Positions 1-64,000 of a stretch of DNA of 64,000 nucleotides are shown piece after piece. The first letter of the stretch is position 1; each line of letters opens with the position of its first letter. This stretch comes from Pontibacter flavimaris. Its GTDB lineage: Bacteria > Bacteroidota > Bacteroidia > Cytophagales > Hymenobacteraceae. The notes under the pieces were generated by a model. The model did not search any database. It was not told the DNA's origin and saw nothing but the letters and a program-made list of their open reading frames with translations. The translations under genes were made by a program, and so were the position numbers. The DNA lies in the NCBI RefSeq assembly GCF_001907195.1, contig NZ_LVWA01000005.1:434001-498000 (forward strand). Reading direction: 5' to 3'.

Positions 1-2601
<2,601 letters not shown>

Positions 2602-2812
2602 TTATACTTTGGTGACAGCCAGCTGTGGCCGTGTTGTTTTTATTGACTTTCTGAAAGTATAAAAAATAGCGCAGACAGGCGTTATCTAATGCTACGCAAG
2701 CGTTTGTGTGGTTCCGAATTTCAGTATCCATCTTTTAATAGCTATTTTCATCCCTCTTGTTGCGCTCCTGTGCCGCCTGAGATGTGATGTATCTTATACT
2801 TTTTCATACCTG

Positions 2813-4231
2813 ATGAAAATATCCACGACCAACCTTTTTATACTGTTAGCCCTGATCGGATTCTCCTGCCGCTCTGCAGCGCCTGAAACAGAGGGCACAA
2901 TAACTGCCGCCAAGCCGAACATCGTGTTTATATTGGCCGATGACCTGGGTTATGGCGATATCGGCCCCTACGGACAGACCAAAATCAAAACGCCCAACCT
3001 GGATAAAATGGCGGAGCAGGGAAGGCGGTATACCCAATTTTATGCTGGCTCCACCGTTTGCGCTCCCTCCCGTGCTGCGCTTATGACGGGGCAGCACACG
3101 GGGCACGGCTACATCCGGGGTAACGGCGAAGTGCCCATGCGCGCCACCGATATAGCGCTTCCGAAACTCCTGAAAGAGAGCGGCTACACGACCGGCATGG
3201 TGGGCAAATGGGGACTGGGGCTGGAGGGTACCACGGGCGTGCCGGAACAGCAGGGCTGGGATTTCTTCACCGGCCACCTGCACCACCTGGAGGGGCACAA
3301 GCAGCAGGCCGACTCGTTGTGGCGGCTGGCCGACGGCACAAGTACCAAGGTGCCCGTACCGCAAGGAAGTTTCGTGAACGATATTTTTACGGAGGATGCC
3401 CTGGCTTTTATCGAGGAGCAGAAGTCAAATCCCTTCTTTTTATATGTGTCTTATACTTTGCCACACGCCGAGCTGAAAGTGCAGGACAAGTATATGCAGC
3501 CCTACCTGACCGCTGACGGTGGCAGCATTTTTGCGCCGGAAGTAGCACAGAAGCCTGGCCAGTGGTATGGTCCGCAGCCCTACCCGAAGGCTGCTTACGC
3601 TGCCATGGTCACCGCAATGGATGATTATGTGGGTCAGATTATGCAAAAGCTCAAAGAGCAAGGGCTCGCGGAAAACACCCTGGTGATCTTTACCAGCGAC
3701 AATGGTACCCATATTGAGGGCGGTCGAACGCTGGCAGACGCGATGGAGGCCCATAAGAGCAGCGGCCCATTGCGCGGCGTGAAGCGCGATCTTTACGAGG
3801 GCGGTATCCGGGTTCCTTTCATCGCCTACTGGGAGGGAAAAATAAAGCCTGGCACCAGCGATTACATCGGCGCTTTCTGGGATCTACTACCCACCTTTAC
3901 CCAACTGGCTGGCAGCGCATCGCCTGAAAGTATAGACGGCATTTCCATCGTACCGGATTTATTAGGTAAAAAAGAGCAACCACAGCACCAGGCCTTGTAC
4001 TGGGAGTTTGGCGAGGGTGGCTTCAAGCAGGCCGTGCGCCAGGGCGACTGGAAAGCCATTCGCTTTTACAAAAACGGGCAGCCCGAGCGCACCGAACTCT
4101 ACAATCTGAGCACAGACATCGGAGAGCAAAATAACCTGGCCGCTGCTAACCCGGAGAAAGTGAAGGAACTGGAACAGCTGATGGAGCAAATGCGCACCCC
4201 GGCCGAAAACCCGCTTTTTCAGATTAAATAA
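2813..4231 (+). CDS. Arylsulfatase-type sulfatase, lipoprotein
   Basis: S1-family sulfatase that removes sulfate esters, probably from glycans. I start it at 2813 (MKISTTNLFILLALIGFSC), which gives a lipoprotein signal ending in a lipobox-like GFSC. A longer in-frame start at 2708 adds 35 unlikely residues. The formylglycine signature CAPSRAALMTG has its catalytic cysteine at about residue 83. The metal-binding segment ILADDLGYGDIG is near the start of the mature protein, and FTSDNGTH matches the second metal site. Maturation would need a sulfatase-activating enzyme not seen here. It sits between beta-galactosidase (divergent) and GH95 (same strand), consistent with one glycan-degrading locus. 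The exact sulfated substrate cannot be read from sequence. Confidence 0.92.
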   Translation: MKISTTNLFILLALIGFSCRSAAPETEGTITAAKPNIVFILADDLGYGDIGPYGQTKIKTPNLDKMAEQGRRYTQFYAGSTVCAPSRAALMTGQHTGHGYIRGNGEVPMRATDIALPKLLKESGYTTGMVGKWGLGLEGTTGVPEQQGWDFFTGHLHHLEGHKQQADSLWRLADGTSTKVPVPQGSFVNDIFTEDALAFIEEQKSNPFFLYVSYTLPHAELKVQDKYMQPYLTADGGSIFAPEVAQKPGQWYGPQPYPKAAYAAMVTAMDDYVGQIMQKLKEQGLAENTLVIFTSDNGTHIEGGRTLADAMEAHKSSGPLRGVKRDLYEGGIRVPFIAYWEGKIKPGTSDYIGAFWDLLPTFTQLAGSASPESIDGISIVPDLLGKKEQPQHQALYWEFGEGGFKQAVRQGDWKAIRFYKNGQPERTELYNLSTDIGEQNNLAAANPEKVKELEQLMEQMRTPAENPLFQIK

Positions 4232-4282
4232 TTCTCCTGGAGGATAATATGGACAGGGCCAATAGGAAGTATAGCCAATAAC

Positions 4283-4379
4283 TGTCATTCTGAAAGAAAC
4301 TTGGTAGATATAAGAGGGCCCCTACCCCCGGAGGTTAAGCTGATGCGGCTTGCCCACAAGATCCTTTCAGGATGACAAA
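4283..4379. repeat. Inverted pair of TGTCATCCTG-type repeat, MITE-like
   Basis: A degenerate forward copy (TGTCATTCTGAAAGAAACTT, from 4283) faces a good reverse copy (cttgcccacaagatcctttc then aggatgaca, 4351-4379). The outer ends both read TGTCA, so the 97-bp unit looks like a small element with terminal inverted repeats and no gene. The same sequence occurs at 13772-13802, 14130-14158, 60786-60810, 60959-60985 and 61019-61047. It lies between the sulfatase and GH95 genes. Confidence 0.7.
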
Positions 4380-4433
4380 ATAGGTTAGAGTAAATTAATC
4401 CAGGAACTACCTGTAAACGCAAATCTTAAAATC

Positions 4434-6812
4434 ATGCCTCACCTGAAATCCTTGAAAAGAACATTTCTCCTGCTGTCATACTTTATCTTGCTGCTGCTGC
4501 CGGCCCTAGCGCAAGACAAAACACTGAAACTGTGGTACGACAAACCTGCCACCGACTGGATGCGGGAAGCCCTGCCGATTGGCAACGGCTACATGGGCGT
4601 GATGTTTTTCGGTGGCGTGGGAGAGGAGCAGCTGCAGTTTACCGAAGGCACGCTCTGGTCGGGCGGCCCACACTCGAGCCCTAAGTATAACTATGGCAAC
4701 AAGCCGGAAGCCTGGAAGTACCTGCCCGAAATCAGGCAACTGATCAAGGAAGGCAAGCTCAAAGAGGCGAATCAATTGGTACAGCGGCACCTGACGGGCA
4801 TAGCACCGGCCAAACTGGAGGGTAGCACTAGTTGGGGCGATTACGGGGCGCAGCAAACCATGGGCGAGCTGTACGTGAAGCCCGGTCATGGCGAGGCAGC
4901 CCCGCAAAACTACCGCCGCGAGCTGGACCTGAACACTGCCACCGGCAGCGTGAGCTACCAGATCGGCAAGACAAAGTATAAGCGCCTATACTTTGGCAAC
5001 TACCCCAAGGGCGTAATGGTCTACCACTTCACCTCCAGCCGCCCCGAAAAGTATACCATCACCTACAAAACGCCGCACCCAAAGGATGAGGAGCGTTTCG
5101 AAAACGACATTTATACTTTCAGAGGGCATGTGAATGACAACAAGCAGGCGTTCGAAACAGCCTACCGTATCATCACCGACGGAAAAGTGACCTATGAAAA
5201 CGGCTCCGTGCAGGTAAGCGGCGCCAAGTCGGTGCAGCTTATCCATACCGCTGCCACGGACTACAGCTGGGAGTATCCCACTTACAAAGGCACAGATTAC
5301 AAAAGTATAGTGGCTAAGCGGTTAGAATCGGTGAAGAATCAACCTATAAATGCGCTGCTGAAAGAACACACCAGCGATTATACTTCCCTTTTTAACCGGG
5401 TAGCCCTCACGCTAGAAGGAAGCGAGAATATCGAGGTGCCAACCAACATCCGCCAGCAGCATTATTTTGAGGGAGCAGAGGACCGGGGAATGGAGGAGCT
5501 ATACTTTCAGTACGGCCGCTACCTGATGATCTCGGCTTCGCGTCCCGGCACCATGCCGATGAACCTGCAGGGCAAGTGGAACAACAGCACCAGCCCGCCC
5601 TGGGCCGCCGATTACCATACCAATATCAACCTGCAGATGCTCTACTGGCCCGCCGAGGTAACCAACCTTGCTGAGTGCCATGTGCCCTTGCTGGATTATA
5701 CCGCCGCGCTGGTGGCGCCCGGCAGGCAAAGCGCCAAAGACTTTTTCAATACGCGAGGTTGGATCGTGAATACCATGAACAACGCCTACGGCTATACCGC
5801 ACCGGGCTGGGAAGTGCCTTGGGGCTTCTTTCCAGGCGGAGCAGGCTGGCTGGCGCAGCACCTGTGGGAGCACTATGAGTATACCCAGGATGCCGAATAC
5901 CTGAAAAAGCAGGCTTACCCGGTGATGAAAGAAGCGGCCCTGTTCTGGATCGACTACCTTACCCCCGACAGCAGCGGCTATCTGGTTTCCTCTCCCTCTT
6001 ATTCGCCGGAGCATGGCGGTATTTCGGGCGGCGCTTCCATGGACCACCAGATCGCCTGGGATGTGCTCAATAACTGTATTCAGGCAGCCAAAGTCTTAGG
6101 AACAGATGCGGAATTTGCCCAACAGGCACAGCAGGTACGGGACAAAATCCTGCCGCCGCAGATCGGAAGCTGGGGCCAGCTGCAGGAGTGGAAAGAAGAC
6201 GTAGACGATCCGGAAAACAAGCACCGCCACGTATCCCACCTGTTCGCCTTGCACCCGGGCCGGCAGATCTCCCCGCTGGAAACCCCGGAGCTGGCTAAAG
6301 CCGCCCAGGTGAGCCTGGAGGCGCGTGGCGATGAGGGCACTGGTTGGTCGCTGGCCTGGAAGATAAATTTCTGGGCACGCCTGAAGGATGGCGACCGGGC
6401 GCACAAGCTTTACAAAATGGTGATTAAGCCGGCCGGAGGAAAATCAACCGGGGAGTCTTTTACCAGTGGTTCCGGTTCCTACTCCAATCTCCTGGACGCC
6501 CACCCGCCTTTCCAGTTGGACGGTAACATGGGGGCCACCGCCGGTGTGGCCGAAATGCTGCTGCAGTCGCAGGCGGGTTCCATAGAATTATTACCTGCTT
6601 TGCCCCAAGTATGGCAGGCCGGAGAGGTCAAAGGCTTGCGGGCCAGGGGCGGCTATACGTTGGATATCCAGTGGAAGGAAGGCAAGTTGCACCGGGCAAG
6701 TATAAAAGCGGATAAGGACGGCGCGTGCAGCCTGAGCTATCAGGGGAAACAGATAACCATTCCTATAGTAGCTGGAAAATCAGTGAAGATCAGTGGAAAA
6801 AATTTTCTATAG
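4434..6812 (+). CDS. GH95 glycoside hydrolase, alpha-L-fucosidase-like
   Basis: Secreted 792-residue enzyme of GH95, a family whose members are inverting alpha-1,2-L-fucosidases or related alpha-L-galactosidases. A signal peptide ends around LLLPALAQ. The N-terminal beta domain has TLWSGGP. The (alpha/alpha)6 barrel contains NINLQMLYWPAE, which corresponds to the paired catalytic Asn region, then SYSPEHGG with the likely catalytic acid. FQLDGNMG near the C-terminus carries the Asp known to be important in characterised GH95 enzymes. Length and domain order fit the family. It probably acts with the sulfatase and beta-galactosidase on fucosylated, sulfated glycans. Fucosidase versus galactosidase specificity is not resolved by motifs alone. 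Confidence 0.92.
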   Translation: MPHLKSLKRTFLLLSYFILLLLPALAQDKTLKLWYDKPATDWMREALPIGNGYMGVMFFGGVGEEQLQFTEGTLWSGGPHSSPKYNYGNKPEAWKYLPEIRQLIKEGKLKEANQLVQRHLTGIAPAKLEGSTSWGDYGAQQTMGELYVKPGHGEAAPQNYRRELDLNTATGSVSYQIGKTKYKRLYFGNYPKGVMVYHFTSSRPEKYTITYKTPHPKDEERFENDIYTFRGHVNDNKQAFETAYRIITDGKVTYENGSVQVSGAKSVQLIHTAATDYSWEYPTYKGTDYKSIVAKRLESVKNQPINALLKEHTSDYTSLFNRVALTLEGSENIEVPTNIRQQHYFEGAEDRGMEELYFQYGRYLMISASRPGTMPMNLQGKWNNSTSPPWAADYHTNINLQMLYWPAEVTNLAECHVPLLDYTAALVAPGRQSAKDFFNTRGWIVNTMNNAYGYTAPGWEVPWGFFPGGAGWLAQHLWEHYEYTQDAEYLKKQAYPVMKEAALFWIDYLTPDSSGYLVSSPSYSPEHGGISGGASMDHQIAWDVLNNCIQAAKVLGTDAEFAQQAQQVRDKILPPQIGSWGQLQEWKEDVDDPENKHRHVSHLFALHPGRQISPLETPELAKAAQVSLEARGDEGTGWSLAWKINFWARLKDGDRAHKLYKMVIKPAGGKSTGESFTSGSGSYSNLLDAHPPFQLDGNMGATAGVAEMLLQSQAGSIELLPALPQVWQAGEVKGLRARGGYTLDIQWKEGKLHRASIKADKDGACSLSYQGKQITIPIVAGKSVKISGKNFL

Positions 6813-6942
6813 TTCGAAAGGGGAAATTCGGACAAGCTGCTGAAATGGTGTTTGTAACAGCCAGCAATCTCAGGGGAAAGTGTGGTACCCTGACAGGTGC
6901 TTTGCCCGGTATGCCCGGATCGGCTAAACTGTACGGGCTGGG

Positions 6943-7614
6943 CTACTTTCCGGGGACTGCCTCCAGCACCCTGGCTATACTTGTATAGCCCCGGTTCCGG
7001 GCATGCTGCAGGGCTGTCACGCCGTCTTTATCGGGTATGCTCACATCGCAGCCGGCATCCACCAGCGTCTGCACCACCTGCACGTAGGTCTTGCTGCCGT
7101 CGCCCAATACAACGGCTTCCATCAGGGCCGTCCAGCCCAGGCGGTTCACGTGGTCAACAGGGAAGCCTTTGGTGTTGGCCAGCAGCCGTACCACTTCCAG
7201 GTGTCCCCGCTCGCAGGCCGGAATCAGGGCACTGCCATTGTAGCGGTTGAACACATCAAAGCGGACGCCATTTTCCAGGAACAACTTGACCAGATCCGTA
7301 TACCCTGCCGCTCCTGCGTACAGGAAGGGGCTGTCTTTCAGCATATCCTGCTGGTTTACGTCCGCCCCATGCGCTACCAGCAGCTGCGCCATTTTCAGGT
7401 CGTTGTTGTGCGTGGCTAAAAGCAGGAGGGACCTTTTCTGATGATCCGTGGCATTCACGTCGGCTCCCTCTTTCAGGGCTGCCGCCACTACATTGAGATT
7501 TCTTTTCACGACGGCATTTATAACTGCGTCCTGGGCTGCAGGCGTTTGCATGGGCGTGCCTGTGTGGCAGGAGGCAAAAAGCGTAAAAGAAAATAAAAAC
7601 AGCAGGGTAAGCAT
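6943..7614 (-). CDS. Ankyrin-repeat lipoprotein
   Basis: A 223-residue protein with a lipoprotein-type signal (MLTLLFLFSFTLFASC) followed by five or so ankyrin repeats, visible as the spaced pattern VAAALKEGADVNATD, AQLLVAHGADVNQQD, VKLFLENGVRFDV, VRLLANTKGFPVDHV and VQTLVDAGCDVSIPD. I start it at 7614, where the signal sequence begins; a longer reading to 7746 would overlap the amidohydrolase gene. Ankyrin repeats mediate protein binding, so a periplasmic scaffold or inhibitor role is possible. Its ATG is only 11 bp after the stop of the amidohydrolase gene on the same strand, so the two are probably co-transcribed. No enzymatic motif is seen. Confidence 0.85.
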   Translation of the reverse strand: MLTLLFLFSFTLFASCHTGTPMQTPAAQDAVINAVVKRNLNVVAAALKEGADVNATDHQKRSLLLLATHNNDLKMAQLLVAHGADVNQQDMLKDSPFLYAGAAGYTDLVKLFLENGVRFDVFNRYNGSALIPACERGHLEVVRLLANTKGFPVDHVNRLGWTALMEAVVLGDGSKTYVQVVQTLVDAGCDVSIPDKDGVTALQHARNRGYTSIARVLEAVPGK

Positions 7615-7625
7615 ATGAGAAGGGA

Positions 7626-8969
7626 TTAATACACCATTTTTCCTTTGTGGAACAGCGATTTGACAGGTGAAATACGGGAAACGGCCTCTGCCGAGCAGCT
7701 GGCATCTACCAGCACCAGGTCGGCCGTGTCGCCAACCTGTGGCCACTGCCGGTTGCCTTGGTCGTCCAATGGCAGGATGTTGTGCGTGGCCAGTTTCAGG
7801 CAGCGGGAGAGTTCCAGTTCGGTGGAATAGCCATAAAGCTGCGCCATCAGGTTGGCTTTCTGCAAAACGCTGCCAGAACCAAACGTATTCCAGTGGTCCA
7901 CGATCGAGTCGTTACCGGTACGTACGTCTACGCCATACTTGTAAAGCGTCGGGATGGGCATGATCATACTTCCGAGCGGAATGGTGGAGATGATACCGAT
8001 CTGGGCATGCGCCAGCTTTTCGGCTACCTCTTCCAGCGTGGGTTTCTCAAGCTGGGCAAGTATAAAGGCATGGCTGATGAACGTTTTGCCTTTCAGAACA
8101 GGGTTTTCATTTACGCGGTCAATCAGGTAGCGAACCGTGGCCAGGCCGGGCTGACCCCCTTCATGCAGGTGTATGTCGATGCCCTTGTTAGAGTCCAGGG
8201 CCAGCTGCACCACAAAGTCCATACTTTTCTCCATGTCGCCATCGATGGCGCCGGGGTCCAGCCCGCCGATAAAGTCGATTCCCATGGTAGCCGCCTCCTG
8301 CATCAGCTGCTCCGATTTAGAGCGTAGGATGCCGTGCTGCGGAAAAGCGACCAGCTCTGCCGCAAAACTGTCTTTCTTATTCTCGAGCGCCCGCTGCAGG
8401 TTTTTCAGGGAGTCAAGTTTGGAAGTAGGCTCGATGTTGACATGGCTCCTGGCAAAGTTGCTGCCATGCGCCTGCAGAAGTTCAATGAGCTTCTCTGCCC
8501 GCTCGGTAGAGGTGTTGAGCATTTGCGGGAGCACCTGCTGCTCGTAGGCGATCATATCCTGTACCGTCCGATTCTTCTTCCGGCGCGCCTGCCAGGGGCC
8601 GCCGTAGAAAGTTTTGTCCAGGTGGATGTGCATGTCCTTAAAGGCAGGAAGCAGCAGCAAGCCTTTGGCGTCTATGGCGTTGGCCTTTGGATTGTTGGGC
8701 AGGATAGCTTTTATACTTCCTTCGCTGATCTCGAGGGTGAACAAGCCGGTTTGGGTAGCGACCACTTCTTCTTCCTCATACACAAAGCCTGTCTCCAGCC
8801 GCACGTTCTTTAACGTAAGGGAATTGCCGGATGCTGCGAACTTGCTTTTTTCGTCATGCTCCGATTGGCCGCCTGCCAGTATACTGCTACAGGACAGCAT
8901 GCTGGTGCTGGCAAGCAGCAGGGAGGAGCTTTTGATAAAATCTTTGCGTGTAATGCGTTGTGATGCCAT
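7626..8969 (-). CDS. Exported amidohydrolase, cytosine deaminase-like
   Basis: Metal-dependent amidohydrolase of 447 residues. The metal-binding HxH is in DMHIHLDKTF, followed by a second histidine motif (HLHEGG), SHAF, and an Asp in GNDSI. This order is typical of the cytosine deaminase / N-acyl-amino-acid deacylase branch, where HLDK is common. I prefer the start at 8969 (MASQRITRKDF): it gives an RK-type Tat-like N-region, a hydrophobic stretch, and a Cys that could be lipidated (SMLSC). It lies 80 bp downstream of an AraC gene and just upstream of the ankyrin lipoprotein, all on the minus strand. Substrate unknown; a cyclic amide or deaminated base is plausible. Confidence 0.85.
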   Translation of the reverse strand: MASQRITRKDFIKSSSLLLASTSMLSCSSILAGGQSEHDEKSKFAASGNSLTLKNVRLETGFVYEEEEVVATQTGLFTLEISEGSIKAILPNNPKANAIDAKGLLLLPAFKDMHIHLDKTFYGGPWQARRKKNRTVQDMIAYEQQVLPQMLNTSTERAEKLIELLQAHGSNFARSHVNIEPTSKLDSLKNLQRALENKKDSFAAELVAFPQHGILRSKSEQLMQEAATMGIDFIGGLDPGAIDGDMEKSMDFVVQLALDSNKGIDIHLHEGGQPGLATVRYLIDRVNENPVLKGKTFISHAFILAQLEKPTLEEVAEKLAHAQIGIISTIPLGSMIMPIPTLYKYGVDVRTGNDSIVDHWNTFGSGSVLQKANLMAQLYGYSTELELSRCLKLATHNILPLDDQGNRQWPQVGDTADLVLVDASCSAEAVSRISPVKSLFHKGKMVY

Positions 8970-9049
8970 GTTCCTAAAGTTAATAGTCACAAAGTTACTC
9001 CCTTATATACTTCGGGTAGCTGCATGATTGCTGCCAAAACTTGTAAATT

Positions 9050-9898
9050 CTATAACAGGCCCCGGAAGGAGCGTGGAGAGGCGCCGGTCTGGCCCTTAAA
9101 GAAGTTGGAGAAATACGCCAGGTCGTTGAAGCCAAGTTCGAAGGCGATCTCTTTAACCGACATATCGGAGGCGCGCAAGAGGCGCTTGGCCTCCAGCGTA
9201 ACGCGGTTGTGAATGAGGTACATGGCGGACACCTGCAAATGCTTTTTGCAAAGTATGTTCAGGTAGTTAGCCGAGATATGGAGCTTTTCAGCATAAAAAG
9301 CGACCGTTTTCTGTTCCTTAAAGTATAGATCCACCAGGCTGTGGTACTTCCATAACGCAGGCGCAGCCCGGTACACGGTCAGGATCTCATACTTGCTTTC
9401 TGCCTCGCGGCTTACCAATTGGGCGATCAGCCGGCTCCTTAAGTTGATGATGTTCCAGTCCAGGGGTTTTATACTTAGCTCGTCGCGTATGGCCCGGAAT
9501 TCGTATTGCAGCTTCCGAAAGACGTCGGGGGAAAGGCTGATGACCGGGTGCTTTTGATAGAGGGCGAACGAAAGCTCCAGAGAGGAGGAGAAGGTCTCAA
9601 AAACAGGCCGGCTGATCATCAGTTGATAGGCCAGCGTGTTTTTCCCCAGGCTCCAGCGGTGTACCTGGCCTGGCAGCAAGAGGTGTAACTGGTGGCTTTT
9701 CACGGGATACTCCTCAAAGTCGATGGCGTGTGTGCCGCTTCCCTGCTCGAACAAAAGCAGCATAAAAAAATCATGCTTGTGGGGCTTCTCAATGATCCTT
9801 TCCCCCTGTATTTCCAGGTACTGCAGGCCGTAGTCCGGTTGCAGAACCGGCTGGAACTCCTCTAAGCCAAGTATAGGAAAGTGGTCTGTTGCGGGCAC
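9050..9898 (-). CDS. AraC-family transcriptional regulator
   Basis: A 282-residue regulator with an N-terminal cupin-like sensing domain (HKHDFFMLLLFEQGSGTHAI, PGQVHRWSL) and a C-terminal AraC double helix-turn-helix. The DNA-binding region reads FYAEKLHISANYLNILCKK for the first helix-turn-helix and VKEIAFELGFNDLAYFSNFF for the second, which is the family signature. It is on the same strand as, and immediately upstream of, the amidohydrolase and ankyrin genes, so it may control them. No ligand can be deduced. Confidence 0.92.
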   Translation of the reverse strand: MPATDHFPILGLEEFQPVLQPDYGLQYLEIQGERIIEKPHKHDFFMLLLFEQGSGTHAIDFEEYPVKSHQLHLLLPGQVHRWSLGKNTLAYQLMISRPVFETFSSSLELSFALYQKHPVISLSPDVFRKLQYEFRAIRDELSIKPLDWNIINLRSRLIAQLVSREAESKYEILTVYRAAPALWKYHSLVDLYFKEQKTVAFYAEKLHISANYLNILCKKHLQVSAMYLIHNRVTLEAKRLLRASDMSVKEIAFELGFNDLAYFSNFFKGQTGASPRSFRGLL

Positions 9899-10431
9899 AA
9901 TCGTAAGTTATAATAAGTATAGACTACGCTCTAAACGATACATCTAAAATTTATGCCCGAACCTACACATGGCCGCGTAAAGTAGCTGCGGTTGCCTGGC
10001 GGAGGCCGGTACGATCCCGAGGCTTCTCTTTGAGTTTATACTCTCTTTTGCAAGACTATAGCAGGGGGCGGCGCTTCTTTTTCCAGGTTCCACGCTAGCC
10101 TTATCCGCCCTGACCCGGAAGTGAAGTATAATTTGTGTACCTTGATTCAGACCAGTCATTATAGGGTCAATAGCTGTAAAATAAACTGTGGGTAGAAGTA
10201 AATTAATGCCCCTACTGGCAGCGCTGTGACTACTTCTGGTAAATGGGGCAGGGATTTTGCTGATCACGCGGCAGATGAATTCTTCCTGCAGATGTATCTA
10301 AGCTGTTGTATATATCGTTATAAAGCTATACTTTATACTTTGCTCTGGCCGCTACGTAGTGCCTTTGCCCTTGCACCGAATAACTTTATTTACGTTTTAA
10401 TAGTATCGCTCAAAAGCTAAATGACCATTGC
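9899..10431. other. 533-bp intergenic stretch without a supported gene
   Basis: It separates the divergent AraC gene and the vWA-like lipoprotein gene, so it should hold both promoters. A 107-codon minus-strand frame (9944-10267) has no recognisable domain and low-complexity content, and I do not call it. Five AAGTATA/TATACTT motifs lie here, including a direct pair at 10328-10341. No clear Bacteroidota TAnnTTTG promoter element stands out; TAACTTTA at 10381-10388 is a near match. Confidence 0.5.
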
Positions 10432-11787
10432 ATGCTTCTAAAAAGGTTTAAGAGTAAATTCTGCCTACTGCTGCTGTGCAGCGCCCTTATGTTAAACGGT
10501 TGCTTTAAAAAGAAGACCGGTGACGAAGAAACAGAGCCAGCCGCCGCCACTACCCCGGCACCGGAAAAAAAAGCCGAAGCTCCGGCAACTACAACAGCAA
10601 GCCCCGCTGCACCCGCTAAAGTAGATGTGAACGTGTACCTGGAGATCTCCAACGGGATGAAAGGTTTTATGCCCACCGCCGCTGCCGGTAAAGAAGCCAC
10701 CACGTTCCAGAATAACCTGCTAAAGCTGATTTCAGAGGTACAGGACGGGCGCTATGTGGCGGAAAAAGGCTTTTACCTGGCTAAAGAGGATGCCCGCAGC
10801 CATCCGGTGCTCGACAGCGTGTCCTACAATACGATGAAAAACTATATCGTTAGTGGTATAAAGGACGACGTGCGCGGAACGCCGCTTCCAGCCATGCTGC
10901 AGGCGATCGTGCAGAAATCCATAGATCAGGAGGCAGTCAGCATCATTATTTCCGATTTTATACATGGCCCCAGCGATCAGGGGCAGTTTATCTCGCTGGA
11001 CGCCGACATCCGCAGCAGCCTGCGCGAAGCCGAGCACCAGGGGCTGGCCGTAGCTATACTTGGTAATACATCGCCTTTCTATGGCACTTATCACCCGGCT
11101 GTAAAGAAACCGGAAGTCAGAAGAACGCTGAACGGGGAAGAGATACCCTATTATATCTGGGTGATCGGGCCACAGGAGCAGGTACAGGTGGTCACCAATA
11201 AAGTGCTGCGCAACCTGCCAAAGCAACAGGCATACTTCGGCTTTGAGTATGAGGCTATACCGTATTCAGCCTTATTGAAAGAAAAGCAATTCAAACCTGA
11301 AGGCGTGGTATACTGCAGCAGCCGTAATGCCGATCCGTGCACGGGAATAAACCTGCAGCCGGAAAAGAACGAGCCGGTGGAGTTTACTATCGGACTGGAC
11401 CTGAGCGGGCTGCCGCTGTCCATGCAAAGTATAGATTACCTGAAAAAGAACCTGAAAGTAAGCAGCACGGGCAGCCGGCCAAGTATCGTTTCGGTTACGG
11501 CCGCGGATGAAAGTATAAAAGCCACGCCGGGCCTGGCCAGGTATAGTCATTTTGTGCGCGTGCGCGTACCCGAGCTAACCGCGAATTCGGGTACCATATC
11601 CGTGCAGTTGCCGCAGGTAACGCCGACCTGGATCAATGCCTGGTCTACCGACAACGACAATAACCCGGCCGCGGCCCAGAAAAAGACTTACCAGTTAACC
11701 AAAATCATAGACGGCGTTCAGGCACTGTACCGCGACCAGAGCGATTTCGTATTCAAGGCAACCATACAATTTAACAAAGCAGACTAA
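10432..11787 (+). CDS. Lipoprotein with vWA-like domain
   Basis: A 451-residue lipoprotein, first gene of the tubulin/actin/stator set. The signal ends in a lipobox (LNGC), followed by an Ala/Pro/Thr/Lys linker (residues about 30-65). From residue about 67, VYLEISNGMKGFM, TPLPAML and IIISDFIHG occur in the order and spacing of the three metal-site motifs of von Willebrand A domains (DxSxS, T, D), with Glu in place of the first Asp. The last 150 residues look like a beta-rich domain. It ends 5 bp before the next gene, so an operon is likely. The protein should sit in the envelope and bind a partner. The vWA reading is from motifs only; no function is known to me. Confidence 0.72.
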   Translation: MLLKRFKSKFCLLLLCSALMLNGCFKKKTGDEETEPAAATTPAPEKKAEAPATTTASPAAPAKVDVNVYLEISNGMKGFMPTAAAGKEATTFQNNLLKLISEVQDGRYVAEKGFYLAKEDARSHPVLDSVSYNTMKNYIVSGIKDDVRGTPLPAMLQAIVQKSIDQEAVSIIISDFIHGPSDQGQFISLDADIRSSLREAEHQGLAVAILGNTSPFYGTYHPAVKKPEVRRTLNGEEIPYYIWVIGPQEQVQVVTNKVLRNLPKQQAYFGFEYEAIPYSALLKEKQFKPEGVVYCSSRNADPCTGINLQPEKNEPVEFTIGLDLSGLPLSMQSIDYLKKNLKVSSTGSRPSIVSVTAADESIKATPGLARYSHFVRVRVPELTANSGTISVQLPQVTPTWINAWSTDNDNNPAAAQKKTYQLTKIIDGVQALYRDQSDFVFKATIQFNKAD

Positions 11788-11792
11788 CACCC

Positions 11793-12206
11793 ATGATACA
11801 AAGCTTTTTCTCCGGACTCTACGAAATGGTGCTGGGGCGCCCTATCCCTGCCAACTTCACCAACGACTACCGCGAAGTGGTGTTCCCCAACACCGGACTG
11901 ATGCTGTTTATCATCACATTGGCCATGGTGATTGTATATTACTATGTGCTGAACCGCGTGATGAGCACCGGCCTGTATAAAACCCAGCACTGGGTGATGT
12001 TCCTGATCCTGAACGCCATCATCGCTTTCATTATCCCGATCACGCAGGTGACCGGCAACGACATCGAGACGCACTCTTATACTTATATGTTCGCTTTTGT
12101 GAACGTGGTATACAGTCTCATCCTTTTCTTCGTTTTCTCTATACTACTCAAGAGGGGCTCCGTGCAGGCATGGACAACCCCTATGAAATGGCCTAACAAA
12201 AAATAA
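11793..12206 (+). CDS. Small membrane protein with three predicted helices
   Basis: A 137-residue protein that I do not recognise. Three hydrophobic stretches are clear: LMLFIITLAMVIVYYYVL (about residues 36-53), WVMFLILNAIIAFIIPI (about 68-84) and FAFVNVVYSLILFFVFSILL (about 102-121). It ends in a short basic tail (KWPNKK). It sits 5 bp after the lipoprotein gene and 2 bp before the tubulin-like gene, so its product is probably a membrane subunit of the same machine, perhaps linking the cytoplasmic tubulin-like protein to the envelope. That role is an inference from position only. Confidence 0.8.
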   Translation: MIQSFFSGLYEMVLGRPIPANFTNDYREVVFPNTGLMLFIITLAMVIVYYYVLNRVMSTGLYKTQHWVMFLILNAIIAFIIPITQVTGNDIETHSYTYMFAFVNVVYSLILFFVFSILLKRGSVQAWTTPMKWPNKK

Positions 12207-12208
12207 CT

Positions 12209-13660
12209 ATGGCAAAGCTTTTTGTATTCGGAATTGGTGGCACCGGCTCCCGCGTGATCCGTTCGCTGGTCATGCTGATGGCGGCAGGTGTCAAAATTCA
12301 GAACTGTGATAAAATAGTACCGATCATCATCGATCCCGACACGCAGAACGGCGACATGAACCGTACCGTGGAATTGCTGAAAACCTACAAGCACATTCAC
12401 GACGCCCTGGGCCGCCGCGACGAAGGATTCTTCCATACCGACATCAGCACCCTGTCAAGTATAGCCGGCGATGGCACTTCCAAGATCCGCGACAGTTTCG
12501 TGTATGACTTTGGGGGGATCAACAAGCCGTTCAAAGATCATGTGGGCTATAACCAGCTCGATGTGGAAAGCCAGGCGCTGATCGACCTGCTGTTTACGCC
12601 GGAGAACCTGAACAACAGCCTGGACGTGGGTTTCCGCGGCAGCCCGAACGTGGGCAGCGTGGTGCTCAACGAGATCATCGATTCGCCTGAAATGCGCTTT
12701 TTTGCTTCCAACTTCCAGGCAGGCGACCGGATCTTTTTTGTGAGCTCAATCTTTGGTGGAACAGGCGCGGCCGGCTTCCCGCTGCTGCTCAAGAATTTCA
12801 AGGATTCGCGTACCTCGCTTCCGAACGCAGCTAGTTTGAACGCTGCCCTGACTGGAGCCATGGTGGTATTGCCATACTTCTCCCTGGAGCAACCGGCCGC
12901 CGGGGTAGAAGCGGACTTCATTGACTCCAACACCTTCACCACGAAGGCAAAAGACGCGCTTTCCTACTACCAGAACCACCTGAATGGCGTGAATGCGGTC
13001 TACTACATGGGCGACACGCCGGACAAGCCGATGGAAAACAACCCGGGCCGCGCCAGCCAGAAAAACGACGCGCATTTGGTGGAGTTACTGAGTGCATTGG
13101 CGATTGTGGACTTCATGGATTATTCGGACGACGAACTTTCCGGGAATGAGACTTTCCACGAATATGGTCTGCGCGAAGACGTAAGCAATGTGCACTTCTC
13201 TCATCTGGATAGTGAAACCCGCGACCGCATTGCCAAGCAGCTGATCCGCTTCCATTACTTCGAGCGCTATTACTCTACGCACTTGCCAGGCGATTCGCAG
13301 GCGGCCTATGCCAAAGGCGTGGACCTAACGAGCGCGCTTCGCAACGAGCCGGTTTTCCGGGAACTGAACAAATTCCTGACGAACCCGGAGTTTGGGTACC
13401 AGGCCTGGCTGCGAGAGTTAAGCCGAAAAGAAAGAACGTTTGCTGCGCTGAATTTGAACGAAATGGACTTCAACCGCATGGTATCGGACAAGCAGATCGA
13501 AACAGGGTTCCTGAACAAAGGCATCCACCAGGGCTCCTTCGTAAAAGAGCTAAACCGTGCTTCCGAATCCATCTCCGACCGCGACGCTTTCAAGGCCACC
13601 ATTAAGGCTTTTGAAACGGCTACAAATACGCTGGTGGAGGAGAAGCTGAAGTATAGTTAG
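12209..13660 (+). CDS. Tubulin/FtsZ-like GTPase-fold protein
   Basis: A 483-residue cytoplasmic protein with the two glycine motifs of the tubulin/FtsZ superfamily. The N-terminal loop FGIGGTGSRVIRSL is at residues 5-18, and the tubulin signature-type loop SSIFGGTGAAG is at about residues 179-189. IVPIIIDPDTQNGDMN after the first motif fits the second strand of the nucleotide fold. The C-terminal half has no obvious named domain. It resembles the divergent Tubulin_2-like proteins of bacteria more than FtsZ itself. It follows the small membrane gene by 2 bp. It may bind GTP and assemble, but catalytic residues of the T7 loop could not be assigned by eye. A vWA lipoprotein upstream and an actin-like protein downstream make it part of an unusual set. 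Confidence 0.78.
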   Translation: MAKLFVFGIGGTGSRVIRSLVMLMAAGVKIQNCDKIVPIIIDPDTQNGDMNRTVELLKTYKHIHDALGRRDEGFFHTDISTLSSIAGDGTSKIRDSFVYDFGGINKPFKDHVGYNQLDVESQALIDLLFTPENLNNSLDVGFRGSPNVGSVVLNEIIDSPEMRFFASNFQAGDRIFFVSSIFGGTGAAGFPLLLKNFKDSRTSLPNAASLNAALTGAMVVLPYFSLEQPAAGVEADFIDSNTFTTKAKDALSYYQNHLNGVNAVYYMGDTPDKPMENNPGRASQKNDAHLVELLSALAIVDFMDYSDDELSGNETFHEYGLREDVSNVHFSHLDSETRDRIAKQLIRFHYFERYYSTHLPGDSQAAYAKGVDLTSALRNEPVFRELNKFLTNPEFGYQAWLRELSRKERTFAALNLNEMDFNRMVSDKQIETGFLNKGIHQGSFVKELNRASESISDRDAFKATIKAFETATNTLVEEKLKYS

Positions 13661-13697
13661 GGACCTCTCCGGCCCTCTCCTAAAAAAGGAAGAGGAG

Positions 13698-13744
13698 CTT
13701 CTCTTCGCTCTTCTGGATTTGCAACCCGTGAGAGCAAAGAGAAG
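13698..13744. repeat. Imperfect inverted repeat after the tubulin-like gene
   Basis: CTTCTCTTCGCTCT at 13698-13711 pairs with AGAGCAAAGAGAAG at 13731-13744 (13 of 14 bp, 19-nt loop). It is preceded by a C/T-rich stretch (13664-13690) similar to other short repetitive sequences of this genome. It may act as a terminator or mRNA end signal, but it has no clear T run. It lies just outside the repeat-flanked GIY-YIG unit. Confidence 0.55.
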
Positions 13745-13771
13745 CTAAAGTATAACAAGTTTTTTTCTCTT

Positions 13772-14158
13772 TGTCATCCTGTAAGGATCTTGTGGGCAAG
13801 AAGCGAAAGCTGCAGCTATGAAAAGCCACAACTATTTCGTTTACATCATTACAAACCCAGGTAAAACAGTGCTCTATACTGGTGTAACGAACGATTTGCA
13901 GGCCAGAGTAGAACAGCACAAAGCAAACCGGGGAAAGCCGGAAACATTTGCCGGACGCTACTATTGCTTTAAGTTTCTATACTTTGAACGTTATACTTAT
14001 GTACAACATGCTATAGAGCGTGAGAAAGAGATTAAGTTAATGGGTAGAGAAGATAAACTTCAACTGATAAAGAAAGAGAATCCTGCACTGATGTTTATGG
14101 ATGTGTGGGAATAGTAAGGCTTACTGGTTCTTGCCCACAAGATCCTTTCAGGATGACA
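13772..14158. mobile_element. 387-bp unit with ~30-bp terminal inverted repeats carrying a GIY-YIG gene
   Basis: The left end (TGTCATCCTGTAAGGATCTT and on to GTGGGCAAGAA, 13772-13802) and the right end (the same sequence reversed, 14128-14158) match over about 30 bp with one mismatch. The outer tips read TGTCA. The enclosed gene is the GIY-YIG nuclease. The unit sits between the tubulin-like and actin-like genes and splits an otherwise tight gene set. No target-site duplication is visible at the outer edges (ctctt on the left, tcaga on the right). Related repeat pairs without a gene are at 4283-4379 and 60959-61047. Mobility is an inference. Confidence 0.6.
13818..14114 (+). CDS. GIY-YIG nuclease domain protein
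   Basis: A 98-residue single-domain GIY-YIG protein of the small UvrC/URI-like group. The signature is present as YFVYIIT (GIY position) and VLYTGVTND (YIG position), followed by the conserved Arg in LQARVEQH. The metal-binding Glu lies in EREKEIKLMGR. Such stand-alone proteins cleave DNA or are of unknown role. Here it is enclosed by terminal inverted repeats of a family seen elsewhere in the window without a gene, reminiscent of the association between REP sequences and RAYT transposases. A role in moving the repeats is a hypothesis. It uses a more AT-rich codon set than the two large genes around it, consistent with insertion. Confidence 0.9.
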   Translation: MKSHNYFVYIITNPGKTVLYTGVTNDLQARVEQHKANRGKPETFAGRYYCFKFLYFERYTYVQHAIEREKEIKLMGREDKLQLIKKENPALMFMDVWE

Positions 14159-14268
14159 TCAGAGTGGGCAGATTAATTTTAAAAGTGCGGCCAGAGTCCG
14201 CGAAATAGCTCACACTCGCGGGACGCGAACGAGGGTTTATAATCATACTTAAAGTAAAAGAAACAAAC

Positions 14269-17200
14269 ATGCCGAAAGTACTTCGTCTACATAAAACCGG
14301 ATCTAACGTGGAAGGCTGGGCTAAAACCAGCCAGATCACGAGCACCGAGATAAAAGATATCACCGATGGCGCCGGTGGCAGAGCCCTGAAAATAAACGCT
14401 TCTATCCCGACGCCGTTTGCCCGCATGCACCTGTTCGAAACTGCTTTCGATTTTGTGAAGCGTGGCGTGGCAGGCTCCAACAACAACACCATTTATCACA
14501 GGTTCGTGACCCATTTCTGGGATCTGTGGGAGCTACTCTACAACCATCAGAGCTACGCGCAGGCTGGCAACAAGATCATCATCCGTCGCTGGAACAAGCA
14601 CCAGCAGCTGGGGACCATGCAGGCGAACCCGAACACGAATCTGCTGGGCCGCACGCTGGAGTTGTTCATGAACGACAGCCGCTTCCAGGGGATCGAGGAT
14701 ATTTTCCTGATCTTCTTCGAGTCGACCAACAGCCGCGGCGACCGCCACATGCAGCTCATCGGCGGCACTTCACCGCTGACCTTCCTGTTTGTAGCGCCGA
14801 ATGTGCAGCCGCTAAGTATAAACCGCGCGCAGAACATTGGCACCTACTTCGACCATAACTATGTGTCGCTGGAGGCCCGGGAGCCGGATTTCAGGGAGTA
14901 TGTGCACAAGCTGTTTGTGTCGAACCCGGCGATGATCCAGGCTTTCCCGGCCGTATACAATGCCTTGGACGAGAACCTGCTGCGAAGTATAAACATGGCA
15001 GGTGCGGTTGGGCAGGGAGCGATTGCCTCGCAGTACCTGCAGCTGGTGGATTTCCAGCAGAACCCGGTACACGTGGGCCACATCAACTTCCTGGTGAAGA
15101 AAGACCAGACCGCCGTGACCAGCAGCGATCTGTTCATCCGCCCGACGCATACCGGCTTTGCTGGCGAAAGGCCCATTGTTTTAAAGCCTGAGCTGCGGCT
15201 GGCTCCGGATGTGAAGTATGTCAACAACCTGGCCTGGCCGGTGAATACCGTAGTGGGCTATGCGGATGAAAAGCCATTGGAGAACCGTTCGCTGCCGGGC
15301 GTGGGGTTCAACTATCCCTACTTAACGATCAACGACCTGTTGCAGGAAACGCTGGTGCAGGTACCGTACGAGGTAAACTCGGATCGTTTCTACAGCGGCA
15401 CCGTGGTATACCAACCGGGCGTAACGGAGAAATCTTTTAACTACCTCTTGCCGATCACGCCTTTATACTTTGATTTCTTCTCGCCGGAGGATCTGGCCAA
15501 TCACCTGACCTTCCACATCGACGTGAACCACGTGCGCGTAACCCTGCGCGTGCCAACCGAAAAAGGAAATGTGGTGTACGAGCGCAGCTATTACGACAAT
15601 CCGCTCAACTCCAAAGACGCGCACGGCAACGTGATCCCCGAGAAAGGCCATATCCTCAAATCCAGGATTGGTTTGGGCGTGTTCCCGTTCTACAAGTTCA
15701 CCGACGCGGTGCAGTACAACGACTTCTACAAAGTGATGCTGGTGGATGAGGACATCGATCCGCTGCTGGTGAACAAAAACCATTCGCTCAGTTTCTTTGC
15801 GGGTGGCAAGCCCCTAGAGGCAGGCGGCGGTATCATTTCTGCCACCGCGCACCGCAGAACTAAAAAGAGCAACAGCAGCGCGGGCAGCACCTATTACGAG
15901 ATCCGCGGCACGCACTTCGATTTTGCGGAGTTCAGGCACGAGGGAGTGGATTTTACAGGCAAGGCGCTAATCGTACCGAAGTTCGAAGAAAAACAGCAGG
16001 GGATTCATAACTTCACTTTTGCCATCGACTTCGGTACCTCGAATACACACATTGCCTATACTTCGGGCACTAACCAGCCGCCGCGCGAGTTCTCCATCAC
16101 GGCTAACGACCAGCAATTGGTGATGCTAAACAAGCCTTCGGAAGATCCCGCTTTAACGGATTACCAGCGCTTCCACAAGCGTGGTTTCGGCAGGTTGTTT
16201 GCCGTAGAGACCTTGCTCAAGCGCGAGTTTATACCTTTGATCATCGGCTCCGGAGGCTCACTGTATAACTTCCCAACCCGTACGGCAACTTGCGAGTCCA
16301 TCGATTTTGAGAACCAGATCACCAACCTTTTTGGCAACATCAACATCGGTTTCTCCATCAACACGGAAGGCACGCACCAGGAACAGTACAAGCAGACCTA
16401 CCACACCGACCTGAAGTGGAGCGAGACGCTGACCAATGCCGGCAAGCGCCGCATCGAAGCCTTCTTCACGGAGATCATGCTGCTGATCAAGAATAAAGTG
16501 GTGCTGAATAACGGCAACGTGGCCAGCACCAAGATCGTGTGGTTTGCGCCGCTGAGCTTTGATGAGTATTCGCGCAACATGTTCCAGAATGTGTGGGATA
16601 CGGTATACAATAACGTGTTCAAGAACGGACGAAATACGGTCTGCATCACGGAGTCTGTAGCGCCATTCTACTTCCTGTCCCGAACCGGTGCCGTGGTGCC
16701 CAGCCAGGATGAGAACCTGATCAACGTGGACATTGGCGGCGGTACGACCGACGTGCTGTTGTTTACCAATCGCAAGCCTTCGCACAGCTCCTCGTTCCGC
16801 TTTGCCGGTAACGATTTGTGGGGCGATGGCTTTGCCACCGTGAAGACGAGCAAAGACAATGGCCTGTTGCAGTATGGCGTAGACCACGTGCTGCGCATTC
16901 CGCTAACGGAAGAAGGACGCGAATACCGCAAGTTCCTGGAAACGGCGCTGGATAACCCGGATTTTAATTCCGCCGACATCAGCTCGCTCTTGTTCAGCTA
17001 CGACAAAGAACTGAACTACAGCTCACAGCTCCTGCAGGCGCGGCAGCTGCGGTTGATGTTTTACCTGCACTTTGGCGCGCTGATGTACCACCTGGCGCAG
17101 CTGGTGCAGCAACTGGACGTGAAAATGCCACGCTACATTTCGTTCAGCGGCCGGGGTAGTTTATACATCAAGCTGCTGAGCGCCGGCAACAACCTCTCGA

Positions 17201-17733
17201 ATGTGGAGCGTTATGCCAAAGCGATCTTCCAGAAGGTAACAGGGCAGGAGCCGCCAGCAAACTTCAAGCTGGTGCTGGTCGATAATCCAAAGCAGGTAAC
17301 GGCCAACGGCGGCGCGATGGCGCTGGAAGGAACCGACCTGAACGACCTGACCAACATCCCGATCATGAAGCCGACCGGTTCGGCCAACATCGAAGACGCT
17401 TTGACGCCGGTAACCAAAACGCAGATCACGGGCGAGTTGCGCCAGGAAGTGATGGATAACGTGATGAACTGCTTGCAACTGCTGCTGGACGATCCGGACG
17501 TGTCGCCGCTCATGCGCTCGATGGGCGTGGAGGTGGACCCGATGCGGGTACTGGAGTTTATGCGCGTGAACCTGCAGGACAGCTATACCATGATTCTGGA
17601 GGACACGGTGCGTGGCCTCACTGACCGCGAGCAGCTGCACGAGACCATGTTCTTCATGCCGCTGAAACAATCGCTATACTTGCTGTCGAAAGAACTGTAT
17701 AGGCAGCAGGCGCAGGTAAGTGCTATTTCCTAA
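14269..17733 (+). CDS. Large protein with C-terminal actin/Hsp70-like ATPase domain
   Basis: 1154 residues. The C-terminal half is an actin/Hsp70/sugar kinase-fold ATPase: phosphate-1 motif AIDFGTSNTH (585-594), phosphate-2 motif NVDIGGGTTD (819-828), a connect-type region ITESVAPFYFLS, and adenosine-type motif ISFSGRGSLY. The N-terminal about 580 residues (for example IPTPFARMHLFETAFDFV, and a beta-rich part ending near residue 575) match no family I can name with confidence. No signal peptide or membrane segment is seen, so it is cytoplasmic. It lies downstream of the tubulin-like gene, separated by the GIY-YIG unit, and upstream of the stator genes. It may be a regulatory ATPase or filament-forming component; the partner is unknown. 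Confidence 0.82.
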   Translation: MPKVLRLHKTGSNVEGWAKTSQITSTEIKDITDGAGGRALKINASIPTPFARMHLFETAFDFVKRGVAGSNNNTIYHRFVTHFWDLWELLYNHQSYAQAGNKIIIRRWNKHQQLGTMQANPNTNLLGRTLELFMNDSRFQGIEDIFLIFFESTNSRGDRHMQLIGGTSPLTFLFVAPNVQPLSINRAQNIGTYFDHNYVSLEAREPDFREYVHKLFVSNPAMIQAFPAVYNALDENLLRSINMAGAVGQGAIASQYLQLVDFQQNPVHVGHINFLVKKDQTAVTSSDLFIRPTHTGFAGERPIVLKPELRLAPDVKYVNNLAWPVNTVVGYADEKPLENRSLPGVGFNYPYLTINDLLQETLVQVPYEVNSDRFYSGTVVYQPGVTEKSFNYLLPITPLYFDFFSPEDLANHLTFHIDVNHVRVTLRVPTEKGNVVYERSYYDNPLNSKDAHGNVIPEKGHILKSRIGLGVFPFYKFTDAVQYNDFYKVMLVDEDIDPLLVNKNHSLSFFAGGKPLEAGGGIISATAHRRTKKSNSSAGSTYYEIRGTHFDFAEFRHEGVDFTGKALIVPKFEEKQQGIHNFTFAIDFGTSNTHIAYTSGTNQPPREFSITANDQQLVMLNKPSEDPALTDYQRFHKRGFGRLFAVETLLKREFIPLIIGSGGSLYNFPTRTATCESIDFENQITNLFGNINIGFSINTEGTHQEQYKQTYHTDLKWSETLTNAGKRRIEAFFTEIMLLIKNKVVLNNGNVASTKIVWFAPLSFDEYSRNMFQNVWDTVYNNVFKNGRNTVCITESVAPFYFLSRTGAVVPSQDENLINVDIGGGTTDVLLFTNRKPSHSSSFRFAGNDLWGDGFATVKTSKDNGLLQYGVDHVLRIPLTEEGREYRKFLETALDNPDFNSADISSLLFSYDKELNYSSQLLQARQLRLMFYLHFGALMYHLAQLVQQLDVKMPRYISFSGRGSLYIKLLSAGNNLSNVERYAKAIFQKVTGQEPPANFKLVLVDNPKQVTANGGAMALEGTDLNDLTNIPIMKPTGSANIEDALTPVTKTQITGELRQEVMDNVMNCLQLLLDDPDVSPLMRSMGVEVDPMRVLEFMRVNLQDSYTMILEDTVRGLTDREQLHETMFFMPLKQSLYLLSKELYRQQAQVSAIS

Positions 17734-17886
17734 AGTATAATCCACTACCTTTAACAAGTTTTTGCATCCCGAGTGGTGGGAGAGATCTGAAGGATGGTTC
17801 AAATATAAATCCAATCAGGTTTCTCGCACATCTCGGGAGGCAGCAATAATCAACATTTATTCAAATTCAAAGTATAATTCTGGCTC

Positions 17887-18762
17887 ATGAACACAATTGC
17901 CATCATCATAAGTATCATCGCGCTGGTAGGTGCCGGTTTTGCCTTTTTAAGGGCCGTTAGTGCCTACAACATGCTCACCAAGCGCATCAACAAGCTCAAA
18001 GACCAAAATGCTGACCTGGAGAGCCGCCTCAGAAGGCTGGAGGGAAATGCCAGCCGTGGCAACAGGCCGGCCAGCGAGCCGGGCGAAGGCGGCAGGCAGA
18101 AGAAGCAGCGACCGGAGCAACAGCGTCAGGAACAGCAGCCGGAGCAGCGCCAAAGACAAAGAGAGCGGCAGCAGCCTCAGCCCCAGCAGGAGGAGGAGGC
18201 AAACGCCAACGAACAGGCGCAACAGCCGAAGCAGAAACGCAGAAGGGATAAGCGCAGGAGAGACGAACCGACGGACAGAACCAGCGGTAGCGGCGAGGAG
18301 CTGGCAAAAGAGGAGCAAAGGCCTCGCACGAACGCTGTAAGGCTGGAGATTGCCGGCGGCGACCTTTTGGACGAACTAGAAATGGCAGCCTCTGCCACGC
18401 CGCCACCGGTTGAGCCGGAGGCCATGCCGGAGGTTGCGCCAGACACAGGCACCCGCTTTGCTATTATCCCGGAGGACGGTGTGATACGGCAGCACCAGTT
18501 GCAGCAGCACCCCGACTCCGACAGTTACATTGAAATGGACATCCCGGCCGACGGCAGCGGCACGACCCGCTACCGCTTTAACCTGTCGGGCAACCATGCC
18601 TTTGTTATTGCGCAGGGGATAGACCGGCTGGAAAACGCCTTTGACTTTGAGAAGCCGTCGAACCGCATGGTGAGCCGGGTGGTTCTGCAGGGCGACGGCA
18701 TCCTTGTAAAAGTGAACAACGGCTGGAGAATCCAGGAAAAAGCACGCATCGATTTCAGATAA
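17887..18762 (+). CDS. Membrane-anchored coiled-coil protein with Q/R-rich linker
   Basis: A 291-residue protein I do not recognise. Residues 1-24 form one membrane helix (IAIIISIIALVGAGFAFL). A coiled coil follows (about 31-55, LTKRINKLKDQNADLESRL), then a long Gln/Arg/Glu/Pro-rich low-complexity linker (about 60-150). A compact C-terminal domain (about 190-291) contains FAIIPEDGVIRQ and YRFNLSGNHAFVI. It ends 8 bp before the MotA-like gene, so the three genes from here to 21186 are almost certainly one transcript. The design (anchor, flexible spacer, folded end) suggests a tether between the membrane stator and a cytoplasmic partner such as the actin-like protein. This is inferred from architecture. 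Confidence 0.8.
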   Translation: MNTIAIIISIIALVGAGFAFLRAVSAYNMLTKRINKLKDQNADLESRLRRLEGNASRGNRPASEPGEGGRQKKQRPEQQRQEQQPEQRQRQRERQQPQPQQEEEANANEQAQQPKQKRRRDKRRRDEPTDRTSGSGEELAKEEQRPRTNAVRLEIAGGDLLDELEMAASATPPPVEPEAMPEVAPDTGTRFAIIPEDGVIRQHQLQQHPDSDSYIEMDIPADGSGTTRYRFNLSGNHAFVIAQGIDRLENAFDFEKPSNRMVSRVVLQGDGILVKVNNGWRIQEKARIDFR

Positions 18763-18770
18763 CCCCTTAG

Positions 18771-20519
18771 ATGGAAGGCATATTTATACTTGAGGCTGTA
18801 CTTATACTCATCATACTTGGCTACCAGTTGTACGTGTACAAGGGGAACAAGCAGAAGATCAAAAGTATAGCCGGGCTCTATCCTTCCGAAGACCAGCTAC
18901 ACCTCAGGGAGCAGCTGCTGGAAGCTGAAAGTATAAAAAAGCCTGCCGAACCGAAAGCTGACGGGCAAGTATGGGAAGCCATACTTGCCGGCAGGCCTTT
19001 CCGGGAGTATACGCCCTCCAACCCGGTAATTAAAAAAGTGGTGTCTGCGGAAAACAGCTTGCTGCAGATAGAGGCCAAAGGAGGTCCCGTGCCCAGCTAC
19101 ACCATAGCCCGCGAGAAACTGGAGAAGCTATTTGCCGGCGGCAACATCCATATGGTGGAAGGCGACCCGGACGCGCTGATCACCACCGTCGCCTCGGGCG
19201 GAAGGGGAGCTGCCACCATCGACCTGATCGAGGTACAGCATCCTTCCGAAACGTTTGCGAGCATTATCAAGAGCACCAACCAGTACCTGAGGCGCAACAA
19301 AGGGGCCGCCGCGGATTTCGATATCCTGAAAGACGTGTCGGAGCGCTATGCGGAGGCCATGGACAACGAGGTGCAGTCTACCATCGCCACGCCGCTTTAC
19401 ATCGGCCTGCTGGGCACTTTTTCCGGGGTGATTATCGGCCTGTCGAGCCTCATTTGGTCTGGTTTGGGTGGAGAGGAGGCAGGTTCCTTCATCACGGACC
19501 AGAACATCCCCTCCTTCCTGTTTGGCGTGCTGATCGCCATGTCGGGCAGCTTTTTAGGGCTGCTGCTGACCTTGCTCGGGAACAACGCCCTGAAGAATGC
19601 GCGCAGCCTCCGTGACCGTCACAAGAACGGCTATTACACTTTCCTGCAAACCAACCTGCTGCCCAAGCTCAACTCGGATATGGCCGCCAGCCTGGGCAAT
19701 CTCAAATCGGTGCTGGATTCGTTTAACAAGGATTTCCTGGACAAGGTGCTCGGCTTCCGGCCTATTGTGGACACCCTGACGGAGAACATCAGCACGCAGA
19801 AAGAATTTATTCAGAAGCTGGATGAGATCGGCTTCACGCAGATGGCCAACGCTAACCTGCAGGTGTTCGATAAGATGAAGGAGAGCGAGCAGCTGTTCAG
19901 GAACTTCATGCAGTACCAGATAGCTTTGAACGAGTCGGTGCAGAAGGGAGCGGAGCTGACGCATACCATCAGCGACGTGCTTGGCCGCCTGACCAGTCTG
20001 CAGGAGGGCTTTGACAAGGTGCCGGGGTACCTGCAGAAACACGACGAATCGATCCAGCGGCAGGTGAATTTCTTTGGGCAGCACGAGCGCGAGTTAAATG
20101 ATATCGGATCGCGCATCGAACAGTATTTTGATAAGGCCGCCCTTCGGCTAACGGATCTGATGGAAGCCCGTTTGCAGCACCAGGAGCGGGACGCGCAGAA
20201 CGCTTATGAAAAGTGGCAGGAGCATTTCAGAAGGCTCAACGAAGACAACGTGTACCAGCGCATTGTGGAGTACATGCGCCCTTTCGAGCGCCTGAGCCAG
20301 CAGCAGGGAAGTATGAGCAACGCGCATCAGCAACTGTCGGGGGAGATACGGCAGACGAACGAGCGCCTGCTGCAGAAGCTGGAAGCCGACACCGCCGTGC
20401 AGCAGCAACTGCTGCAGCAACTGCAAACGCTGAACATGCACATGGCCAAAAGTATGGAGCCCGGACCGCTGAAGTCTGTACTGGATAAGCTTTTCGGCGG
20501 CGGCCAGCACAGAAGGTAA
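18771..20519 (+). CDS. MotA/TolQ/ExbB-like (ZorA-like) channel subunit with long coiled-coil tail
   Basis: A 582-residue inner-membrane protein. It has an N-terminal helix (residues 3-20) and two central helices: PLYIGLLGTFSGVIIGL (208-224), carrying the GLLGT motif of the MotA/TolQ/ExbB family, and IPSFLFGVLIAMSGSFLGLL (246-265). Residues about 300-570 are a long Gln/Glu/Leu-rich coiled-coil tail, much longer than in ExbB or TolQ and resembling the tail of Zorya ZorA. With the following MotB-like gene it would form an ion-driven 5:2-type stator. The ion and the driven partner are unknown. It is 8 bp after the anchored coiled-coil gene and 10 bp before its MotB partner. Confidence 0.85.
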   Translation: MEGIFILEAVLILIILGYQLYVYKGNKQKIKSIAGLYPSEDQLHLREQLLEAESIKKPAEPKADGQVWEAILAGRPFREYTPSNPVIKKVVSAENSLLQIEAKGGPVPSYTIAREKLEKLFAGGNIHMVEGDPDALITTVASGGRGAATIDLIEVQHPSETFASIIKSTNQYLRRNKGAAADFDILKDVSERYAEAMDNEVQSTIATPLYIGLLGTFSGVIIGLSSLIWSGLGGEEAGSFITDQNIPSFLFGVLIAMSGSFLGLLLTLLGNNALKNARSLRDRHKNGYYTFLQTNLLPKLNSDMAASLGNLKSVLDSFNKDFLDKVLGFRPIVDTLTENISTQKEFIQKLDEIGFTQMANANLQVFDKMKESEQLFRNFMQYQIALNESVQKGAELTHTISDVLGRLTSLQEGFDKVPGYLQKHDESIQRQVNFFGQHERELNDIGSRIEQYFDKAALRLTDLMEARLQHQERDAQNAYEKWQEHFRRLNEDNVYQRIVEYMRPFERLSQQQGSMSNAHQQLSGEIRQTNERLLQKLEADTAVQQQLLQQLQTLNMHMAKSMEPGPLKSVLDKLFGGGQHRR

Positions 20520-20529
20520 CCCACAAAGT

Positions 20530-21186
20530 ATGAGCAAGGAGAACAGGGATTTTTTCTGGCCCAGCTACGTCGATTTGATGACGGTGCTCTTCCTGGTGAT
20601 GCTGGTGCTCTTTGTGCTGAGCTTCAAACTGTTTCAGGACAAGGACCAGGAGAATCGGGAGAATATTGCCCGCCTGCAGGTAGAGGTGCAGGAAAAGCGC
20701 AAGCTCGATGAGATAAAAGCTGCCCTTGCCCGCCTGGATGACGACTACTTTCAGTACAACGAGAAGTATAAACGCCACGAACTGCTGGTGGATGTGCTTT
20801 TTGAGCAGAGTAGCGCCGTGATACCGCAGCGGTCAAGAGTTCCGCTCCGCAAGGCCGGCGAGAACTTGAGCCAGGTGATCAACTCCATCGAGGACAAGGA
20901 TGTGAAATACCTGATCGTGATCGATGGCCGCGCCGCCAGTTTCCCCAAAGGTGACCCCCGCAATGTTTCGCAGCGGGAGTACGCCCTGCAGCTGAGCTAT
21001 GAACGCGCCCTGGCCCTGCTCGATTTCTGGCAAAGCCAGGGCATCAAATTCCCCAAGGACAGGATAGAGCTGATCGCTGCCGGCAGCGGCTTCGAGGGCG
21101 CCGGCCGCAAGGGCGACATCCGCGACCGAAGGTTTGTGATCCAGATCCTCCCGAAAGTAGGGACGCTGGAAAAGGAGATGGAGTAG
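20530..21186 (+). CDS. MotB/OmpA-like (ZorB-like) stator subunit
   Basis: A 218-residue protein with the MotB plan. A short cytoplasmic N-terminus and one membrane helix (SYVDLMTVLFLVMLVLFVL) hold an Asp at residue 15 in the position of the ion-binding Asp of MotB. A periplasmic linker follows, then an OmpA-like peptidoglycan-binding domain (NVSQREYALQLSYERALALL, then AAGSGFEG and DRRFVIQI). It pairs with the MotA-like protein 10 bp upstream. The OmpA domain should fix the stator to the cell wall, so a partner on the cytoplasmic side would be rotated or pulled. It is the last gene of the set, followed by inverted AAGTATA motifs and a terminator. Confidence 0.88.
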   Translation: MSKENRDFFWPSYVDLMTVLFLVMLVLFVLSFKLFQDKDQENRENIARLQVEVQEKRKLDEIKAALARLDDDYFQYNEKYKRHELLVDVLFEQSSAVIPQRSRVPLRKAGENLSQVINSIEDKDVKYLIVIDGRAASFPKGDPRNVSQREYALQLSYERALALLDFWQSQGIKFPKDRIELIAAGSGFEGAGRKGDIRDRRFVIQILPKVGTLEKEME

Positions 21187-21216
21187 AATAAGGCACGGCT
21201 ATACTTTCTGCCCTCA

Positions 21217-21237
21217 CAAAGTATAATTCATACTTTG
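21217..21237. repeat. Inverted pair of the AAGTATA motif at operon end
   Basis: CAAAGTAT and ATACTTTG form perfect 8-bp arms around AATTC, 30 bp after the stator operon. Two further direct copies follow at 21251-21265. This is one of several places where the window-wide motif is paired at a gene end. Confidence 0.6.
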
Positions 21238-21266
21238 CAAGGCCTTCCTGAAGTATAAAAAAGTAT

Positions 21267-21304
21267 AAAAAGACCAGGCCTTACGCAGGTACCTGGTCTT
21301 TTTG
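21267..21304. terminator. Bidirectional terminator between convergent genes
   Basis: AAAAGACCAGG (21268-21278) pairs with CCTGGTCTTTT (21292-21302) around a 13-nt loop. T-rich tracts follow in both directions. It ends the stator operon on the plus strand. Its stem overlaps the last codons of the symporter gene on the minus strand, whose stop is at 21281-21283. Confidence 0.8.
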
Positions 21305-22714
21305 CTCTTCCTGGTCCTGAGTGATCTCCGGCATACTGGTTTCCACCAATCCAACCTCCGGCTGCGGGTCAAACTCGCCTTCCCAGCGGGCTACCACGGC
21401 GGTGGCCAGGCAGTTACCCGTCACGTTGATCGAGGTGCGCGCCATGTCCATCAGCTCATCAATGCCAAGTATGGCGAACACGGGCCACACCGGCAGGTTG
21501 AACGAGGCCACCGTGCCCAAAAGTATAACCAGCGAGGCACGCGGTACCCCGGCCACTCCCTTGCTTGTCAGCATCAGCGTGAATACCATCACCAGCTGCT
21601 GCTCCCAGGTCAGGTCAATACCCGCTGCCTGCGCCACAAACACCGAGGCCAGCGCCAGGTATAAGGTCGTGCCGTCCAGGTTAAAGCTGTAGCCGGTAGG
21701 CATCACAAAGGCTACGATGCGGCGCGGCACGCCCAGTTTCTCCATCTCCTCCATGGCGCGCGGCAGGGCCGCCTCCGAGCTGGTAGTGGCAAAGGCAATG
21801 GAAACCGGACCTGAGATGGCCTTCAGGAAGCGGCGGATCGGCACACGGGCGATCAGGGCCACCGGCAGCAGCACCAGCACCGCGAAGGCCAGCAGCGCCA
21901 CGTACAATGTAGCCAGCAACTGGAAAAGGTTCAGCAGGATGCCAAAGCCCATGTGGCCCACCGTGTAGGCAATGGCCGCGCCCACGCCCACCGGCGCAAA
22001 GTACATGATGATGTTGGTGAACTTGAACATCGTCTCGGAGAGGCTCTCGCAGAAGTCCAGCATAGGGCGGCGCTTTTTCTCCGACACCATGGCCAGGGCA
22101 ATGGCGAACAGCACACTGAACACCACGATCTGCAGCACCTGCCCCTCCGCAATGGATTTGGCGATGTTCTCCGGGAACACGTGCAGGATGATATCGGCAG
22201 TGGTTTGGGCAGGCACCGCCTGTATCTCCTCGTGGCTTTGCGCCAGCCCGGCATCAATGCCCACGCCGGCCTTGCTCAGGTTAATGGCCGCCAACCCGAT
22301 GAACAGCGCCAGCGTCGTCACCACCTCAAAGTATACAATGGCTTTCCAGCCCATGCTGCCCACCTGCTTCAGGTTGGCGTGGCCGGCAATCCCCACCACC
22401 AGCGTGGCAAAGATCAGCGGGGCGATGATCGTCTTGATCAGCTTGAGGAACACCTTGCTGAGCACATTCAGGTTAACGGCGAAGGCCGGGAAGTCGTAAC
22501 CAATCTCAGCGCCCACCACCATACTAATCAGGATCCAGGTGGTGAGGGAGCGTTTCTGCAGGCCGTAGCCCAGCAGCACGACGATACCGGCCCAGCGCAC
22601 GGCCATCAGCGCCTCGGCGGGCAGGGAGATAAAACCATACTGCTGCAGCACGGTAAGTATAGCCGCCAGGGTAATGCAGATAAGTGTGGCCAGGGGTAAG
22701 TAGGGTATTCTCAT
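21281..22714 (-). CDS. Dicarboxylate/glutamate:cation symporter (DAACS family)
   Basis: A 477-residue inner-membrane carrier of the GltP/DctA family, importing C4-dicarboxylates or glutamate/aspartate with Na+ or H+. Several family motifs are visible: serine-rich hairpin ATTSSEAALPRAMEEM, the substrate-binding TGYSFNLDGTTLYLALASVF, TSKGVAGVPRAS in the second hairpin, and the C-terminal INVTGNCLATAVVARWEGEF. At least eight hydrophobic stretches are present. The C-terminus adds a polar tail of about 30 residues. It is monocistronic and convergent with the stator operon, sharing its terminator. The exact substrate is not resolved. Confidence 0.93.
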   Translation of the reverse strand: MRIPYLPLATLICITLAAILTVLQQYGFISLPAEALMAVRWAGIVVLLGYGLQKRSLTTWILISMVVGAEIGYDFPAFAVNLNVLSKVFLKLIKTIIAPLIFATLVVGIAGHANLKQVGSMGWKAIVYFEVVTTLALFIGLAAINLSKAGVGIDAGLAQSHEEIQAVPAQTTADIILHVFPENIAKSIAEGQVLQIVVFSVLFAIALAMVSEKKRRPMLDFCESLSETMFKFTNIIMYFAPVGVGAAIAYTVGHMGFGILLNLFQLLATLYVALLAFAVLVLLPVALIARVPIRRFLKAISGPVSIAFATTSSEAALPRAMEEMEKLGVPRRIVAFVMPTGYSFNLDGTTLYLALASVFVAQAAGIDLTWEQQLVMVFTLMLTSKGVAGVPRASLVILLGTVASFNLPVWPVFAILGIDELMDMARTSINVTGNCLATAVVARWEGEFDPQPEVGLVETSMPEITQDQEEQKDQVPA

Positions 22715-22911
22715 AAGGTAGTTGGTGATGTTGCAGGAAACAGACCAAAGGGTGCCTTTTAAGGCCCGCAGGAGGAGCTCCAGCAGCTTCAGGCTAGTCT
22801 GGCAGCAGGTATCAAAATGGTGATTGAAAGAAGTATAAACAGATGCGCCCGTGCCCTGAGGCCCGGAAAGGCAAAGACACTAAGAGAGATCAGCGGGAAT
22901 TGAATTAAGAA

Positions 22912-23265
22912 CTAAGGGCCTTTGATGAGGATGGTGTGCAGGCCGCAGTCGCCTTTGGAGGCAGGGTAGGAGTGCGGCGCCTGCGTGGTGTCCCGGGTGT
23001 TTGGGTAAAAGCGCTGCAGGAAAAACTGGAGGTGCTGCGTCAGCAGCGACCTGTCGAGTTGCAGCATACCCTCGGCCTCGCCCGAGGTAATTTCACCGGC
23101 TACAAGTATAAAAGGCGCCTTGTCGGCAAAAGTTGTGCTTTCCTGTCGGGCCGCGGCGGGGCCAGCGGTGGCAGTGGCAGGCACGGCAAATGCAAGTATA
23201 CCGCACAGCAGCACGGCCAGCAGCAAGGTTATACTTTTAAAGAGTGGTATGCCTACACTTTTCAT
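22912..23265 (-). CDS. Small exported protein of unknown function
   Basis: 117 residues with a clear N-terminal signal or anchor (SITLLLAVLLCGILAFAVPA). The rest is short and polar, with DRSLLTQHLQFFLQRFYPNT and two cysteine-containing segments. I do not recognise a family. The frame reads to 23265 with an ATG (MKSVGIPLF). It lies upstream of the symporter gene on the same strand, with a 197-bp gap, so co-transcription is possible. The call as a real gene rests mainly on the signal peptide. Confidence 0.5.
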   Translation of the reverse strand: MKSVGIPLFKSITLLLAVLLCGILAFAVPATATAGPAAARQESTTFADKAPFILVAGEITSGEAEGMLQLDRSLLTQHLQFFLQRFYPNTRDTTQAPHSYPASKGDCGLHTILIKGP

Positions 23266-23678
23266 CGTGGCAAATAAACGAGGCTGCGCGCACTAAAGCA
23301 ATAGGGGAAGAGGCATAAATTTTAGCGGGAGGAAGCGCTTAGCGCAAAGTATAAAAGCCGCCAGGGGCCAAGCCTCCCCAACTGTCCTGAATATAGATTT
23401 TATAGTATGTATTATCTGGGAGCTGCTATCAGTTTTTGATGATGAATGGCGCTCCGGATGGTGCCTTTATCATCAGGAGGTGGTACATTTATAGATTCTG
23501 GGGCTGTAGGTGCGGGTAGCTGCTGATCAGGTGTTCCTGAGGCATAACTTTACGTTTGTTTTTCGGTTAGTTCGGGAAGCATGCGCCGTTCCGGCCCGCC
23601 TCGTTGTTTGGGACGTGGTTTTGCGCCTGCAGGATTTTTTAGGATGGCCTTGAGGGCCAGTGATTTAACCTTGAATAG
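23266..23678. other. 413-bp divergent intergenic region, no gene seen
   Basis: It lies between the small exported gene (minus) and the phytochrome gene (plus), so it should hold their promoters. One AAGTATA motif is at 23346. I see no RNA structure or convincing coding frame; the minus-strand frame from 23550 overlaps the phytochrome gene and is a shadow. Confidence 0.4.
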
Positions 23679-25232
23679 ATGGAGAAGCCTATAGCGCCTA
23701 TCAACCTCAGCATCGATAAAAACTACGACTCTGAGTTTTGCGGAAGTATACCCTTGCACCTGATAAACCTGGTGCAGCCGCATGGTGTGCTGCTGGTGCT
23801 GGATAAGGAGGGGCTGCGCGTGCTGCAAACCAGCGCGAACACGGAGGACTTCCTTTCCGTTTCCCCGGAAGCCCTGCTGGGGCAGCCGCTGTCCGGTTTC
23901 CTGCAGCCGGGGCAGTACAGCGACGTCCTGGACAAGATCAACGCGCAGGACAGCCAGGACAAGATACCGTTTATGCTCAACTTCAGCGTGCAGGGAAAAG
24001 AGCTTGCCTTTTCTGCCCTGGTGCTGCCGCAGCAGGACTATGTGCTGATGGAGCTGGAGAAGAACGTGCCCGCCCCGGAGGAGGCCTTTGTGCGCCTCTA
24101 CCAGCATATTAAGTACATCACCACGCTGATGAAGCAGGCCGGTACCTGCTCTGAAATTGCCCAGCGCGCCGCCGTAGAGCTGAAGAAGTTTTCCGGGTTC
24201 GACAAAGTGCTGGTGTACCAGTTCGACCCGCAGTGGAACGGCATCGTGATAGCGCAGGCGAAGGAAGAGGACATGGCCGATTACCTGGGGCTGCGCTTCC
24301 CGGCCTCGGATGTGCCCCGGCAGGCCCGCGAGTTATACTTTAAAACCCCCTACCGCCTCATCCCCACACGCGAATACACCCCGGTGCGGCTCACACCCAT
24401 TATCAACCCGCTCACGCAGCGCTTCACCGACCTGTCGGAGAGCAACCTGCGCAGTGTGGCCAGGGTGCACCTGGAGTATATGGCTAACATGAACATCAGG
24501 GCCTCCATGTCGCTGCCCATCATCATCAATAACAAGCTTTGGGGCCTGATCTCGTGCCACCACAAAACGGACAAGCACCCGGGGTACGAGATGCGCTCTG
24601 CCATGGAGCTGCTCTCGGGTATACTTTCGGCCCAACTGGAGGCCAGGCAGCGGGAGGAGCACATGGCGCTGCGGGTGCACCTGCGCAGCATCCACGTGAA
24701 ACTGGTGGAGCAGCTCTATACCACGGCGCACTTTGCGGAAGGCCTGCTGGATGGGATGTCGAGTATACAGGAGCTGCTGTCGCTTTCAGGGGCCGCGGTG
24801 GTGTACGAAGGCAACGTCTGGACGAGCGGCAGCACACCCGGCAGCCAGGAGGTGAAAGAACTGGCCTCATGGTTGCGCCGTAATAAGAGCGGCGGACTTT
24901 TCGCCACCGACAAGCTCGCGCAGGATTACCCGCACAGCAAGCCGTATGCTGAGGTGGCCAGTGGGCTTGTGTCGCTGCCGATCAACGCCGAACAGGGCGA
25001 GTTTATACTTGGTTTCAGGCCGGAGGTGATCCAAAGCGTGGCCTGGGGGGGCAACCCGGGAGATGCCATCCGGTTGGAGCCCGACGGGAAGACCTACCAC
25101 CCGCGCAATTCCTTTGCCACTTACCAGGAAACAGTGAGACAAACGGCGCTCCCCTGGCAGTTGGAAGAGCTGGAAGCAGCCGAAACTCTGCGAAATGCCG
25201 TATTAGAGAAAATATTGAAGGAGCGGTACTAA
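23679..25232 (+). CDS. Bacteriophytochrome photosensory module without kinase
   Basis: 517 residues with the phytochrome core PAS-GAF-PHY and no output domain. Cys21 in EFCGSIPLHLINLVQPHG aligns with the biliverdin-binding Cys of bacteriophytochromes. The GAF domain has LRFPASDVPRQARELYF (the DIP-type motif that holds the chromophore), then RSVARVHLEYMANMNIRASM and LISCHH. The PHY tongue has the PRxSF-type motif HPRNSF. It should covalently bind biliverdin and sense red/far-red light in the cytoplasm. As it lacks a histidine kinase, its signal must pass to a partner. The gene 74 bp downstream encodes a CheB-CheR-PAS-kinase protein and is the obvious candidate. No haem oxygenase gene is in the window. 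Confidence 0.93.
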   Translation: MEKPIAPINLSIDKNYDSEFCGSIPLHLINLVQPHGVLLVLDKEGLRVLQTSANTEDFLSVSPEALLGQPLSGFLQPGQYSDVLDKINAQDSQDKIPFMLNFSVQGKELAFSALVLPQQDYVLMELEKNVPAPEEAFVRLYQHIKYITTLMKQAGTCSEIAQRAAVELKKFSGFDKVLVYQFDPQWNGIVIAQAKEEDMADYLGLRFPASDVPRQARELYFKTPYRLIPTREYTPVRLTPIINPLTQRFTDLSESNLRSVARVHLEYMANMNIRASMSLPIIINNKLWGLISCHHKTDKHPGYEMRSAMELLSGILSAQLEARQREEHMALRVHLRSIHVKLVEQLYTTAHFAEGLLDGMSSIQELLSLSGAAVVYEGNVWTSGSTPGSQEVKELASWLRRNKSGGLFATDKLAQDYPHSKPYAEVASGLVSLPINAEQGEFILGFRPEVIQSVAWGGNPGDAIRLEPDGKTYHPRNSFATYQETVRQTALPWQLEELEAAETLRNAVLEKILKERY

Positions 25233-25306
25233 CTAATCCATCAAAAGTAAAGGATACAACAGCAGCTACTGCCAAGAAAGAGCGGCCCGGAACACGAATA
25301 GCATAC

Positions 25307-28300
25307 ATGACAGCACCCCTATCAGTACCCCATAAAAAAGAACGTAAAACCGCGGCCGTCGACCATTACCTGGTAGGCATCGGTGCATCTGCCGGTGGCC
25401 TGGAGGCTATCCATAAGTTGTTCGATCATTTCCCGAGCAACTCCACCTTTTCCTTTGTCATTATCCAGCACCTCTCGCCGGACCACAAAAGCCTGATGGC
25501 CGAGCTGCTGAGCAAGCACACGCAGATGCAGGTGCAGGAGGCGGAGGATAGCATGTTCACCAGGCCCAACTGCGTGTATGTACTGCCCAGCGGCAAGCAG
25601 CTTACCATAGAGCATGGCCGGCTGCGCCTCTCCGACAAGACCCGCAGCCGGGAGCCCAACTTTGCCATAGACCTTTTCTTCGAGTCGATGGCCAAGAACC
25701 GTGGCAAACACGCCATTGGCATCGTGCTTTCCGGCACCGGCACCGACGGCACCAAGGGCGCCCGCGCCATACGCAAGGCCGGGGGGATGGTGGTGGTGCA
25801 AAACCCCGAGAGCGCCAAGTTTGACGGCATGCCCCGCAGTGCGATAAATGCCGGTGCTGCCGATTATGTGCTGGACCCGGAGCACATGCCCGAGGAGATA
25901 CTGGAGTATACCCGCAAGGTTCCGCTGGTGAAGGACCTGATAGAGCAGAACGAGGAAGGGCATGACGCGGAGGTGTTGCGGGAGATACTGGACCTGGTGT
26001 GTGCCCATACGCAGACCGACTTCTCCAACTATAAAGAGGCCACCCTGATGCGGCGCATCCAAAAGCGCATGGACTACCTGCGGCAGGAAAGTATGGCCTC
26101 CTACCTGACCTACCTCCACGAGAACCCAGGGGAGATCAAGAAGCTGTGCCAGGAGTTCTTCATCAACGTGACCAACTTCTTCCGCGACCCGGAGGCCTTT
26201 GAGTGCTTGGAGAAAGAGATCATCCCCAGCATTATAAAAGGAAAGACGGCAACAGAGGCCCTGAAAGTATGGGTGGCGGCCTGCAGCACCGGCGAGGAAG
26301 TATACTCACTGGCCATTCTTTTCAGGGAGGCCTTTGATAGGTTGGGCCGCGAGCCGCAGGTAAAGCTGTTCGCCACCGACATAGACCAGCAGGCCATCAC
26401 GCAGGCCTCTAAAGGCAGTTACCCGCTCTCCATTACCAAGCACGTTTCGGCGGAGCGGCTGGAGCGCTTCTTCCACCTGAAAGGCAACCGCTACATTGTG
26501 CGGGAGGAGATCCGGAAACTGGTGGTCTTTGCCCAGCACGACCTCCAGAAGGACCCGCCCTATAGCCATATCGACCTGGCGACGTGCCGCAACATGCTCA
26601 TCTACCTGAACCAGGACCAGCAGAACAGGGTGCTCTCGCTGTTTCCGTACGCCCTGAACCTGGGCGGCTACCTGTTCCTGGGTTCCAGTGAGCATATTGG
26701 CTCCATGAAATCCTTTTTCACGGAGGAGAACCGGAAATGGAAGATCTTCCGCAAGATAAAGGAGGGCTCAGGAACAAGGCAGAGCTACGGCCTCACCGAT
26801 TACGCCAGCAACGGCAGTACCAACGGGCAGGCCGCCAAGTATAACCCTTCCTCGGAGTCGCGCTACAACGACTCGTTTATGGATGCCGTGTCGGAGGATT
26901 TTAAGGTGACGGCGCTTTACGTGGACGAGCATTACCAGCTACTGCATGGCATAGGCGACATTAACCGTTACCTGAAGTTCCCGGATAAGCGCCTGCACTT
27001 TAACCTGATCAAGATGGTGCCCGAGGAGCTGGCCATTACCCTGAGCGTGGGTATCCGGAAGGCCATGAAGCAGGACCGCAAGGTGGTGGCACGGCAGGTG
27101 TCCGTAAAACTGGGCAAAAAGGAGCAGCTGGTGCATGTGTCCATCCGCCCCATCACGCTGGATAAGGGGCAGCCCAAAGTTATACTTGTTCTGCTGCAGG
27201 AGATGGGCGAGGTAACGCCGCTGCCCAAAGTATCGGACCTGTCGTTCGTGTCGAACAATGATTATTACCAGCAGTTGACGGCTCTGGAGACGGAGCTGAA
27301 AGAGGCGCGCGAGGGCTTGCACCTGACCGTGCAGGACCTGAGCACGGCCAATGAGGAGCTGCAGAGCACCAACGAGGAGCTGATGTCGTCGAACGAGGAG
27401 CTGCAGAGCTCGAACGAGGAGATGCAGTCGCTGAACGAGGAGCTGCACACGGTAAACTCGGAGCACCAGCTAAAGATTAAGGAGCTGCAGGAGCTGAACG
27501 AGGACCTGGACAACTACATCCGGAGCTCCAACATCGGGCAGCTTTTCGTGGACCATCACCTGGTAATCCGCAAGTTCACGCCTTCCATAGAAGGGCTCAT
27601 CAATATTATTGACACTGACCTGGGCCGGCCTATTCACCACCTGTCGCATAACCTGAAGTACTCCCGCCTGCTTGAGGACATCAAGGAGGTGAACAACACC
27701 TCGCTGGAGATAGAGCAGGAGGTGGAGACCGTGGATGGCAAGTACTACCTGATGCGCATTATCCCTTACCTGAAGCACGACGGCAACAAAGACGGCGTGG
27801 TGATCAGCTTTGTGGATGTGACCACCCTGAAAACCCTGAGCAACGTGGTGCAGGGCGTACTCAACAGCTCGTTTAACAGCATTATGGCCTTTAAGGCGGT
27901 GCGCGACGAGAACCAGCAGGTGACAGACTTTGCCTGGACGCTGCTGAACAGGAAAACGGAAAGTATGATCGGACACTCGCAGGCGGAGTTGCTGAACACC
28001 AGCGTGCTGTCGGTGATGCCTTTCCTGCGGAAGAGCGGCCTGTTCCGCAAGTTCGTGGAGGTGGTGGCGTCGGAGGAGGTGATGCACATAGAGCAGCAGC
28101 TGGAGCTGAACGGGAAGAAGACCTGGTTTGAGATAGCCGCCGTTAAAATGGGCGACGGCATAACCGTGACCATGGCCGACATCACCGAGAAGAAAAGCAG
28201 CGAGGACAAGGTGCTGATGGCCTACGAAGAGCTGAAGCTGGCGGAGGAGAACCTGATCAAGCTGAACAACGAGCTGGAGAAGCGGGTAGCCGAGCGCACG

Positions 28301-29407
28301 CAGGAGCTCTCGTCCAGCGAGGAGCGCTTCCGGATGGTATCGGTAGCGACCAACGACGTGATCTGGGACTGGGACGTGGTGAACAATGAGATCTGGTGGA
28401 GCGACAGCCAAAAGGCCATGCTAGGCTACGAGGCAAACGAGATGAGCACGGGCGTGGACAGTTGGTACCGGCTGGTGCACCCCAACGACCGGGAGGAGTT
28501 GGAGAAGGGGATCAGCAAAGCCCTTAACTCAGGCAAGGACCAGTGGTCCGGCGAGTACAGGATACGGAGAAAAGACGGCTCTTACGCCTACATTTCTAAC
28601 CGCGCCCGCATCATGCACAACGAGTACCAGGTGCCGTACCGCGTGCTGGGCTCCTTCATCGACCTGTCGGACCTGAAGCGGACGCAGGAAGAGCTGCAGG
28701 CGACCAACGAGCACCTGCTGCGCGTGATCGAGGACCTGGACACGTTTGTGTACACCGCCTCCCACGACCTGAAGACGCCGATCAGCAACATAGAGGGGCT
28801 CATACTTCTGCTGGAGGATCAGGTGGCCGCCGCCGGACCTATCCCAGGAGAGCCCATACAGCCTGTTTTCAATATGATGAAGGGCGCGATCAGCCGCTTT
28901 AACAACGTGATAAAAGATTTGACCGACATTGTGAAGGTGCAGCGCGATGTGGACGGGGAGCCCGAGCAGGTGGCAGTGCAGGAGGTTTTTGAGGAGGTGC
29001 GGGCAAGCATGCTGGAGAGCATCGAGAGCGAGAACGCAGCGGTTTCCGTTGATTTTAGCGGAGCGCCGCACATCAGGTTCTCCAAGAAGAACCTGTATAG
29101 CGTGCTGCATAACCTGCTCAACAACGCCGTTAAGTATAAAGCGGAGGGCCGCAACCCGGAGGTGTCCCTTAAAACGGAGCATGTGGACGGGTACGTACTG
29201 CTAACCGTCTCGGACAACGGCCTGGGCATCAGCGAGGAGAACCTGGCGAAGCTCTTTACGCTGTTCAAGCGCTTCCATGCCCACGTGGACGGCACGGGCA
29301 TGGGCCTATACATTGTAAAGCGGCTTGTAAACAATGCCAAGGGTTATATCAACGTGAGTAGCAAGGAGGGGGCAGGCACAACGTTCGAGCTATACTTCAG
29401 GGGGTAA
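25307..29407 (+). CDS. CheB-CheR-PAS-histidine kinase multidomain sensor
   Basis: 1366 residues. Domains in order: CheB-type methylesterase (Ser28 in GIGASAGG, His55 in IIQHL, Asp in GTGTDGT); CheR-type methyltransferase (FFRDPEAF, VWVAACSTGEEVYSLAIL, FATDIDQQAI, about 220-480); a coiled coil of NEELxSxNEEL repeats (about 670-720); PAS domains; a second coiled coil; a PAS/PAC (WDWDVVNNEIWW); HisKA with phospho-acceptor His1153 (TASHDLKTP); and an HATPase with DNGLGI and GTGMGLYIVK. This is the known CheB/CheR hybrid kinase architecture. Immediate downstream position after the kinase-less phytochrome suggests light signalling through it. No receiver domain is fused. Confidence 0.93.
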   Translation: MTAPLSVPHKKERKTAAVDHYLVGIGASAGGLEAIHKLFDHFPSNSTFSFVIIQHLSPDHKSLMAELLSKHTQMQVQEAEDSMFTRPNCVYVLPSGKQLTIEHGRLRLSDKTRSREPNFAIDLFFESMAKNRGKHAIGIVLSGTGTDGTKGARAIRKAGGMVVVQNPESAKFDGMPRSAINAGAADYVLDPEHMPEEILEYTRKVPLVKDLIEQNEEGHDAEVLREILDLVCAHTQTDFSNYKEATLMRRIQKRMDYLRQESMASYLTYLHENPGEIKKLCQEFFINVTNFFRDPEAFECLEKEIIPSIIKGKTATEALKVWVAACSTGEEVYSLAILFREAFDRLGREPQVKLFATDIDQQAITQASKGSYPLSITKHVSAERLERFFHLKGNRYIVREEIRKLVVFAQHDLQKDPPYSHIDLATCRNMLIYLNQDQQNRVLSLFPYALNLGGYLFLGSSEHIGSMKSFFTEENRKWKIFRKIKEGSGTRQSYGLTDYASNGSTNGQAAKYNPSSESRYNDSFMDAVSEDFKVTALYVDEHYQLLHGIGDINRYLKFPDKRLHFNLIKMVPEELAITLSVGIRKAMKQDRKVVARQVSVKLGKKEQLVHVSIRPITLDKGQPKVILVLLQEMGEVTPLPKVSDLSFVSNNDYYQQLTALETELKEAREGLHLTVQDLSTANEELQSTNEELMSSNEELQSSNEEMQSLNEELHTVNSEHQLKIKELQELNEDLDNYIRSSNIGQLFVDHHLVIRKFTPSIEGLINIIDTDLGRPIHHLSHNLKYSRLLEDIKEVNNTSLEIEQEVETVDGKYYLMRIIPYLKHDGNKDGVVISFVDVTTLKTLSNVVQGVLNSSFNSIMAFKAVRDENQQVTDFAWTLLNRKTESMIGHSQAELLNTSVLSVMPFLRKSGLFRKFVEVVASEEVMHIEQQLELNGKKTWFEIAAVKMGDGITVTMADITEKKSSEDKVLMAYEELKLAEENLIKLNNELEKRVAERTQELSSSEERFRMVSVATNDVIWDWDVVNNEIWWSDSQKAMLGYEANEMSTGVDSWYRLVHPNDREELEKGISKALNSGKDQWSGEYRIRRKDGSYAYISNRARIMHNEYQVPYRVLGSFIDLSDLKRTQEELQATNEHLLRVIEDLDTFVYTASHDLKTPISNIEGLILLLEDQVAAAGPIPGEPIQPVFNMMKGAISRFNNVIKDLTDIVKVQRDVDGEPEQVAVQEVFEEVRASMLESIESENAAVSVDFSGAPHIRFSKKNLYSVLHNLLNNAVKYKAEGRNPEVSLKTEHVDGYVLLTVSDNGLGISEENLAKLFTLFKRFHAHVDGTGMGLYIVKRLVNNAKGYINVSSKEGAGTTFELYFRG

Positions 29408-29553
29408 AGCGGCCAGCCAAAGTATAAACCCAAGTATACATCCTGATGAAGTATAAAGTCACCGGAGTTTATACTTTGATTCGGGTTATACCCCCTGCCG
29501 GGAAGTATACTTTAAACCAAGTATAAACCTTGCCGAAGAAATAGACCTGAAGT
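29408..29553. repeat. Dense cluster of AAGTATA/TATACTT motifs
   Basis: Seven copies of the motif lie within about 110 bp (29419-29526), the densest cluster in the window. Among them AAGTATAAA (29449-29457) and TTTATACTT (29468-29476) form a perfect 9-bp inverted repeat with a 10-nt loop. A second pair overlaps as AAGTATACTT at about 29503-29512. The stretch follows the kinase gene and may serve as its transcript end, though no classic T run follows the stem. Confidence 0.7.
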
Positions 29554-29979
29554 ATGAACAGACCGGTAAAACTGCGCAGTGTGCTGGCTGTAGCAGTAGT
29601 TATACTTGCTGTGGCAGCGCTCCATCACAATTTGGGGCTTTTTACAAGGTATAACTGTCTTACTGCCTACAGCGACAGCGCCCGCAAGCATTAACAGGTG
29701 GTGCTGCTGGGCGAGCCACTGCCGCAGGAAGCGGTACACCTGCACGTTGCAGCCAGGGCCTTTGGCTTCGACTACATCCTTTACGGGTGCGTTGTGTCCG
29801 GGCCTGCCCGGAATGGCATAAGCGGCTATAACAAGGTAATGGCCCGGGCGCTGGCAGGAATAAACGGCCCCGGCTGGGAACAGAAGCTGCTGGAGACAAT
29901 CGAGCAACTGAATGAGGGAGGAGTAACCCCTGTTCTATCTACCGCACCCATACCTGCTGCAGCTCGCCTATGTTGGTAG
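29554..29979 (+). pseudogene. Small membrane-anchored protein gene broken by an in-frame stop
   Basis: From ATG 29554 the frame encodes a short signal/anchor (LRSVLAVAVVILAVAALHHN) and then FTRYNCLTAYSDSARKH, ending at TAA 29692-29694. Translation of the same frame continues without a break as QVVLLGEPLPQEAV, AARAFGFDYILYGCVVSG and GYNKVMARALAGINGPGW, to TAG at 29977-29979. The uninterrupted reading on both sides of one stop suggests a nonsense-mutated gene of about 141 codons. Alternatives are two tiny genes, or a GTG restart at 29698. The 3' end overlaps the end of umuC on the other strand by 41 bp. I do not recognise the family. Confidence 0.6.
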
Positions 29980-31213
29980 TATAGCACGGCGATTTATACT
30001 CGCTTTTGAGCTTCCAGGAGTTGTCCGTGCCTTGTGTGGCTACCCGTACTTTGCTGCGCCCGAACCTGTCAGTAAGCCCATCTACCACCTCCATCAGCTT
30101 TGCGTGTTTCTGGCGGTCCACGGTGTCCAGCAGGGCGAGCTGCACCTGGTTCTCGGGGATGATGCCGGTGACAATAACCCCGCACTTCTTGTAGAAATAG
30201 CCGTCGCGGTAAATGGCTTTCAGGGCGATGCCGGCATAGTGGATCAACTCCATGTCGGAATTGGTGGCTACAGGCATGCACACTGTTTTGCTGTTGTAGT
30301 ACTGCCGGTCGTGCTCGGAGAACGTGTTGGTGGTGACAAACACGGTAACCAACTGGGCACAACTCTTTTGCTGGCGCAGCTTGCGGGCGCAGCGGGCGGC
30401 ATAGGTGGCGGTGGCCTCCTGCATCTCCCCAAGGCTGTTCACGCGTTTCCCGAAGCTCCTGGAAGTACAGATGCCTTTTTTTGGCGGCGCCACTTCCTCC
30501 AGCTCCAGGCACGGCTCCCCCCGCAGCTCCTTCAGCAGCCGTACGCCCACCACCGTCATGTGCTGCCTTACCCAACTCTCCGAGAGGTTCGTGAAATCGT
30601 GAGCCGTGAGGATGTTCCGCTTCCTGAGGAATTTGGCGTACCGCCCGCCGATGCCCCATACATCCTCTACCTTTGTAGCCTGCAGCGCTTTCAGGATATG
30701 GTGCGGGTCGGTGAGCACCAGCACGCCGTTGGCTTTCCCAGACTTCTTGGATAGCTTGTTGGCCACCTTGGCCAGCGCCTTGGTAGGTGCCACGCCTAAG
30801 CTTACGGGGATACCTGTCCAGCGCCACACGGTGCGTTTTATCTCCCTGGCGTAGGCCTGCAGGTCTATGCTGTAAAAATCGCCCAGGTCCAGGAAGCACT
30901 CATCAATAGAGTATACTTCCAGGTTGGGGGTAAACTGCGCCAGCGTCTGCATCACGCGCTCCGACATATCGCCGTAAAGGGCATAGTTGGAGGAGAAAGC
31001 ATGCAACTGTCCGCTCTCCACCAGGTTCCGGATCTGGAAGAAGGGCTGGCCCATAGGTACACCCAGTTCCTTGGCCTCCGCGCTGCGTGCGATCACGCAG
31101 CCGTCGTTGTTTGAGAGCACCACCACGGGCCTGCCGTTCAGGGCGGGGTCGAATACCCGCTCGCAGCTGGCGTAGAAGTTGTTGCAGTCCACCAGGGCAT
31201 AAAGGCTGGTCAT
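29939..31213 (-). CDS. umuC: Y-family DNA polymerase, UmuC
   Basis: 424-residue translesion polymerase, catalytic subunit of a Pol V-type enzyme. The N-terminal active site is visible as VDCNNFYASCERVF and EVYSIDECFLDLGD (the conserved Asp and Asp-Glu pair that bind metal). LGVAPTKALAKVANKLSK and DVWGIGGRYA mark the palm/thumb helix-hairpin-helix region. A C-terminal little-finger domain with conserved length fits UmuC. Its start overlaps the umuD stop by 4 bp, so the two genes are translationally coupled. It should act in damage-induced mutagenesis with cleaved UmuD. Confidence 0.95.
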   Translation of the reverse strand: MTSLYALVDCNNFYASCERVFDPALNGRPVVVLSNNDGCVIARSAEAKELGVPMGQPFFQIRNLVESGQLHAFSSNYALYGDMSERVMQTLAQFTPNLEVYSIDECFLDLGDFYSIDLQAYAREIKRTVWRWTGIPVSLGVAPTKALAKVANKLSKKSGKANGVLVLTDPHHILKALQATKVEDVWGIGGRYAKFLRKRNILTAHDFTNLSESWVRQHMTVVGVRLLKELRGEPCLELEEVAPPKKGICTSRSFGKRVNSLGEMQEATATYAARCARKLRQQKSCAQLVTVFVTTNTFSEHDRQYYNSKTVCMPVATNSDMELIHYAGIALKAIYRDGYFYKKCGVIVTGIIPENQVQLALLDTVDRQKHAKLMEVVDGLTDRFGRSKVRVATQGTDNSWKLKSEYKSPCYTTNIGELQQVWVR

Positions 31214-31674
31214 AGTTTTTGGGGCTTATGCAGGACCCACACCACCACGCCCCACACGCGCATGTCCATGTCCTCGGTTACCTCTATCGGCCTGAAGTTT
31301 GGGTTGGCCGGCATCAGAAAAGCCTTCTTGTCTATCATCCGGAAGGTTTTTACGGTAAACTCACCGTCCAGGAAACACACCACCGGCAGCCCGTCGGCAG
31401 GCTGCAGCGATTTATCGATTACCAGGATGTCGCCCTCGTGTATGCTCGCGTCTACCATCGAGGAGCCCTTTACCCGCATCATATAAGTAGAGGTAGGGTT
31501 CTGCACCAGGTACCTGCCCAGGTCGATGCGGTCCTCCAGGTGGTCATCGGCGGGGGAGGGGAAGCCGGCTGCGATGTAGGTGGCGTAAAGCGGTAGTTCC
31601 AACCCATTTACAGCCTCCAGAGGAAGGGGTTCTAAAGTATAGGATCGTATCGGGATTACCTTTGCGCTGCACAT
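31210..31674 (-). CDS. umuD: UmuD-like S24 self-cleaving peptidase
   Basis: 154 residues from the preferred start at 31674 (MCSAKVIPIRSYTL). A frame extending to 31728 adds residues across the dyad upstream and is less likely. The self-cleavage site reads IAAGFPSP, with cleavage expected between Ala36 and Gly37. Ser72 in KGSSM and Lys109 in EFTVK are the catalytic dyad of the LexA/UmuD fold. There is no DNA-binding domain, which separates it from LexA. After RecA-stimulated self-cleavage it should activate UmuC, whose gene overlaps by 4 bp. Regulation probably acts through the two dyads just upstream. Confidence 0.93.
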   Translation of the reverse strand: MCSAKVIPIRSYTLEPLPLEAVNGLELPLYATYIAAGFPSPADDHLEDRIDLGRYLVQNPTSTYMMRVKGSSMVDASIHEGDILVIDKSLQPADGLPVVCFLDGEFTVKTFRMIDKKAFLMPANPNFRPIEVTEDMDMRVWGVVVWVLHKPQKL

Positions 31675-31699
31675 ATCAACCAAACATGAACTAGTAAAT

Positions 31700-31754
31700 G
31701 CTAAATATGTTAGCAAATACGTAAACAAGAATAATAAAAGCTAAATATATTGGC
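31700..31754. promoter_or_regulatory. umuD: Two GCTAA-N5-TTRGC dyads upstream of umuDC, candidate operators
   Basis: GCTAAATATGTTAGC at 31700-31714 has perfect 5-bp arms. GCTAAATATATTGGC at 31740-31754 has the same left arm and one arm difference. They start exactly 40 bp apart, about four helical turns, and lie 26-80 bp upstream of the umuD ATG on the minus strand. The arrangement suits a repressor binding side by side on one face of the DNA. A damage-response regulator is an inference from the gene they precede. I did not notice this dyad in my hand reading of the rest of the window. Confidence 0.5.
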
Positions 31755-32227
31755 TTTATTTGTTCACATCGGAGTTGGTACGGCTGCTGGTAAACGCACC
31801 TTCTGCCTCGGACCAAGGCTGGTACCAGGTTATTCTCTGTGGCCTTCGTTGGCTTACCCTTCAAAGTATGGGTACCTGGCGTAAGCATCCTTTTCCTGGC
31901 TGTCCTGTCGCGAAGGGCTTTCCTGCTCATCTCCCTATCTAGTGCTATAAGCCACAGCCATTCACAGATTAAATAGCCGGCCTTTATACTTATAAAAGCG
32001 AAACGAAAGGTGCAGGTGTGTAAAGGCACTCCCTGTTGTAGTCTCCCATACTTTTAATCTCTGCCTGATTTGCTTTATTTTAAAGTATTATGCATTGGTA
32101 ATCAAGTGTCTCTATAAGAAATAAGCTAAAATATATAGAAAATTATGGGAGTTATGTTTGATTGTTATTATGTTTCGTTTATATTTATTTTCGAAAGTAT
32201 AAATAACAAAGTATAATTACTTCTGAA
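31755..32227. other. About 470-bp divergent intergenic region, no gene seen
   Basis: It separates umuD (minus) and glpD (plus). TATGTTTG at 32153-32160 matches the Bacteroidota minus-7 element TAnnTTTG and could drive glpD with a leader of about 60 nt, though I see no good minus-33 partner. Three AAGTATA motifs are present (31984, and two at 32196-32216 close to the glpD start). A 112-codon minus-strand frame here is not supported. Confidence 0.4.
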
Positions 32228-33871
32228 GTGTCTGGAAACGAAAAGAAATATGAGGTGTCGCTCTTCGACCGTTCGGTGCAAAAGCATGCGCTGCAGCAGA
32301 AAGACTCGGTGTGGGATGTGATCGTGATCGGGGGTGGTGCTACAGGATTGGGAGTTGGTGTGGATGCAGCCTCCAGGGGCTATCGCACCCTGCTCCTGGA
32401 GCAGGCAGACTTTGCTAAAGGCACCTCTAGCAGGAGCACAAAATTGGTGCATGGCGGGGTGCGTTACCTGGGCCAGGGAGATATTCGGCTGGTTTATGAG
32501 GCCCTGCATGAAAGAGGTCTGTTGCTGCAAAATGCCCCCCATTTGGTGCACATGCAGCCTTTCGTGATCCCGAGTTATACCTGGTGGAGCAAGATGTTCT
32601 ATGGCTTCGGCCTAAAAGTGTACGATTGGATGGCAGGCCGCTACAGGCTGCAGAAGACCACCTTGCTGGATAAGGAAACGGTAACACGCCTGCTGCCTAA
32701 CGTTCGGAAAGAAGGCCTGAAGGGAGGGATAGCGTACTACGACGGACAGTTTGATGATGCAAGGCTGGCTGTGAACATGGCCCAGACGTGCATCGAGCAG
32801 GGAGGCGTGGCGCTGAACTATATGAAGGTGACAGCTCTGTTGAAGAACGGGGAAGGCAAAGTGTGCGGCGTGAAAGCCTGCGATACGGAGACAGGGCAGG
32901 AGTACGACCTGAAAGCGAGAGCGGTTATAAACGCCACGGGTGTTTTTGTGAATGATGTGTTGCAGATGGATGCCCCCGGCCAACAGCCCCTGGTGCGTCC
33001 AAGCCAGGGGGTGCACGTGGTCATCAACCGCTCGTTCCTGAGGGGGGATAACGCCTTGATGCTTCCCAAAACACCTGACGGACGCGTTTTATTTGCGGTG
33101 CCGTGGCATGGGCATGTGCTGTTGGGGACAACGGATACACCCCTGGATAATCCTAGCCTGGAGCCAACCGCCCTGGAAAGCGAAATCGACTTTATCCTGC
33201 AGACAGCCGGGCAATACCTGGAAGAAAAGCCGACAAGAAAAGACGTGCTAAGCGTCTTCGCCGGCCTCCGTCCGTTGGCCGCGCCAACCAATAAGACAGA
33301 CAGCACGAAGGAAATCTCCCGGAGCCATAAACTCATCGTGGCACCATCCGGACTCATCACCATAACAGGCGGGAAATGGACCACCTACCGCAAGATGGCA
33401 GAAGACACGGTAGACAAGGCCGTGGCAGTGGCGGGCTTGCCCTTGCACCCCTGCAGCACGGCAAACCTGCCAATACATGGGGCATTAAATGAAAAAAATA
33501 ATATATTAGGATCTCTTAGTATTTACGGAGCTGATGCGGAGGGGATTCGGGAGCTTGTGTCATTCAATTCTTCCTTAGGGGAGAAATTGCATCAGAACTT
33601 CCCGGATGTAAGGGCAGAGGTGGTTTGGGCGGTGCGTCATGAGATGGCCAGGACGGTGGAGGATGTGCTTGCCAGAAGGCTGCGGGTACTGTTCCTGGAC
33701 GCGAAAGCGGCTATGGACATGGCCCCCCAGGTGGCTGCGCTGATGGCGGCAGAACTTGGCAGGGATGACGCGTGGCAACAGCAACAAGTTAAGGAGTTTA
33801 CCGCCCTTGCCAATCATTACCTCCTGGAGCCTTACCGAGCCAAGGCTACTGCGGCAGTTAACCAGGTTTAA
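32228..33871 (+). CDS. glpD: Glycerol-3-phosphate dehydrogenase, FAD-dependent
   Basis: 547-residue flavoprotein that oxidises glycerol-3-phosphate to dihydroxyacetone phosphate and feeds electrons to the quinone pool. The FAD-binding motif is VIVIGGGATGLGVGVDAASRG, followed by GTSSRSTKLVHGGVRYL, the family signature. The C-terminal part includes GGKWTTYRKMAED. The start is GTG at 32228 (MSGNEKKYEV when translated); no in-frame ATG lies close to the conserved N-terminus. It opens the glycerol locus: glpK starts 16 bp downstream. It is probably repressed by the DeoR/GlpR-type protein at 48162-48926. Confidence 0.95.
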   Translation: MSGNEKKYEVSLFDRSVQKHALQQKDSVWDVIVIGGGATGLGVGVDAASRGYRTLLLEQADFAKGTSSRSTKLVHGGVRYLGQGDIRLVYEALHERGLLLQNAPHLVHMQPFVIPSYTWWSKMFYGFGLKVYDWMAGRYRLQKTTLLDKETVTRLLPNVRKEGLKGGIAYYDGQFDDARLAVNMAQTCIEQGGVALNYMKVTALLKNGEGKVCGVKACDTETGQEYDLKARAVINATGVFVNDVLQMDAPGQQPLVRPSQGVHVVINRSFLRGDNALMLPKTPDGRVLFAVPWHGHVLLGTTDTPLDNPSLEPTALESEIDFILQTAGQYLEEKPTRKDVLSVFAGLRPLAAPTNKTDSTKEISRSHKLIVAPSGLITITGGKWTTYRKMAEDTVDKAVAVAGLPLHPCSTANLPIHGALNEKNNILGSLSIYGADAEGIRELVSFNSSLGEKLHQNFPDVRAEVVWAVRHEMARTVEDVLARRLRVLFLDAKAAMDMAPQVAALMAAELGRDDAWQQQQVKEFTALANHYLLEPYRAKATAAVNQV

Positions 33872-33886
33872 CCATACATAGCACCT

Positions 33887-35371
33887 ATGCAGAAATTTAT
33901 ACTTGCTTTTGATCAGGGTACCACCAGCTCGCGGGCTATCATCTTCAACCACAAAGGTGGGATTGTGTCGGTAGCCCAGAAGGAGTTCACACAACATTAC
34001 CCCCAGCCCGGCTGGGTAGAGCACGATCCCAACGAGATCTGGTCTACGCAGGTAGGGGTAGCCGCAGAAGCCATTCTAAAGGCGGGGCTTCAGGCAAAGG
34101 ACATCCAGGCCATCGGTATTACCAACCAACGCGAGACCACCGTGGTCTGGGATCGCCAAACCGGGCAGGTCGTGCATAACGCCATCGTCTGGCAGGACCG
34201 CCGCACCGCCGCCTACTGCGACGAGCTAAAAGAGCAGGGGCTGGAGCCGATGATCCGGGAAAAAACGGGGCTGGTGATAGATTCCTACTTCTCGGCGACC
34301 AAGATCAGGTGGATTCTGGACAACGTGCCCGGTGCCAGGGAGAAAGCCGAAGCCGGTAGGTTAATCTTTGGTACGATAGACACCTGGCTGATCTGGAAAA
34401 TGACGGACGGCAAAGCGCATGTCACGGATGTTACCAACGCCTCCCGCTCCCTTCTTTACAACATCCATACCTTAGCCTGGGATGAGGAGCTGCTTCGCCT
34501 GTTTAATATCCCGTCCAGCATGCTTCCCGAGGTAAAAGCCTCCAGCGAAGTCATCGGACATACATCCACCACCCTTTTCGCCACGCCGATCCCCATCGCC
34601 GGCATTGCCGGAGACCAGCAGGCAGCCTTGTTCGGGCAAATGTGCACCAAGCCGGGCATGGTGAAGAATACCTATGGCACCGGGTGCTTCATGCTGATGA
34701 ACATCGGAGACAAACCCATCATTTCAAAACACAGGCTCGTGACCACAGTTGCCTGGAAAATACAGGACCAGGTGCACTATGCCTTGGAAGGAAGCATTTT
34801 CGTGGCGGGGGCCGTGGTGCAGTGGCTGCGCGATGGCCTGGGGGTGATCTCATCCTCTTCGGAAGTGGAGCAGCTGGCCAAGAAAGTAGCCGGCAGTGAC
34901 GGGGTATACCTCGTGCCCGCTTTCGTAGGTATGGGCGCACCGCACTGGGACCAGCACGCACGGGGCACCATGGTCGGTATGACCAGGGGAACCACTTCGG
35001 CGCATATTGCCAGGGCAGCGCTGGAGAGCATCGCCTACCAGACATACGAGGTGCTGAAAGCCATGGAGGCAGATGCCGGCATCACCATCAAAGAGCTGCG
35101 CGCCGATGGCGGCGCAACGGCAAATGACCTGCTCATGCAGTTTCAGGCAGATATTCTGGGCGCCAGGGTGGTGAAGCCGGAAGTAACAGAGGTGACTGCC
35201 ATTGGGGCGGCTTACCTGGCAGGGCTTGCTACAGGCTTCTGGGGCAGCGTGGAGGAGATTCAGCAGCAGTGGAGCATTAGTAAAAGCTTTGCGCCTGATG
35301 CTAACCTGCCGGCGGAGCACCTTCTGAAAGGGTGGCACCAGGCCGTGAAGGCCGCCAAGGCGTGGGTGTAA
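33887..35371 (+). CDS. glpK: Glycerol kinase
   Basis: 494 residues, the usual GlpK length. FGGY-family kinase that converts glycerol and ATP to glycerol-3-phosphate. Motifs: [13 protein letters not shown] at the N-terminus (phosphate-binding), [40 protein letters not shown], and [17 protein letters not shown] near the C-terminus. It lies 16 bp after glpD and 36 bp before glpF, so the three form one transcription unit that imports and activates glycerol. Confidence 0.97.
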
Positions 35372-35406
35372 ATAAAGTATAGAACCGAAACTAGAATATA
35401 GCTTAT

Positions 35407-36138
35407 ATGTCAGCATTTACAGCCGAGTTTATCGGGACCATGCTTTTGATCTTGCTGGGCAACGGTGTCGTGGCAAATGTGGTTTTGCATGGTACCAAAG
35501 GGAGTAACGGTGGGTGGATCGTCATCACCACCGGTTGGGCGCTGTCCGTTTTTGCAGGGGTAGTTATAGCCGCGCCATACAGTGGCGCCCACCTTAACCC
35601 GGCAGTTACACTGGCCCTGGCCTTAATCGGCAAGTTCAGTTGGGGGCAGGTAGGTCCCTACATGGCGGCACAGTTGTTGGGCGCCATGATGGGGGCACTG
35701 CTGGTATGGCTGCTCTACAAGCCCCACTTCGATGCCACGGAGAACCCCGCCTCTCAGCGGGCTGTCTTCTGCACCGATCCGGCAATCCGGCATCGCTTCT
35801 CCAACACCTTTAGCGAGGCACTCGGCACTTTCGTGCTGATCTTCGTGATCTTTTACTTCACTAACCCGGAACTGGGTGAGCAGAAGACGCCTATCGGCAT
35901 GGGGTCGCTGGGGGCAATTCCGGTGGCTTTCCTTGTTTGGGCGATAGGCCTGTCGCTGGGTGGTACCACAGGGTATGCGATAAACCCAGCCCGCGACCTT
36001 GGCCCCCGGATCATCCACGCGGTTATGCCCATGAAGAACAAGTGCCACAGCGACTGGAGCTATGCCTGGGTGCCGGTGGTCGGGCCTGTAGCAGGTGCGG
36101 CAGTGGCCTCGCTGCTGTACATGTTACTAAAAAGTTAA
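35407..36138 (+). CDS. glpF: Glycerol facilitator, aquaporin family
   Basis: 243-residue MIP-family channel for glycerol. It has six hydrophobic helices and the two pore-forming NPA motifs, HLNPAVTLAL and INPARDLGPR. The Asp after the second motif (NPARD) is characteristic of glycerol-conducting GlpF-type channels rather than strict water channels. It lies between glpK and glpT, consistent with its role. Confidence 0.95.
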   Translation: MSAFTAEFIGTMLLILLGNGVVANVVLHGTKGSNGGWIVITTGWALSVFAGVVIAAPYSGAHLNPAVTLALALIGKFSWGQVGPYMAAQLLGAMMGALLVWLLYKPHFDATENPASQRAVFCTDPAIRHRFSNTFSEALGTFVLIFVIFYFTNPELGEQKTPIGMGSLGAIPVAFLVWAIGLSLGGTTGYAINPARDLGPRIIHAVMPMKNKCHSDWSYAWVPVVGPVAGAAVASLLYMLLKS

Positions 36139-36176
36139 GCTTCGTCTGCTTATTAAATAGTTTCTATGCAGGTTTT

Positions 36177-36184
36177 TAGTTTTG
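36177..36184 (+). promoter_or_regulatory. Possible promoter minus-7 element before glpT
   Basis: TAGTTTTG matches TAnnTTTG in the 188-bp gap between glpF and glpT. No minus-33 TTTG is found at the right distance, so this is weak. If real, it would start a second transcript covering glpT and the SusCD genes. Confidence 0.25.
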
Positions 36185-36326
36185 TGCCTGAGATCAAATT
36201 ATAAGCAGGTTTGAAACAAAGCACAACAAAGCGAAGCTGGGTTGGCGGGAATGTGTTGGAAACCCCGGCGATGGGCAAGATATAAATCAGGAAGGATTCT
36301 CTGACTTACAACTACAATACCTCTTT

Positions 36327-37670
36327 ATGAAGCTAATTTCACCTGCCCGGCACGCTGACAGCCTACCGCTTGAGCGCATCGACCCTGAGTACAAGCGTCT
36401 GCGTTTTCAGGTTTTCTTAGGCATTTTTCTCGGCTACGCCGGTTATTATCTTGTTCGTAAGAACTTCTCGCTTGCCATGCCCGACCTGATAGCACAAGGC
36501 TACTCCAAGGCTGATTTAGGGATAGCGCTGTCAGGTGTATCCGTTGCCTATGGCCTGAGTAAGTTTCTGATGGGGAATGTCTCGGACAGAAGCAATGCCC
36601 GCGTGTTTTTGAGCGTGGGGCTCCTGCTTTCAGCGCTCACCATGTTTATGATGGGTACGGTGCCTCTTGCCACCAGTTCCATCACCATCATGTTTGTGCT
36701 CCTGTTCCTGAATGGCTGGTTCCAGGGCATGGGCTGGCCAGCTTGCGGGAGGGTAATGGTGCATTGGTTCTCCACCAAGGAGCGGGGCACGAAGATGTCG
36801 ATCTGGAATATTGCGCACAATGTGGGTGGCGGGCTTGTTGGTCCGCTGGCAATTGCGGCAGTAGCAATATTCGGAACCTGGGAAAGCAAGTTATACTTCC
36901 CGGCCATCATCGCTTTACTTTCGGCCATGGTAGCTTATATGCTGGTACGCGATACGCCTCAGTCGTGCGGATTGCCCACCATAGAGGAGTATAAGAACGA
37001 CTACCCCAGCAATTATACTTCCGATCACGAGAAAGAACTAACGGCCAGGGAGATCTTCTTTAAATATGTATTCACCAGCCGGGTGCTTTGGTACATCGCC
37101 TTTGCCAACGCTTTTGTATACCTGGTGCGTTACGGCATTCTGGACTGGGCCCCAACCTACCTAGAGGAAGCCAAAGGATTTTCGGTGAAGGAAACAGGCT
37201 GGGCTTACTTCGCCTACGAGTATGCCGGGATACCAGGCACCTTACTCTGTGGCTGGATCAGTGATAAGGTGTTTCGCGGCCGACGAGCCCCGGCTACCAT
37301 CATTTACATGGTGCTGGTACTGGTTGCGGTGCTTGTCTACTGGAAAAACCCTGCAGGTAATATCTGGGTCGATAATGTTGCTTTGATAGCCATTGGATTC
37401 CTGATTTACGGTCCGGTGATGCTTATCGGGGTGCAAGCCCTGGACTTGGTGCCCAAAAAAGCTGCCGGAACCGCGGCCGGCCTTACGGGGCTGTTCGGGT
37501 ACATGGGGGGAGCCCTGTTCGCCAACGTCGCCATGGGTTTTGTAGTGGACGGCCTTGGCTGGGATGGTGGTTTTATGGTGCTGGTAGCTGCATGCGTACT
37601 TTCTATTTTCTTCACTGCCCTTACCTGGAACAAGGAAACCAAACATTACAACCAAAATAAAGTCACCTAA
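36327..37670 (+). CDS. glpT: Glycerol-3-phosphate transporter, GlpT-like MFS
   Basis: 447-residue major facilitator of the organophosphate:phosphate antiporter family, with 12 hydrophobic stretches. Typical GlpT/UhpT features: [14 protein letters not shown] in helix 1, [13 protein letters not shown] (the loop 2-3 motif), [14 protein letters not shown], and GGGLVGPLA. It should exchange external glycerol-3-phosphate for internal phosphate. It lies 15 bp upstream of the SusC gene, tying inner-membrane G3P uptake to the outer-membrane SusCD pair. Confidence 0.94.
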
Positions 37671-37685
37671 TAAAGCTCCTATAGA

Positions 37686-40600
37686 ATGAGAAAACTTTTA
37701 CCACTATCCCCCAGGCGCCGGCACCACATCGGCAGGGCAGCTATGCTCTCCCTGTGCCTCTGTCTGACAGGGCCCGCTCTTACAGCTGAGCTGGCCGCGG
37801 CTCCTCTGTCTGAAAAGTTAAAGCAGGATGAAAGAATCACCGTGAGCGGAACTGTTCTGGATGACACGGATGGTATTCCGCTGCCAGGCGTTTCCATAGC
37901 AGCCAACGGTACACCTGTTGGAGTAACCAACCAGGATGGTAAATTCCAGCTAAACGTAGAGAAAGGGGCTGTGCTGTCCTTCTCTTACATTGGCTACAAG
38001 GCAGGAAGTATAACAGCTAACCAGGCGGAGAGTAATCTTACTGTTAGACTGCAGACGGATAACCAACAGCTTTCTGAAGTGGTGGTAACAGCACTCGGTA
38101 TTGAGCGTGAAAAGAAGGCGCTAGGTTACGCAGTGACGGAGGTAAGCGGAGAGGACATCAGTGCGGCCCGCTCGAATAACTTTGCAAGCGCCCTGTCCGG
38201 TAAGGTGGCAGGTCTTAGCCTTACGCCCACCGGCGGCGGGCCGCTGAACTCTTCCGTTATCAAGCTGCGCGGCGATAACTCATTGGACCCAACAAAAAAC
38301 AAAGCGCTCATTATACTTGATGGTGTCCCGATGAACAGTGGCATGGAGAGCTCAGGCGTGGGCAATGCCTACCAAGCCGGTTCAGGTAGCGACGTGCCGA
38401 TCGACTTTGGTAACGGCATTGCCGACATAAACCCGGATGACATTGAGTCGATCACGGTGCTGAAAGGTGCTGCCGCCGCCGCGCTTTATGGCTACCGTGC
38501 CGCCAATGGTGCTTTGATCATCACCACCAAATCAGGCCGCAAGCGCAAGGGGCTTGGTGTGACGGTTAACTCGAACGTCAGCTTTAATGATATCCTGAAG
38601 TGGCCGGACATGCAGTATGAGTATGGCCAGGGTAACGACGACAGGAACGCCAATGGAGAGCTGTATTACTCATACGGGGTATCCGAAGATGGTAAAAATA
38701 CAGGTAGTACCAGTAGCGCCTTCGGCCCGAAGTTCGATGGGCAGTATTACTACCAGTATGACCCGACGCTGGAGGGGCAGTCAGCTGAGCGCCAGCTGTG
38801 GAGACCCTATAAAGACAACGTAAAAGGTTTCTTCCGTACCGGTCACACGGTGTCAAACAGTGTGGCTGTAGAGGGCGGCGGTGAAAATGGCTCGGCGCGT
38901 GCTTCCCTCACGCACACAAAGAACGAGTGGATCATGCCCAATACAGGGTTTGACCGCCTGAACGCCGCCCTGAGCGTCAACCAGAAGCTGACAGACAAGC
39001 TCAAGTTGAGTTCTAAGATCAACTTCTCGCACAAGCACAGTGATAACTTGCCGGCCACAGGCTATAACAACCAGTCCATTTCCTACTTTATGATCTTCCA
39101 GAACCCGAATGTGGACCTGGACTGGTATAAGCCTAGATGGGAGAAAGGTAAGGAGCAGATAGCGCAGATCCACCCGTTCAGCTCTTATATCGACAATCCT
39201 TACCTCATCGCCTATGAGATGCTCAATGGCGTGGATAGCTATAACACCACGGGTAACATCACCGCCTCTTATGAGTTATCCCCCAAGTTTGACCTGATGG
39301 TACGTGCAGCAATTGACATGACAAACGAGGAACGCACGACCCGCCGCCCCTGGGATACCAAGAACTTCAGCAAAGGGTACTACAAAGAGCAGAACATTTA
39401 CGACAGAGAGACCAATACGGACTTCCTGTTGACTTACAAGGACAAGCTCTCGGGCAGCCTGGACTTCAGGGCCTCGGTAGGTGGTAATATCATGAAGAGC
39501 TATTTTAATAGAACCAATGCTTCTATAGAAGGCCTCAACGTCGCGGGAACCTACACGCTGTCGAATGGCATCAACCCGATCATGACAAGAAACTCCAGGT
39601 CCAGCAAAGAGGTTGAGAGTGTGTATGGCCTTGCTTCCTTCTCTTATCAGGATAAAGTCTTTGTGGACCTAACAGCGCGAAATGACTGGAGCTCTACCTT
39701 GCCGGTACAGAACAACTCGTTCTTTTACCCTTCCATCAGCACCAGCTTTATTTTGAGTGACATCTTTACGCTGCCTCGCCAGGTCTCTTATGCCAAGGTA
39801 AGACTCTCTGCCGCGGAGGTGGGAACGGACTCGAATCCTTACCTGACCCGTAAGTACTACTCCGCCAGCTTCTTCCCTGGCTCAGCCTCCATTCCTACTA
39901 CCCGGTTTAATCCTGATTTTAAGCCCGAGCAGACGCGCAGCTACGAGGCTGGCCTGGAGTACCAGCTCTTTAATGGCCGCCTTGGTATGGACTTCGCCAT
40001 CTATAAGAACATGACCGAGAACCAGATCCTGGCCATCCAACTGGACCCGACCACAGGCTACAATGACGCCATCATTAACGCAGGTAAGGTGCAGAACACA
40101 GGTCTGGAACTATCCCTGACTGGCCGCCCTATTGAAACCCAGAATTTTAAATGGAACACCACCATCACCTGGTCCAAGAACGACAACGAGATACTTGAGC
40201 TATCGGAGGGATTCCAGGAAGACGAAGAGTATATCCTGGCACAAGGTGGTAACGCCTATATCATTGCCAAAAAAGGCGGTTCTACGGGCGACATGTATGG
40301 CTATGGCTTTGTGCGCAATGAGGCCGGGGAGATCATTTACAAAAACGGCCTACCCATCCGACCAGAAGAAATCGCTTACCGCGGCAATGCCTATGCTGAC
40401 TGGAGAGGCGGTTTTCTAAACGAGTTCACCTACAAAAATTTCCGCGCCAGCGTGCTGGTGGATGGTCAGTACGGTGGTATGGTATACTCCCAGTCACACC
40501 ATAAAATGAGTGAACAGGGCAAGCTGGAGCACACGTTGCTCGGGCGGGAGGAAGGCTACATTATCGGTGACGGTGTGGTGGACAATGGAGACGGCACTTA

Positions 40601-40934
40601 TTCACCCAACGCGGAAAAAGTGGACCTGCCTGCCTACTACAAAGAGTATTACCGCCGCGCCAACGTGGAGGCCAATGCATTCGATGCCTCTTACCTGAAG
40701 CTGCGCGAGGTGCGCCTGGAGTACAACCTGCCGAAGGCTATCCTGAACAGGGTGAACTTCCTGCAGGGCGCAAGTTTGGCGCTGTATGGCCGTGAACTGG
40801 CTATGATCACAAATTTCCCAATGTTCGACCCGGAGGCATCTGCCCTGAACGGAAACGTGCAGATGCCAGGCGTGGAGATGGGCCAGCTGCCAACCCCAAG
40901 AACATTTGGTGTGAATGTGAAGCTTCAGTTCTAA
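37686..40934 (+). CDS. SusC/RagA-type TonB-dependent outer-membrane transporter
   Basis: 1082-residue outer-membrane protein. A signal peptide is followed by a carboxypeptidase-D-like beta domain (VSGTVLDDTDGIPLPGVSIA to LSFSYIGYKAG), a SusC-type linker (LSEVVVTALGIEREKK), a TonB plug (ALSGKVAGLSL, AALYGYRAANGALIITTKSG) and a C-terminal barrel ending in FGVNVKLQF. It forms a pedal-bin complex with the SusD-like lipoprotein downstream and uses TonB energy. The substrate is inferred from neighbours: a glycerophosphodiester, lipid head-group or phosphorylated compound rather than a polysaccharide, since no glycoside hydrolase is adjacent. It is 15 bp after glpT. Confidence 0.95.
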   Translation: MRKLLPLSPRRRHHIGRAAMLSLCLCLTGPALTAELAAAPLSEKLKQDERITVSGTVLDDTDGIPLPGVSIAANGTPVGVTNQDGKFQLNVEKGAVLSFSYIGYKAGSITANQAESNLTVRLQTDNQQLSEVVVTALGIEREKKALGYAVTEVSGEDISAARSNNFASALSGKVAGLSLTPTGGGPLNSSVIKLRGDNSLDPTKNKALIILDGVPMNSGMESSGVGNAYQAGSGSDVPIDFGNGIADINPDDIESITVLKGAAAAALYGYRAANGALIITTKSGRKRKGLGVTVNSNVSFNDILKWPDMQYEYGQGNDDRNANGELYYSYGVSEDGKNTGSTSSAFGPKFDGQYYYQYDPTLEGQSAERQLWRPYKDNVKGFFRTGHTVSNSVAVEGGGENGSARASLTHTKNEWIMPNTGFDRLNAALSVNQKLTDKLKLSSKINFSHKHSDNLPATGYNNQSISYFMIFQNPNVDLDWYKPRWEKGKEQIAQIHPFSSYIDNPYLIAYEMLNGVDSYNTTGNITASYELSPKFDLMVRAAIDMTNEERTTRRPWDTKNFSKGYYKEQNIYDRETNTDFLLTYKDKLSGSLDFRASVGGNIMKSYFNRTNASIEGLNVAGTYTLSNGINPIMTRNSRSSKEVESVYGLASFSYQDKVFVDLTARNDWSSTLPVQNNSFFYPSISTSFILSDIFTLPRQVSYAKVRLSAAEVGTDSNPYLTRKYYSASFFPGSASIPTTRFNPDFKPEQTRSYEAGLEYQLFNGRLGMDFAIYKNMTENQILAIQLDPTTGYNDAIINAGKVQNTGLELSLTGRPIETQNFKWNTTITWSKNDNEILELSEGFQEDEEYILAQGGNAYIIAKKGGSTGDMYGYGFVRNEAGEIIYKNGLPIRPEEIAYRGNAYADWRGGFLNEFTYKNFRASVLVDGQYGGMVYSQSHHKMSEQGKLEHTLLGREEGYIIGDGVVDNGDGTYSPNAEKVDLPAYYKEYYRRANVEANAFDASYLKLREVRLEYNLPKAILNRVNFLQGASLALYGRELAMITNFPMFDPEASALNGNVQMPGVEMGQLPTPRTFGVNVKLQF

Positions 40935-41020
40935 AATAGCGCAAACCGAAAAGTATAAAGTATAAACGCTGCCGGTAAGTACATACCTATACTTTCGGTG
41001 GCCTTTACTAAAAGAAGAAC

Positions 41021-42466
41021 ATGAGAAAATATAACCGAATACTGTTGTTGTTCCTGGGCTTGAGCTGTGCCGGTGTGGCCACCACTTCCTGCTCCGACCA
41101 CCTGGAAGAGCTTAACATAGACCCAAACCGCGTTGACAAGATCAACCCTGGTACGCTGCTCAACCCCATTATCTACGAGATGAGCACCTTTGGCACCTCC
41201 CGTGCCAACGCCTATACTTTCGAGATCATGCAGGTGCGTGTGCCCTTCCCAAGTGCAGCCGGTGGCGAGCACCGCTACCTTATCACCCAGGGCGCCGGTA
41301 ATTCCACGTGGAATACCTCCTACCGCTGGCTGCTCAATGTGAAGGAAATGGAGCAGGCTGCTGTGGAGGCCGAGGCACCAAATTATCAGGCGATCGCCCT
41401 GACGCTGAAAGCCTGGATCTACTCCAATCTGACGGACTCTTTCGGAGACATCCCAATGAAGGAAGCGGTAAGCTCTGAGGAAGGTATCCTGAAAGCGGCC
41501 TTTGACACGCAGGAAGAAGTATACAGAACCATTCTGGAAGACCTGGAGAAAGCCAACAGCCTGTATGACAAGACAAAGCCGATGGCCTATGGCATGGATA
41601 TTCTGTATGGAAATAACATAGATAACTGGCAGCGTTTTACGAACTCGCTGCGCCTGCGCCTTTTGCTGCGCGTGTCTGAGCGCGAGGAGATGAACTCGTT
41701 TGATCGTATGGCTGCCATTCTCAATAACCCCGAGGAAAACTCGGTGTTTACCTCTAACAGTCAGTCAGCTATACTTCAGATTACAGGCGTGGATCCCAAT
41801 ATGTCTCCCTGGGGTCGCGCGAGCGACTTTACCCTCAACACTGTTGGCTCAGAATTCTTTATCGATAACCTGAATGCCATGGACGACCCGCGGGTGGAAA
41901 AATTTTACACACCTGCTAAGACCAGCGATGGGGCTGATATGGGGTACAAAGGAGTTCCGAGCGGCTATGACCCGGCACAGCAGTTCGATTATGTGCCTTC
42001 CGGCATGAATACAGAACTGGTAACGGCTCCGATGATTTCAGTGATCATGAGCTACGCAGAGGTGGAGTTCATTAAAGCGGAGCTAGCGCAGAAAGGCATT
42101 ATCAGCGCAGATGCACAGGCACATTATGAGGCTGGTGTGAAAGCCGCCATTGAGCAGTGGGGCGCTGTAGTGCCAGCCGATTACTTTGAAAACCCTGCCG
42201 CTGCCTACGATGGCACGTTTGAGCGCATCATGCTGCAGAAGTATTTGGCCCTGGTTTTCAACGACTATCAGCAGTGGTTTGAGTACCGCCGCACCGGTTT
42301 GCCTGTGCTTCCCAAAACAGAGGCCATGGTAAACGACAAGCAGGTGCCCGTAAGATTTTTGTACCCGGAGGAGGTGAAAATCTATAACCGCGACAACTAC
42401 AATGCAGCCGTCAGCCGCATGGGTGGCGACGACATTAATATTAAAGGCTGGTGGGAGCAAGAATAG
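41021..42466 (+). CDS. SusD/RagB-like outer-membrane lipoprotein
   Basis: 481-residue surface lipoprotein with signal and lipobox around TTSCSDH. It belongs to the SusD-like_2 branch: LNIDPNRVDKINPGTLLNPI at the start, NTSYRWLLNVKEMEQ, ALTLKAWIYSNLTDSFGDIP in the TPR-like region, and the C-terminal QKYLALVFNDYQQWFEYRRTG. It should act as the ligand-binding lid over the SusC barrel encoded 86 bp upstream. It is followed by a strong hairpin, then by the phosphodiester-processing genes. Confidence 0.94.
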   Translation: MRKYNRILLLFLGLSCAGVATTSCSDHLEELNIDPNRVDKINPGTLLNPIIYEMSTFGTSRANAYTFEIMQVRVPFPSAAGGEHRYLITQGAGNSTWNTSYRWLLNVKEMEQAAVEAEAPNYQAIALTLKAWIYSNLTDSFGDIPMKEAVSSEEGILKAAFDTQEEVYRTILEDLEKANSLYDKTKPMAYGMDILYGNNIDNWQRFTNSLRLRLLLRVSEREEMNSFDRMAAILNNPEENSVFTSNSQSAILQITGVDPNMSPWGRASDFTLNTVGSEFFIDNLNAMDDPRVEKFYTPAKTSDGADMGYKGVPSGYDPAQQFDYVPSGMNTELVTAPMISVIMSYAEVEFIKAELAQKGIISADAQAHYEAGVKAAIEQWGAVVPADYFENPAAAYDGTFERIMLQKYLALVFNDYQQWFEYRRTGLPVLPKTEAMVNDKQVPVRFLYPEEVKIYNRDNYNAAVSRMGGDDINIKGWWEQE

Positions 42467-42528
42467 TTTGAATAGTTTAAGGTGAATATTACAGGCAGCG
42501 TTGTGTTTGCTGTCCCATGTTTAAACCA

Positions 42529-42556
42529 GTAAGGCTGCCTTATTAGGCAGCCTTAC
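42529..42556 (+). terminator. 12-bp perfect hairpin after the SusD gene
   Basis: GTAAGGCTGCCT and AGGCAGCCTTAC pair perfectly around TATT. No T run follows (acaactcttcct), so it may stabilise the SusCD message or only weakly terminate, giving lower expression of the genes downstream. Confidence 0.55.
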
Positions 42557-42568
42557 ACAACTCTTCCT

Positions 42569-43768
42569 ATGCAGTACCTACGTTTACTCTCTTTTTATAC
42601 TTTCTTATTTCTGATTTCTGCCTGCAGTAGCGCTAAAGACCACCCGGAGACCCCGCAGCCGGAGTTTCCTGCAGAAGCAAAGCCGATCACAGCTTCTTTC
42701 CCGGAGGTAATGTTCACAGACCCGGCTAAGTTATCAAGAGGCGCTTCCTCCACCGAGATCTTGGATAGGCTAATAGCACTCATCGATGCGGGTCAGAAAG
42801 GCTCCTCCATACATATTTCTATTTACCTGTTTGACTATGCCGAGCTTGTTGAGGCGCTTGACAGAGCAGACGCCCGCGGTGTAAAGCTGCACCTCATACT
42901 TGACCTGAGCAGGGAGGAGAGCCAGAAAAGCAATCCCTACACCATTAATCAACTGAAAACAAAACTTTCCGAAAACGCAGAACTTGTGATCGTGGAAAGT
43001 GATGCAGGAAGCATTGCCATCAACCACAACAAGTTTGCTCTTTTTTCTGAGGTAATAACCGAGGATGGTGAGATAGGCAACTTGGTAATGCAGACGTCCC
43101 ATAACTTTATACTTTCCGGCACCCGAAAAGTGCAGGATGCCGTGTTCCTGCCCCAAAAAGGGCTGTACGAGGCTTACCTTGGCTATTGGCAGAACATGAA
43201 ACAGCGGGCGCAGCGGGGGATGAAGGACTATAGCTATAGCGAGTACCACGATTCGGAGGACGGGGTTTCAGCTTACTTCCTACCCAAGCGGCGCGGTGGC
43301 ACTGCCTACGGAGATGACACGATCATTGAATTTTTGGAGAAGATAACAGACCCATCCTCAGCCGTTATCCGCATCGGTATGTCTGACTGGACGAGCACCC
43401 GCATGAATATCGTGGAGAAGCTGGAGGAGCTGCTGGACCAGGAAGCCCGCATCGAGGTGATTGTGAAGAGCAGTATCAGTGAGGATATCCTGGCCGGGTT
43501 ACGCGCGCTGGAAGAGAAAGGCGCTTACCTAAAAGTATATAACATGACGGAGTCCGGCCAACTGAAGGTGAACATCCACGCCAAGTTCTTGCTCATTGAA
43601 GGTGCCTGGGAGGGGGAGAGGTCTCAAATAGTGATTACGGGGTCCCATAACTTTACACAAAACGCACTTCGCAATAACAACGAAACCATTCTGCTGCTCA
43701 AGGATCACGAGCTCTATAGCACTTACACTGCATACTTCGAAAGGCTGAAACTGATCCCTGGTATCTAA
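42569..43768 (+). CDS. Phospholipase D-like lipoprotein
   Basis: 399-residue lipoprotein (signal to SACSSAK) with the two-lobe PLD plan. The first catalytic-type motif reads HNKFALFS and the second HAKFLLIE. In both, His and Lys of HxKxxxxD are kept but the Asp position is Ser or Glu. Each lobe also has the typical SIYLFDYAELVEAL and GMSDWT(S)TRMN lead-in strands. It may hydrolyse phosphodiester bonds of phospholipids outside the cytoplasm. Its place between SusD and the phosphoesterase/GDPD genes supports a lipid head-group release role. Activity with the altered motifs is uncertain. Confidence 0.82.
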   Translation: MQYLRLLSFYTFLFLISACSSAKDHPETPQPEFPAEAKPITASFPEVMFTDPAKLSRGASSTEILDRLIALIDAGQKGSSIHISIYLFDYAELVEALDRADARGVKLHLILDLSREESQKSNPYTINQLKTKLSENAELVIVESDAGSIAINHNKFALFSEVITEDGEIGNLVMQTSHNFILSGTRKVQDAVFLPQKGLYEAYLGYWQNMKQRAQRGMKDYSYSEYHDSEDGVSAYFLPKRRGGTAYGDDTIIEFLEKITDPSSAVIRIGMSDWTSTRMNIVEKLEELLDQEARIEVIVKSSISEDILAGLRALEEKGAYLKVYNMTESGQLKVNIHAKFLLIEGAWEGERSQIVITGSHNFTQNALRNNNETILLLKDHELYSTYTAYFERLKLIPGI

Positions 43769-43784
43769 ATCCTTACATATTGTA

Positions 43785-45206
43785 ATGAAAAGAAGAAAAT
43801 TTCTCCATAGCGTTTTACTCCTGTCGGGAGGACTCATACTCAGTGCAGAGGCTGCTTTTGGACTCACCACGACAGTAAAAAATAAGGTAAAGGGCACTGT
43901 GAAGGCTCGTGGAAAAGGCCTTGCGAACGTTTCGGTTTCTGACGGGTATCAGGTGGTGCAAACCAATGCCAGGGGCAAGTATAAACTTCCCGTAAACAGC
44001 CAGGCAGAGTTTGTCTTTATAACCATTCCGGCAGGCTATGCTCTACCTAACGAGAACGGGATCGTGAAGCATTACCAGCGCATCTCAGAAAGCAATAACC
44101 GCTACGATTTTGAGCTGGAAGCCCTGCAGCAGGATGACACCAACCATAAGTTCATCGTATGGGCGGACCCTCAGGTAAAGAACCAGGAGGATGTTAGGCA
44201 GATGCTTACACAAGCTGTGCCCGATGTGCAGCAGCTGGTGCAGGCCTTCGGGGCGGGGGCGCTGGTGCACGGCATCACAGTAGGCGATATCGTGTGGGAC
44301 GAGCATGCGCTTTTCCAAAACTATAACGAAGCAGTGGCCGGCACAAGCGTGCCGTTTTTCCAGGTGCTGGGCAACCACGACATGGACCTCAACCAGGGTG
44401 GGGACGAGGTTTCTGACAGAACCTTTAAAAAACTATATGGCCCTACCTACTATTCCTTTAACAGGGGCAAGGTGCATTATGTGGTATTAGACGATGTGCG
44501 CTACTCGGGTAAAGGCAAAACTTACGATGGCCATGTATCAAAGCAACAGCTGGACTGGCTGGAAAAAGATCTGGCGTTCGTGCCAAAGGACCATCTGGTG
44601 GTGCTCTCTGCGCATATACCGGTGCATCGCGGGGTGGAGAACAAGCAGGAGCTACTGGATGTGCTGAAAGGCTATCAGGTGCATATCATGACCGGCCACA
44701 CGCACTATAACCAGAACATTGTAGCAGACGGTGTGTATGAGCACATCCATGGCACCCTCTGCGGTGCCTGGTGGACCGGGCCTGTGTGCAGCGACGGCGC
44801 ACCAAGAGGCTATGGCGTGTATGAGGTGAACGGCACCGACCTTAGCTGGTATTATAAGTCTACAGGCTTGGAAAAAGAGCATCAGTTAAGCGTGCATGTA
44901 GAGGAGCAGCAAGGACAGAAAAGCATGCTTGCCAATGTCTGGAACTGGGACCCGGAGTGGAAAGTGGAGTGGTGGGCCGATGGCAGTTATATGGGGACGC
45001 TGGAAAACTCCGTCGGTTATGACCCGGTGGCCTATGCGTTATACTTTGGAAAAGGACTGCCGGATAAGCGCGGTTTTGCAGAGCCACGTGAAACAGAACA
45101 CCTCTTTAAGGCTCCGCTCGTCCCAGGTATGAAAACGGTTAAAGTTGTAGCCATAGACCGTTTCGGGAACAAGTATGAGCAGTCCGCCGATGTTGAAATT
45201 TCATAA
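43785..45206 (+). CDS. Calcineurin-like metallophosphoesterase, exported
   Basis: 473 residues. An N-terminal signal (MKRRKFLHSVLLLSGGLIL, KRRKF Tat-like) precedes a carboxypeptidase-regulatory-like beta domain (VKGTVKARGKGLANVSVSD). The phosphoesterase core follows, with motifs VWADPQVKN, GDIVWDEH, GNHDMD, HIPVHRG and MTGHTHYN. The first metal motif is DxQ rather than the usual DxH. A C-terminal beta domain (about 370-473) completes the family's three-part layout. It starts 16 bp after the PLD-like gene. It likely removes phosphate or cleaves a phosphodiester in the periplasm. Confidence 0.9.
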   Translation: MKRRKFLHSVLLLSGGLILSAEAAFGLTTTVKNKVKGTVKARGKGLANVSVSDGYQVVQTNARGKYKLPVNSQAEFVFITIPAGYALPNENGIVKHYQRISESNNRYDFELEALQQDDTNHKFIVWADPQVKNQEDVRQMLTQAVPDVQQLVQAFGAGALVHGITVGDIVWDEHALFQNYNEAVAGTSVPFFQVLGNHDMDLNQGGDEVSDRTFKKLYGPTYYSFNRGKVHYVVLDDVRYSGKGKTYDGHVSKQQLDWLEKDLAFVPKDHLVVLSAHIPVHRGVENKQELLDVLKGYQVHIMTGHTHYNQNIVADGVYEHIHGTLCGAWWTGPVCSDGAPRGYGVYEVNGTDLSWYYKSTGLEKEHQLSVHVEEQQGQKSMLANVWNWDPEWKVEWWADGSYMGTLENSVGYDPVAYALYFGKGLPDKRGFAEPRETEHLFKAPLVPGMKTVKVVAIDRFGNKYEQSADVEIS

Positions 45207-45234
45207 GCTTATTATTTTCCGCAAGTATACCTAC

Positions 45235-46149
45235 ATGAAAAAACTATTGAGTATTGCCTTTGCCAGCCTCGCCTTGTTGGCTAGTTGCAAGAACAGTGAG
45301 AGCCTGTCCCAGCAAAAAGCACCGTTGCCAGCCTTTGATGCAGAAGGGCACCGCGGGGCACGTGGCCTGATGCCCGAGAACAGCATCCCGGCCATGATCA
45401 AAGCCATTGACCTTGGCGTGACAACCATCGAGATGGACTGCCACATCACCCGAGACGGCAAGGTGATCGTAACGCACGACCCGCACATCAGTCATTTGTA
45501 TGCACGCACGCCGGAGGGGAGCGACTTTACGAGAGAGGAAAGCCAGCAGTATAGGGTCTACCAGATGGACTATGAGCAAGTGCGCCGGTTCGACATAGGC
45601 TCCAAGCCTTTTGACCTGTTCCCAAGGCAGCAGAAAATGAAGGCGCATATCCCGCTTTTAACCGACCTTATAGACTCTGTGCAGACATACCTGAAGGCCA
45701 ACAACCTGCCGCAGGTCTTCTACAACATCGAGGTAAAATCGAAAGAGGGGAAAGAGAATGAGTACCATCCCGAACCAGCCAGGTTTACGCAGTTGGTGGT
45801 AGAGGCAGTGGAGCAGAAAGGCATCACGCCCTACGTCATCATCCAGTCCTTCGATAAGCGTGCGCTGCAGGCCTTGCACCAGAATTACCCCCATATCAGA
45901 GCCTCCCTGCTGGTCAGCAACGAGGACTCGTTTGAGGAGAACATCAAGCAGCTGGGCTTTACGCCGGACATTTACAGCCCACACCAGAAACTGGTGACGG
46001 AGGAGCTGGTGAAGAAATGCCATGAGCAAAACATCAAAGTCGTGCCCTGGTCTGTGAATACTGCCGAGGGTATCGCACAACTCAAAGCCTTGGGCGTAGA
46101 CGGCATTATCTCCGACTACCCGGACCTTTTTACAGAGCAGCAGCTATAG
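45235..46149 (+). CDS. Glycerophosphodiester phosphodiesterase (first copy)
   Basis: 304-residue lipoprotein, start chosen at 45235 (MKKLLSIAFASLALLASC). It hydrolyses glycerophosphodiesters to glycerol-3-phosphate and an alcohol. The GDPD signature is GHRGARGLMPENSIPAM, then TIEMDCHITRDGK (metal-binding Glu and Asp) and VTHDPH (second catalytic His). The C-terminus carries VVPWSVNT and DGIISDYPD, typical of the family. It is exported, so glycerol-3-phosphate made here can enter through GlpT. A paralogue lies at 47004. Confidence 0.95.
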   Translation: MKKLLSIAFASLALLASCKNSESLSQQKAPLPAFDAEGHRGARGLMPENSIPAMIKAIDLGVTTIEMDCHITRDGKVIVTHDPHISHLYARTPEGSDFTREESQQYRVYQMDYEQVRRFDIGSKPFDLFPRQQKMKAHIPLLTDLIDSVQTYLKANNLPQVFYNIEVKSKEGKENEYHPEPARFTQLVVEAVEQKGITPYVIIQSFDKRALQALHQNYPHIRASLLVSNEDSFEENIKQLGFTPDIYSPHQKLVTEELVKKCHEQNIKVVPWSVNTAEGIAQLKALGVDGIISDYPDLFTEQQL

Positions 46150-46212
46150 TTGCTTTTACCTCAAAAGTATAATGAGGTCTTCAGAATTAGTGAAATACAA
46201 AGTAGTTCAAGC

Positions 46213-46920
46213 ATGAAAGCGATTACCGAAGTTATCTGGGGCGGTGTACTTGTGGTTTGCGCAGCGGTCATCCCCAAAATGGCTGTGGCCCAGGAAGTGG
46301 AAGCGGCTGCTTGGGACAGTACGTACCGCCCTGCTACCTACCAGGTGCAGGTAGAGCAGTTCCGCGCTTATCCTGACTCCCGCAAAGACATCGTTTTTTT
46401 AGGCAACAGCCTGACCGCACATCCAAACTGGAATGAACTCCTGGACCTGAAGCATGCCCGTAACAGGGGAATCTCAGGAGACATCACCTTTGGCGTGCTA
46501 GAGCGCCTGGATGAGGTAACGGGGGGGAAGCCCTCCAAGGTATTCCTGCTGATCGGCATCAATGACGTTTCCAGAAACATTCCGGACAGTGTGATTCTGG
46601 AGAACTACAAGAAGATCGTGCGCAGGATAAAATCGGAAACCCCTTCCACTAAGCTATACATCCAGACACTGCTGCCTACCAACAACAGCTTCACTAAGTT
46701 TAAGCGGCACTACAACCGCGAGGAAAACGTATCCTGGCTGAACAACGAACTCAAGAAACTGGCCGCTGAGGAAAAGATCACCCTGGTTGACCTGCACCCG
46801 GAGTTTGCCGATAGGGAGGGGCGCCTTATAGAAGCCTATACCCATGATGGGCTGCACCTGACGCATGAGGGGTATAGAAAGTGGGCTGAGGTACTAAAAG
46901 AGGGCAGGTATTTAAAATAA
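46213..46920 (+). CDS. SGNH/GDSL-type esterase, exported
   Basis: 235 residues from ATG 46213, where a signal peptide begins (ends near KMAVAQEV). Catalytic blocks of the SGNH family: FLGNSLT (Ser), RGISGDIT (Gly), GINDVS (Asn) and DGLHLTHEGY (Asp and His). It probably de-acylates lipids, which fits its place between two GDPD genes: lysophospholipase-type removal of fatty acids before diester cleavage. Chain length and substrate are not deducible. Confidence 0.9.
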   Translation: MKAITEVIWGGVLVVCAAVIPKMAVAQEVEAAAWDSTYRPATYQVQVEQFRAYPDSRKDIVFLGNSLTAHPNWNELLDLKHARNRGISGDITFGVLERLDEVTGGKPSKVFLLIGINDVSRNIPDSVILENYKKIVRRIKSETPSTKLYIQTLLPTNNSFTKFKRHYNREENVSWLNNELKKLAAEEKITLVDLHPEFADREGRLIEAYTHDGLHLTHEGYRKWAEVLKEGRYLK

Positions 46921-47003
46921 GAGTGCTTATACTTTGCCGCTGAGTGCATAACTGGATAAAGCGTGTTAAAAAAGGTATCGGTTTTTTCTATAACTTGGGG
47001 ACT

Positions 47004-47945
47004 ATGAGCAAAAGTTTACAACAGAAGAGTATCATTGTCCTATACCTGGCTTTGATTATACTTTCGGCCTGCGGAAACAGGGCTACGGTTAGTAAGAAGC
47101 AGGCAAAGCTTCCTGCGTTTATGAAAGTAGGACACCGTGGCGCCAGAGGGTTCATGCCAGAGAACACGATTCCCTCTATGAAGAAGGCGCTGGACATGGG
47201 AGCTAACGTTTTAGAGGTAGATGTTCAGGTCAGCAGCGATAAGCAGGTTGTCGTCGCGCACGATCTACATATCAATCAAAACTTCACCCTTTCGCCAGAG
47301 GGGGAGGAGATCTCCGAGGAGCAGGCGAAGCAGCACGTGCTTTACCAGATGCCCTATGCAGAAATCCGCAGGTTTGACGTAGGCTCCAAGTATCATACGG
47401 GGTTCCCCGAACAGAAAAAGCTACGGACCTACATGCCCCTGCTAAGCGAACTGATCGACTCAGTAGAGCAGTACACCGCAGCTAAAGGTTTGGCTCCCGT
47501 AATTTACAATATTGAGGTCAAGGCGGTCCCTGGCCAGGACGGGGTTTTCCAGCCGGAGCCAGCGGAGTATATAAAGCTTGTTCTGGATGTGGTGAAGCAA
47601 AGGGAGATAGAAGGCAGATTCTATATCCAGTCGTTTGATGTGAGGCAAATACAGCAGGTACGTCAGCAGAGCCCTGGCGTTGCCACCGCCCTGCTGACCG
47701 GCGATGGTAAGGTTTCCTTCAGTGAAAATATGGAGAAAGTAGGCTTTGCCCCTCAAATTTACAGCCCCCATTACAGCCTGGTGACGGAAGAACTGGTGAA
47801 AGCGTGCCATGCGCAAGGCATGAGACTGGTGCCCTGGACCGTAAACTCCCTGGAAGAGATGAAAAAGCTAAAAGCGATGGGGGTAGACGGAATCATCACA
47901 GATTACCCCAACCTCCTCAACCAACTGGAGCTAACCGGGCTATAA
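47004..47945 (+). CDS. Glycerophosphodiester phosphodiesterase (second copy)
   Basis: 313-residue lipoprotein (start 47004, signal to LIILSACG), a paralogue of the enzyme at 45235. The signature is GHRGARGFMPENTIPSM, then VLEVDVQVSSDKQ and VAHDLH, with VPWTVNS and DGIITDYPN at the C-terminus. The two copies flank the SGNH esterase and probably arose by tandem duplication. Different head-group preferences are possible. It is the last gene of the glp-Sus locus on this strand. Confidence 0.94.
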   Translation: MSKSLQQKSIIVLYLALIILSACGNRATVSKKQAKLPAFMKVGHRGARGFMPENTIPSMKKALDMGANVLEVDVQVSSDKQVVVAHDLHINQNFTLSPEGEEISEEQAKQHVLYQMPYAEIRRFDVGSKYHTGFPEQKKLRTYMPLLSELIDSVEQYTAAKGLAPVIYNIEVKAVPGQDGVFQPEPAEYIKLVLDVVKQREIEGRFYIQSFDVRQIQQVRQQSPGVATALLTGDGKVSFSENMEKVGFAPQIYSPHYSLVTEELVKACHAQGMRLVPWTVNSLEEMKKLKAMGVDGIITDYPNLLNQLELTGL

Positions 47946-48000
47946 TGGGGAGAAGGTAGTATAAACTCAAGTCGCGATTTAATAATGTGGTGGAGGTGTC

Positions 48001-48081
48001 AACCCACCCCTAACCCCTCCGAGGAGGGGAATCACCTACTCTTTTGCGAAACGCCCCTCCTCGGAGGGGCGGGGGTGGGTT
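48001..48081. terminator. Large GC-rich hairpin between convergent glp genes
   Basis: Arms 48001-48029 and 48054-48081 pair almost perfectly: AACCCACCCC with GGGGTGGGTT, and CCCCTCCGAGGAGGGG with its complement, with a 2-3 nt internal loop. The terminal loop is about 24 nt. It lies between the GDPD gene and glpR, which face each other, so it can end both transcripts. A related but shorter element is at 62375-62436, suggesting a dispersed repeat. Confidence 0.65.
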
Positions 48082-48161
48082 AAGCGTAACTTAGGTTTTA
48101 AAGTATAAAAGATACTTTGGGGCTATCTTCAAGAATAAGGCAACTGCCAGGGTGTTAACCG

Positions 48162-48926
48162 CTAAACGATGGTCACTTTGGTGCCCATTGCCTCCAGGGC
48201 CTTCACTACATAATCAGGCACGCCCTTGTCCGTGATTATCTGATCGATATCCTCAAAACCGCAGATTCTGCCAAAGCCCCTTCTCCCGAACTTGGTGGAG
48301 TCGGCAAGGACGATTGTTTTCTGCGAAACCTTGATCATCTGGCGGTTTAGGTGCGCCTCCATGACATTGGTAGTCGTCAGCCCAAACTCCAGGTCAATGC
48401 CATCCACTCCTAAAAACAGCTTGCTGAAAGAGAAATCGGCTAAAATACTTTCTGCATAGGGTCCGGTTACCGACGAGGAGCTTTTCCGGAGCAAGCCACC
48501 AAGCTGGATCACTTCGATCTCAGGTCGTTGGATCAGCTCCTGGGAAACATTCAGGGCAGAGGTGATGACGGTGAGCGCCCCTTTGGGTTGTATGCTTTTG
48601 GCCAGTGCCAGTACTGTCGTGCCAGAGGCTATCAGGATGGAGTCGTTAGGCTGCAGCAGCTTGGCCGCCGCGGCGCCGATCAGCATCTTCTCCGTAGACT
48701 GAATCTTTTCCTTCTCGTTAACTGAGCGGTCAACGGTATAGGGGTTGTGCAGGGTGGCGCCGCCATGCGTCCGGAAGAGCAGCCCCTTGTCTTCCAGCAG
48801 TTTTAGGTCTTTGCGAATCGTCACGGAGGAAACATCCATATCCGCGCACAGGTCCGCCACATTTACTTTTCCCTCTTGCTGTAGCCTGTTAATAATCTGT
48901 TGATGCCTCTCCGCGATGGTGATCAT
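48162..48926 (-). CDS. glpR: DeoR-family repressor, GlpR-like
   Basis: 254 residues, the standard DeoR length. The N-terminal winged helix-turn-helix reads VNVADLCADMDVSSVTIRKDL. The C-terminal sugar-phosphate-binding domain has LIASGTTVLALAKSI, VITSALNVSQEL and VLADSTKFG, which are family motifs. GlpR proteins respond to glycerol-3-phosphate, and this gene sits at the end of the glycerol locus on the opposite strand, so it probably represses glpD-glpK-glpF and perhaps the Sus genes. The effector is inferred. Confidence 0.88.
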   Translation of the reverse strand: MITIAERHQQIINRLQQEGKVNVADLCADMDVSSVTIRKDLKLLEDKGLLFRTHGGATLHNPYTVDRSVNEKEKIQSTEKMLIGAAAAKLLQPNDSILIASGTTVLALAKSIQPKGALTVITSALNVSQELIQRPEIEVIQLGGLLRKSSSSVTGPYAESILADFSFSKLFLGVDGIDLEFGLTTTNVMEAHLNRQMIKVSQKTIVLADSTKFGRRGFGRICGFEDIDQIITDKGVPDYVVKALEAMGTKVTIV

Positions 48927-49392
48927 AGGTTTTGCTGCAGTTAGTTAGCGTTGGTTCGCCCCATAAAACAGGAGGTAGAGGCGCTGCCAAAACAGCTACC
49001 CCTTATCTTTTCATGACGGAAAGCCACCAACGAAGATAGCAAAAACCGCGGATAATTCCAGAGCTGAAAGCCGGCGGAAAGTATAAAGCCTCAACATGAC
49101 AGGGTGGTGACGCAAGGAGCCCCGGCTGTGAGATTGCAGGGGGATGCCAGCGGGGTAAATCGGAATAATGAGCGGGCTTATCTTGCTGTCCATACTTTGC
49201 GCGCAAGTATAAAGTATAGCGTTGCCAACGGGTAAAACCCTCAGCAGTAAAGTATAATGGCTTAGAGGCGTGAATCATAGTTCGCAGCTATACCTTGCCG
49301 CTCATCCTGAAAGGAACTTAAAGGCAGCAGTTGCTTGTATGGAGAAAGAACTATATTTGTACTTTTCAGATACTTTACAAAAAACAACTTCG
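48927..49392. other. 466-bp divergent intergenic region
   Basis: It lies between glpR (minus) and the small gene at 49393 (plus). It holds four AAGTATA motifs (49079, 49205 and 49212 in direct order, 49250). Frames read here (for example from 49270 in phase with the next gene) have no supported domain. I see no RNA structure. Confidence 0.4.
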
Positions 49393-49809
49393 ATGATCCT
49401 GTTCGAGAACAGTATTGTAAAATTGGATTACAGCCCCGCTACTGACATCCTGGAAGTGGCATACCCTGATCTGCACGGTTACCTACTGCCCGAGATAAAG
49501 CATACCATCACCATCATGATGGATTATATAAAGAACTACGACGTGAAGAAGCTGCTGCTCGACTCCACCAGAACGCTGATTGCGGTAAGCGAGGAGGAGA
49601 GCCGCGAGGTGGCCATGACCCTGGCTGCCGGCATCATGACCACCCGCGTAGGGAAGGTGGCGCGGGTGCAGTCGCCGAGCAGCGAGGTGGAGCAGGCCGC
49701 GCAAGGCAACATCAGCCACCTGAAAGAAGCACAGCAGCTGCCCTTCGAGCTACGCAACTTTACAAGTAAGACAGAGGCCTTGGCCTGGCTGAAGGGCCGA
49801 CAGGACTAG
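49393..49809 (+). CDS. Conserved STAS-like small protein of unknown function
   Basis: 138 residues from ATG 49393 (MILFENSIVKLDYSPAT). The in-frame GTG at 49270 is less likely because the family-like start is here. The pattern (a short beta strand, LDYSPATDILEVAYPDL, then IMMDYIKNYDVKKLLLDSTRTL, ending in ALAWL) resembles the STAS/SpoIIAA-like single-domain proteins common in Cytophagales. No catalytic residue is visible. A decayed relative of its first 20 residues lies at 49905. It has its own terminator. Confidence 0.75.
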   Translation: MILFENSIVKLDYSPATDILEVAYPDLHGYLLPEIKHTITIMMDYIKNYDVKKLLLDSTRTLIAVSEEESREVAMTLAAGIMTTRVGKVARVQSPSSEVEQAAQGNISHLKEAQQLPFELRNFTSKTEALAWLKGRQD

Positions 49810-49825
49810 CCGTCGGCCCTTTCTT
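49792..49825 (+). terminator. Terminator of the STAS-like gene
   Basis: AAGGGCCGAC (49792-49801) and GTCGGCCCTT (49812-49821) form a perfect 10-bp stem around the stop codon, followed by TCTTG. The stem overlaps the last codons. Confidence 0.65.
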
Positions 49826-49904
49826 GCCAGGTCTATACTTGTGCCGTGCCTGCCCCCAAAATGCGCGGCACAGGCTCAGGTCGGTTTTATACTTTACGCG
49901 CAGT

Positions 49905-49961
49905 AGGATTATCTTCAGGAACAGGTTTATTGCACTTGATTACGATCCGGCCACGCACATA
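49905..49961 (+). pseudogene. Remnant of a second STAS-like gene
   Basis: In one frame this reads RIIFRNRFIALDYDPATHI. It matches the start of the gene at 49393 (MILFENSIVKLDYSPATDI) at about half the positions, including F.N....LDY.PAT.I. The similarity then stops and no long frame follows, so it looks like the relic of a tandem duplicate. Only this short stretch supports the call. Confidence 0.5.
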
Positions 49962-50034
49962 CCTCCTGCGGCGCTGCTGCAGCAGAAGGGGGTAAGGCCG
50001 GCCAGTCCAATAGTTAATATAGGGCTGACTCTCC

Positions 50035-50054
50035 AAAGTATAAATTTATACTTT
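50035..50054. repeat. Perfect 20-bp palindrome of the AAGTATA motif
   Basis: AAAGTATAAATTTATACTTT. It touches the stop codon of the cytochrome c gene (minus strand) and can form a hairpin at the end of its transcript. Confidence 0.7.
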
Positions 50055-50466
50055 ACCTGGTTGGCGGGCATGCCTCCAGCAGCTCTTCTACCTCCTGCAT
50101 GGTGTAGCGCGGGTTGTCGTTGCCGAAGTTGGTCTGGATGTAGTTAAGCAGGTTGGTGATATGGTCAACACGCAGGTGTTCTACGCCCGGCATCTCCTTG
50201 TTGTACTCCACGCCGTTCACCACAATAGAGCCATCCATGCCGTGGCGGATGATGCAGGGGAGCTGGTCGCGTTGCGTCTGCAGGTAATCGGCCTGGGCCA
50301 GCGGCGGGATGAGGCTCTTCAGGCCGCTGCCGTCGTCCATGTGGCAGCTCTGGCAGTGGGTTTCGTAGAGGCGCTTGCCCTCGTCCTTTTTCTTGGTGAA
50401 GCACTGGGTAAGGGTGGTGAGGGCAAAAGCCCCCATAGCCACCATGACAAGTCTGTTACTTCTCAT
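50053..50466 (-). CDS. Small c-type cytochrome, lipoprotein
   Basis: 137 residues. Lipoprotein-type signal (MGAFALTTLTQC), then one haem-binding CQSCH in YETHCQSCHMDDGSG, and a downstream Met (NKEMPGVEHL) that could be the sixth ligand. It is a monohaem cytochrome c carrying electrons in the periplasm. Its start overlaps the end of the SCO1 gene by 11 bp, so the two are translationally linked and probably belong to cytochrome oxidase supply or copper handling. Confidence 0.9.
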   Translation of the reverse strand: MRSNRLVMVAMGAFALTTLTQCFTKKKDEGKRLYETHCQSCHMDDGSGLKSLIPPLAQADYLQTQRDQLPCIIRHGMDGSIVVNGVEYNKEMPGVEHLRVDHITNLLNYIQTNFGNDNPRYTMQEVEELLEACPPTR

Positions 50467-51136
50467 CCTTCTTCTCGTTCAGCAGCAGCGGAATGTCCCG
50501 TATCAGCCTGTCTACGTCTTCTTCCTCGGTGCCATTGTAGTGGCCACGGATGCGGCGCTGCTGGTCTATCAGGTAAAAGTCGCCCGAGTGCGAGAAGCCT
50601 CCCTCAGCGCCCTCGTCCTCCTGGGCTGCCGCCAGATACGCCTCGGCCATCGTATAGATGCTGTCCTTGTCGCCGGTGAGCAGGTGCCACTTCGCGGTTT
50701 CTACCCCCAACCTGTCGGCATAGTCTTTTAAAACAGCCACCGTGTCGTGGGCCGGGTCGATGGAGTGGGAGAGGAGCACCACGTTGGGGTTGTCCTTGTA
50801 CGCCTCGTACACGCGCAGCATCTGGGTCTTCATTTTAGGGCAGATGGTGGGGCAACTGGTGAAGAAAAAATCCGTCACGTATACTTTGCCGGCTACCGTC
50901 TCCTGCGTTACGCGCTGGCTGTCCTGGTCCACAAACGCGAAGTCCGGGATCTGGTGGTAGATGGTGTCTATGACGGTCTTGCCGTCCACGGTGCGCTCCA
51001 CGGGCTCGCGCTCGCCGTAAATGGGCAGGGAGTTTTGTGCCGTGCTGTTGTCGCAGCCATAAAAGGCGGTGGCGGCCAGCGCGAGGGCGGCGGCGGTTAA
51101 GCCGTTTTTCAGACTGATGCTATTTCTCTTGCTCAT
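50456..51136 (-). CDS. SCO1/SenC-type copper protein
   Basis: 226 residues with a lipoprotein-type N-terminus (AATAFYGC) and a thioredoxin fold. The copper-binding CxxxC is in FFFTSCPTICPKMK, and the distal His ligand is in RGHYNG. SCO proteins deliver copper to the CuA site of cytochrome oxidase or act as thiol reductases. Its start overlaps the downstream end of the coiled-coil lipoprotein gene (51120) by 17 bp and its end overlaps the cytochrome c gene. A copper/respiration operon is inferred. No oxidase gene is in the window. Confidence 0.93.
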   Translation of the reverse strand: MSKRNSISLKNGLTAAALALAATAFYGCDNSTAQNSLPIYGEREPVERTVDGKTVIDTIYHQIPDFAFVDQDSQRVTQETVAGKVYVTDFFFTSCPTICPKMKTQMLRVYEAYKDNPNVVLLSHSIDPAHDTVAVLKDYADRLGVETAKWHLLTGDKDSIYTMAEAYLAAAQEDEGAEGGFSHSGDFYLIDQQRRIRGHYNGTEEEDVDRLIRDIPLLLNEKKDEK

Positions 51137-51554
51137 ATGCTGTGGTGGTTTCCCGGGCAGCCGCTATGGTGCTGTCCAGAATGGTTTGTACGCGTTGTAT
51201 TTTGGTCAACTCCTGCTGCAGGTATTGCATGGCCTGTTCGTGTTGCAGCGTATCAGGGGCTCTGTATTGGCGCATCCACTGCATCATGGTCTCGTCTGCC
51301 TGGTCCAGCCCGTTTATTTCTCGCTCCAGCGTAAGAATGGCGGTGCTGTCGGCTTGCCGGGCGGCCAGCGTGTCGCGGGTGCCGCGCAGGGTGCGGCGCA
51401 GCCTGATGATCTCATCCATCCGGGTCATGGCCTCGTCGTGTATGGCCAGCACCCTTGTCTCCAGCTCTTTTTTTTCCTCCTGGCCGGATGCACCGCCCTG
51501 GCAGGCTGCAAGCAAGGCGAATGGAAGCGCCAAAAGTATGATATGTTTCTTCAT
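51120..51554 (-). CDS. Small helical lipoprotein
   Basis: 144 residues from ATG 51554 (MKKHIILLALPFALLAAC), a lipobox signal. The frame runs on upstream to 51935 but that part overlaps the next gene out of phase and has biased composition. The mature part is charged and helical, with a heptad-like pattern (MTRMDEIIRLRRTLRGTRD, LTLEREINGLDQADETM), so a coiled coil is likely. No family recognised. It overlaps the SCO1 gene by 17 bp, so a role in the same copper or respiratory process is plausible. Confidence 0.78.
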   Translation of the reverse strand: MKKHIILLALPFALLAACQGGASGQEEKKELETRVLAIHDEAMTRMDEIIRLRRTLRGTRDTLAARQADSTAILTLEREINGLDQADETMMQWMRQYRAPDTLQHEQAMQYLQQELTKIQRVQTILDSTIAAARETTTAYEQEK

Positions 51555-51697
51555 GATGATCTGGTAAAGTATGGAGCAGTACAACGTATACTTACAGTCT
51601 CTCCTCAGTTCTAAAATGATTTTACAGGCAAAAAGGTTTATACTTTGCCCCCGGCGCAAAAGCACCTCATCAGGCTTCGTAAAGTATAAAACAGGCT

Positions 51698-52084
51698 TCA
51701 GGCCTGCCGTGGCGGGTGGAAAGGGGCGGAGAGTATGGCCGTGCTGATATGGGGCGCTGGCATGGCCGGCGTCTCGGCAGCGGTGGCGGCAGGAGGGGCG
51801 GAGAGCAGCAGAAGCAGGCGGGGCACGTCCTCCACAGGCTGGTAAACGCTTGCCAGGCGCTGCAGCGCCTCTTTCTGCTGCTGGTGCCGGTTCAGCCGGG
51901 CCAGGTTCCTGCGGAGCTGGCACTTGCCCTGGCACTGCAGTTCGGGCTTGTCGCGGTTAAGGCAGCGCACCTCCGAAATATAAGTATAATCCAGCTGGTA
52001 ATGCACCACCGGCGCCAGGAAGCGGAAGGTAGTCAGGAGGTAGACAACCAGAAAACCGGGGCCGATAACATAGCTGCGCCACAT
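51698..52084 (-). CDS. Small membrane protein with cysteine motif
   Basis: 128 residues. One N-terminal membrane helix (YVIGPGFLVVYLLTTFRFLA) is followed by a short domain with CLNRDKPELQCQGKCQLRRN, where three Cys are spaced as in a possible metal site. The C-terminus is Ala/Pro-rich. This type of small protein is commonly near SCO and cytochrome genes in Bacteroidota, and here it is 143 bp upstream of the lipoprotein/SCO1/cytochrome c set on the same strand. A copper-related role is an inference from context and cysteines. Confidence 0.7.
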   Translation of the reverse strand: MWRSYVIGPGFLVVYLLTTFRFLAPVVHYQLDYTYISEVRCLNRDKPELQCQGKCQLRRNLARLNRHQQQKEALQRLASVYQPVEDVPRLLLLLSAPPAATAAETPAMPAPHISTAILSAPFHPPRQA

Positions 52085-52125
52085 GGTGCAAAGGTATGGC
52101 TACCGGCCGGCAACTGCAAGTATAA

Positions 52126-52153
52126 AAGGAAAGGCCCGGCAGCTGCCGGGCCT
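52126..52153 (-). terminator. Terminator after the DUF2267 gene
   Basis: A perfect 22-bp palindrome (52132-52153, centre CAGCTG) with arms AGGCCCGGCAG and CTGCCGGGCCT. In the minus direction it is followed by a T-rich tract (TTTCCTTTTATACTT), which fits a terminator for the gene ending at 52181. Confidence 0.75.
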
Positions 52154-52180
52154 GTATGGGGTGGTAAAAGTATAAAACGG

Positions 52181-52606
52181 CTACGCCGGCACCGTGATCT
52201 CGGAATGCAGCGCCTGGGCCACCTGGTTGTACTGGCCCTCCGAGATGTGGTCGCGCAGAAAAGCCATCACATCCTGGAAAGCGTAAAAGGCGTGGTCCAG
52301 CGTCGGGAAGTCAGCCTGGTCGGCGCCGGAGTCCTTGCTGCGGATAAACTCCAGCCACTCGTCCTCGTGGCGGATGCGCACCGGCTCACGCAGCGAGAAG
52401 CCGTCAAAGTAAATACCCTTCCAGATAATGGGCAGCTGCGCGCCCAGGTGGATGGCCTCGCCTGCCGGAATGCGGTCGCGTATGGCGTGCATCACCGCCC
52501 TGAAAATGCGCGAGGCCTTGTTCTCGTCATCAATGCCCAGGTACGTGCACAGCTTATGCAGCCAGGTTTTACCGTCCTTCAGGTAATTCTCAAAGTTCAT
52601 TGCCAT
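52181..52606 (-). CDS. DUF2267-domain protein
   Basis: 141 residues. The pattern FENYLKDGKTWLHKLCTYLG, then AIRDRIPAGEAIHLGAQLPIIWKGIYFDG and the second repeat ending AFLRDHISEGQYNQVAQAL, fits the DUF2267 family of small helical proteins with two repeats of a helix-turn unit. It has no signal peptide. The role of the family is unknown. It stands alone and has its own terminator. Confidence 0.88.
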   Translation of the reverse strand: MAMNFENYLKDGKTWLHKLCTYLGIDDENKASRIFRAVMHAIRDRIPAGEAIHLGAQLPIIWKGIYFDGFSLREPVRIRHEDEWLEFIRSKDSGADQADFPTLDHAFYAFQDVMAFLRDHISEGQYNQVAQALHSEITVPA

Positions 52607-52697
52607 AGTTTGTCTTCTTTTTTAGATGGAACATACACTACTACACAACGAACGCACCGGGGCAGGGTTATCCTGCCGGGTTATAAAGTGCTAACCC

Positions 52698-53027
52698 TCA
52701 CCACTTTTTGAAGACGAAGAAAACGGCGGCCAGAATCAGCACGAAGCCCACCAGGTAGTTCCACTTTACCTCCTCGCGCAGGTACAGCACCGAGAAGCCG
52801 ATGAACACCACCAGCGTGATCACCTCCTGGATCGTCTTGAGCTGAAAGGCCGTGAACTGCCCGTACCCGATACGGTTGGCCGGCACCTGAAACAGGTACT
52901 CGAAGAACGCGATGCCCCAGCTGACCAGGATCACCTTCCAGAGGGCGGTGTCTTTAAAGCGCAGGTGCCCATACCAAGCAAAGGTCATGAAGATGTTGGA
53001 GATGAGGAGCAGCAGTACTGTTTTCAT
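52698..53027 (-). CDS. DMT-family membrane protein, DUF486
   Basis: 109 residues from ATG 53027 (MKTVLLLLISNIFMTFAWY). A longer frame to 53192 adds a polar stretch without support. Four membrane helices are visible, including VILVSWGIAFFEYLFQVPAN and WNYLVGFVLILAAVFFVF. NRIGYGQFTAFQLKTIQE between helices is the family's conserved part. The DUF486 group belongs to the drug/metabolite transporter superfamily; its substrate is unknown. Confidence 0.9.
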   Translation of the reverse strand: MKTVLLLLISNIFMTFAWYGHLRFKDTALWKVILVSWGIAFFEYLFQVPANRIGYGQFTAFQLKTIQEVITLVVFIGFSVLYLREEVKWNYLVGFVLILAAVFFVFKKW

Positions 53028-55356
<2,329 letters not shown>

Positions 55357-55373
55357 GGCTTCGGCTTTAGCGA

Positions 55374-55420
55374 TAAAAAAGCGGCGGCTATACTTTTAAA
55401 GTATGGCCGCCGCTTTTTGT
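55374..55420 (+). terminator. gyrB: gyrB terminator containing an inverted AAGTATA pair
   Basis: AAAAAGCGGCGGC and GCCGCCGCTTTTT form the outer stem. The inner part ATACTTT/AAAGTAT extends it, with a single T in the centre, and a T run follows. The window-wide motif thus forms the tip of a terminator. Confidence 0.85.
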
Positions 55421-55553
55421 TTAGGGAAATGCTATATTGAGTAGCTGCTATGTGGGAGAATGAATCTCAGTTGCTTCGCACATAGTGCAGATAAGCGTAG
55501 GTTGTCGTTTAGACATTAGTTGGGCGCAATAGAAACAAACTTCATAGTAAAGC

Positions 55554-56633
55554 ATGAAACAACTTATACTGCTTGCCTTTCTTCTAATCTCACACATCGC
55601 CTATTCACAAGGAGAAATTGAAAGCGTCATTGATGCTGAATATGAAGCTGGTCGTTTCAACGGTGCTCTTTTGGCAATAAAAGAAGGAAGGGTTGTTGCA
55701 AAGATAAACAGAGGAAGTGCAAATCTTCAATTTACTGTTCCCATTACAGATCAGACACGCATTCCCATTGCCTCGATGACTAAGACATTTACAGCCATAC
55801 TTACGCTGCAAATGCATGAGAAGTCATTCCTTAAGCTCGAAGACAAAATCTCAAAGTATGTTTCTGACTTGCCTCCTGGTTGCCAGGATATAACAATACT
55901 TGCTTTACTCACCCACTCTTCAGGATTAAAAAATGAACCACTGCAGGCTTACACCACTCGGGCCTCTACAGAAGATTATCTGAAAAAGTATGTGACAAGG
56001 AAAGACACAGGCACAGTCTCCTCTTTCAATTACAACAATGTCGACTATATCGTTTTGTCACGTATCCTGGAGATCGTGTCTCAAAAGTCATATGCCGAAC
56101 TCTTAAGGTCTAACATCCTGCAGCCATTAGGTATGGAAAATACGGGCGTAATCGTGGAATCAGAAGTTATTCCAAACCTGGCTTATGGTTACCATAACTA
56201 CACGTTTGGCTCAGGCAGCAAGCAAGATACACTCTATAATGACCCGCTAGTATACCTGTCGAATTATGCTGGCGCTGGGGCCGTCTACTCCACAACCGTG
56301 GATTTGAATAAGCTCGTGCAGGCACTAAAAACCAACAAATTGCTTTCCGTTAAGTCCAAATCCTCTTTTCTGACTAAACCACAAAAAAGTAAGTTCATCG
56401 AGTATGCCAGAGGTTACCCGACTATAGGCTTCTATCTGAACGACAAAACATTTTCTAAGCCAGTTATGGAGCGTCGTGGCAGTATCAATGGATTCAACTC
56501 GCTTCTGCTAATGGACAAGGACTTCAAAAATGGAGTCATAATATTGACAAATACTGACACAGGAGATTTAGAGGAGATTGGTGACAAAGTTTATAAAGAA
56601 TTAATACGCCCAACACAACCTATAGTGCATTGA
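55554..56633 (+). CDS. Serine hydrolase, beta-lactamase/PBP4-type
   Basis: 359 residues with an N-terminal signal (MKQLILLAFLLISHIAYS). The class C beta-lactamase-like motifs are SxxK in ASMTKTF, and YNN in FNYNNVDYIVLS for the YxN tyrosine motif. The third motif may be RRGSIN near the C-terminus. These enzymes include D-aminopeptidases, esterases and lactamases, so the substrate is uncertain. The gene is visibly more AT-rich than its neighbours and has no AAGTATA motif, which suggests acquisition. It lies 14 bp before the next frame's alternative start and may be linked to the DoxX-like gene. Confidence 0.88.
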   Translation: MKQLILLAFLLISHIAYSQGEIESVIDAEYEAGRFNGALLAIKEGRVVAKINRGSANLQFTVPITDQTRIPIASMTKTFTAILTLQMHEKSFLKLEDKISKYVSDLPPGCQDITILALLTHSSGLKNEPLQAYTTRASTEDYLKKYVTRKDTGTVSSFNYNNVDYIVLSRILEIVSQKSYAELLRSNILQPLGMENTGVIVESEVIPNLAYGYHNYTFGSGSKQDTLYNDPLVYLSNYAGAGAVYSTTVDLNKLVQALKTNKLLSVKSKSSFLTKPQKSKFIEYARGYPTIGFYLNDKTFSKPVMERRGSINGFNSLLLMDKDFKNGVIILTNTDTGDLEEIGDKVYKELIRPTQPIVH

Positions 56634-56662
56634 AAACGCACTATAGCAAAACCGTTCTCCCC

Positions 56663-57031
56663 ATGAAAACAGCAGTACAAATAGCCAGAGTCTTATTGGG
56701 CCTGATCTTCCTGGTGATTGGCCTGAACGGGTTTTATACTTTCATACCCGTGCCAGAGTACCACCCTTTTATGGAAATAATGGTTACGAGTGGCCTCATT
56801 CTCTTTGTAAAAGCCATTGAGGTTATGGCAGGGCTGTTGCTTTTGCTCAACAGGTTTGTGTTGGCCGCCCTGCTGCTCTTAGGGCCGGTGGTGGTGAATA
56901 TCGCCCTGTTCCACCTGCTGATCGACCACCGGAACTGGCCCATTGCCATCGTTAACCTGCTGCTGTACGGCATTCTGGTCATTAACTACTGGCAGTACTT
57001 CAAAGTATTCCTCCAGCCCAAACTTAACTGA
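56663..57031 (+). CDS. DoxX-like four-helix membrane protein
   Basis: 122 residues from ATG 56663 (MKTAVQIARVLLGLIFLV). An upstream in-frame TTG at 56630 overlaps the end of the serine hydrolase gene and is less likely. Four helices are clear. The pattern LLGLIFLVIGLNGF, KAIEVMAGLLLLLNRFVLAALLLLGPVVVNI and LLLYGILVINYWQYF fits the DoxX/DoxD-like family. The family's role is unsettled (respiration, redox or detoxification proposals). Confidence 0.8.
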   Translation: MKTAVQIARVLLGLIFLVIGLNGFYTFIPVPEYHPFMEIMVTSGLILFVKAIEVMAGLLLLLNRFVLAALLLLGPVVVNIALFHLLIDHRNWPIAIVNLLLYGILVINYWQYFKVFLQPKLN

Positions 57032-57380
57032 TGGGTATTTTGCCATACCGGCAGCGGCATCTTGCTATTCATACTTGTCACTTCCCCGTCTCACTCAGGC
57101 GACATCAGAATTTATACTTCCGGATTAAACTTTATACTCTAAAATCAATCTAAGAGCACAGGCTGGTTTATACTTGCGGGAGGCTGGAAGAAGTATGGCT
57201 ATACTTGTAAGTATGAATTTTATGGTAGCCGTTCTTGTTAAAGACGAATAAAAGCTGCTAAAAGGTCGTTTCACGCGTCTGTTTTATATTAAAATACTAT
57301 TTTTGAGCCGGGGAGGATGGCTCGCTTAACGCCCCGGCATTCGTCTATACTTTACAACCTAAAACAACCTCGATTTAAAC
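57032..57380. other. 349-bp intergenic region upstream of the M13 peptidase gene
   Basis: Four AAGTATA/TATACTT motifs lie here. TATTTTTG at 57298-57305 matches the minus-7 element TAnnTTTG and could be the promoter of the peptidase gene (leader about 70 nt). No gene seen. Confidence 0.45.
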
Positions 57381-59432
57381 ATGTCGAACTGGAAAAATCA
57401 CCTGAGATTACTACTTTTCGGTGCTGCTGTGCTCTATGGCGCAGAAGCATCCGCGCAGCAGAATGCTGCCAGCAAAGCCCCCTTCATCGATAAGGCCAAC
57501 ATGGACCTGTCCGTAAAGCCTGGCGACGATTTTTATACTTATGCTGGCGGTGCCTGGGTAAAAAGCAACCCGGTGCCTGCCAAGGAAACCCGCTGGGGCA
57601 GCTTTAACCTGCTGCGCGAGTTCAACATCCAGGCTGTAAAAGACATTCTGGAGGAGGCAGCCGCCGACAAGAGTGCGGCAACCGGTTCTGTAAACAAGCG
57701 CGTGGGCGATTTTTACGCCTCTGCCATGGACAGCGCCGCTATCGATAAGCTGGGCTACAAGCCAATCAAGAAGGATCTGAAGAGAGCCGGCAAAGTGAAG
57801 AACGTGCAAGGCGTTTTGAATGAGGTGGCGTACCAGCGCACTTCGGGTGTGGGCTCCCCAATGTTCGGCTTCTACGTGGGCCAGGACCGCAAGGACCCGA
57901 ACACCATGATCCCGCAGTTCAGCCAGGGCGGCACCACGCTGCCAGACCGCGATTACTACCTGAAGGATGACGCACGCACCCAGAAGATACAGGAGGCTTA
58001 CAAAACCTACATCACCCAGCTGTTCACGCTGACCGGCACATCTGAAAAAGAAGCCAAGCAGCACGCCGAGACCATCTTTAACCTGGAGAAGAAGATGGCC
58101 GAGGCGCAGATGGCGCGCGTGGAGATGCGTGATCCCTACAAAACCTACAACAAGTTTGCCGTTGCCGACTTCAGCAAAACCACCTCTAACATAGACTGGC
58201 AGCCGCTGATGGCCAAGATGAAGGTTACCGGCGAGGACACTATCCTGGTGAACAACCCGAAATTCTTCACAGAGCTCAACGACCTGCTGGCAAGCACACC
58301 GATCAACGATTGGCAGACCTACCTGCAGTGGAACGTGCTGAAGCAGGCGGCGCCATACTTGAGCACTCCGTTTGCAGACGCTAACTTTGCGTACAACCAG
58401 GCCCTGAGCGGCCAGAAAGTACAGACGCCACGCTGGCAGCGCATGTCGCAGCTGACAGACCGCACCATCGGCGAGTTGCTGGGCCAGCTGTATGTGGAGA
58501 AGCATTTCAAGCCGGAGGCCAAAGCCAGAATGAACGAGATGATTGCCAACCTGATCAAGGCCTACGAGATCCGCATCAACAAATTGGACTGGATGAGCGC
58601 TGAGACGAAAGAGAAAGCGCTGGCCAAGCTCCACGCTTTCCGTCCGAAGGTAGGCTACCCGGATAAGTGGGAGACTTATGACGGCCTGGAGATCAAGCGT
58701 AATGCATTCTTTGCCAACGTGCGTAACTCCGGCGAGTGGGGCTACAACAAAATGGTGAGCCAGTTGGGCAAGCCGGTAGACCGCGAGCGCTGGGGCATGA
58801 CGCCTCCGACCGTGAACGCCTACTACAGCCCGGTAATGAACGAGATCGTGTTCCCGGCTGGTATTCTGCAGTTCCCGTTCTTCGACCCAAGCGCGGATGA
58901 CGCGGTGAATTATGGTGGTATCGGTGCCGTGATCGGCCACGAGATCTCCCACGGTTTCGACGACTCCGGCAGCCAGTACGACAAAGACGGTACGTTGCGC
59001 AACTGGTGGCAGGAAGAAGACCTGGCCAAGTTCAAAGCCAAAGCCAAATTGCTGAAAGAGCAGTATGACGGTTACACCGTGCTGGACTCCATCAACGTAA
59101 ACGGCCAGCTGACGCTGGGCGAGAACATCGGTGACCTGGGTGGCCTGGCCGGCGCTTACGAGGCTTTCAAGATGACGAAACAAGGTCAGTCTGACGAGAA
59201 GATCGACGGCTTTACGCCGGATCAGCGTTTCTTCCTGTCGTGGGCACAAGTATGGAGGGGTAACATTCTGCCGGAGGCCGCTGCCCAGCAGATCGTAACC
59301 GACCCGCACTCGCCTGGGCAGTACAGAACAGTTGGCCCGCTGGTGAACATGGATGCCTGGTACGAGGCGTTCAACGTGCAGCCTGGCGACCAGCTGTACA
59401 AAGCACCGGAAGAAAGAATCAGAATCTGGTAA
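57381..59432 (+). CDS. M13-family zinc metallopeptidase (PepO/neprilysin-like), exported
   Basis: 683 residues. A signal peptide ends around ASAQQ. The zinc site is HEISH in VIGHEISHGFDDSG (His520, Glu521, His524), with the third ligand and proton donor in GENIGDLGG. NAYYSPVMNEIVFPAGILQ precedes the zinc helix, as in all M13 enzymes. The length is normal for the family. It should cut short peptides in the periplasm. It carries its own terminator and is monocistronic. The minus-strand frame of 632 codons in the same region is a shadow. Confidence 0.96.
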   Translation: MSNWKNHLRLLLFGAAVLYGAEASAQQNAASKAPFIDKANMDLSVKPGDDFYTYAGGAWVKSNPVPAKETRWGSFNLLREFNIQAVKDILEEAAADKSAATGSVNKRVGDFYASAMDSAAIDKLGYKPIKKDLKRAGKVKNVQGVLNEVAYQRTSGVGSPMFGFYVGQDRKDPNTMIPQFSQGGTTLPDRDYYLKDDARTQKIQEAYKTYITQLFTLTGTSEKEAKQHAETIFNLEKKMAEAQMARVEMRDPYKTYNKFAVADFSKTTSNIDWQPLMAKMKVTGEDTILVNNPKFFTELNDLLASTPINDWQTYLQWNVLKQAAPYLSTPFADANFAYNQALSGQKVQTPRWQRMSQLTDRTIGELLGQLYVEKHFKPEAKARMNEMIANLIKAYEIRINKLDWMSAETKEKALAKLHAFRPKVGYPDKWETYDGLEIKRNAFFANVRNSGEWGYNKMVSQLGKPVDRERWGMTPPTVNAYYSPVMNEIVFPAGILQFPFFDPSADDAVNYGGIGAVIGHEISHGFDDSGSQYDKDGTLRNWWQEEDLAKFKAKAKLLKEQYDGYTVLDSINVNGQLTLGENIGDLGGLAGAYEAFKMTKQGQSDEKIDGFTPDQRFFLSWAQVWRGNILPEAAAQQIVTDPHSPGQYRTVGPLVNMDAWYEAFNVQPGDQLYKAPEERIRIW

Positions 59433-59459
59433 TCCGGATCTGACGCAAGTATAACCTAT

Positions 59460-59505
59460 GAGAAGCCGCTCCGGAAGTATAACCGGAGCGGCTTCTCTGT
59501 TTTTT
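59460..59505 (+). terminator. Terminator of the M13 peptidase gene, AAGTATAA loop
   Basis: GAGAAGCCGCTCCGG and its perfect 15-bp complement flank a loop that is exactly AAGTATAA, followed by a T run (TGTTTTTTG). The window-wide motif occupies the loop. Confidence 0.92.
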
Positions 59506-59848
59506 GCTCTGCCGCAAGTTTAGCGAAGTGTAACTTGTGGCTTAGTATGGCAGCAGTTTTCAACTGCTTTGCTTTGAAAAAGCAAGGTTACAAAGGCTCC
59601 GGCTATACTTTATCCTCTGGCAATAGTCTGCAAAGTATAAATTTGTTAAAGTATACTTTTCTGCTGTGCAGAAAGCTGGTTGCAAATTGGCCTCATGTAT
59701 AGCCACAGGTTAAGCTCCGCTAAACTTGCGGCATGAAGTGTCTCACCAAAGTATAAAGTACAGCCTCAGCCATGCCTTCTCCACCAAAACACTAGCCGCA
59801 TTGGCGCTAAAGTTTTAAAAGCCGTATTTTTACAAAAAACGTAAAGAT
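59506..59848. other. 343-bp intergenic region before menB
   Basis: No gene seen. It has five motif copies, including the 12-bp palindrome AAAGTATACTTT at 59648-59659. The menB promoter probably lies in the last 60 bp, where the sequence becomes T-rich (GTATTTTTACAAAAAACG). Confidence 0.4.
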
Positions 59849-60691
59849 ATGAGCAAGGCAAACTGGACAACAGTCAAAGAATACGAGGATATCACCTATA
59901 AGAAATCGGGAGGAGTGGCCCGTATCGCGTTTAACCGCCCGAACGTGCGCAATGCCTTCCGTCCGAAAACAGTAGGGGAGCTGTTCGAAGCTTTCCTGGA
60001 TGCCCGTGAGGATACCTCTATCGGCGTAGTGCTGCTTTCTGCCGAGGGACCTTCTACCAAAGACGGGGTATACTCGTTCTGCAGCGGCGGCGACCAGAAC
60101 GCGCGGGGCTTTCAGGGCTACGTGGATGAGGCTGGGATGCCGCGCCTGAACATCCTGGAAGTACAGCGCCTGATCCGCTTCATGCCGAAGGTAGTGATCG
60201 CCGTAGTGCCGGGCTGGGCTGTGGGTGGTGGCCACTCACTGCACGTTGTTTGCGACCTGACGCTGGCCAGCAAGGAGCACGCGATCTTTAAGCAAACCGA
60301 TGCCGACGTAACCAGCTTCGACGGGGGTTATGGCTCAGCTTACCTGGCCAAAATGGTGGGGCAGAAGCGCGCCCGCGAAATCTTCTTCCTGGGCCGAAAT
60401 TACTCCGCACAGGAGGCCTTCGATATGGGTATGGTAAACGCCGTGGTACCGCACGACGAACTGGAAGATACCGCTTACCAGTGGGCGCAGGAGATTCTTG
60501 CCAAATCGCCAACCTCTATCAAAATGCTCAAGTTTGCCTTTAACCTGACCGACGATGGTATGGTGGGACAGCAGGTGTTTGCCGGTGAGGCCACCCGTTT
60601 AGCTTACATGACGGAAGAGGCCAAAGAAGGCCGCAATGCGTTCCTGGAGAAGCGCAAGCCGGATTTCTCAGACATCAAGTGGATTCCGTAA
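59849..60691 (+). CDS. menB: 1,4-dihydroxy-2-naphthoyl-CoA synthase
   Basis: 280-residue crotonase-fold enzyme of menaquinone synthesis that cyclises o-succinylbenzoyl-CoA. Motifs: FCSGGDQN and GWAVGGGHSLHVVCDLTLAS (oxyanion hole), TDADVTSFDGGYGSAYLA and the C-terminal FLEKRKPDFS, which is typical of MenB. The length is normal. No other men gene is adjacent. It ends in a hairpin terminator. Confidence 0.96.
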   Translation: MSKANWTTVKEYEDITYKKSGGVARIAFNRPNVRNAFRPKTVGELFEAFLDAREDTSIGVVLLSAEGPSTKDGVYSFCSGGDQNARGFQGYVDEAGMPRLNILEVQRLIRFMPKVVIAVVPGWAVGGGHSLHVVCDLTLASKEHAIFKQTDADVTSFDGGYGSAYLAKMVGQKRAREIFFLGRNYSAQEAFDMGMVNAVVPHDELEDTAYQWAQEILAKSPTSIKMLKFAFNLTDDGMVGQQVFAGEATRLAYMTEEAKEGRNAFLEKRKPDFSDIKWIP

Positions 60692-60715
60692 CAGGAAGTA
60701 TAGAAAATATAAAAC

Positions 60716-61047
60716 AAAGCAGGCGAGCCTTTTGGGTTCGCCTGTCTTAGTTTTCGGACATCTGTACAAGCTAAATAGTCCATTTTGTCATCCTGAAAAG
60801 ATCTTTTGCCATTGTTGGTGTTTTCACCAACAATTTGTACTGCAGCAGGCTGTTTTCTTGCAGGTGATAACACCTGCAAGGGCTAGAAAAAACAGGTGAA
60901 CCGAGAGGCTTGCCTGTTTTTGTTTTACGGATATCTTCACAAGTAAAGCAGTATATTTTGTCATCCTGAAAGGACCTTGTGGGCGAACTAAATATATGAT
61001 GAGCATGCGCCACTACTGCTTGCTACCAAGATTCTTCCAGAATGACA
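60716..61047. repeat. Diverged tandem repeat with two perfect hairpins and TGTCATCCTG repeats
   Basis: Two diverged units (about 60720-60810 and 60889-60985) align end to end: a CAGG(C/T)GA hairpin, CGGA(C/T)ATCTT and ACAAG, then TTTTGTCATCCTGAAA. Between them are two adjacent perfect 10-bp hairpins with 4-nt loops: ATTGTTGGTG-TTTT-CACCAACAAT (60811-60834), and CTTGCAGGTG-ATAA with its complement (60857-60880). The second unit's TGTCATCCTG copy (60959) faces an inverted copy (61019-61047). No gene is supported in this 390-bp gap. Confidence 0.7.
60720..60750 (+). terminator. menB: menB terminator
   Basis: CAGGCGAGCC (60720-60729) and GGTTCGCCTG (60735-60744) form a 10-bp stem (one G-T pair) with loop TTTTG, followed by TCTTAGTTTTC. 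Sequence around it is repeated 170 bp downstream in diverged form. Confidence 0.75.
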
Positions 61048-61081
61048 AAGTAAAAAAGCGTTTCTTGGCTTTTATAGTTGG

Positions 61082-62224
61082 CTAAAACCCAGCCAGATCA
61101 ATCTCATCTGTCGGAGTCATGGGTACGCGCTTGCCCATTTTCTTTTGGATTACCTTAAAATGATGCTCCTCGTCCGGTGCGATAAGGGAGATCGCTTCGC
61201 CGGAGGCTTCGGCACGCCCGGTGCGGCCAATGCGGTGCACGTAGTCTTTAGGCGAGCGGGGCAGCTCGTAATTGATCACGTGGGGCAAAAATTTGATGTC
61301 GATGCCGCGGGAAGCCAAGTCGGTGGCAACCAGCACACGCAGCTTACCGGCCTTGAACTGGCGCAGCGCCTCGGTTCTGGCTCCCTGGCTTTTGTCGCCG
61401 TGGAAAGCGGCGGCCTCGATGCCGTTCTTCACCAGCTTTGCCGCCACGTTGTCAGCCGTCCGGATGGAGGAGGCGAACACCAGCACCTGCTGCATATCGC
61501 CCTGCTTAATAAGGTAGCGCAGCAACGGCCCTTTGCGCTCTGCGGCCACCTGGTAAGCTACCTGCTTAATCAGCTCCGGCACCACCGCCTCTTCCTCAAT
61601 TTTAATCTTGACCGGGTTGTGCAGCATATCGGCCACAATAAAGGCCACTTCCTCGTGCAGGGTGGCCGAGAACAGCGCGTTTTGGCGCCTGGACGGCAGC
61701 AGGGATAAGATCTTTTCCACCTCCTCCTTAAAGCCCAGGTTCAGCATCTTATCCGCCTCGTCCAGCACCAGCACCTCTACTTCGGATAGCTGTACCGCCT
61801 TGTGCTCTACCAGGTCCAGCAGCCGGCCGGGCGTGGCGATGAGCACATCGGTGCCATGCAGCTTCATCATCTGCGGGTTAATCGACACCCCCCCAAACAC
61901 CGCCATGGACTTAACCTGACGTGGCAGCTCTTTGGCGAAGGCCCGAAGCACCTCGTTTACCTGTACCGCCAGCTCCCTTGTAGGCACCAGCACCAGCACG
62001 GGCACCGCCCTGTTCTGATTCGGCGATTTACGTTGCAGCATTTCCAGGATGGGCAGCACATAGCCGGCCGTTTTACCGGAGCCGGTCTGCGCCAGGCCAA
62101 GTATATCCTTCCCCTGCAGCATGGCAGGTATGGCTTCCTGCTGAATAGGGTATGGCTTGGTATACTGTTGCGCTTCTACAGCTTTAACCAGTGCGGCTGA
62201 TAAACCGAGGGATGAAAAGGACAT
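61082..62224 (-). CDS. DEAD-box RNA helicase, RhlE-like
   Basis: 380 residues from ATG 62224 (MSFSSLGLSAALVKAVE); the longer frame to 62233 uses a TTG. Motifs: Q motif (YTKPYPIQQEAIP), AQTGSGKT, PTRELAVQV, VLDEADKML (DEAD), FSATL, then domain 2 with VATDLASRGID and HRIGRTGRA. It has a short C-terminal tail, so it is a minimal helicase for ribosome or RNA remodelling. It is monocistronic. Confidence 0.95.
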   Translation of the reverse strand: MSFSSLGLSAALVKAVEAQQYTKPYPIQQEAIPAMLQGKDILGLAQTGSGKTAGYVLPILEMLQRKSPNQNRAVPVLVLVPTRELAVQVNEVLRAFAKELPRQVKSMAVFGGVSINPQMMKLHGTDVLIATPGRLLDLVEHKAVQLSEVEVLVLDEADKMLNLGFKEEVEKILSLLPSRRQNALFSATLHEEVAFIVADMLHNPVKIKIEEEAVVPELIKQVAYQVAAERKGPLLRYLIKQGDMQQVLVFASSIRTADNVAAKLVKNGIEAAAFHGDKSQGARTEALRQFKAGKLRVLVATDLASRGIDIKFLPHVINYELPRSPKDYVHRIGRTGRAEASGEAISLIAPDEEHHFKVIQKKMGKRVPMTPTDEIDLAGF

Positions 62225-62374
62225 GCGTGTCAAGGGTTAAGGAATGATGCCTGTAAGGTGGCAAAGATACGGCTTATACCTTAGAACAACCGAAGCCTAT
62301 ACTTTTATACTTCGCTGATGCGAGATTTATACTTTATGACTTAGGTTGCGATATACATTGATGGGAAGATGGAA

Positions 62375-62436
62375 ACCTATCCCTCCAGAGAGGGGAATTT
62401 CTGCAAGTGTAATATGATTCCCCTCCTGGGAGAGGT
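62375..62436. repeat. Dispersed C/G-rich inverted repeat
   Basis: ACCTATCCCTCC(AGAG)AGGGGAAT and ATTCCCCTCCTGGGAGAGGT form imperfect arms around about 18 nt. The arms resemble the large hairpin at 48001-48081 (CCCTCC/GGAGGGG core). It lies between the DEAD-box and DUF5996 genes with several AAGTATA motifs close by. Confidence 0.55.
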
Positions 62437-62481
62437 TTATCATGCCTCGGATTTTATACTTTGCTACCGTCAGCTTATACT

Positions 62482-63423
62482 TTAAATCTCCTTCAGCGGC
62501 TTTACGGTGAGTTCCTCCACGGGCCACTTTGCCAGCTTGGCACCCGCCTGGTAAGCGCTCTCCAGAAAGTCGAGCAGGGCCTGGCGTGGGTTGTCCAGTT
62601 GGCGCAGCTCCTCATAGTTCAGGATGGCCATGGGGCTGCCGTTGGCATCAACCCAGCTGGCCTGCCCGGGCTGTAGCGGTTCTTTGTCGAGACCTGCAGG
62701 AGAGGGGAAAGTATAGGAGTAGAAGGCAGGAAAGCGCACATCGTTATCGCCGGGCCAGAAGCCAAAGCTGATCACCTCATGCGAGTAGGCATCCTTCTCC
62801 ACGATACTTGATTCCGGCTTAACGGGGATTCTCTTGCCCGAGAAGCGTGTCACGGTCAGGTCGAGGTGGTGCCAGTAGAGCTGCACCGGACAGGTTTTGC
62901 CGTAAAAACGGCCGCTAAACTCCTGCAGCACCTCGTCTATCGTAACCAGCACGCGCCAGTAACGGTGCACCTGCTCAGGGTTATAGGTGGCATGCTCATG
63001 GTCCTGGGCGAAGGGGATGGTGCTCTTGTTGTCATAGGGCTTGGCCAGAATATCCACCTGCACGCCCAGCACCTCCAGCGCCTTCATCACCTGGGCATAG
63101 AACTCGGCCACGCTCAGGCCGTCCTGCAGGGCTATACTTTCGGAGGCGCCGGTGCTTGTCAGGATAACCAGCTGATGATCAACAAAGTCAAACTCGCACT
63201 CCAGAGTATAAAATTTATAGGGCATAGGACCGGTAGCCAACCCGCGGCTGGTTACGTAAAGGGTTACGTTCCACCAGTGGTTGCGCCGGGGCATCAGCTT
63301 CAGCCTTATCTTGCCGATTACCTGCAGGTACAGGTGCAGCGTATCCTTGGTGCTTTCCCATTCTTCGAGCGGAAGAGGCGGAAACTCATCTAAAATTGGC
63401 AGGGTTGCGGTCTTATCGTTCAT
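62482..63423 (-). CDS. DUF5996 family protein
   Basis: 313 residues that match the DUF5996 pattern: LHLYLQVIGKIRLKLMPRRN at the start, WNVTLYVTSRGLATGPMPY, then LYWHHLDLTVTRFSGKR and ISFGFWPGDN in the second half. No signal or membrane segment. The family's function is unknown. It is divergent from ppk1, with a 130-bp gap, and the two may share promoters. Confidence 0.9.
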   Translation of the reverse strand: MNDKTATLPILDEFPPLPLEEWESTKDTLHLYLQVIGKIRLKLMPRRNHWWNVTLYVTSRGLATGPMPYKFYTLECEFDFVDHQLVILTSTGASESIALQDGLSVAEFYAQVMKALEVLGVQVDILAKPYDNKSTIPFAQDHEHATYNPEQVHRYWRVLVTIDEVLQEFSGRFYGKTCPVQLYWHHLDLTVTRFSGKRIPVKPESSIVEKDAYSHEVISFGFWPGDNDVRFPAFYSYTFPSPAGLDKEPLQPGQASWVDANGSPMAILNYEELRQLDNPRQALLDFLESAYQAGAKLAKWPVEELTVKPLKEI

Positions 63424-63553
63424 GGCAGGATACGTTGCTTTCCACTGTTGTACGCAGCTTTCTTACCAGCGATACAGCCGGAAACCCGGCCCCATACAAT
63501 TTTTAGCCTGTATATGGAGGATAACCTATACTTTATCCTTATATTTTGGAGTT

Positions 63554-64000
63554 ATGACTACCAGGGGCAACTGCCGCCGCAGCGCGCCCGAAAAAGAGAG
63601 AATTATGCTTATCAGTAAGGTTTCTGACCAGATAAAGAAAAGTAAATACATCAGCCGCGACCTGAGCTGGTTGCGGTTCAACTACCGGGTGCTGGACCAG
63701 GCCCGCGATGCCGGCAAGAGCGTTTTCGACAGGCTCAAGTTCATGGCCATTACCTCGTCTAACCTGGACGAGTTCTTCATGATCCGGGTGGGCAGCTTGT
63801 ACAACTACCTCGACTACGGCAAGGAGCGCCTCGACTACTCCGGACTGCGCGAGCTGCCCTTCCGCAAGAAGCTGCTCGACTACGCCCACCGTTTCGTGAA
63901 CGACCAGTACCTGACCTTCAATAACGAGCTCAGGCCGCTGTTCCATAAAAGCGGGTTCGACATCCTGAAGGTGAGCGAGCTGACGGAGATAGAGCAGAAA
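63554..64000 (+). CDS. ppk1: Polyphosphate kinase 1, N-terminal part (cut by window end)
   Basis: The frame runs from ATG 63554 to the window end (149 codons). An alternative start at 63605 (MLISKVSDQIKK) would place the conserved N-terminal domain closer to the start, and AGAGAG precedes it; TTGGAG precedes the first. The sequence YISRDLSWLRFNYRVLDQA, then LKFMAITSSNLDEFFMIRVG, is the Ppk1 N-terminal domain. The enzyme polymerises ATP gamma-phosphates into polyphosphate. The rest lies beyond the window. Confidence 0.92.
   Translation, partial: MTTRGNCRRSAPEKERIMLISKVSDQIKKSKYISRDLSWLRFNYRVLDQARDAGKSVFDRLKFMAITSSNLDEFFMIRVGSLYNYLDYGKERLDYSGLRELPFRKKLLDYAHRFVNDQYLTFNNELRPLFHKSGFDILKVSELTEIEQK

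What the first reader, a model, noticed from the sequence alone, without database searches (positions are those of the whole stretch)
10432..21186. Candidate undescribed envelope machine: vWA-like lipoprotein, tubulin-like and actin-like proteins, and a MotAB/ZorAB-like stator in one gene set
Seven same-strand genes encode a vWA-like lipoprotein, a three-helix membrane protein, a tubulin-like protein (GGTG motifs), an actin/Hsp70-like ATPase, an anchored coiled-coil protein, a MotA-like channel with a long tail, and a MotB/OmpA partner. Gaps are 2-10 bp for four of the six joints. Two cytoskeletal NTPase folds beside a wall-anchored ion-driven stator is not an arrangement I know as a named system. 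It shares the stator with Zorya defence, but ZorC, ZorD helicase and nuclease genes are absent. Possible roles are anti-phage defence, envelope remodelling or movement.
Basis: partly seen in the sequence, partly recalled or inferred. Interest (0 to 1): 0.88.

Follow-up and report, generated by a model that had tools for sequence, protein, structure and literature searches.

The report
Mobile tubulin–actin–rotary-motor envelope machine
A set of seven neighbouring genes, kept together across many Bacteroidota bacteria, combines an ion-driven motor anchored in the cell wall (like the one in the Zorya anti-phage system) with a tubulin-like protein, an actin-like protein and an outer sensor-like protein; it looks like an unstudied, transferable envelope response machine.

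Summary
In detail: seven same-strand genes at 10432-21186, in a Pontibacter genome. Folds were tested rather than assumed: a vWA-fold lipoprotein (AlphaFold2 plus structure search), a three-TM protein, a Tubulin_2/FtsZl1-type GTPase with invariant GGTG loops, a 1154-aa protein whose residues 579-1030 are an Hsp70/MreB-type ATPase domain, a TM/coiled-coil protein, and a MotA/MotB-type stator closest to ZorA/ZorB. The set is real: the same order recurs in more than a dozen genera; vWA, tubulin and actin genes are present in 63 of 63 informative loci. It is patchy (25/50 Pontibacter, 13/395 Bacteroidota genomes). Its flanks change and its gene tree conflicts with core genes, so it behaves as a transferable unit. 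Outputs vary: some lineages add lipoproteins with protease or nuclease domains; some replace the stator; distant relatives add TerD. It is not Zorya (no ZorC/D/E). A 2010 paper predicted FtsZl1+vWA+OmpA operons; I found no description of the actin partner, ZorAB-like stator or hydrolase cargo, though that paper's supplements could not be read. Best guess, inferred: a Zorya-like response machine turning envelope disturbance into NTPase action. No phenotype is known; known defence genes are not enriched nearby.

The parts
10432..11787 (+). vWA-fold lipoprotein (451 aa): lipobox ...LMLNGC24, then one vWA domain (about 62-436) with a MIDAS-like E71-x-S73-x-G75-M76 and D175
   Evidence: AlphaFold2 with 40 homologues pLDDT 87.9; the structural matches listed that I recognise are vWA-fold proteins (Rpn10, Ku80, TFIIH p34, Sec23, CMG2, NorD), best Z 7.9; column counts E/D71 40/40, S/T73 40/40, M76 40/40, D175 40/40
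11793..12206 (+). three-helix membrane protein (137 aa)
   Evidence: three hydrophobic segments; conserved in the same slot in 53 of 63 loci
12209..13660 (+). tubulin/FtsZ-superfamily GTPase, Tubulin_2/FtsZl1-like (483 aa); T1-type loop G10-G11-T12-G13, T4-type loop F182-G-G-T-G-A187
   Evidence: PF00091 E 1.2e-4 and PF13809 E 0.004; 15 of 17 family members match PF13809, best 3e-9; loop residues invariant in 29/29; all 14 weak PDB profile hits are FtsZ/tubulins. Fold itself not modelled
13772..13802 (.). left arm of 31-bp inverted repeat flanking the GIY-YIG insert (not part of the system)
13818..14114 (+). GIY-YIG nuclease ORF, strain-level insert between tub and act (not part of the system)
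   Evidence: PF01541 2.9e-14; only remnants in two of the six other Pontibacter loci compared; GC 0.39 against 0.54
14128..14158 (.). right arm of the inverted repeat
14269..17733 (+). giant actin/Hsp70-like ATPase (1154 aa): N-terminal region 1-578 of untested fold, ASKHA domain 579-1030, helical C-terminus
   Evidence: AlphaFold2 pLDDT 83.4; structural matches ParM Z 12.4, MreB Z 11.9, DnaK Z 11.6; PDB profile MreB 1.1e-5; D587, K716, E795, D821 invariant in 36/36
17887..18762 (+). anchored coiled-coil/low-complexity protein (291 aa) with conserved C-terminal domain; outside Pontibacter usually longer, with a secreted-type N-terminus
   Evidence: one N-terminal hydrophobic segment; one homologous family in this slot in 22 loci
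18771..20519 (+). MotA/TolQ/ExbB-type, ZorA-like channel subunit (582 aa): TM1 1-24, TM2-3 about 204-271, then a tail of about 300 aa
   Evidence: signature TPLYxGLLGTF...AMxGSFxGLLLT; PDB profile hit to ZorA-type 8vvn_C E 0.006 over the TM region; several family members match PADLOC ZorA, best 5e-10
20530..21186 (+). MotB/ZorB-like subunit (218 aa): one TM with invariant D15, OmpA-like wall-binding domain
   Evidence: PF00691 4.4e-6 over cut-off; PADLOC ZorB1 5.5e-11; family profile best PDB match 8vvn_B 3.6e-11, next 8qyd 2.4e-6; D15 19/19, R159 19/19

Best explanation
The seven genes form one transferable, envelope-spanning machine. Shown: a vWA-fold lipoprotein, three membrane or anchored proteins, a ZorAB-like ion-driven stator with wall-binding domain and a long tail, and two cytoplasmic nucleotide switches (a tubulin-type GTPase and an Hsp70/actin-type ATPase with all expected catalytic residues) are inherited together. 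Inferred: it works like Zorya as an induced response to envelope disturbance, probably invasion or stress. The vWA lipoprotein and the wall-binding MotB domain sense the disturbance outside the inner membrane. Ion flow through MotA5-MotB2 turns or re-positions the long MotA tail, and that movement loads or releases the tubulin-like and actin-like proteins, which assemble at the membrane. In several lineages the output includes lipoproteins with protease or nuclease domains encoded just downstream.
For: Folds and catalytic residues. Linkage. ZorAB resemblance: MotB family's best solved match is ZorB-type 8vvn_B (3.6e-11, 4-210) and 8qyd (2.4e-6); ZorA matches; in Zorya the ion path, the wall-binding domain and the ZorA tail are all needed for defence (PMC11890865). 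Transferable unit: 25/50 Pontibacter species, differing flanks with the same seven-gene core, act tree rejected by gyrB and gltP data while gltP accepts the gyrB tree; a relative with TerD-like output lies beside an integrase and relaxase. Variable outputs around a fixed core: trypsin-like, retropepsin-like, SNase and EEP hydrolases in the next genes; TerD genes in distant relatives. Tub and act stay 91-98% identical within Pontibacter while lipo (64-84%), cc (51-95%) and motA (74-94%) diverge, as expected if the outward parts follow a changing target.
Against: No phenotype or expression data. Flanks are mostly ordinary genes: clear known defence neighbours were seen in one of 27 loci (McrBC and TerY beside the second Pontibacter copy, L225), whereas defence systems usually cluster. 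Pontibacter and most Hymenobacter copies carry no recognisable effector. Direct contact between the stator tail and either NTPase was not tested. Fast divergence of lipo and cc can also be mere loss of constraint.
Confidence: 0.45

Rival explanations
1. Constitutive membrane-remodelling or vesicle machine, as proposed for FtsZl1 operons in 2010: tubulin-like and actin-like filaments shape the inner membrane, powered or anchored by the stator.
For: Tubulin_2/FtsZl1 match in 15 of 17 members; FtsZl1 genes associate with vWA and OmpA-family genes and were predicted to remodel membranes (PMC2875224).
Against: Half of the Pontibacter species and about 97% of sampled Bacteroidota do without it; transfer signal and hydrolase cargo fit an accessory trait better. 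A reviewer of the 2010 paper already questioned remodelling.
Confidence: 0.25
2. Stress-response machine of the Ter type (chemical or metal stress, or phage), in which tubulin-like, actin-like and vWA parts are a shared core and TerD or the stator are alternative outputs.
For: TerD-like genes follow tub-act in distant relatives L039, L038, L260; TerY beside L225.
Against: No TerD or TerY in the Pontibacter/Hymenobacter stator loci themselves; link seen only in distant relatives.
Confidence: 0.15
3. Motility, adhesion or transport motor: the stator drives an envelope-spanning track or transporter, with the filaments as rails.
For: MotAB-type stators also power gliding, type 9 secretion and Ton uptake (PMC11890865); cytoskeletal folds.
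Against: Patchy in related species; no outer-membrane receptor, adhesin or SprB/GldLM-type gene in the unit; stator closest to ZorAB.
Confidence: 0.1
4. Chance neighbourhood of unrelated genes.
For: Two joints are long (608 and 153 bp).
Against: Order kept in 63/63 informative loci for three core genes and in most for the rest; differing flanks.
Confidence: 0.01

Closest known systems
Zorya anti-phage system (ZorAB stator)
   Same: MotA/MotB-type inner-membrane stator whose B subunit is closest to ZorB, with invariant TM aspartate, OmpA-like domain, and a long A-subunit tail
   Different: No ZorC, ZorD helicase or ZorE nuclease; instead vWA lipoprotein, tubulin-like and actin-like proteins. 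Defence activity unknown
FtsZl1 (Tubulin_2, PF13809) operons of Makarova and Koonin 2010
   Same: Tubulin_2-type GTPase linked to a vWA protein, an OmpA-domain protein and membrane proteins; patchy in bacteria including a Bacteroides
   Different: Here a giant ASKHA ATPase and a full ZorAB-like stator belong to the set; no P-loop GTPase or protein kinase gene. The main text of that paper does not mention MotA, MotB or Hsp70, and actins only as background; its additional files could not be read
GTPase-centred conflict systems with tubulin, HSP70 and vWA (Kaur et al. 2020)
   Same: Tubulin and vWA genes, and HSP70 in other members, used as oligomerising parts with variable effectors
   Different: Defined by DO-GTPase and GAP1, which are absent here; tubulin and HSP70 themes there are separate, mainly in Firmicutes and Actinobacteria; no stator described
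TerD/TerY stress systems
   Same: TerD genes follow distant tub-act relatives; vWA proteins
   Different: No TerD or TerY in the window's set

Membership tests
Zorya | ZorA-ZorB type stator | tested here: met
   MotB: PADLOC ZorB1 5.5e-11, PDB ZorB-type 8vvn_B 3.6e-11; MotA family: ZorA in PADLOC up to 5e-10 in some members, weak for the window's own protein
Zorya | ZorC and ZorD, or ZorE, in the operon | tested here: not met
   No PADLOC ZorC/D/E hit at E<=1 in any of the eight proteins; no room between flanking opposite-strand genes
Zorya | anti-phage activity | not testable with these tools
   needs phage challenge
FtsZl1 / Tubulin_2 | tubulin-type GTP-binding loops T1 and T4 | tested here: met
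   GGTG loops invariant in 29/29; PF00091 match to the window protein covers residues 140-200, around the T4 loop
FtsZl1 / Tubulin_2 | match to PF13809 above its cut-off | tested here: inconclusive
   Window protein 16.8 bits against cut-off 27; 15/17 relatives match, best 3e-9; no hit by a scan of the window's genome at E<=0.01
FtsZl1 / Tubulin_2 | long coiled coil after the GTPase domain | not tested
   no coiled-coil predictor run; protein is 483 aa against the 1051 aa of the type member
FtsZl1 / Tubulin_2 | vWA protein and OmpA-domain protein in the operon | tested here: met
DO-GTPase/GAP1 conflict systems | TRAFAC DO-GTPase and GAP1 genes | tested here: not met
   No such Pfam or NCBIfam match at E<=1 in the eight proteins
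vWA fold | vWA fold with MIDAS-type residues | tested here: met
   first Asp of DxSxS replaced by Glu in 37/40, third position Gly in 16/40
ASKHA (actin/Hsp70) ATPases | two-lobed fold with phosphate-1, phosphate-2 and adenosine motifs | tested here: met
tubulin fold | three-dimensional fold | not tested

The most novel reading that the evidence does not exclude
A new class of bacterial machine in which a wall-anchored, ion-driven rotary stator is mechanically coupled through its cytoplasmic tail to both a tubulin-type and an actin-type NTPase, with exchangeable secreted hydrolases or TerD proteins as outputs: a motor-driven immune or stress organelle that uses two cytoskeletal NTPases at once.
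Probability: 0.3. Interest if true: 0.92.

Novelty: new variant of a known kind. Interest (0 to 1): 0.7.

Why it matters
It joins two open questions: what the orphan Tubulin_2/FtsZl1 family does, and how ZorAB-type stators pass a signal from the wall into the cell. A compact seven-gene unit with clear point mutants (MotB D15, actin-like D587/K716/E795/D821, tubulin GGTG loops) makes both testable. If the stator drives the two NTPases, it would be a machine coupling ion flow to tubulin- and actin-type switches.

Tried and rejected
Zorya membership: rejected for lack of ZorC/D/E. Chance neighbours: rejected. GIY-YIG ORF as an effector of the set: rejected, a repeat-flanked insert present in this strain, with remnants in two others. 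Defence-island association: looked for in 125 neighbouring proteins from 27 loci; one clear case only. Empty-site proof by joining flanks: not possible, because araC and gltP are not adjacent in genomes without the set; instead the araC-amidohydrolase pair was found without it in several species. Phage records: no relative of the actin-like protein; one large replicon in the plasmid collection, Prevotella F0039. Viral contigs: five relatives, at least one of them on an integrase/relaxase element. Profile-profile comparison of tub with FtsZ was uninformative. Rfam and tRNA scans of the window were empty. Sigma-70-type promoter scan is near shuffle level and not suited to Bacteroidota. The first PDB profile search of the vWA family found nothing; the fold came only from the model. 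Structure search gave no information on actin-like residues 1-578: not tested, so no claim of a new fold.

Full report
What is there. The window lies in a Pontibacter genome (best named relatives). Seven same-strand genes fill 10432-21186 between opposite-strand araC (9050-9898) and a dicarboxylate-symporter-like gene (21281-22714). Four of six joints are 2-10 bp; the others are 608 and 153 bp. The 608-bp gap holds a GIY-YIG nuclease ORF inside 31-bp inverted repeats of a dispersed family. It is absent or only a remnant in the other Pontibacter loci compared, so it is an insert, not a component.

Fold tests. Gene 1 had no significant Pfam match, but its model with 40 homologues is confident (pLDDT 87.9), and the structural matches listed are vWA-fold proteins, best Z 7.9 with 3.6 A over 150 residues. 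Z near 8 alone would be modest; the uniform list and the conserved E/D-x-S/T-x-S/G-M and D175 make the vWA reading firm. Gene 3 matches PF00091 at 1e-4 and PF13809 weakly. Fifteen of 17 relatives match PF13809, best 3e-9, both GGTG loops are invariant in 29/29, and all 14 weak PDB profile hits are FtsZ or tubulins. I did not model it. Gene 4 has an ASKHA domain at 579-1030: ParM Z 12.4, MreB Z 11.9, DnaK Z 11.6, MreB by profile at 1e-5, and D587, K716, E795 and D821 invariant in 36/36. By position these match Hsp70 D10, K71, E175 and D199 (my reading from established knowledge). Genes 6 and 7 are a MotA/ExbB-type and a MotB-type pair. The MotB family's best solved relative is a ZorB-type chain (8vvn_B, 3.6e-11), then 8qyd; the MotA family finds ZorA weakly, with PADLOC ZorA in several members. 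The TM aspartate D15 is invariant (19/19). The MotA tail is about 300 residues, comparable to ZorA, where the tail, the ion path and wall binding are all needed for defence (PMC11890865).

Conservation. A protein search found 13 of 395 phylum-wide genomes, the same 13 with a profile; the actin-like protein is in 10, always beside the tubulin-like gene. A scan of named genomes gave at least 546 relatives, of which 80 were fetched: Pontibacter, Rufibacter, Sabulibacter, Adhaeribacter, Hymenobacter, Solirubrum, Nafulsella, Pedobacter, Kordia, Christiangramia, Salinimicrobium, Maribacter, Spirosoma, Arcicella, Leyella and others. In 63 loci with room, vWA, tub and act are present in all 63 in fixed order; tm3 in 53, cc in 51, motA in 57, motB in 52. 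The cc slot holds one homologous family in 22 diverse loci. Broken or partial sets occur: L028 lacks act, L036 lacks it with a stop in tub.

Variation of the output. In Spirosoma-type loci the stator pair is missing and in some a 433-471-aa protein follows. In many non-Hymenobacteraceae loci a short lipoprotein-like gene follows the stator with a trypsin-like or retropepsin-like domain, often with a further SNase or endonuclease/exonuclease/phosphatase gene. Distant tub-act relatives are followed by TerD genes. One such TerD-type locus lies directly beside a tyrosine integrase and a relaxase, and a second, 30%-identical copy in one Pontibacter lies beside McrBC and TerY. A core with exchangeable hydrolases resembles the organisation described for conflict systems (PMC7159879).

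Mobility. Half of the Pontibacter species have the set (25/50). The flanks differ between species while the seven genes stay exact. The act tree is rejected by gyrB data and the reverse. On 14 species, gltP data accept the gyrB tree (p 0.26) but reject the act tree (p 2.5e-6), and act data reject both; gyrB data reject both others, so core genes are not perfectly concordant either. GC equals its surroundings (0.537), so transfer is within similar hosts or old. Within Pontibacter, tub and act are 91-98% identical to the window's, lipo 64-84%, cc 51-95%, motA 74-94%.

Mechanism. Shown: parts, topology signals, catalytic residues, linkage. Inferred: the vWA lipoprotein and the wall-binding MotB domain are outside, tub and act inside; ion flow moves the MotA tail, which loads or releases the two NTPases; some lineages add hydrolases as effectors. 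I put this Zorya-like response reading at 0.45, constitutive membrane remodelling at 0.25, a Ter-type stress machine at 0.15 and a motility or transport motor at 0.10. The main evidence against defence is the lack of clear defence neighbours in 26 of 27 loci and of any phenotype.

Known or new. Tubulin_2/FtsZl1 operons with vWA and OmpA genes were predicted in 2010, with a Bacteroides among the members (PMC2875224). That main text does not mention MotA, MotB or Hsp70 and mentions actins only as background, but its supplements could not be read. A 2023 study set Tubulin_2 proteins aside as divergent (PMC9871819). Further literature searches found no description of the set. I therefore call it a new variant of a known, never-tested kind rather than categorically new.

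Limits. Most of the 63 loci are Hymenobacteraceae and not independent. The tubulin fold, residues 1-578 of the actin-like protein and any contact between parts were not tested. Lipoprotein sorting and membrane topology are from sequence only.

Noticed in passing
window 13772-14158: GIY-YIG nuclease ORF (98 aa, GC 0.39) between 31-bp inverted repeats that belong to a dispersed palindrome family with more than 20 further places in this genome, including about 4349-4379 and 60957-60984 of the window; looks like a REP-associated nuclease element.
   Followed up: partly
L109, L112, L114, L116, L120, L121, L122, L124, L225: Lipoprotein-like genes after the stator with trypsin-like or retropepsin-like domains, and SNase or endonuclease/exonuclease/phosphatase genes in some of the same loci; apparent exchangeable secreted hydrolase cargo.
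   Followed up: partly
L225 (G439:C1:420000-439900): Second, diverged copy of the whole set in one Pontibacter (actin-like 30% identical) beside McrBC and TerY.
   Followed up: partly
L260 (IMGVR_UViG_2857903310_000004): Tub-act pair with a TPR protein and TerD-like genes directly downstream of a tyrosine integrase and a MobA-type relaxase.
   Followed up: partly
L257 (IMGVR_UViG_3300034171_000222) 815-11439: lipo-tm3-tub-act and a following gene end next to opposite-strand baseplate-like phage genes; stator genes missing there.
   Followed up: no
L040 12533-13198: A MotB/ZorB-like gene precedes the vWA gene, and no MotA-family hit follows; its vWA protein has the canonical DxSxSM motif.
   Followed up: no
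G000:C2:368717-369670: A second FtsZ with an open frame of about 800 aa in the window's genome (and a similar one in G017), besides the normal FtsZ.
   Followed up: no
window 23679-29407: Bacteriophytochrome-like gene followed by a 1366-aa CheB-CheR-PAS-histidine-kinase-like fusion (read from the sequence only).
   Followed up: no

Follow-up and report, generated by a model that had tools for sequence, protein, structure and literature searches.

GIY-YIG enzymes cleave DNA by hydrolysis and, unlike HuH enzymes, form no covalent intermediate with it. In 2025, Chenal et al. reportedly described Ssn proteins of Neisseria as GIY-YIG single-strand nucleases and dealt with both their cutting and their part in transformation, and Neisseria Ssn is said to modulate natural transformation through its repeat. 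We take the Ssn nucleases to be the closest known relatives of the type of nuclease considered here. Tagged REPs were sorted in 2013 into two superfamilies, a GTAG class that comes with RAYT and a CGTC class that comes without an enzyme (PMC3733652). Members of the CGTC superfamily often have TGTC as their tag, begin their stem of 8-9 bp with AT, occur predominantly as inverted dimers and in tens of copies, and are known in Bacteroidetes and, as dRS3, in Neisseria (PMC3733652). Di Nocera, De Gregorio and Rocco found them to be unassociated with transposase genes and seemingly without a dedicated enzyme, and no tyrosine transposase gene in that work was flanked by CGTC repeats (PMC3733652).

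Here we analyse a locus within a stretch of 64,000 nucleotides (the window) from a Pontibacter genome of 4.62 Mb, in which a small GIY-YIG gene lies between inverted repeats. We consider it probable that this feature is a 'GIY-YIG REPtron', that is, a nuclease gene bounded by its cognate TGTC/CGTC-tagged REPs, with gene-less REPs derived from the same ends, single or paired, scattered in the genome.

The repeat and the nuclease in the window

A preliminary description of the locus had noted inverted ends of about 30 bp with one mismatch and a shared tip TGTCA, which enclose a GIY-YIG gene alone and recur without a gene elsewhere in the window, and each of these observations held. The 5' arm (13772-13802, forward strand) and the inverted 3' arm (14128-14158, reverse strand, identified by complementarity to the 5' arm and by its fold) are each 31 nt long and 97% complementary, with one mismatch and 325 nt in between. 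The sole open reading frame between them (13818-14114, forward strand) is a nuclease gene for a single-domain protein of 98 residues (Pfam GIY-YIG, PF01541, E=2.9e-14), which starts 15 bp from the 5' arm, ends 13 bp from the 3' arm, and is the only GIY-YIG gene of its type in the genome. The same ends without a gene are found in two REPIN-like, two-armed units. The unit at 4283-4377 (reverse strand) has TGTC hairpins at both outer ends, and one of its arms (4349-4377) is identical to the 3' arm at 29/29 positions. The other unit (60959-61047, forward strand) pairs the copies at 60957-60984 (93% identity) and 61019-61047 as its two arms. In addition, a degenerate single REP at 60784-60811 (forward strand) retains 79% identity to the 5' arm. 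The 24-bp core, at up to three mismatches, has 40 copies in the genome and its reversed pattern has none, which together with the short distances between arms and gene places the ends beyond chance. No Rfam RNA was matched at the locus.

The element is preceded by a gene for a tubulin/FtsZ-like protein (12209-13660, forward strand; PF00091, 1.2e-4, below the curated cut-off) and followed by one for an actin/FtsA-like protein (14269-17733, forward strand; PF14450, 4.1e-4, also below the curated cut-off). Elsewhere in the window, at 59510-59733, stands the inverted pair TGCCGCAAGTTTAGCG..., a kind of repeat also found at the borders of HuH RAYT genes in Pontibacter, indicating that the window also holds a second, RAYT-type REP family.

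Both folding and co-variation show the repeat to consist of an unpaired TGTC tag followed by a small hairpin. In the 5' arm the tag is followed by the hairpin ATCCT-GTA-AGGAT and the tail CTTGTGGGCAAG, and this arm folds as DNA at -4.3 kcal/mol (z -2.6). Compensatory changes in the stem are evident among 91 sites of the genus that were gathered with a pattern that put no constraint on the inner stem positions. Pair 6-14 is C-G in 74 sites, T-A in 16 and mismatched in one (p=5e-18), while pair 7-13 is C-G in 84, T-A in five and mismatched in two (p=8e-7). Since the inner pairs change together, the hairpin itself is conserved, beyond mere sequence. The stem starts as AT...AT in both window arms, and the outer A-T pair is kept in 74 of the 91 sites. 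Of the 28 solo sites studied, roughly half belong to two-armed units, mostly of 76 bp and with both tags outermost; a partner arm with at most seven mismatches accompanies 39% of solo sites versus 0.5% in shuffles, and for one of the units the folding energy is -17 kcal/mol (z -5.5). In its anatomy, the Pontibacter repeat is a REP/REPIN. The unpaired tag at the hairpin end, the AT-paired stem start and the frequent inverted pairs are those of CGTC/TGTC-tagged REPs, but the stem of about 5 bp and the loop of 3 fall short of the 8-9 bp and 4-5 nt of that superfamily, whereas the repeat in Shinella has a 9-bp stem and a 5-nt loop. We class the Pontibacter repeat as a TGTC variant of this superfamily that lies outside its four published families.

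The protein is a member of the GIY-YIG superfamily (53.5 bits against a Pfam cut-off of 22.6) in which the two Tyr motifs and the Arg, Glu and Asn are all present; among 19 homologues Y9, Y20, G22, R30 and E69 are invariant and N88 is nearly so. Its AlphaFold model (pLDDT 82.8) has the UPF0213 GIY-YIG structure 1zg2 as the best PDB match and also matches Slx1, with weak E-values. The gene is under purifying selection, with a median dN/dS of 0.056 in homologues of the genus and values of 0.10-0.17 in the four pairs that could be compared at the site of the window. These low ratios indicate that the nuclease has been kept functional, although some copies in Pontibacter are interrupted by stops.

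Pairing of nuclease and repeats in Bacteroidota and Proteobacteria

Whether GIY-YIG homologues are generally flanked by such repeats, as the preliminary description had asked, can be answered in the affirmative for Pontibacter and for its phylum. Homologues were matched at E<=0.001 in 45 of 50 Pontibacter genomes, some of these matches being merely distant, and inverted TGTCAT-type arms surround the gene at all 23 close-homologue loci that were fetched. A sister clade with 50-60% identity has a different flanking repeat. The flanks of the genus loci fall into 13 clusters, which means no fewer than a dozen sites for the unit; two of these sites are common to many species. The repeat does not need the gene in order to persist, as genomes without a close homologue can be rich in it (58 copies in G021 and 24 in G034).

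At the window's site, 25 genomes have the downstream gene; nine of them have the unit, two have a 3' relic alone, and the others have other repeats or short spacers. The element is thus not a fresh insertion at this site, because a unit that is common to about nine species and has left relics in two is an old resident. No clean empty site between the tubulin-like and actin-like genes was found in the relatives checked, since their spacer is filled with other repeats, and no exact junction of the element was found in Pontibacter. Across the genus, several different repeat families are found in the spacer (13661-14268 in the window, with its counterparts L119-L143), which would appear to be a hot spot for repeats within a gene set that is conserved in other respects. 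A second small GIY-YIG gene, at G000:C2:181542 (L001:1378-1800), immediately follows a tRNA-Ala gene. The tRNA-Ala 3' end and the palindrome GGCAACTGCGAAAGCGGTTGCC appear to be repeated directly on the far side of the GIY-YIG gene, as if it had integrated at tRNA-Ala with the tRNA end restored.

Homologues are present in 130 of 296 Bacteroidota genomes, and flanks were compared for 129 loci from 75 of the genomes. At 86 of these loci a tagged AT-hairpin lies no more than 300 bp from the gene on one side or both (3.4 when shuffled, 1 when reversed), and 47 of them have one on each side (0 in either control); under this strict criterion, about a third of the homologues have none. TGTC and CGTC are the commonest tetranucleotides before 7-bp stems in these flanks, at 12.5 and 11.5 times the background. 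An inverted-repeat score of at least 18 was reached by 24% of the loci versus 0.4% with swapped flanks, and long direct repeats stand on either side of the gene in half of the loci, many being complete two-armed units. In the phylum flanks GTCAT pointed inward as often as outward (54 vs 54), owing to the complete palindromic units that many of the flanks contain, and this test was replaced by the hairpin, direct-repeat and swap tests. A homologue is present in 43 of 57 genomes that contain one Bacteroidota pattern at least six times, versus 87 of 239 others (p=1e-7, uncorrected for phylogeny). Neither a gene fixed without repeats nor repeats unlinked to any GIY-YIG gene, the two patterns which the preliminary description had regarded as speaking against such a pairing, was seen as a rule.

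The repeat sequence tracks the relatedness of the nucleases and not the host genome. Same-genome pairs with 35-45% protein identity have a repeat in common in only 2% of cases (n=47), in contrast to cross-genome pairs of the same family, which do so in 67% of cases at 65-80% identity and in 90% above 80%. Such lineage-specific matching fits a cognate pair and does not fit a shared pool of target repeats, although joint inheritance of whole units may be part of the effect. Two or three neighbouring GIY-YIG copies were seen at G141:C3:126436-127254, G115:C86:45027-46128 and G102:C31:267294-274109, which might reflect local amplification of units through recombination at the repeats.

The pairing of nuclease and REP extends to three classes of Proteobacteria. 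A tblastn search of a plasmid collection, with some chromosomes included, found homologues in alpha-, beta- and gamma-Proteobacteria, and CGTC REPs flank the gene on both sides in eight of the 14 loci read and on one side in a ninth, that of Photobacterium; flanking CGTC REPs were found at none of the Spirosoma, Planktothrix, Novosphingobium, Sphingobium and R. tumorigenes loci. The pattern occurs just twice in a 4.94-Mb Aeromonas record and just twice in one of 1.76 Mb from Neorhizobium, and all of these matches flank the gene, as do three of four in Sinorhizobium meliloti. N. gonorrhoeae has 129 pattern matches, which are dRS3-like, and its GIY-YIG homologue (37% identical to the window protein over 90 residues) is embedded among them. 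Photobacterium sp. GJ3 (NZ_CP073579.1) has 123 copies of a dRS3-like CGTC hairpin, which recur every ~200 bp in long arrays at 421473-425346 and 1123204-1126637.

Whole REP-gene-REP units are present or absent at conserved sites. In Shinella PSBB067 such a unit lies directly behind the sufB stop codon and before sufC; the 77-bp sufB-sufC spacer of Sinorhizobium, which is ~90% identical to Shinella on both sides, has no REPs. Similarly, Azospirillum lipoferum has a REPIN-gene-REPIN between sufB and sufC that is absent in the five relatives read. This indicates that whole units arrive or leave, although the suf junctions are inexact because the spacers have diverged. When E. coli genomes were searched for an empty site of the Aeromonas element, nothing matched beyond a fragment of an upstream gene. 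By eye, no target-site duplication outside the inverted repeats, such as a DDE insertion sequence would leave, was seen at the window site or at the Shinella suf site. Neither a circular form nor any movement of a unit was observed. The units of Azospirillum lipoferum 4B (L285) and Shinella sp. PSBB067 (L277) have different repeat types in the same spacer, which is possibly a preferred site of GIY-YIG units in these two distant alpha-Proteobacteria.

Alternative readings and a possible mechanism

RAYT-like Y1 transposases are encoded in 43 of the 50 Pontibacter genomes, with seven in the genome of the window, and the TGTC repeats might accordingly be ordinary REPs moved by a HuH RAYT, with the GIY-YIG gene a mere passenger. 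However, TGTCAT repeats bound none of the 30 RAYT loci examined, many of which have inverted repeats of other families, and two genomes with 64 (G048) and 21 (G012) TGTC repeats have no Y1_Tnp match at all. The gene between the REPs is moreover a GIY-YIG gene, not that of the HuH tyrosine transposase found in a RAYT/REPtron. Together, the RAYT flanks and the repeat-bearing genomes without Y1 led us to reject movement of the TGTC repeats by RAYT, and Di Nocera et al. (2013) likewise had no CGTC-flanked tyrosine transposase gene (PMC3733652), so that a passenger role is highly improbable. Instead, two separate REP/nuclease systems coexist in one genus. The parallel to REPs and RAYTs with a different nuclease family, as drawn in the preliminary description, has thus proved to be general, the repeat being tied to GIY-YIG and not to HuH RAYT genes.

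The two other readings that we weighed keep the nuclease and its repeats together and differ in who moves what. A domesticated nuclease might cut its cognate REP in single-stranded DNA and thereby limit or shape DNA uptake and recombination, with the repeats tolerated or useful but not moved by it. Strong purifying selection and long residence at one site would agree with this, as would the position of the gonococcal homologue (37% identity) in dRS3 repeats and the modulation of natural transformation that Neisseria Ssn reportedly exerts via its repeat. Yet it leaves unexplained why whole REP-gene-REP units stand in the suf operon of two genera and why the sole two copies in some records flank the gene, and we regard it as unlikely. 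We give a similarly low probability to a homing endonuclease gene that invades pre-existing REPINs and merely colonises them, the repeats being independently mobile targets. The gene does lie between the arms of an otherwise gene-less two-armed unit in the window and in most Pontibacter loci, and in many Bacteroidota a complete unit stands in direct orientation on either side of the gene. However, repeats differ from one nuclease lineage to the next even inside one genome, a reservoir of target repeats is lacking in the Aeromonas and Neorhizobium records, and relatives with an empty suf site have no REP there.

We therefore return to the cognate nuclease-REP unit, for which the best reading is a GIY-YIG analogue of the RAYT/REPIN pair. 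By this analogy, and by that with the Ssn nucleases, the nuclease most likely recognises the unpaired (T/C)GTC tag and the hairpin in single-stranded DNA, such as the lagging strand or DNA that is taken up, and would then cut near the tag. Repair or replication across the break could copy a REP, a REPIN or the whole unit to new places; given that GIY-YIG enzymes keep no covalent link, joining would be left to the host. The window element would then be a homing or repeat-spreading element, as the preliminary description had surmised. A far broader proposal is that the CGTC/TGTC-tagged REP superfamily could have its long-missing dedicated enzymes, throughout the bacteria, in GIY-YIG nucleases. 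The two would make up a second class of REP/nuclease replicator, with an origin independent of that of HuH RAYTs, which would copy itself through hydrolytic nicking followed by repair by the host. For this we see the chances as evenly balanced.

Comparison with known systems

GIY-YIG homing endonucleases of the I-TevI type share the catalytic domain with the window nuclease, but the window element has no intron and no separate DNA-binding domain and is bounded by its own repeats. Ssn of Neisseria resembles the window nuclease in being a GIY-YIG protein of small size that has its own repeat in the genome, and the similarity examined here is that in sequence to the gonococcal homologue. To the reported work on Ssn, the present analysis may add the mobile REP-gene-REP unit, the matching by lineage and the empty sites, although some of the pairing of gene and repeat may already have been reported. 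Within the papers covered, a literature search that combined GIY-YIG with the vocabulary of REPs returned nothing except an unrelated Moraxella gene list.

With the CGTC-tagged REP superfamily the repeats share the unpaired (C/T)GTC tag, the AT-paired stem start, the predominance of inverted dimers and the tens of copies, but the Pontibacter stem is ~5 bp instead of 8-9, and a GIY-YIG gene is regularly bounded here where no dedicated transposase was known (PMC3733652). The pairing thus offers a candidate enzyme for the CGTC class of REPs. The spread of these widespread repeats is now directly testable with a protein of 98 residues and a 24-nt hairpin, the candidate recognition sequence of the window nuclease being TGTCATCCTGAAAGGATCTTGTGG, and the many natural pairs of nuclease and recognition sequence are candidates for site-specific single-strand cutters. 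Like RAYTs with their REPINs, finally, the system has tagged hairpin REPs on both sides of one nuclease gene, non-autonomous units with two arms at other places, repeats that match by lineage and a stable residence. It differs in that a hydrolytic GIY-YIG nuclease takes the place of the HuH tyrosine transposase and the tag (T/C)GTC that of GTAG, which suggests that two unrelated nuclease folds have converged on the same selfish strategy.
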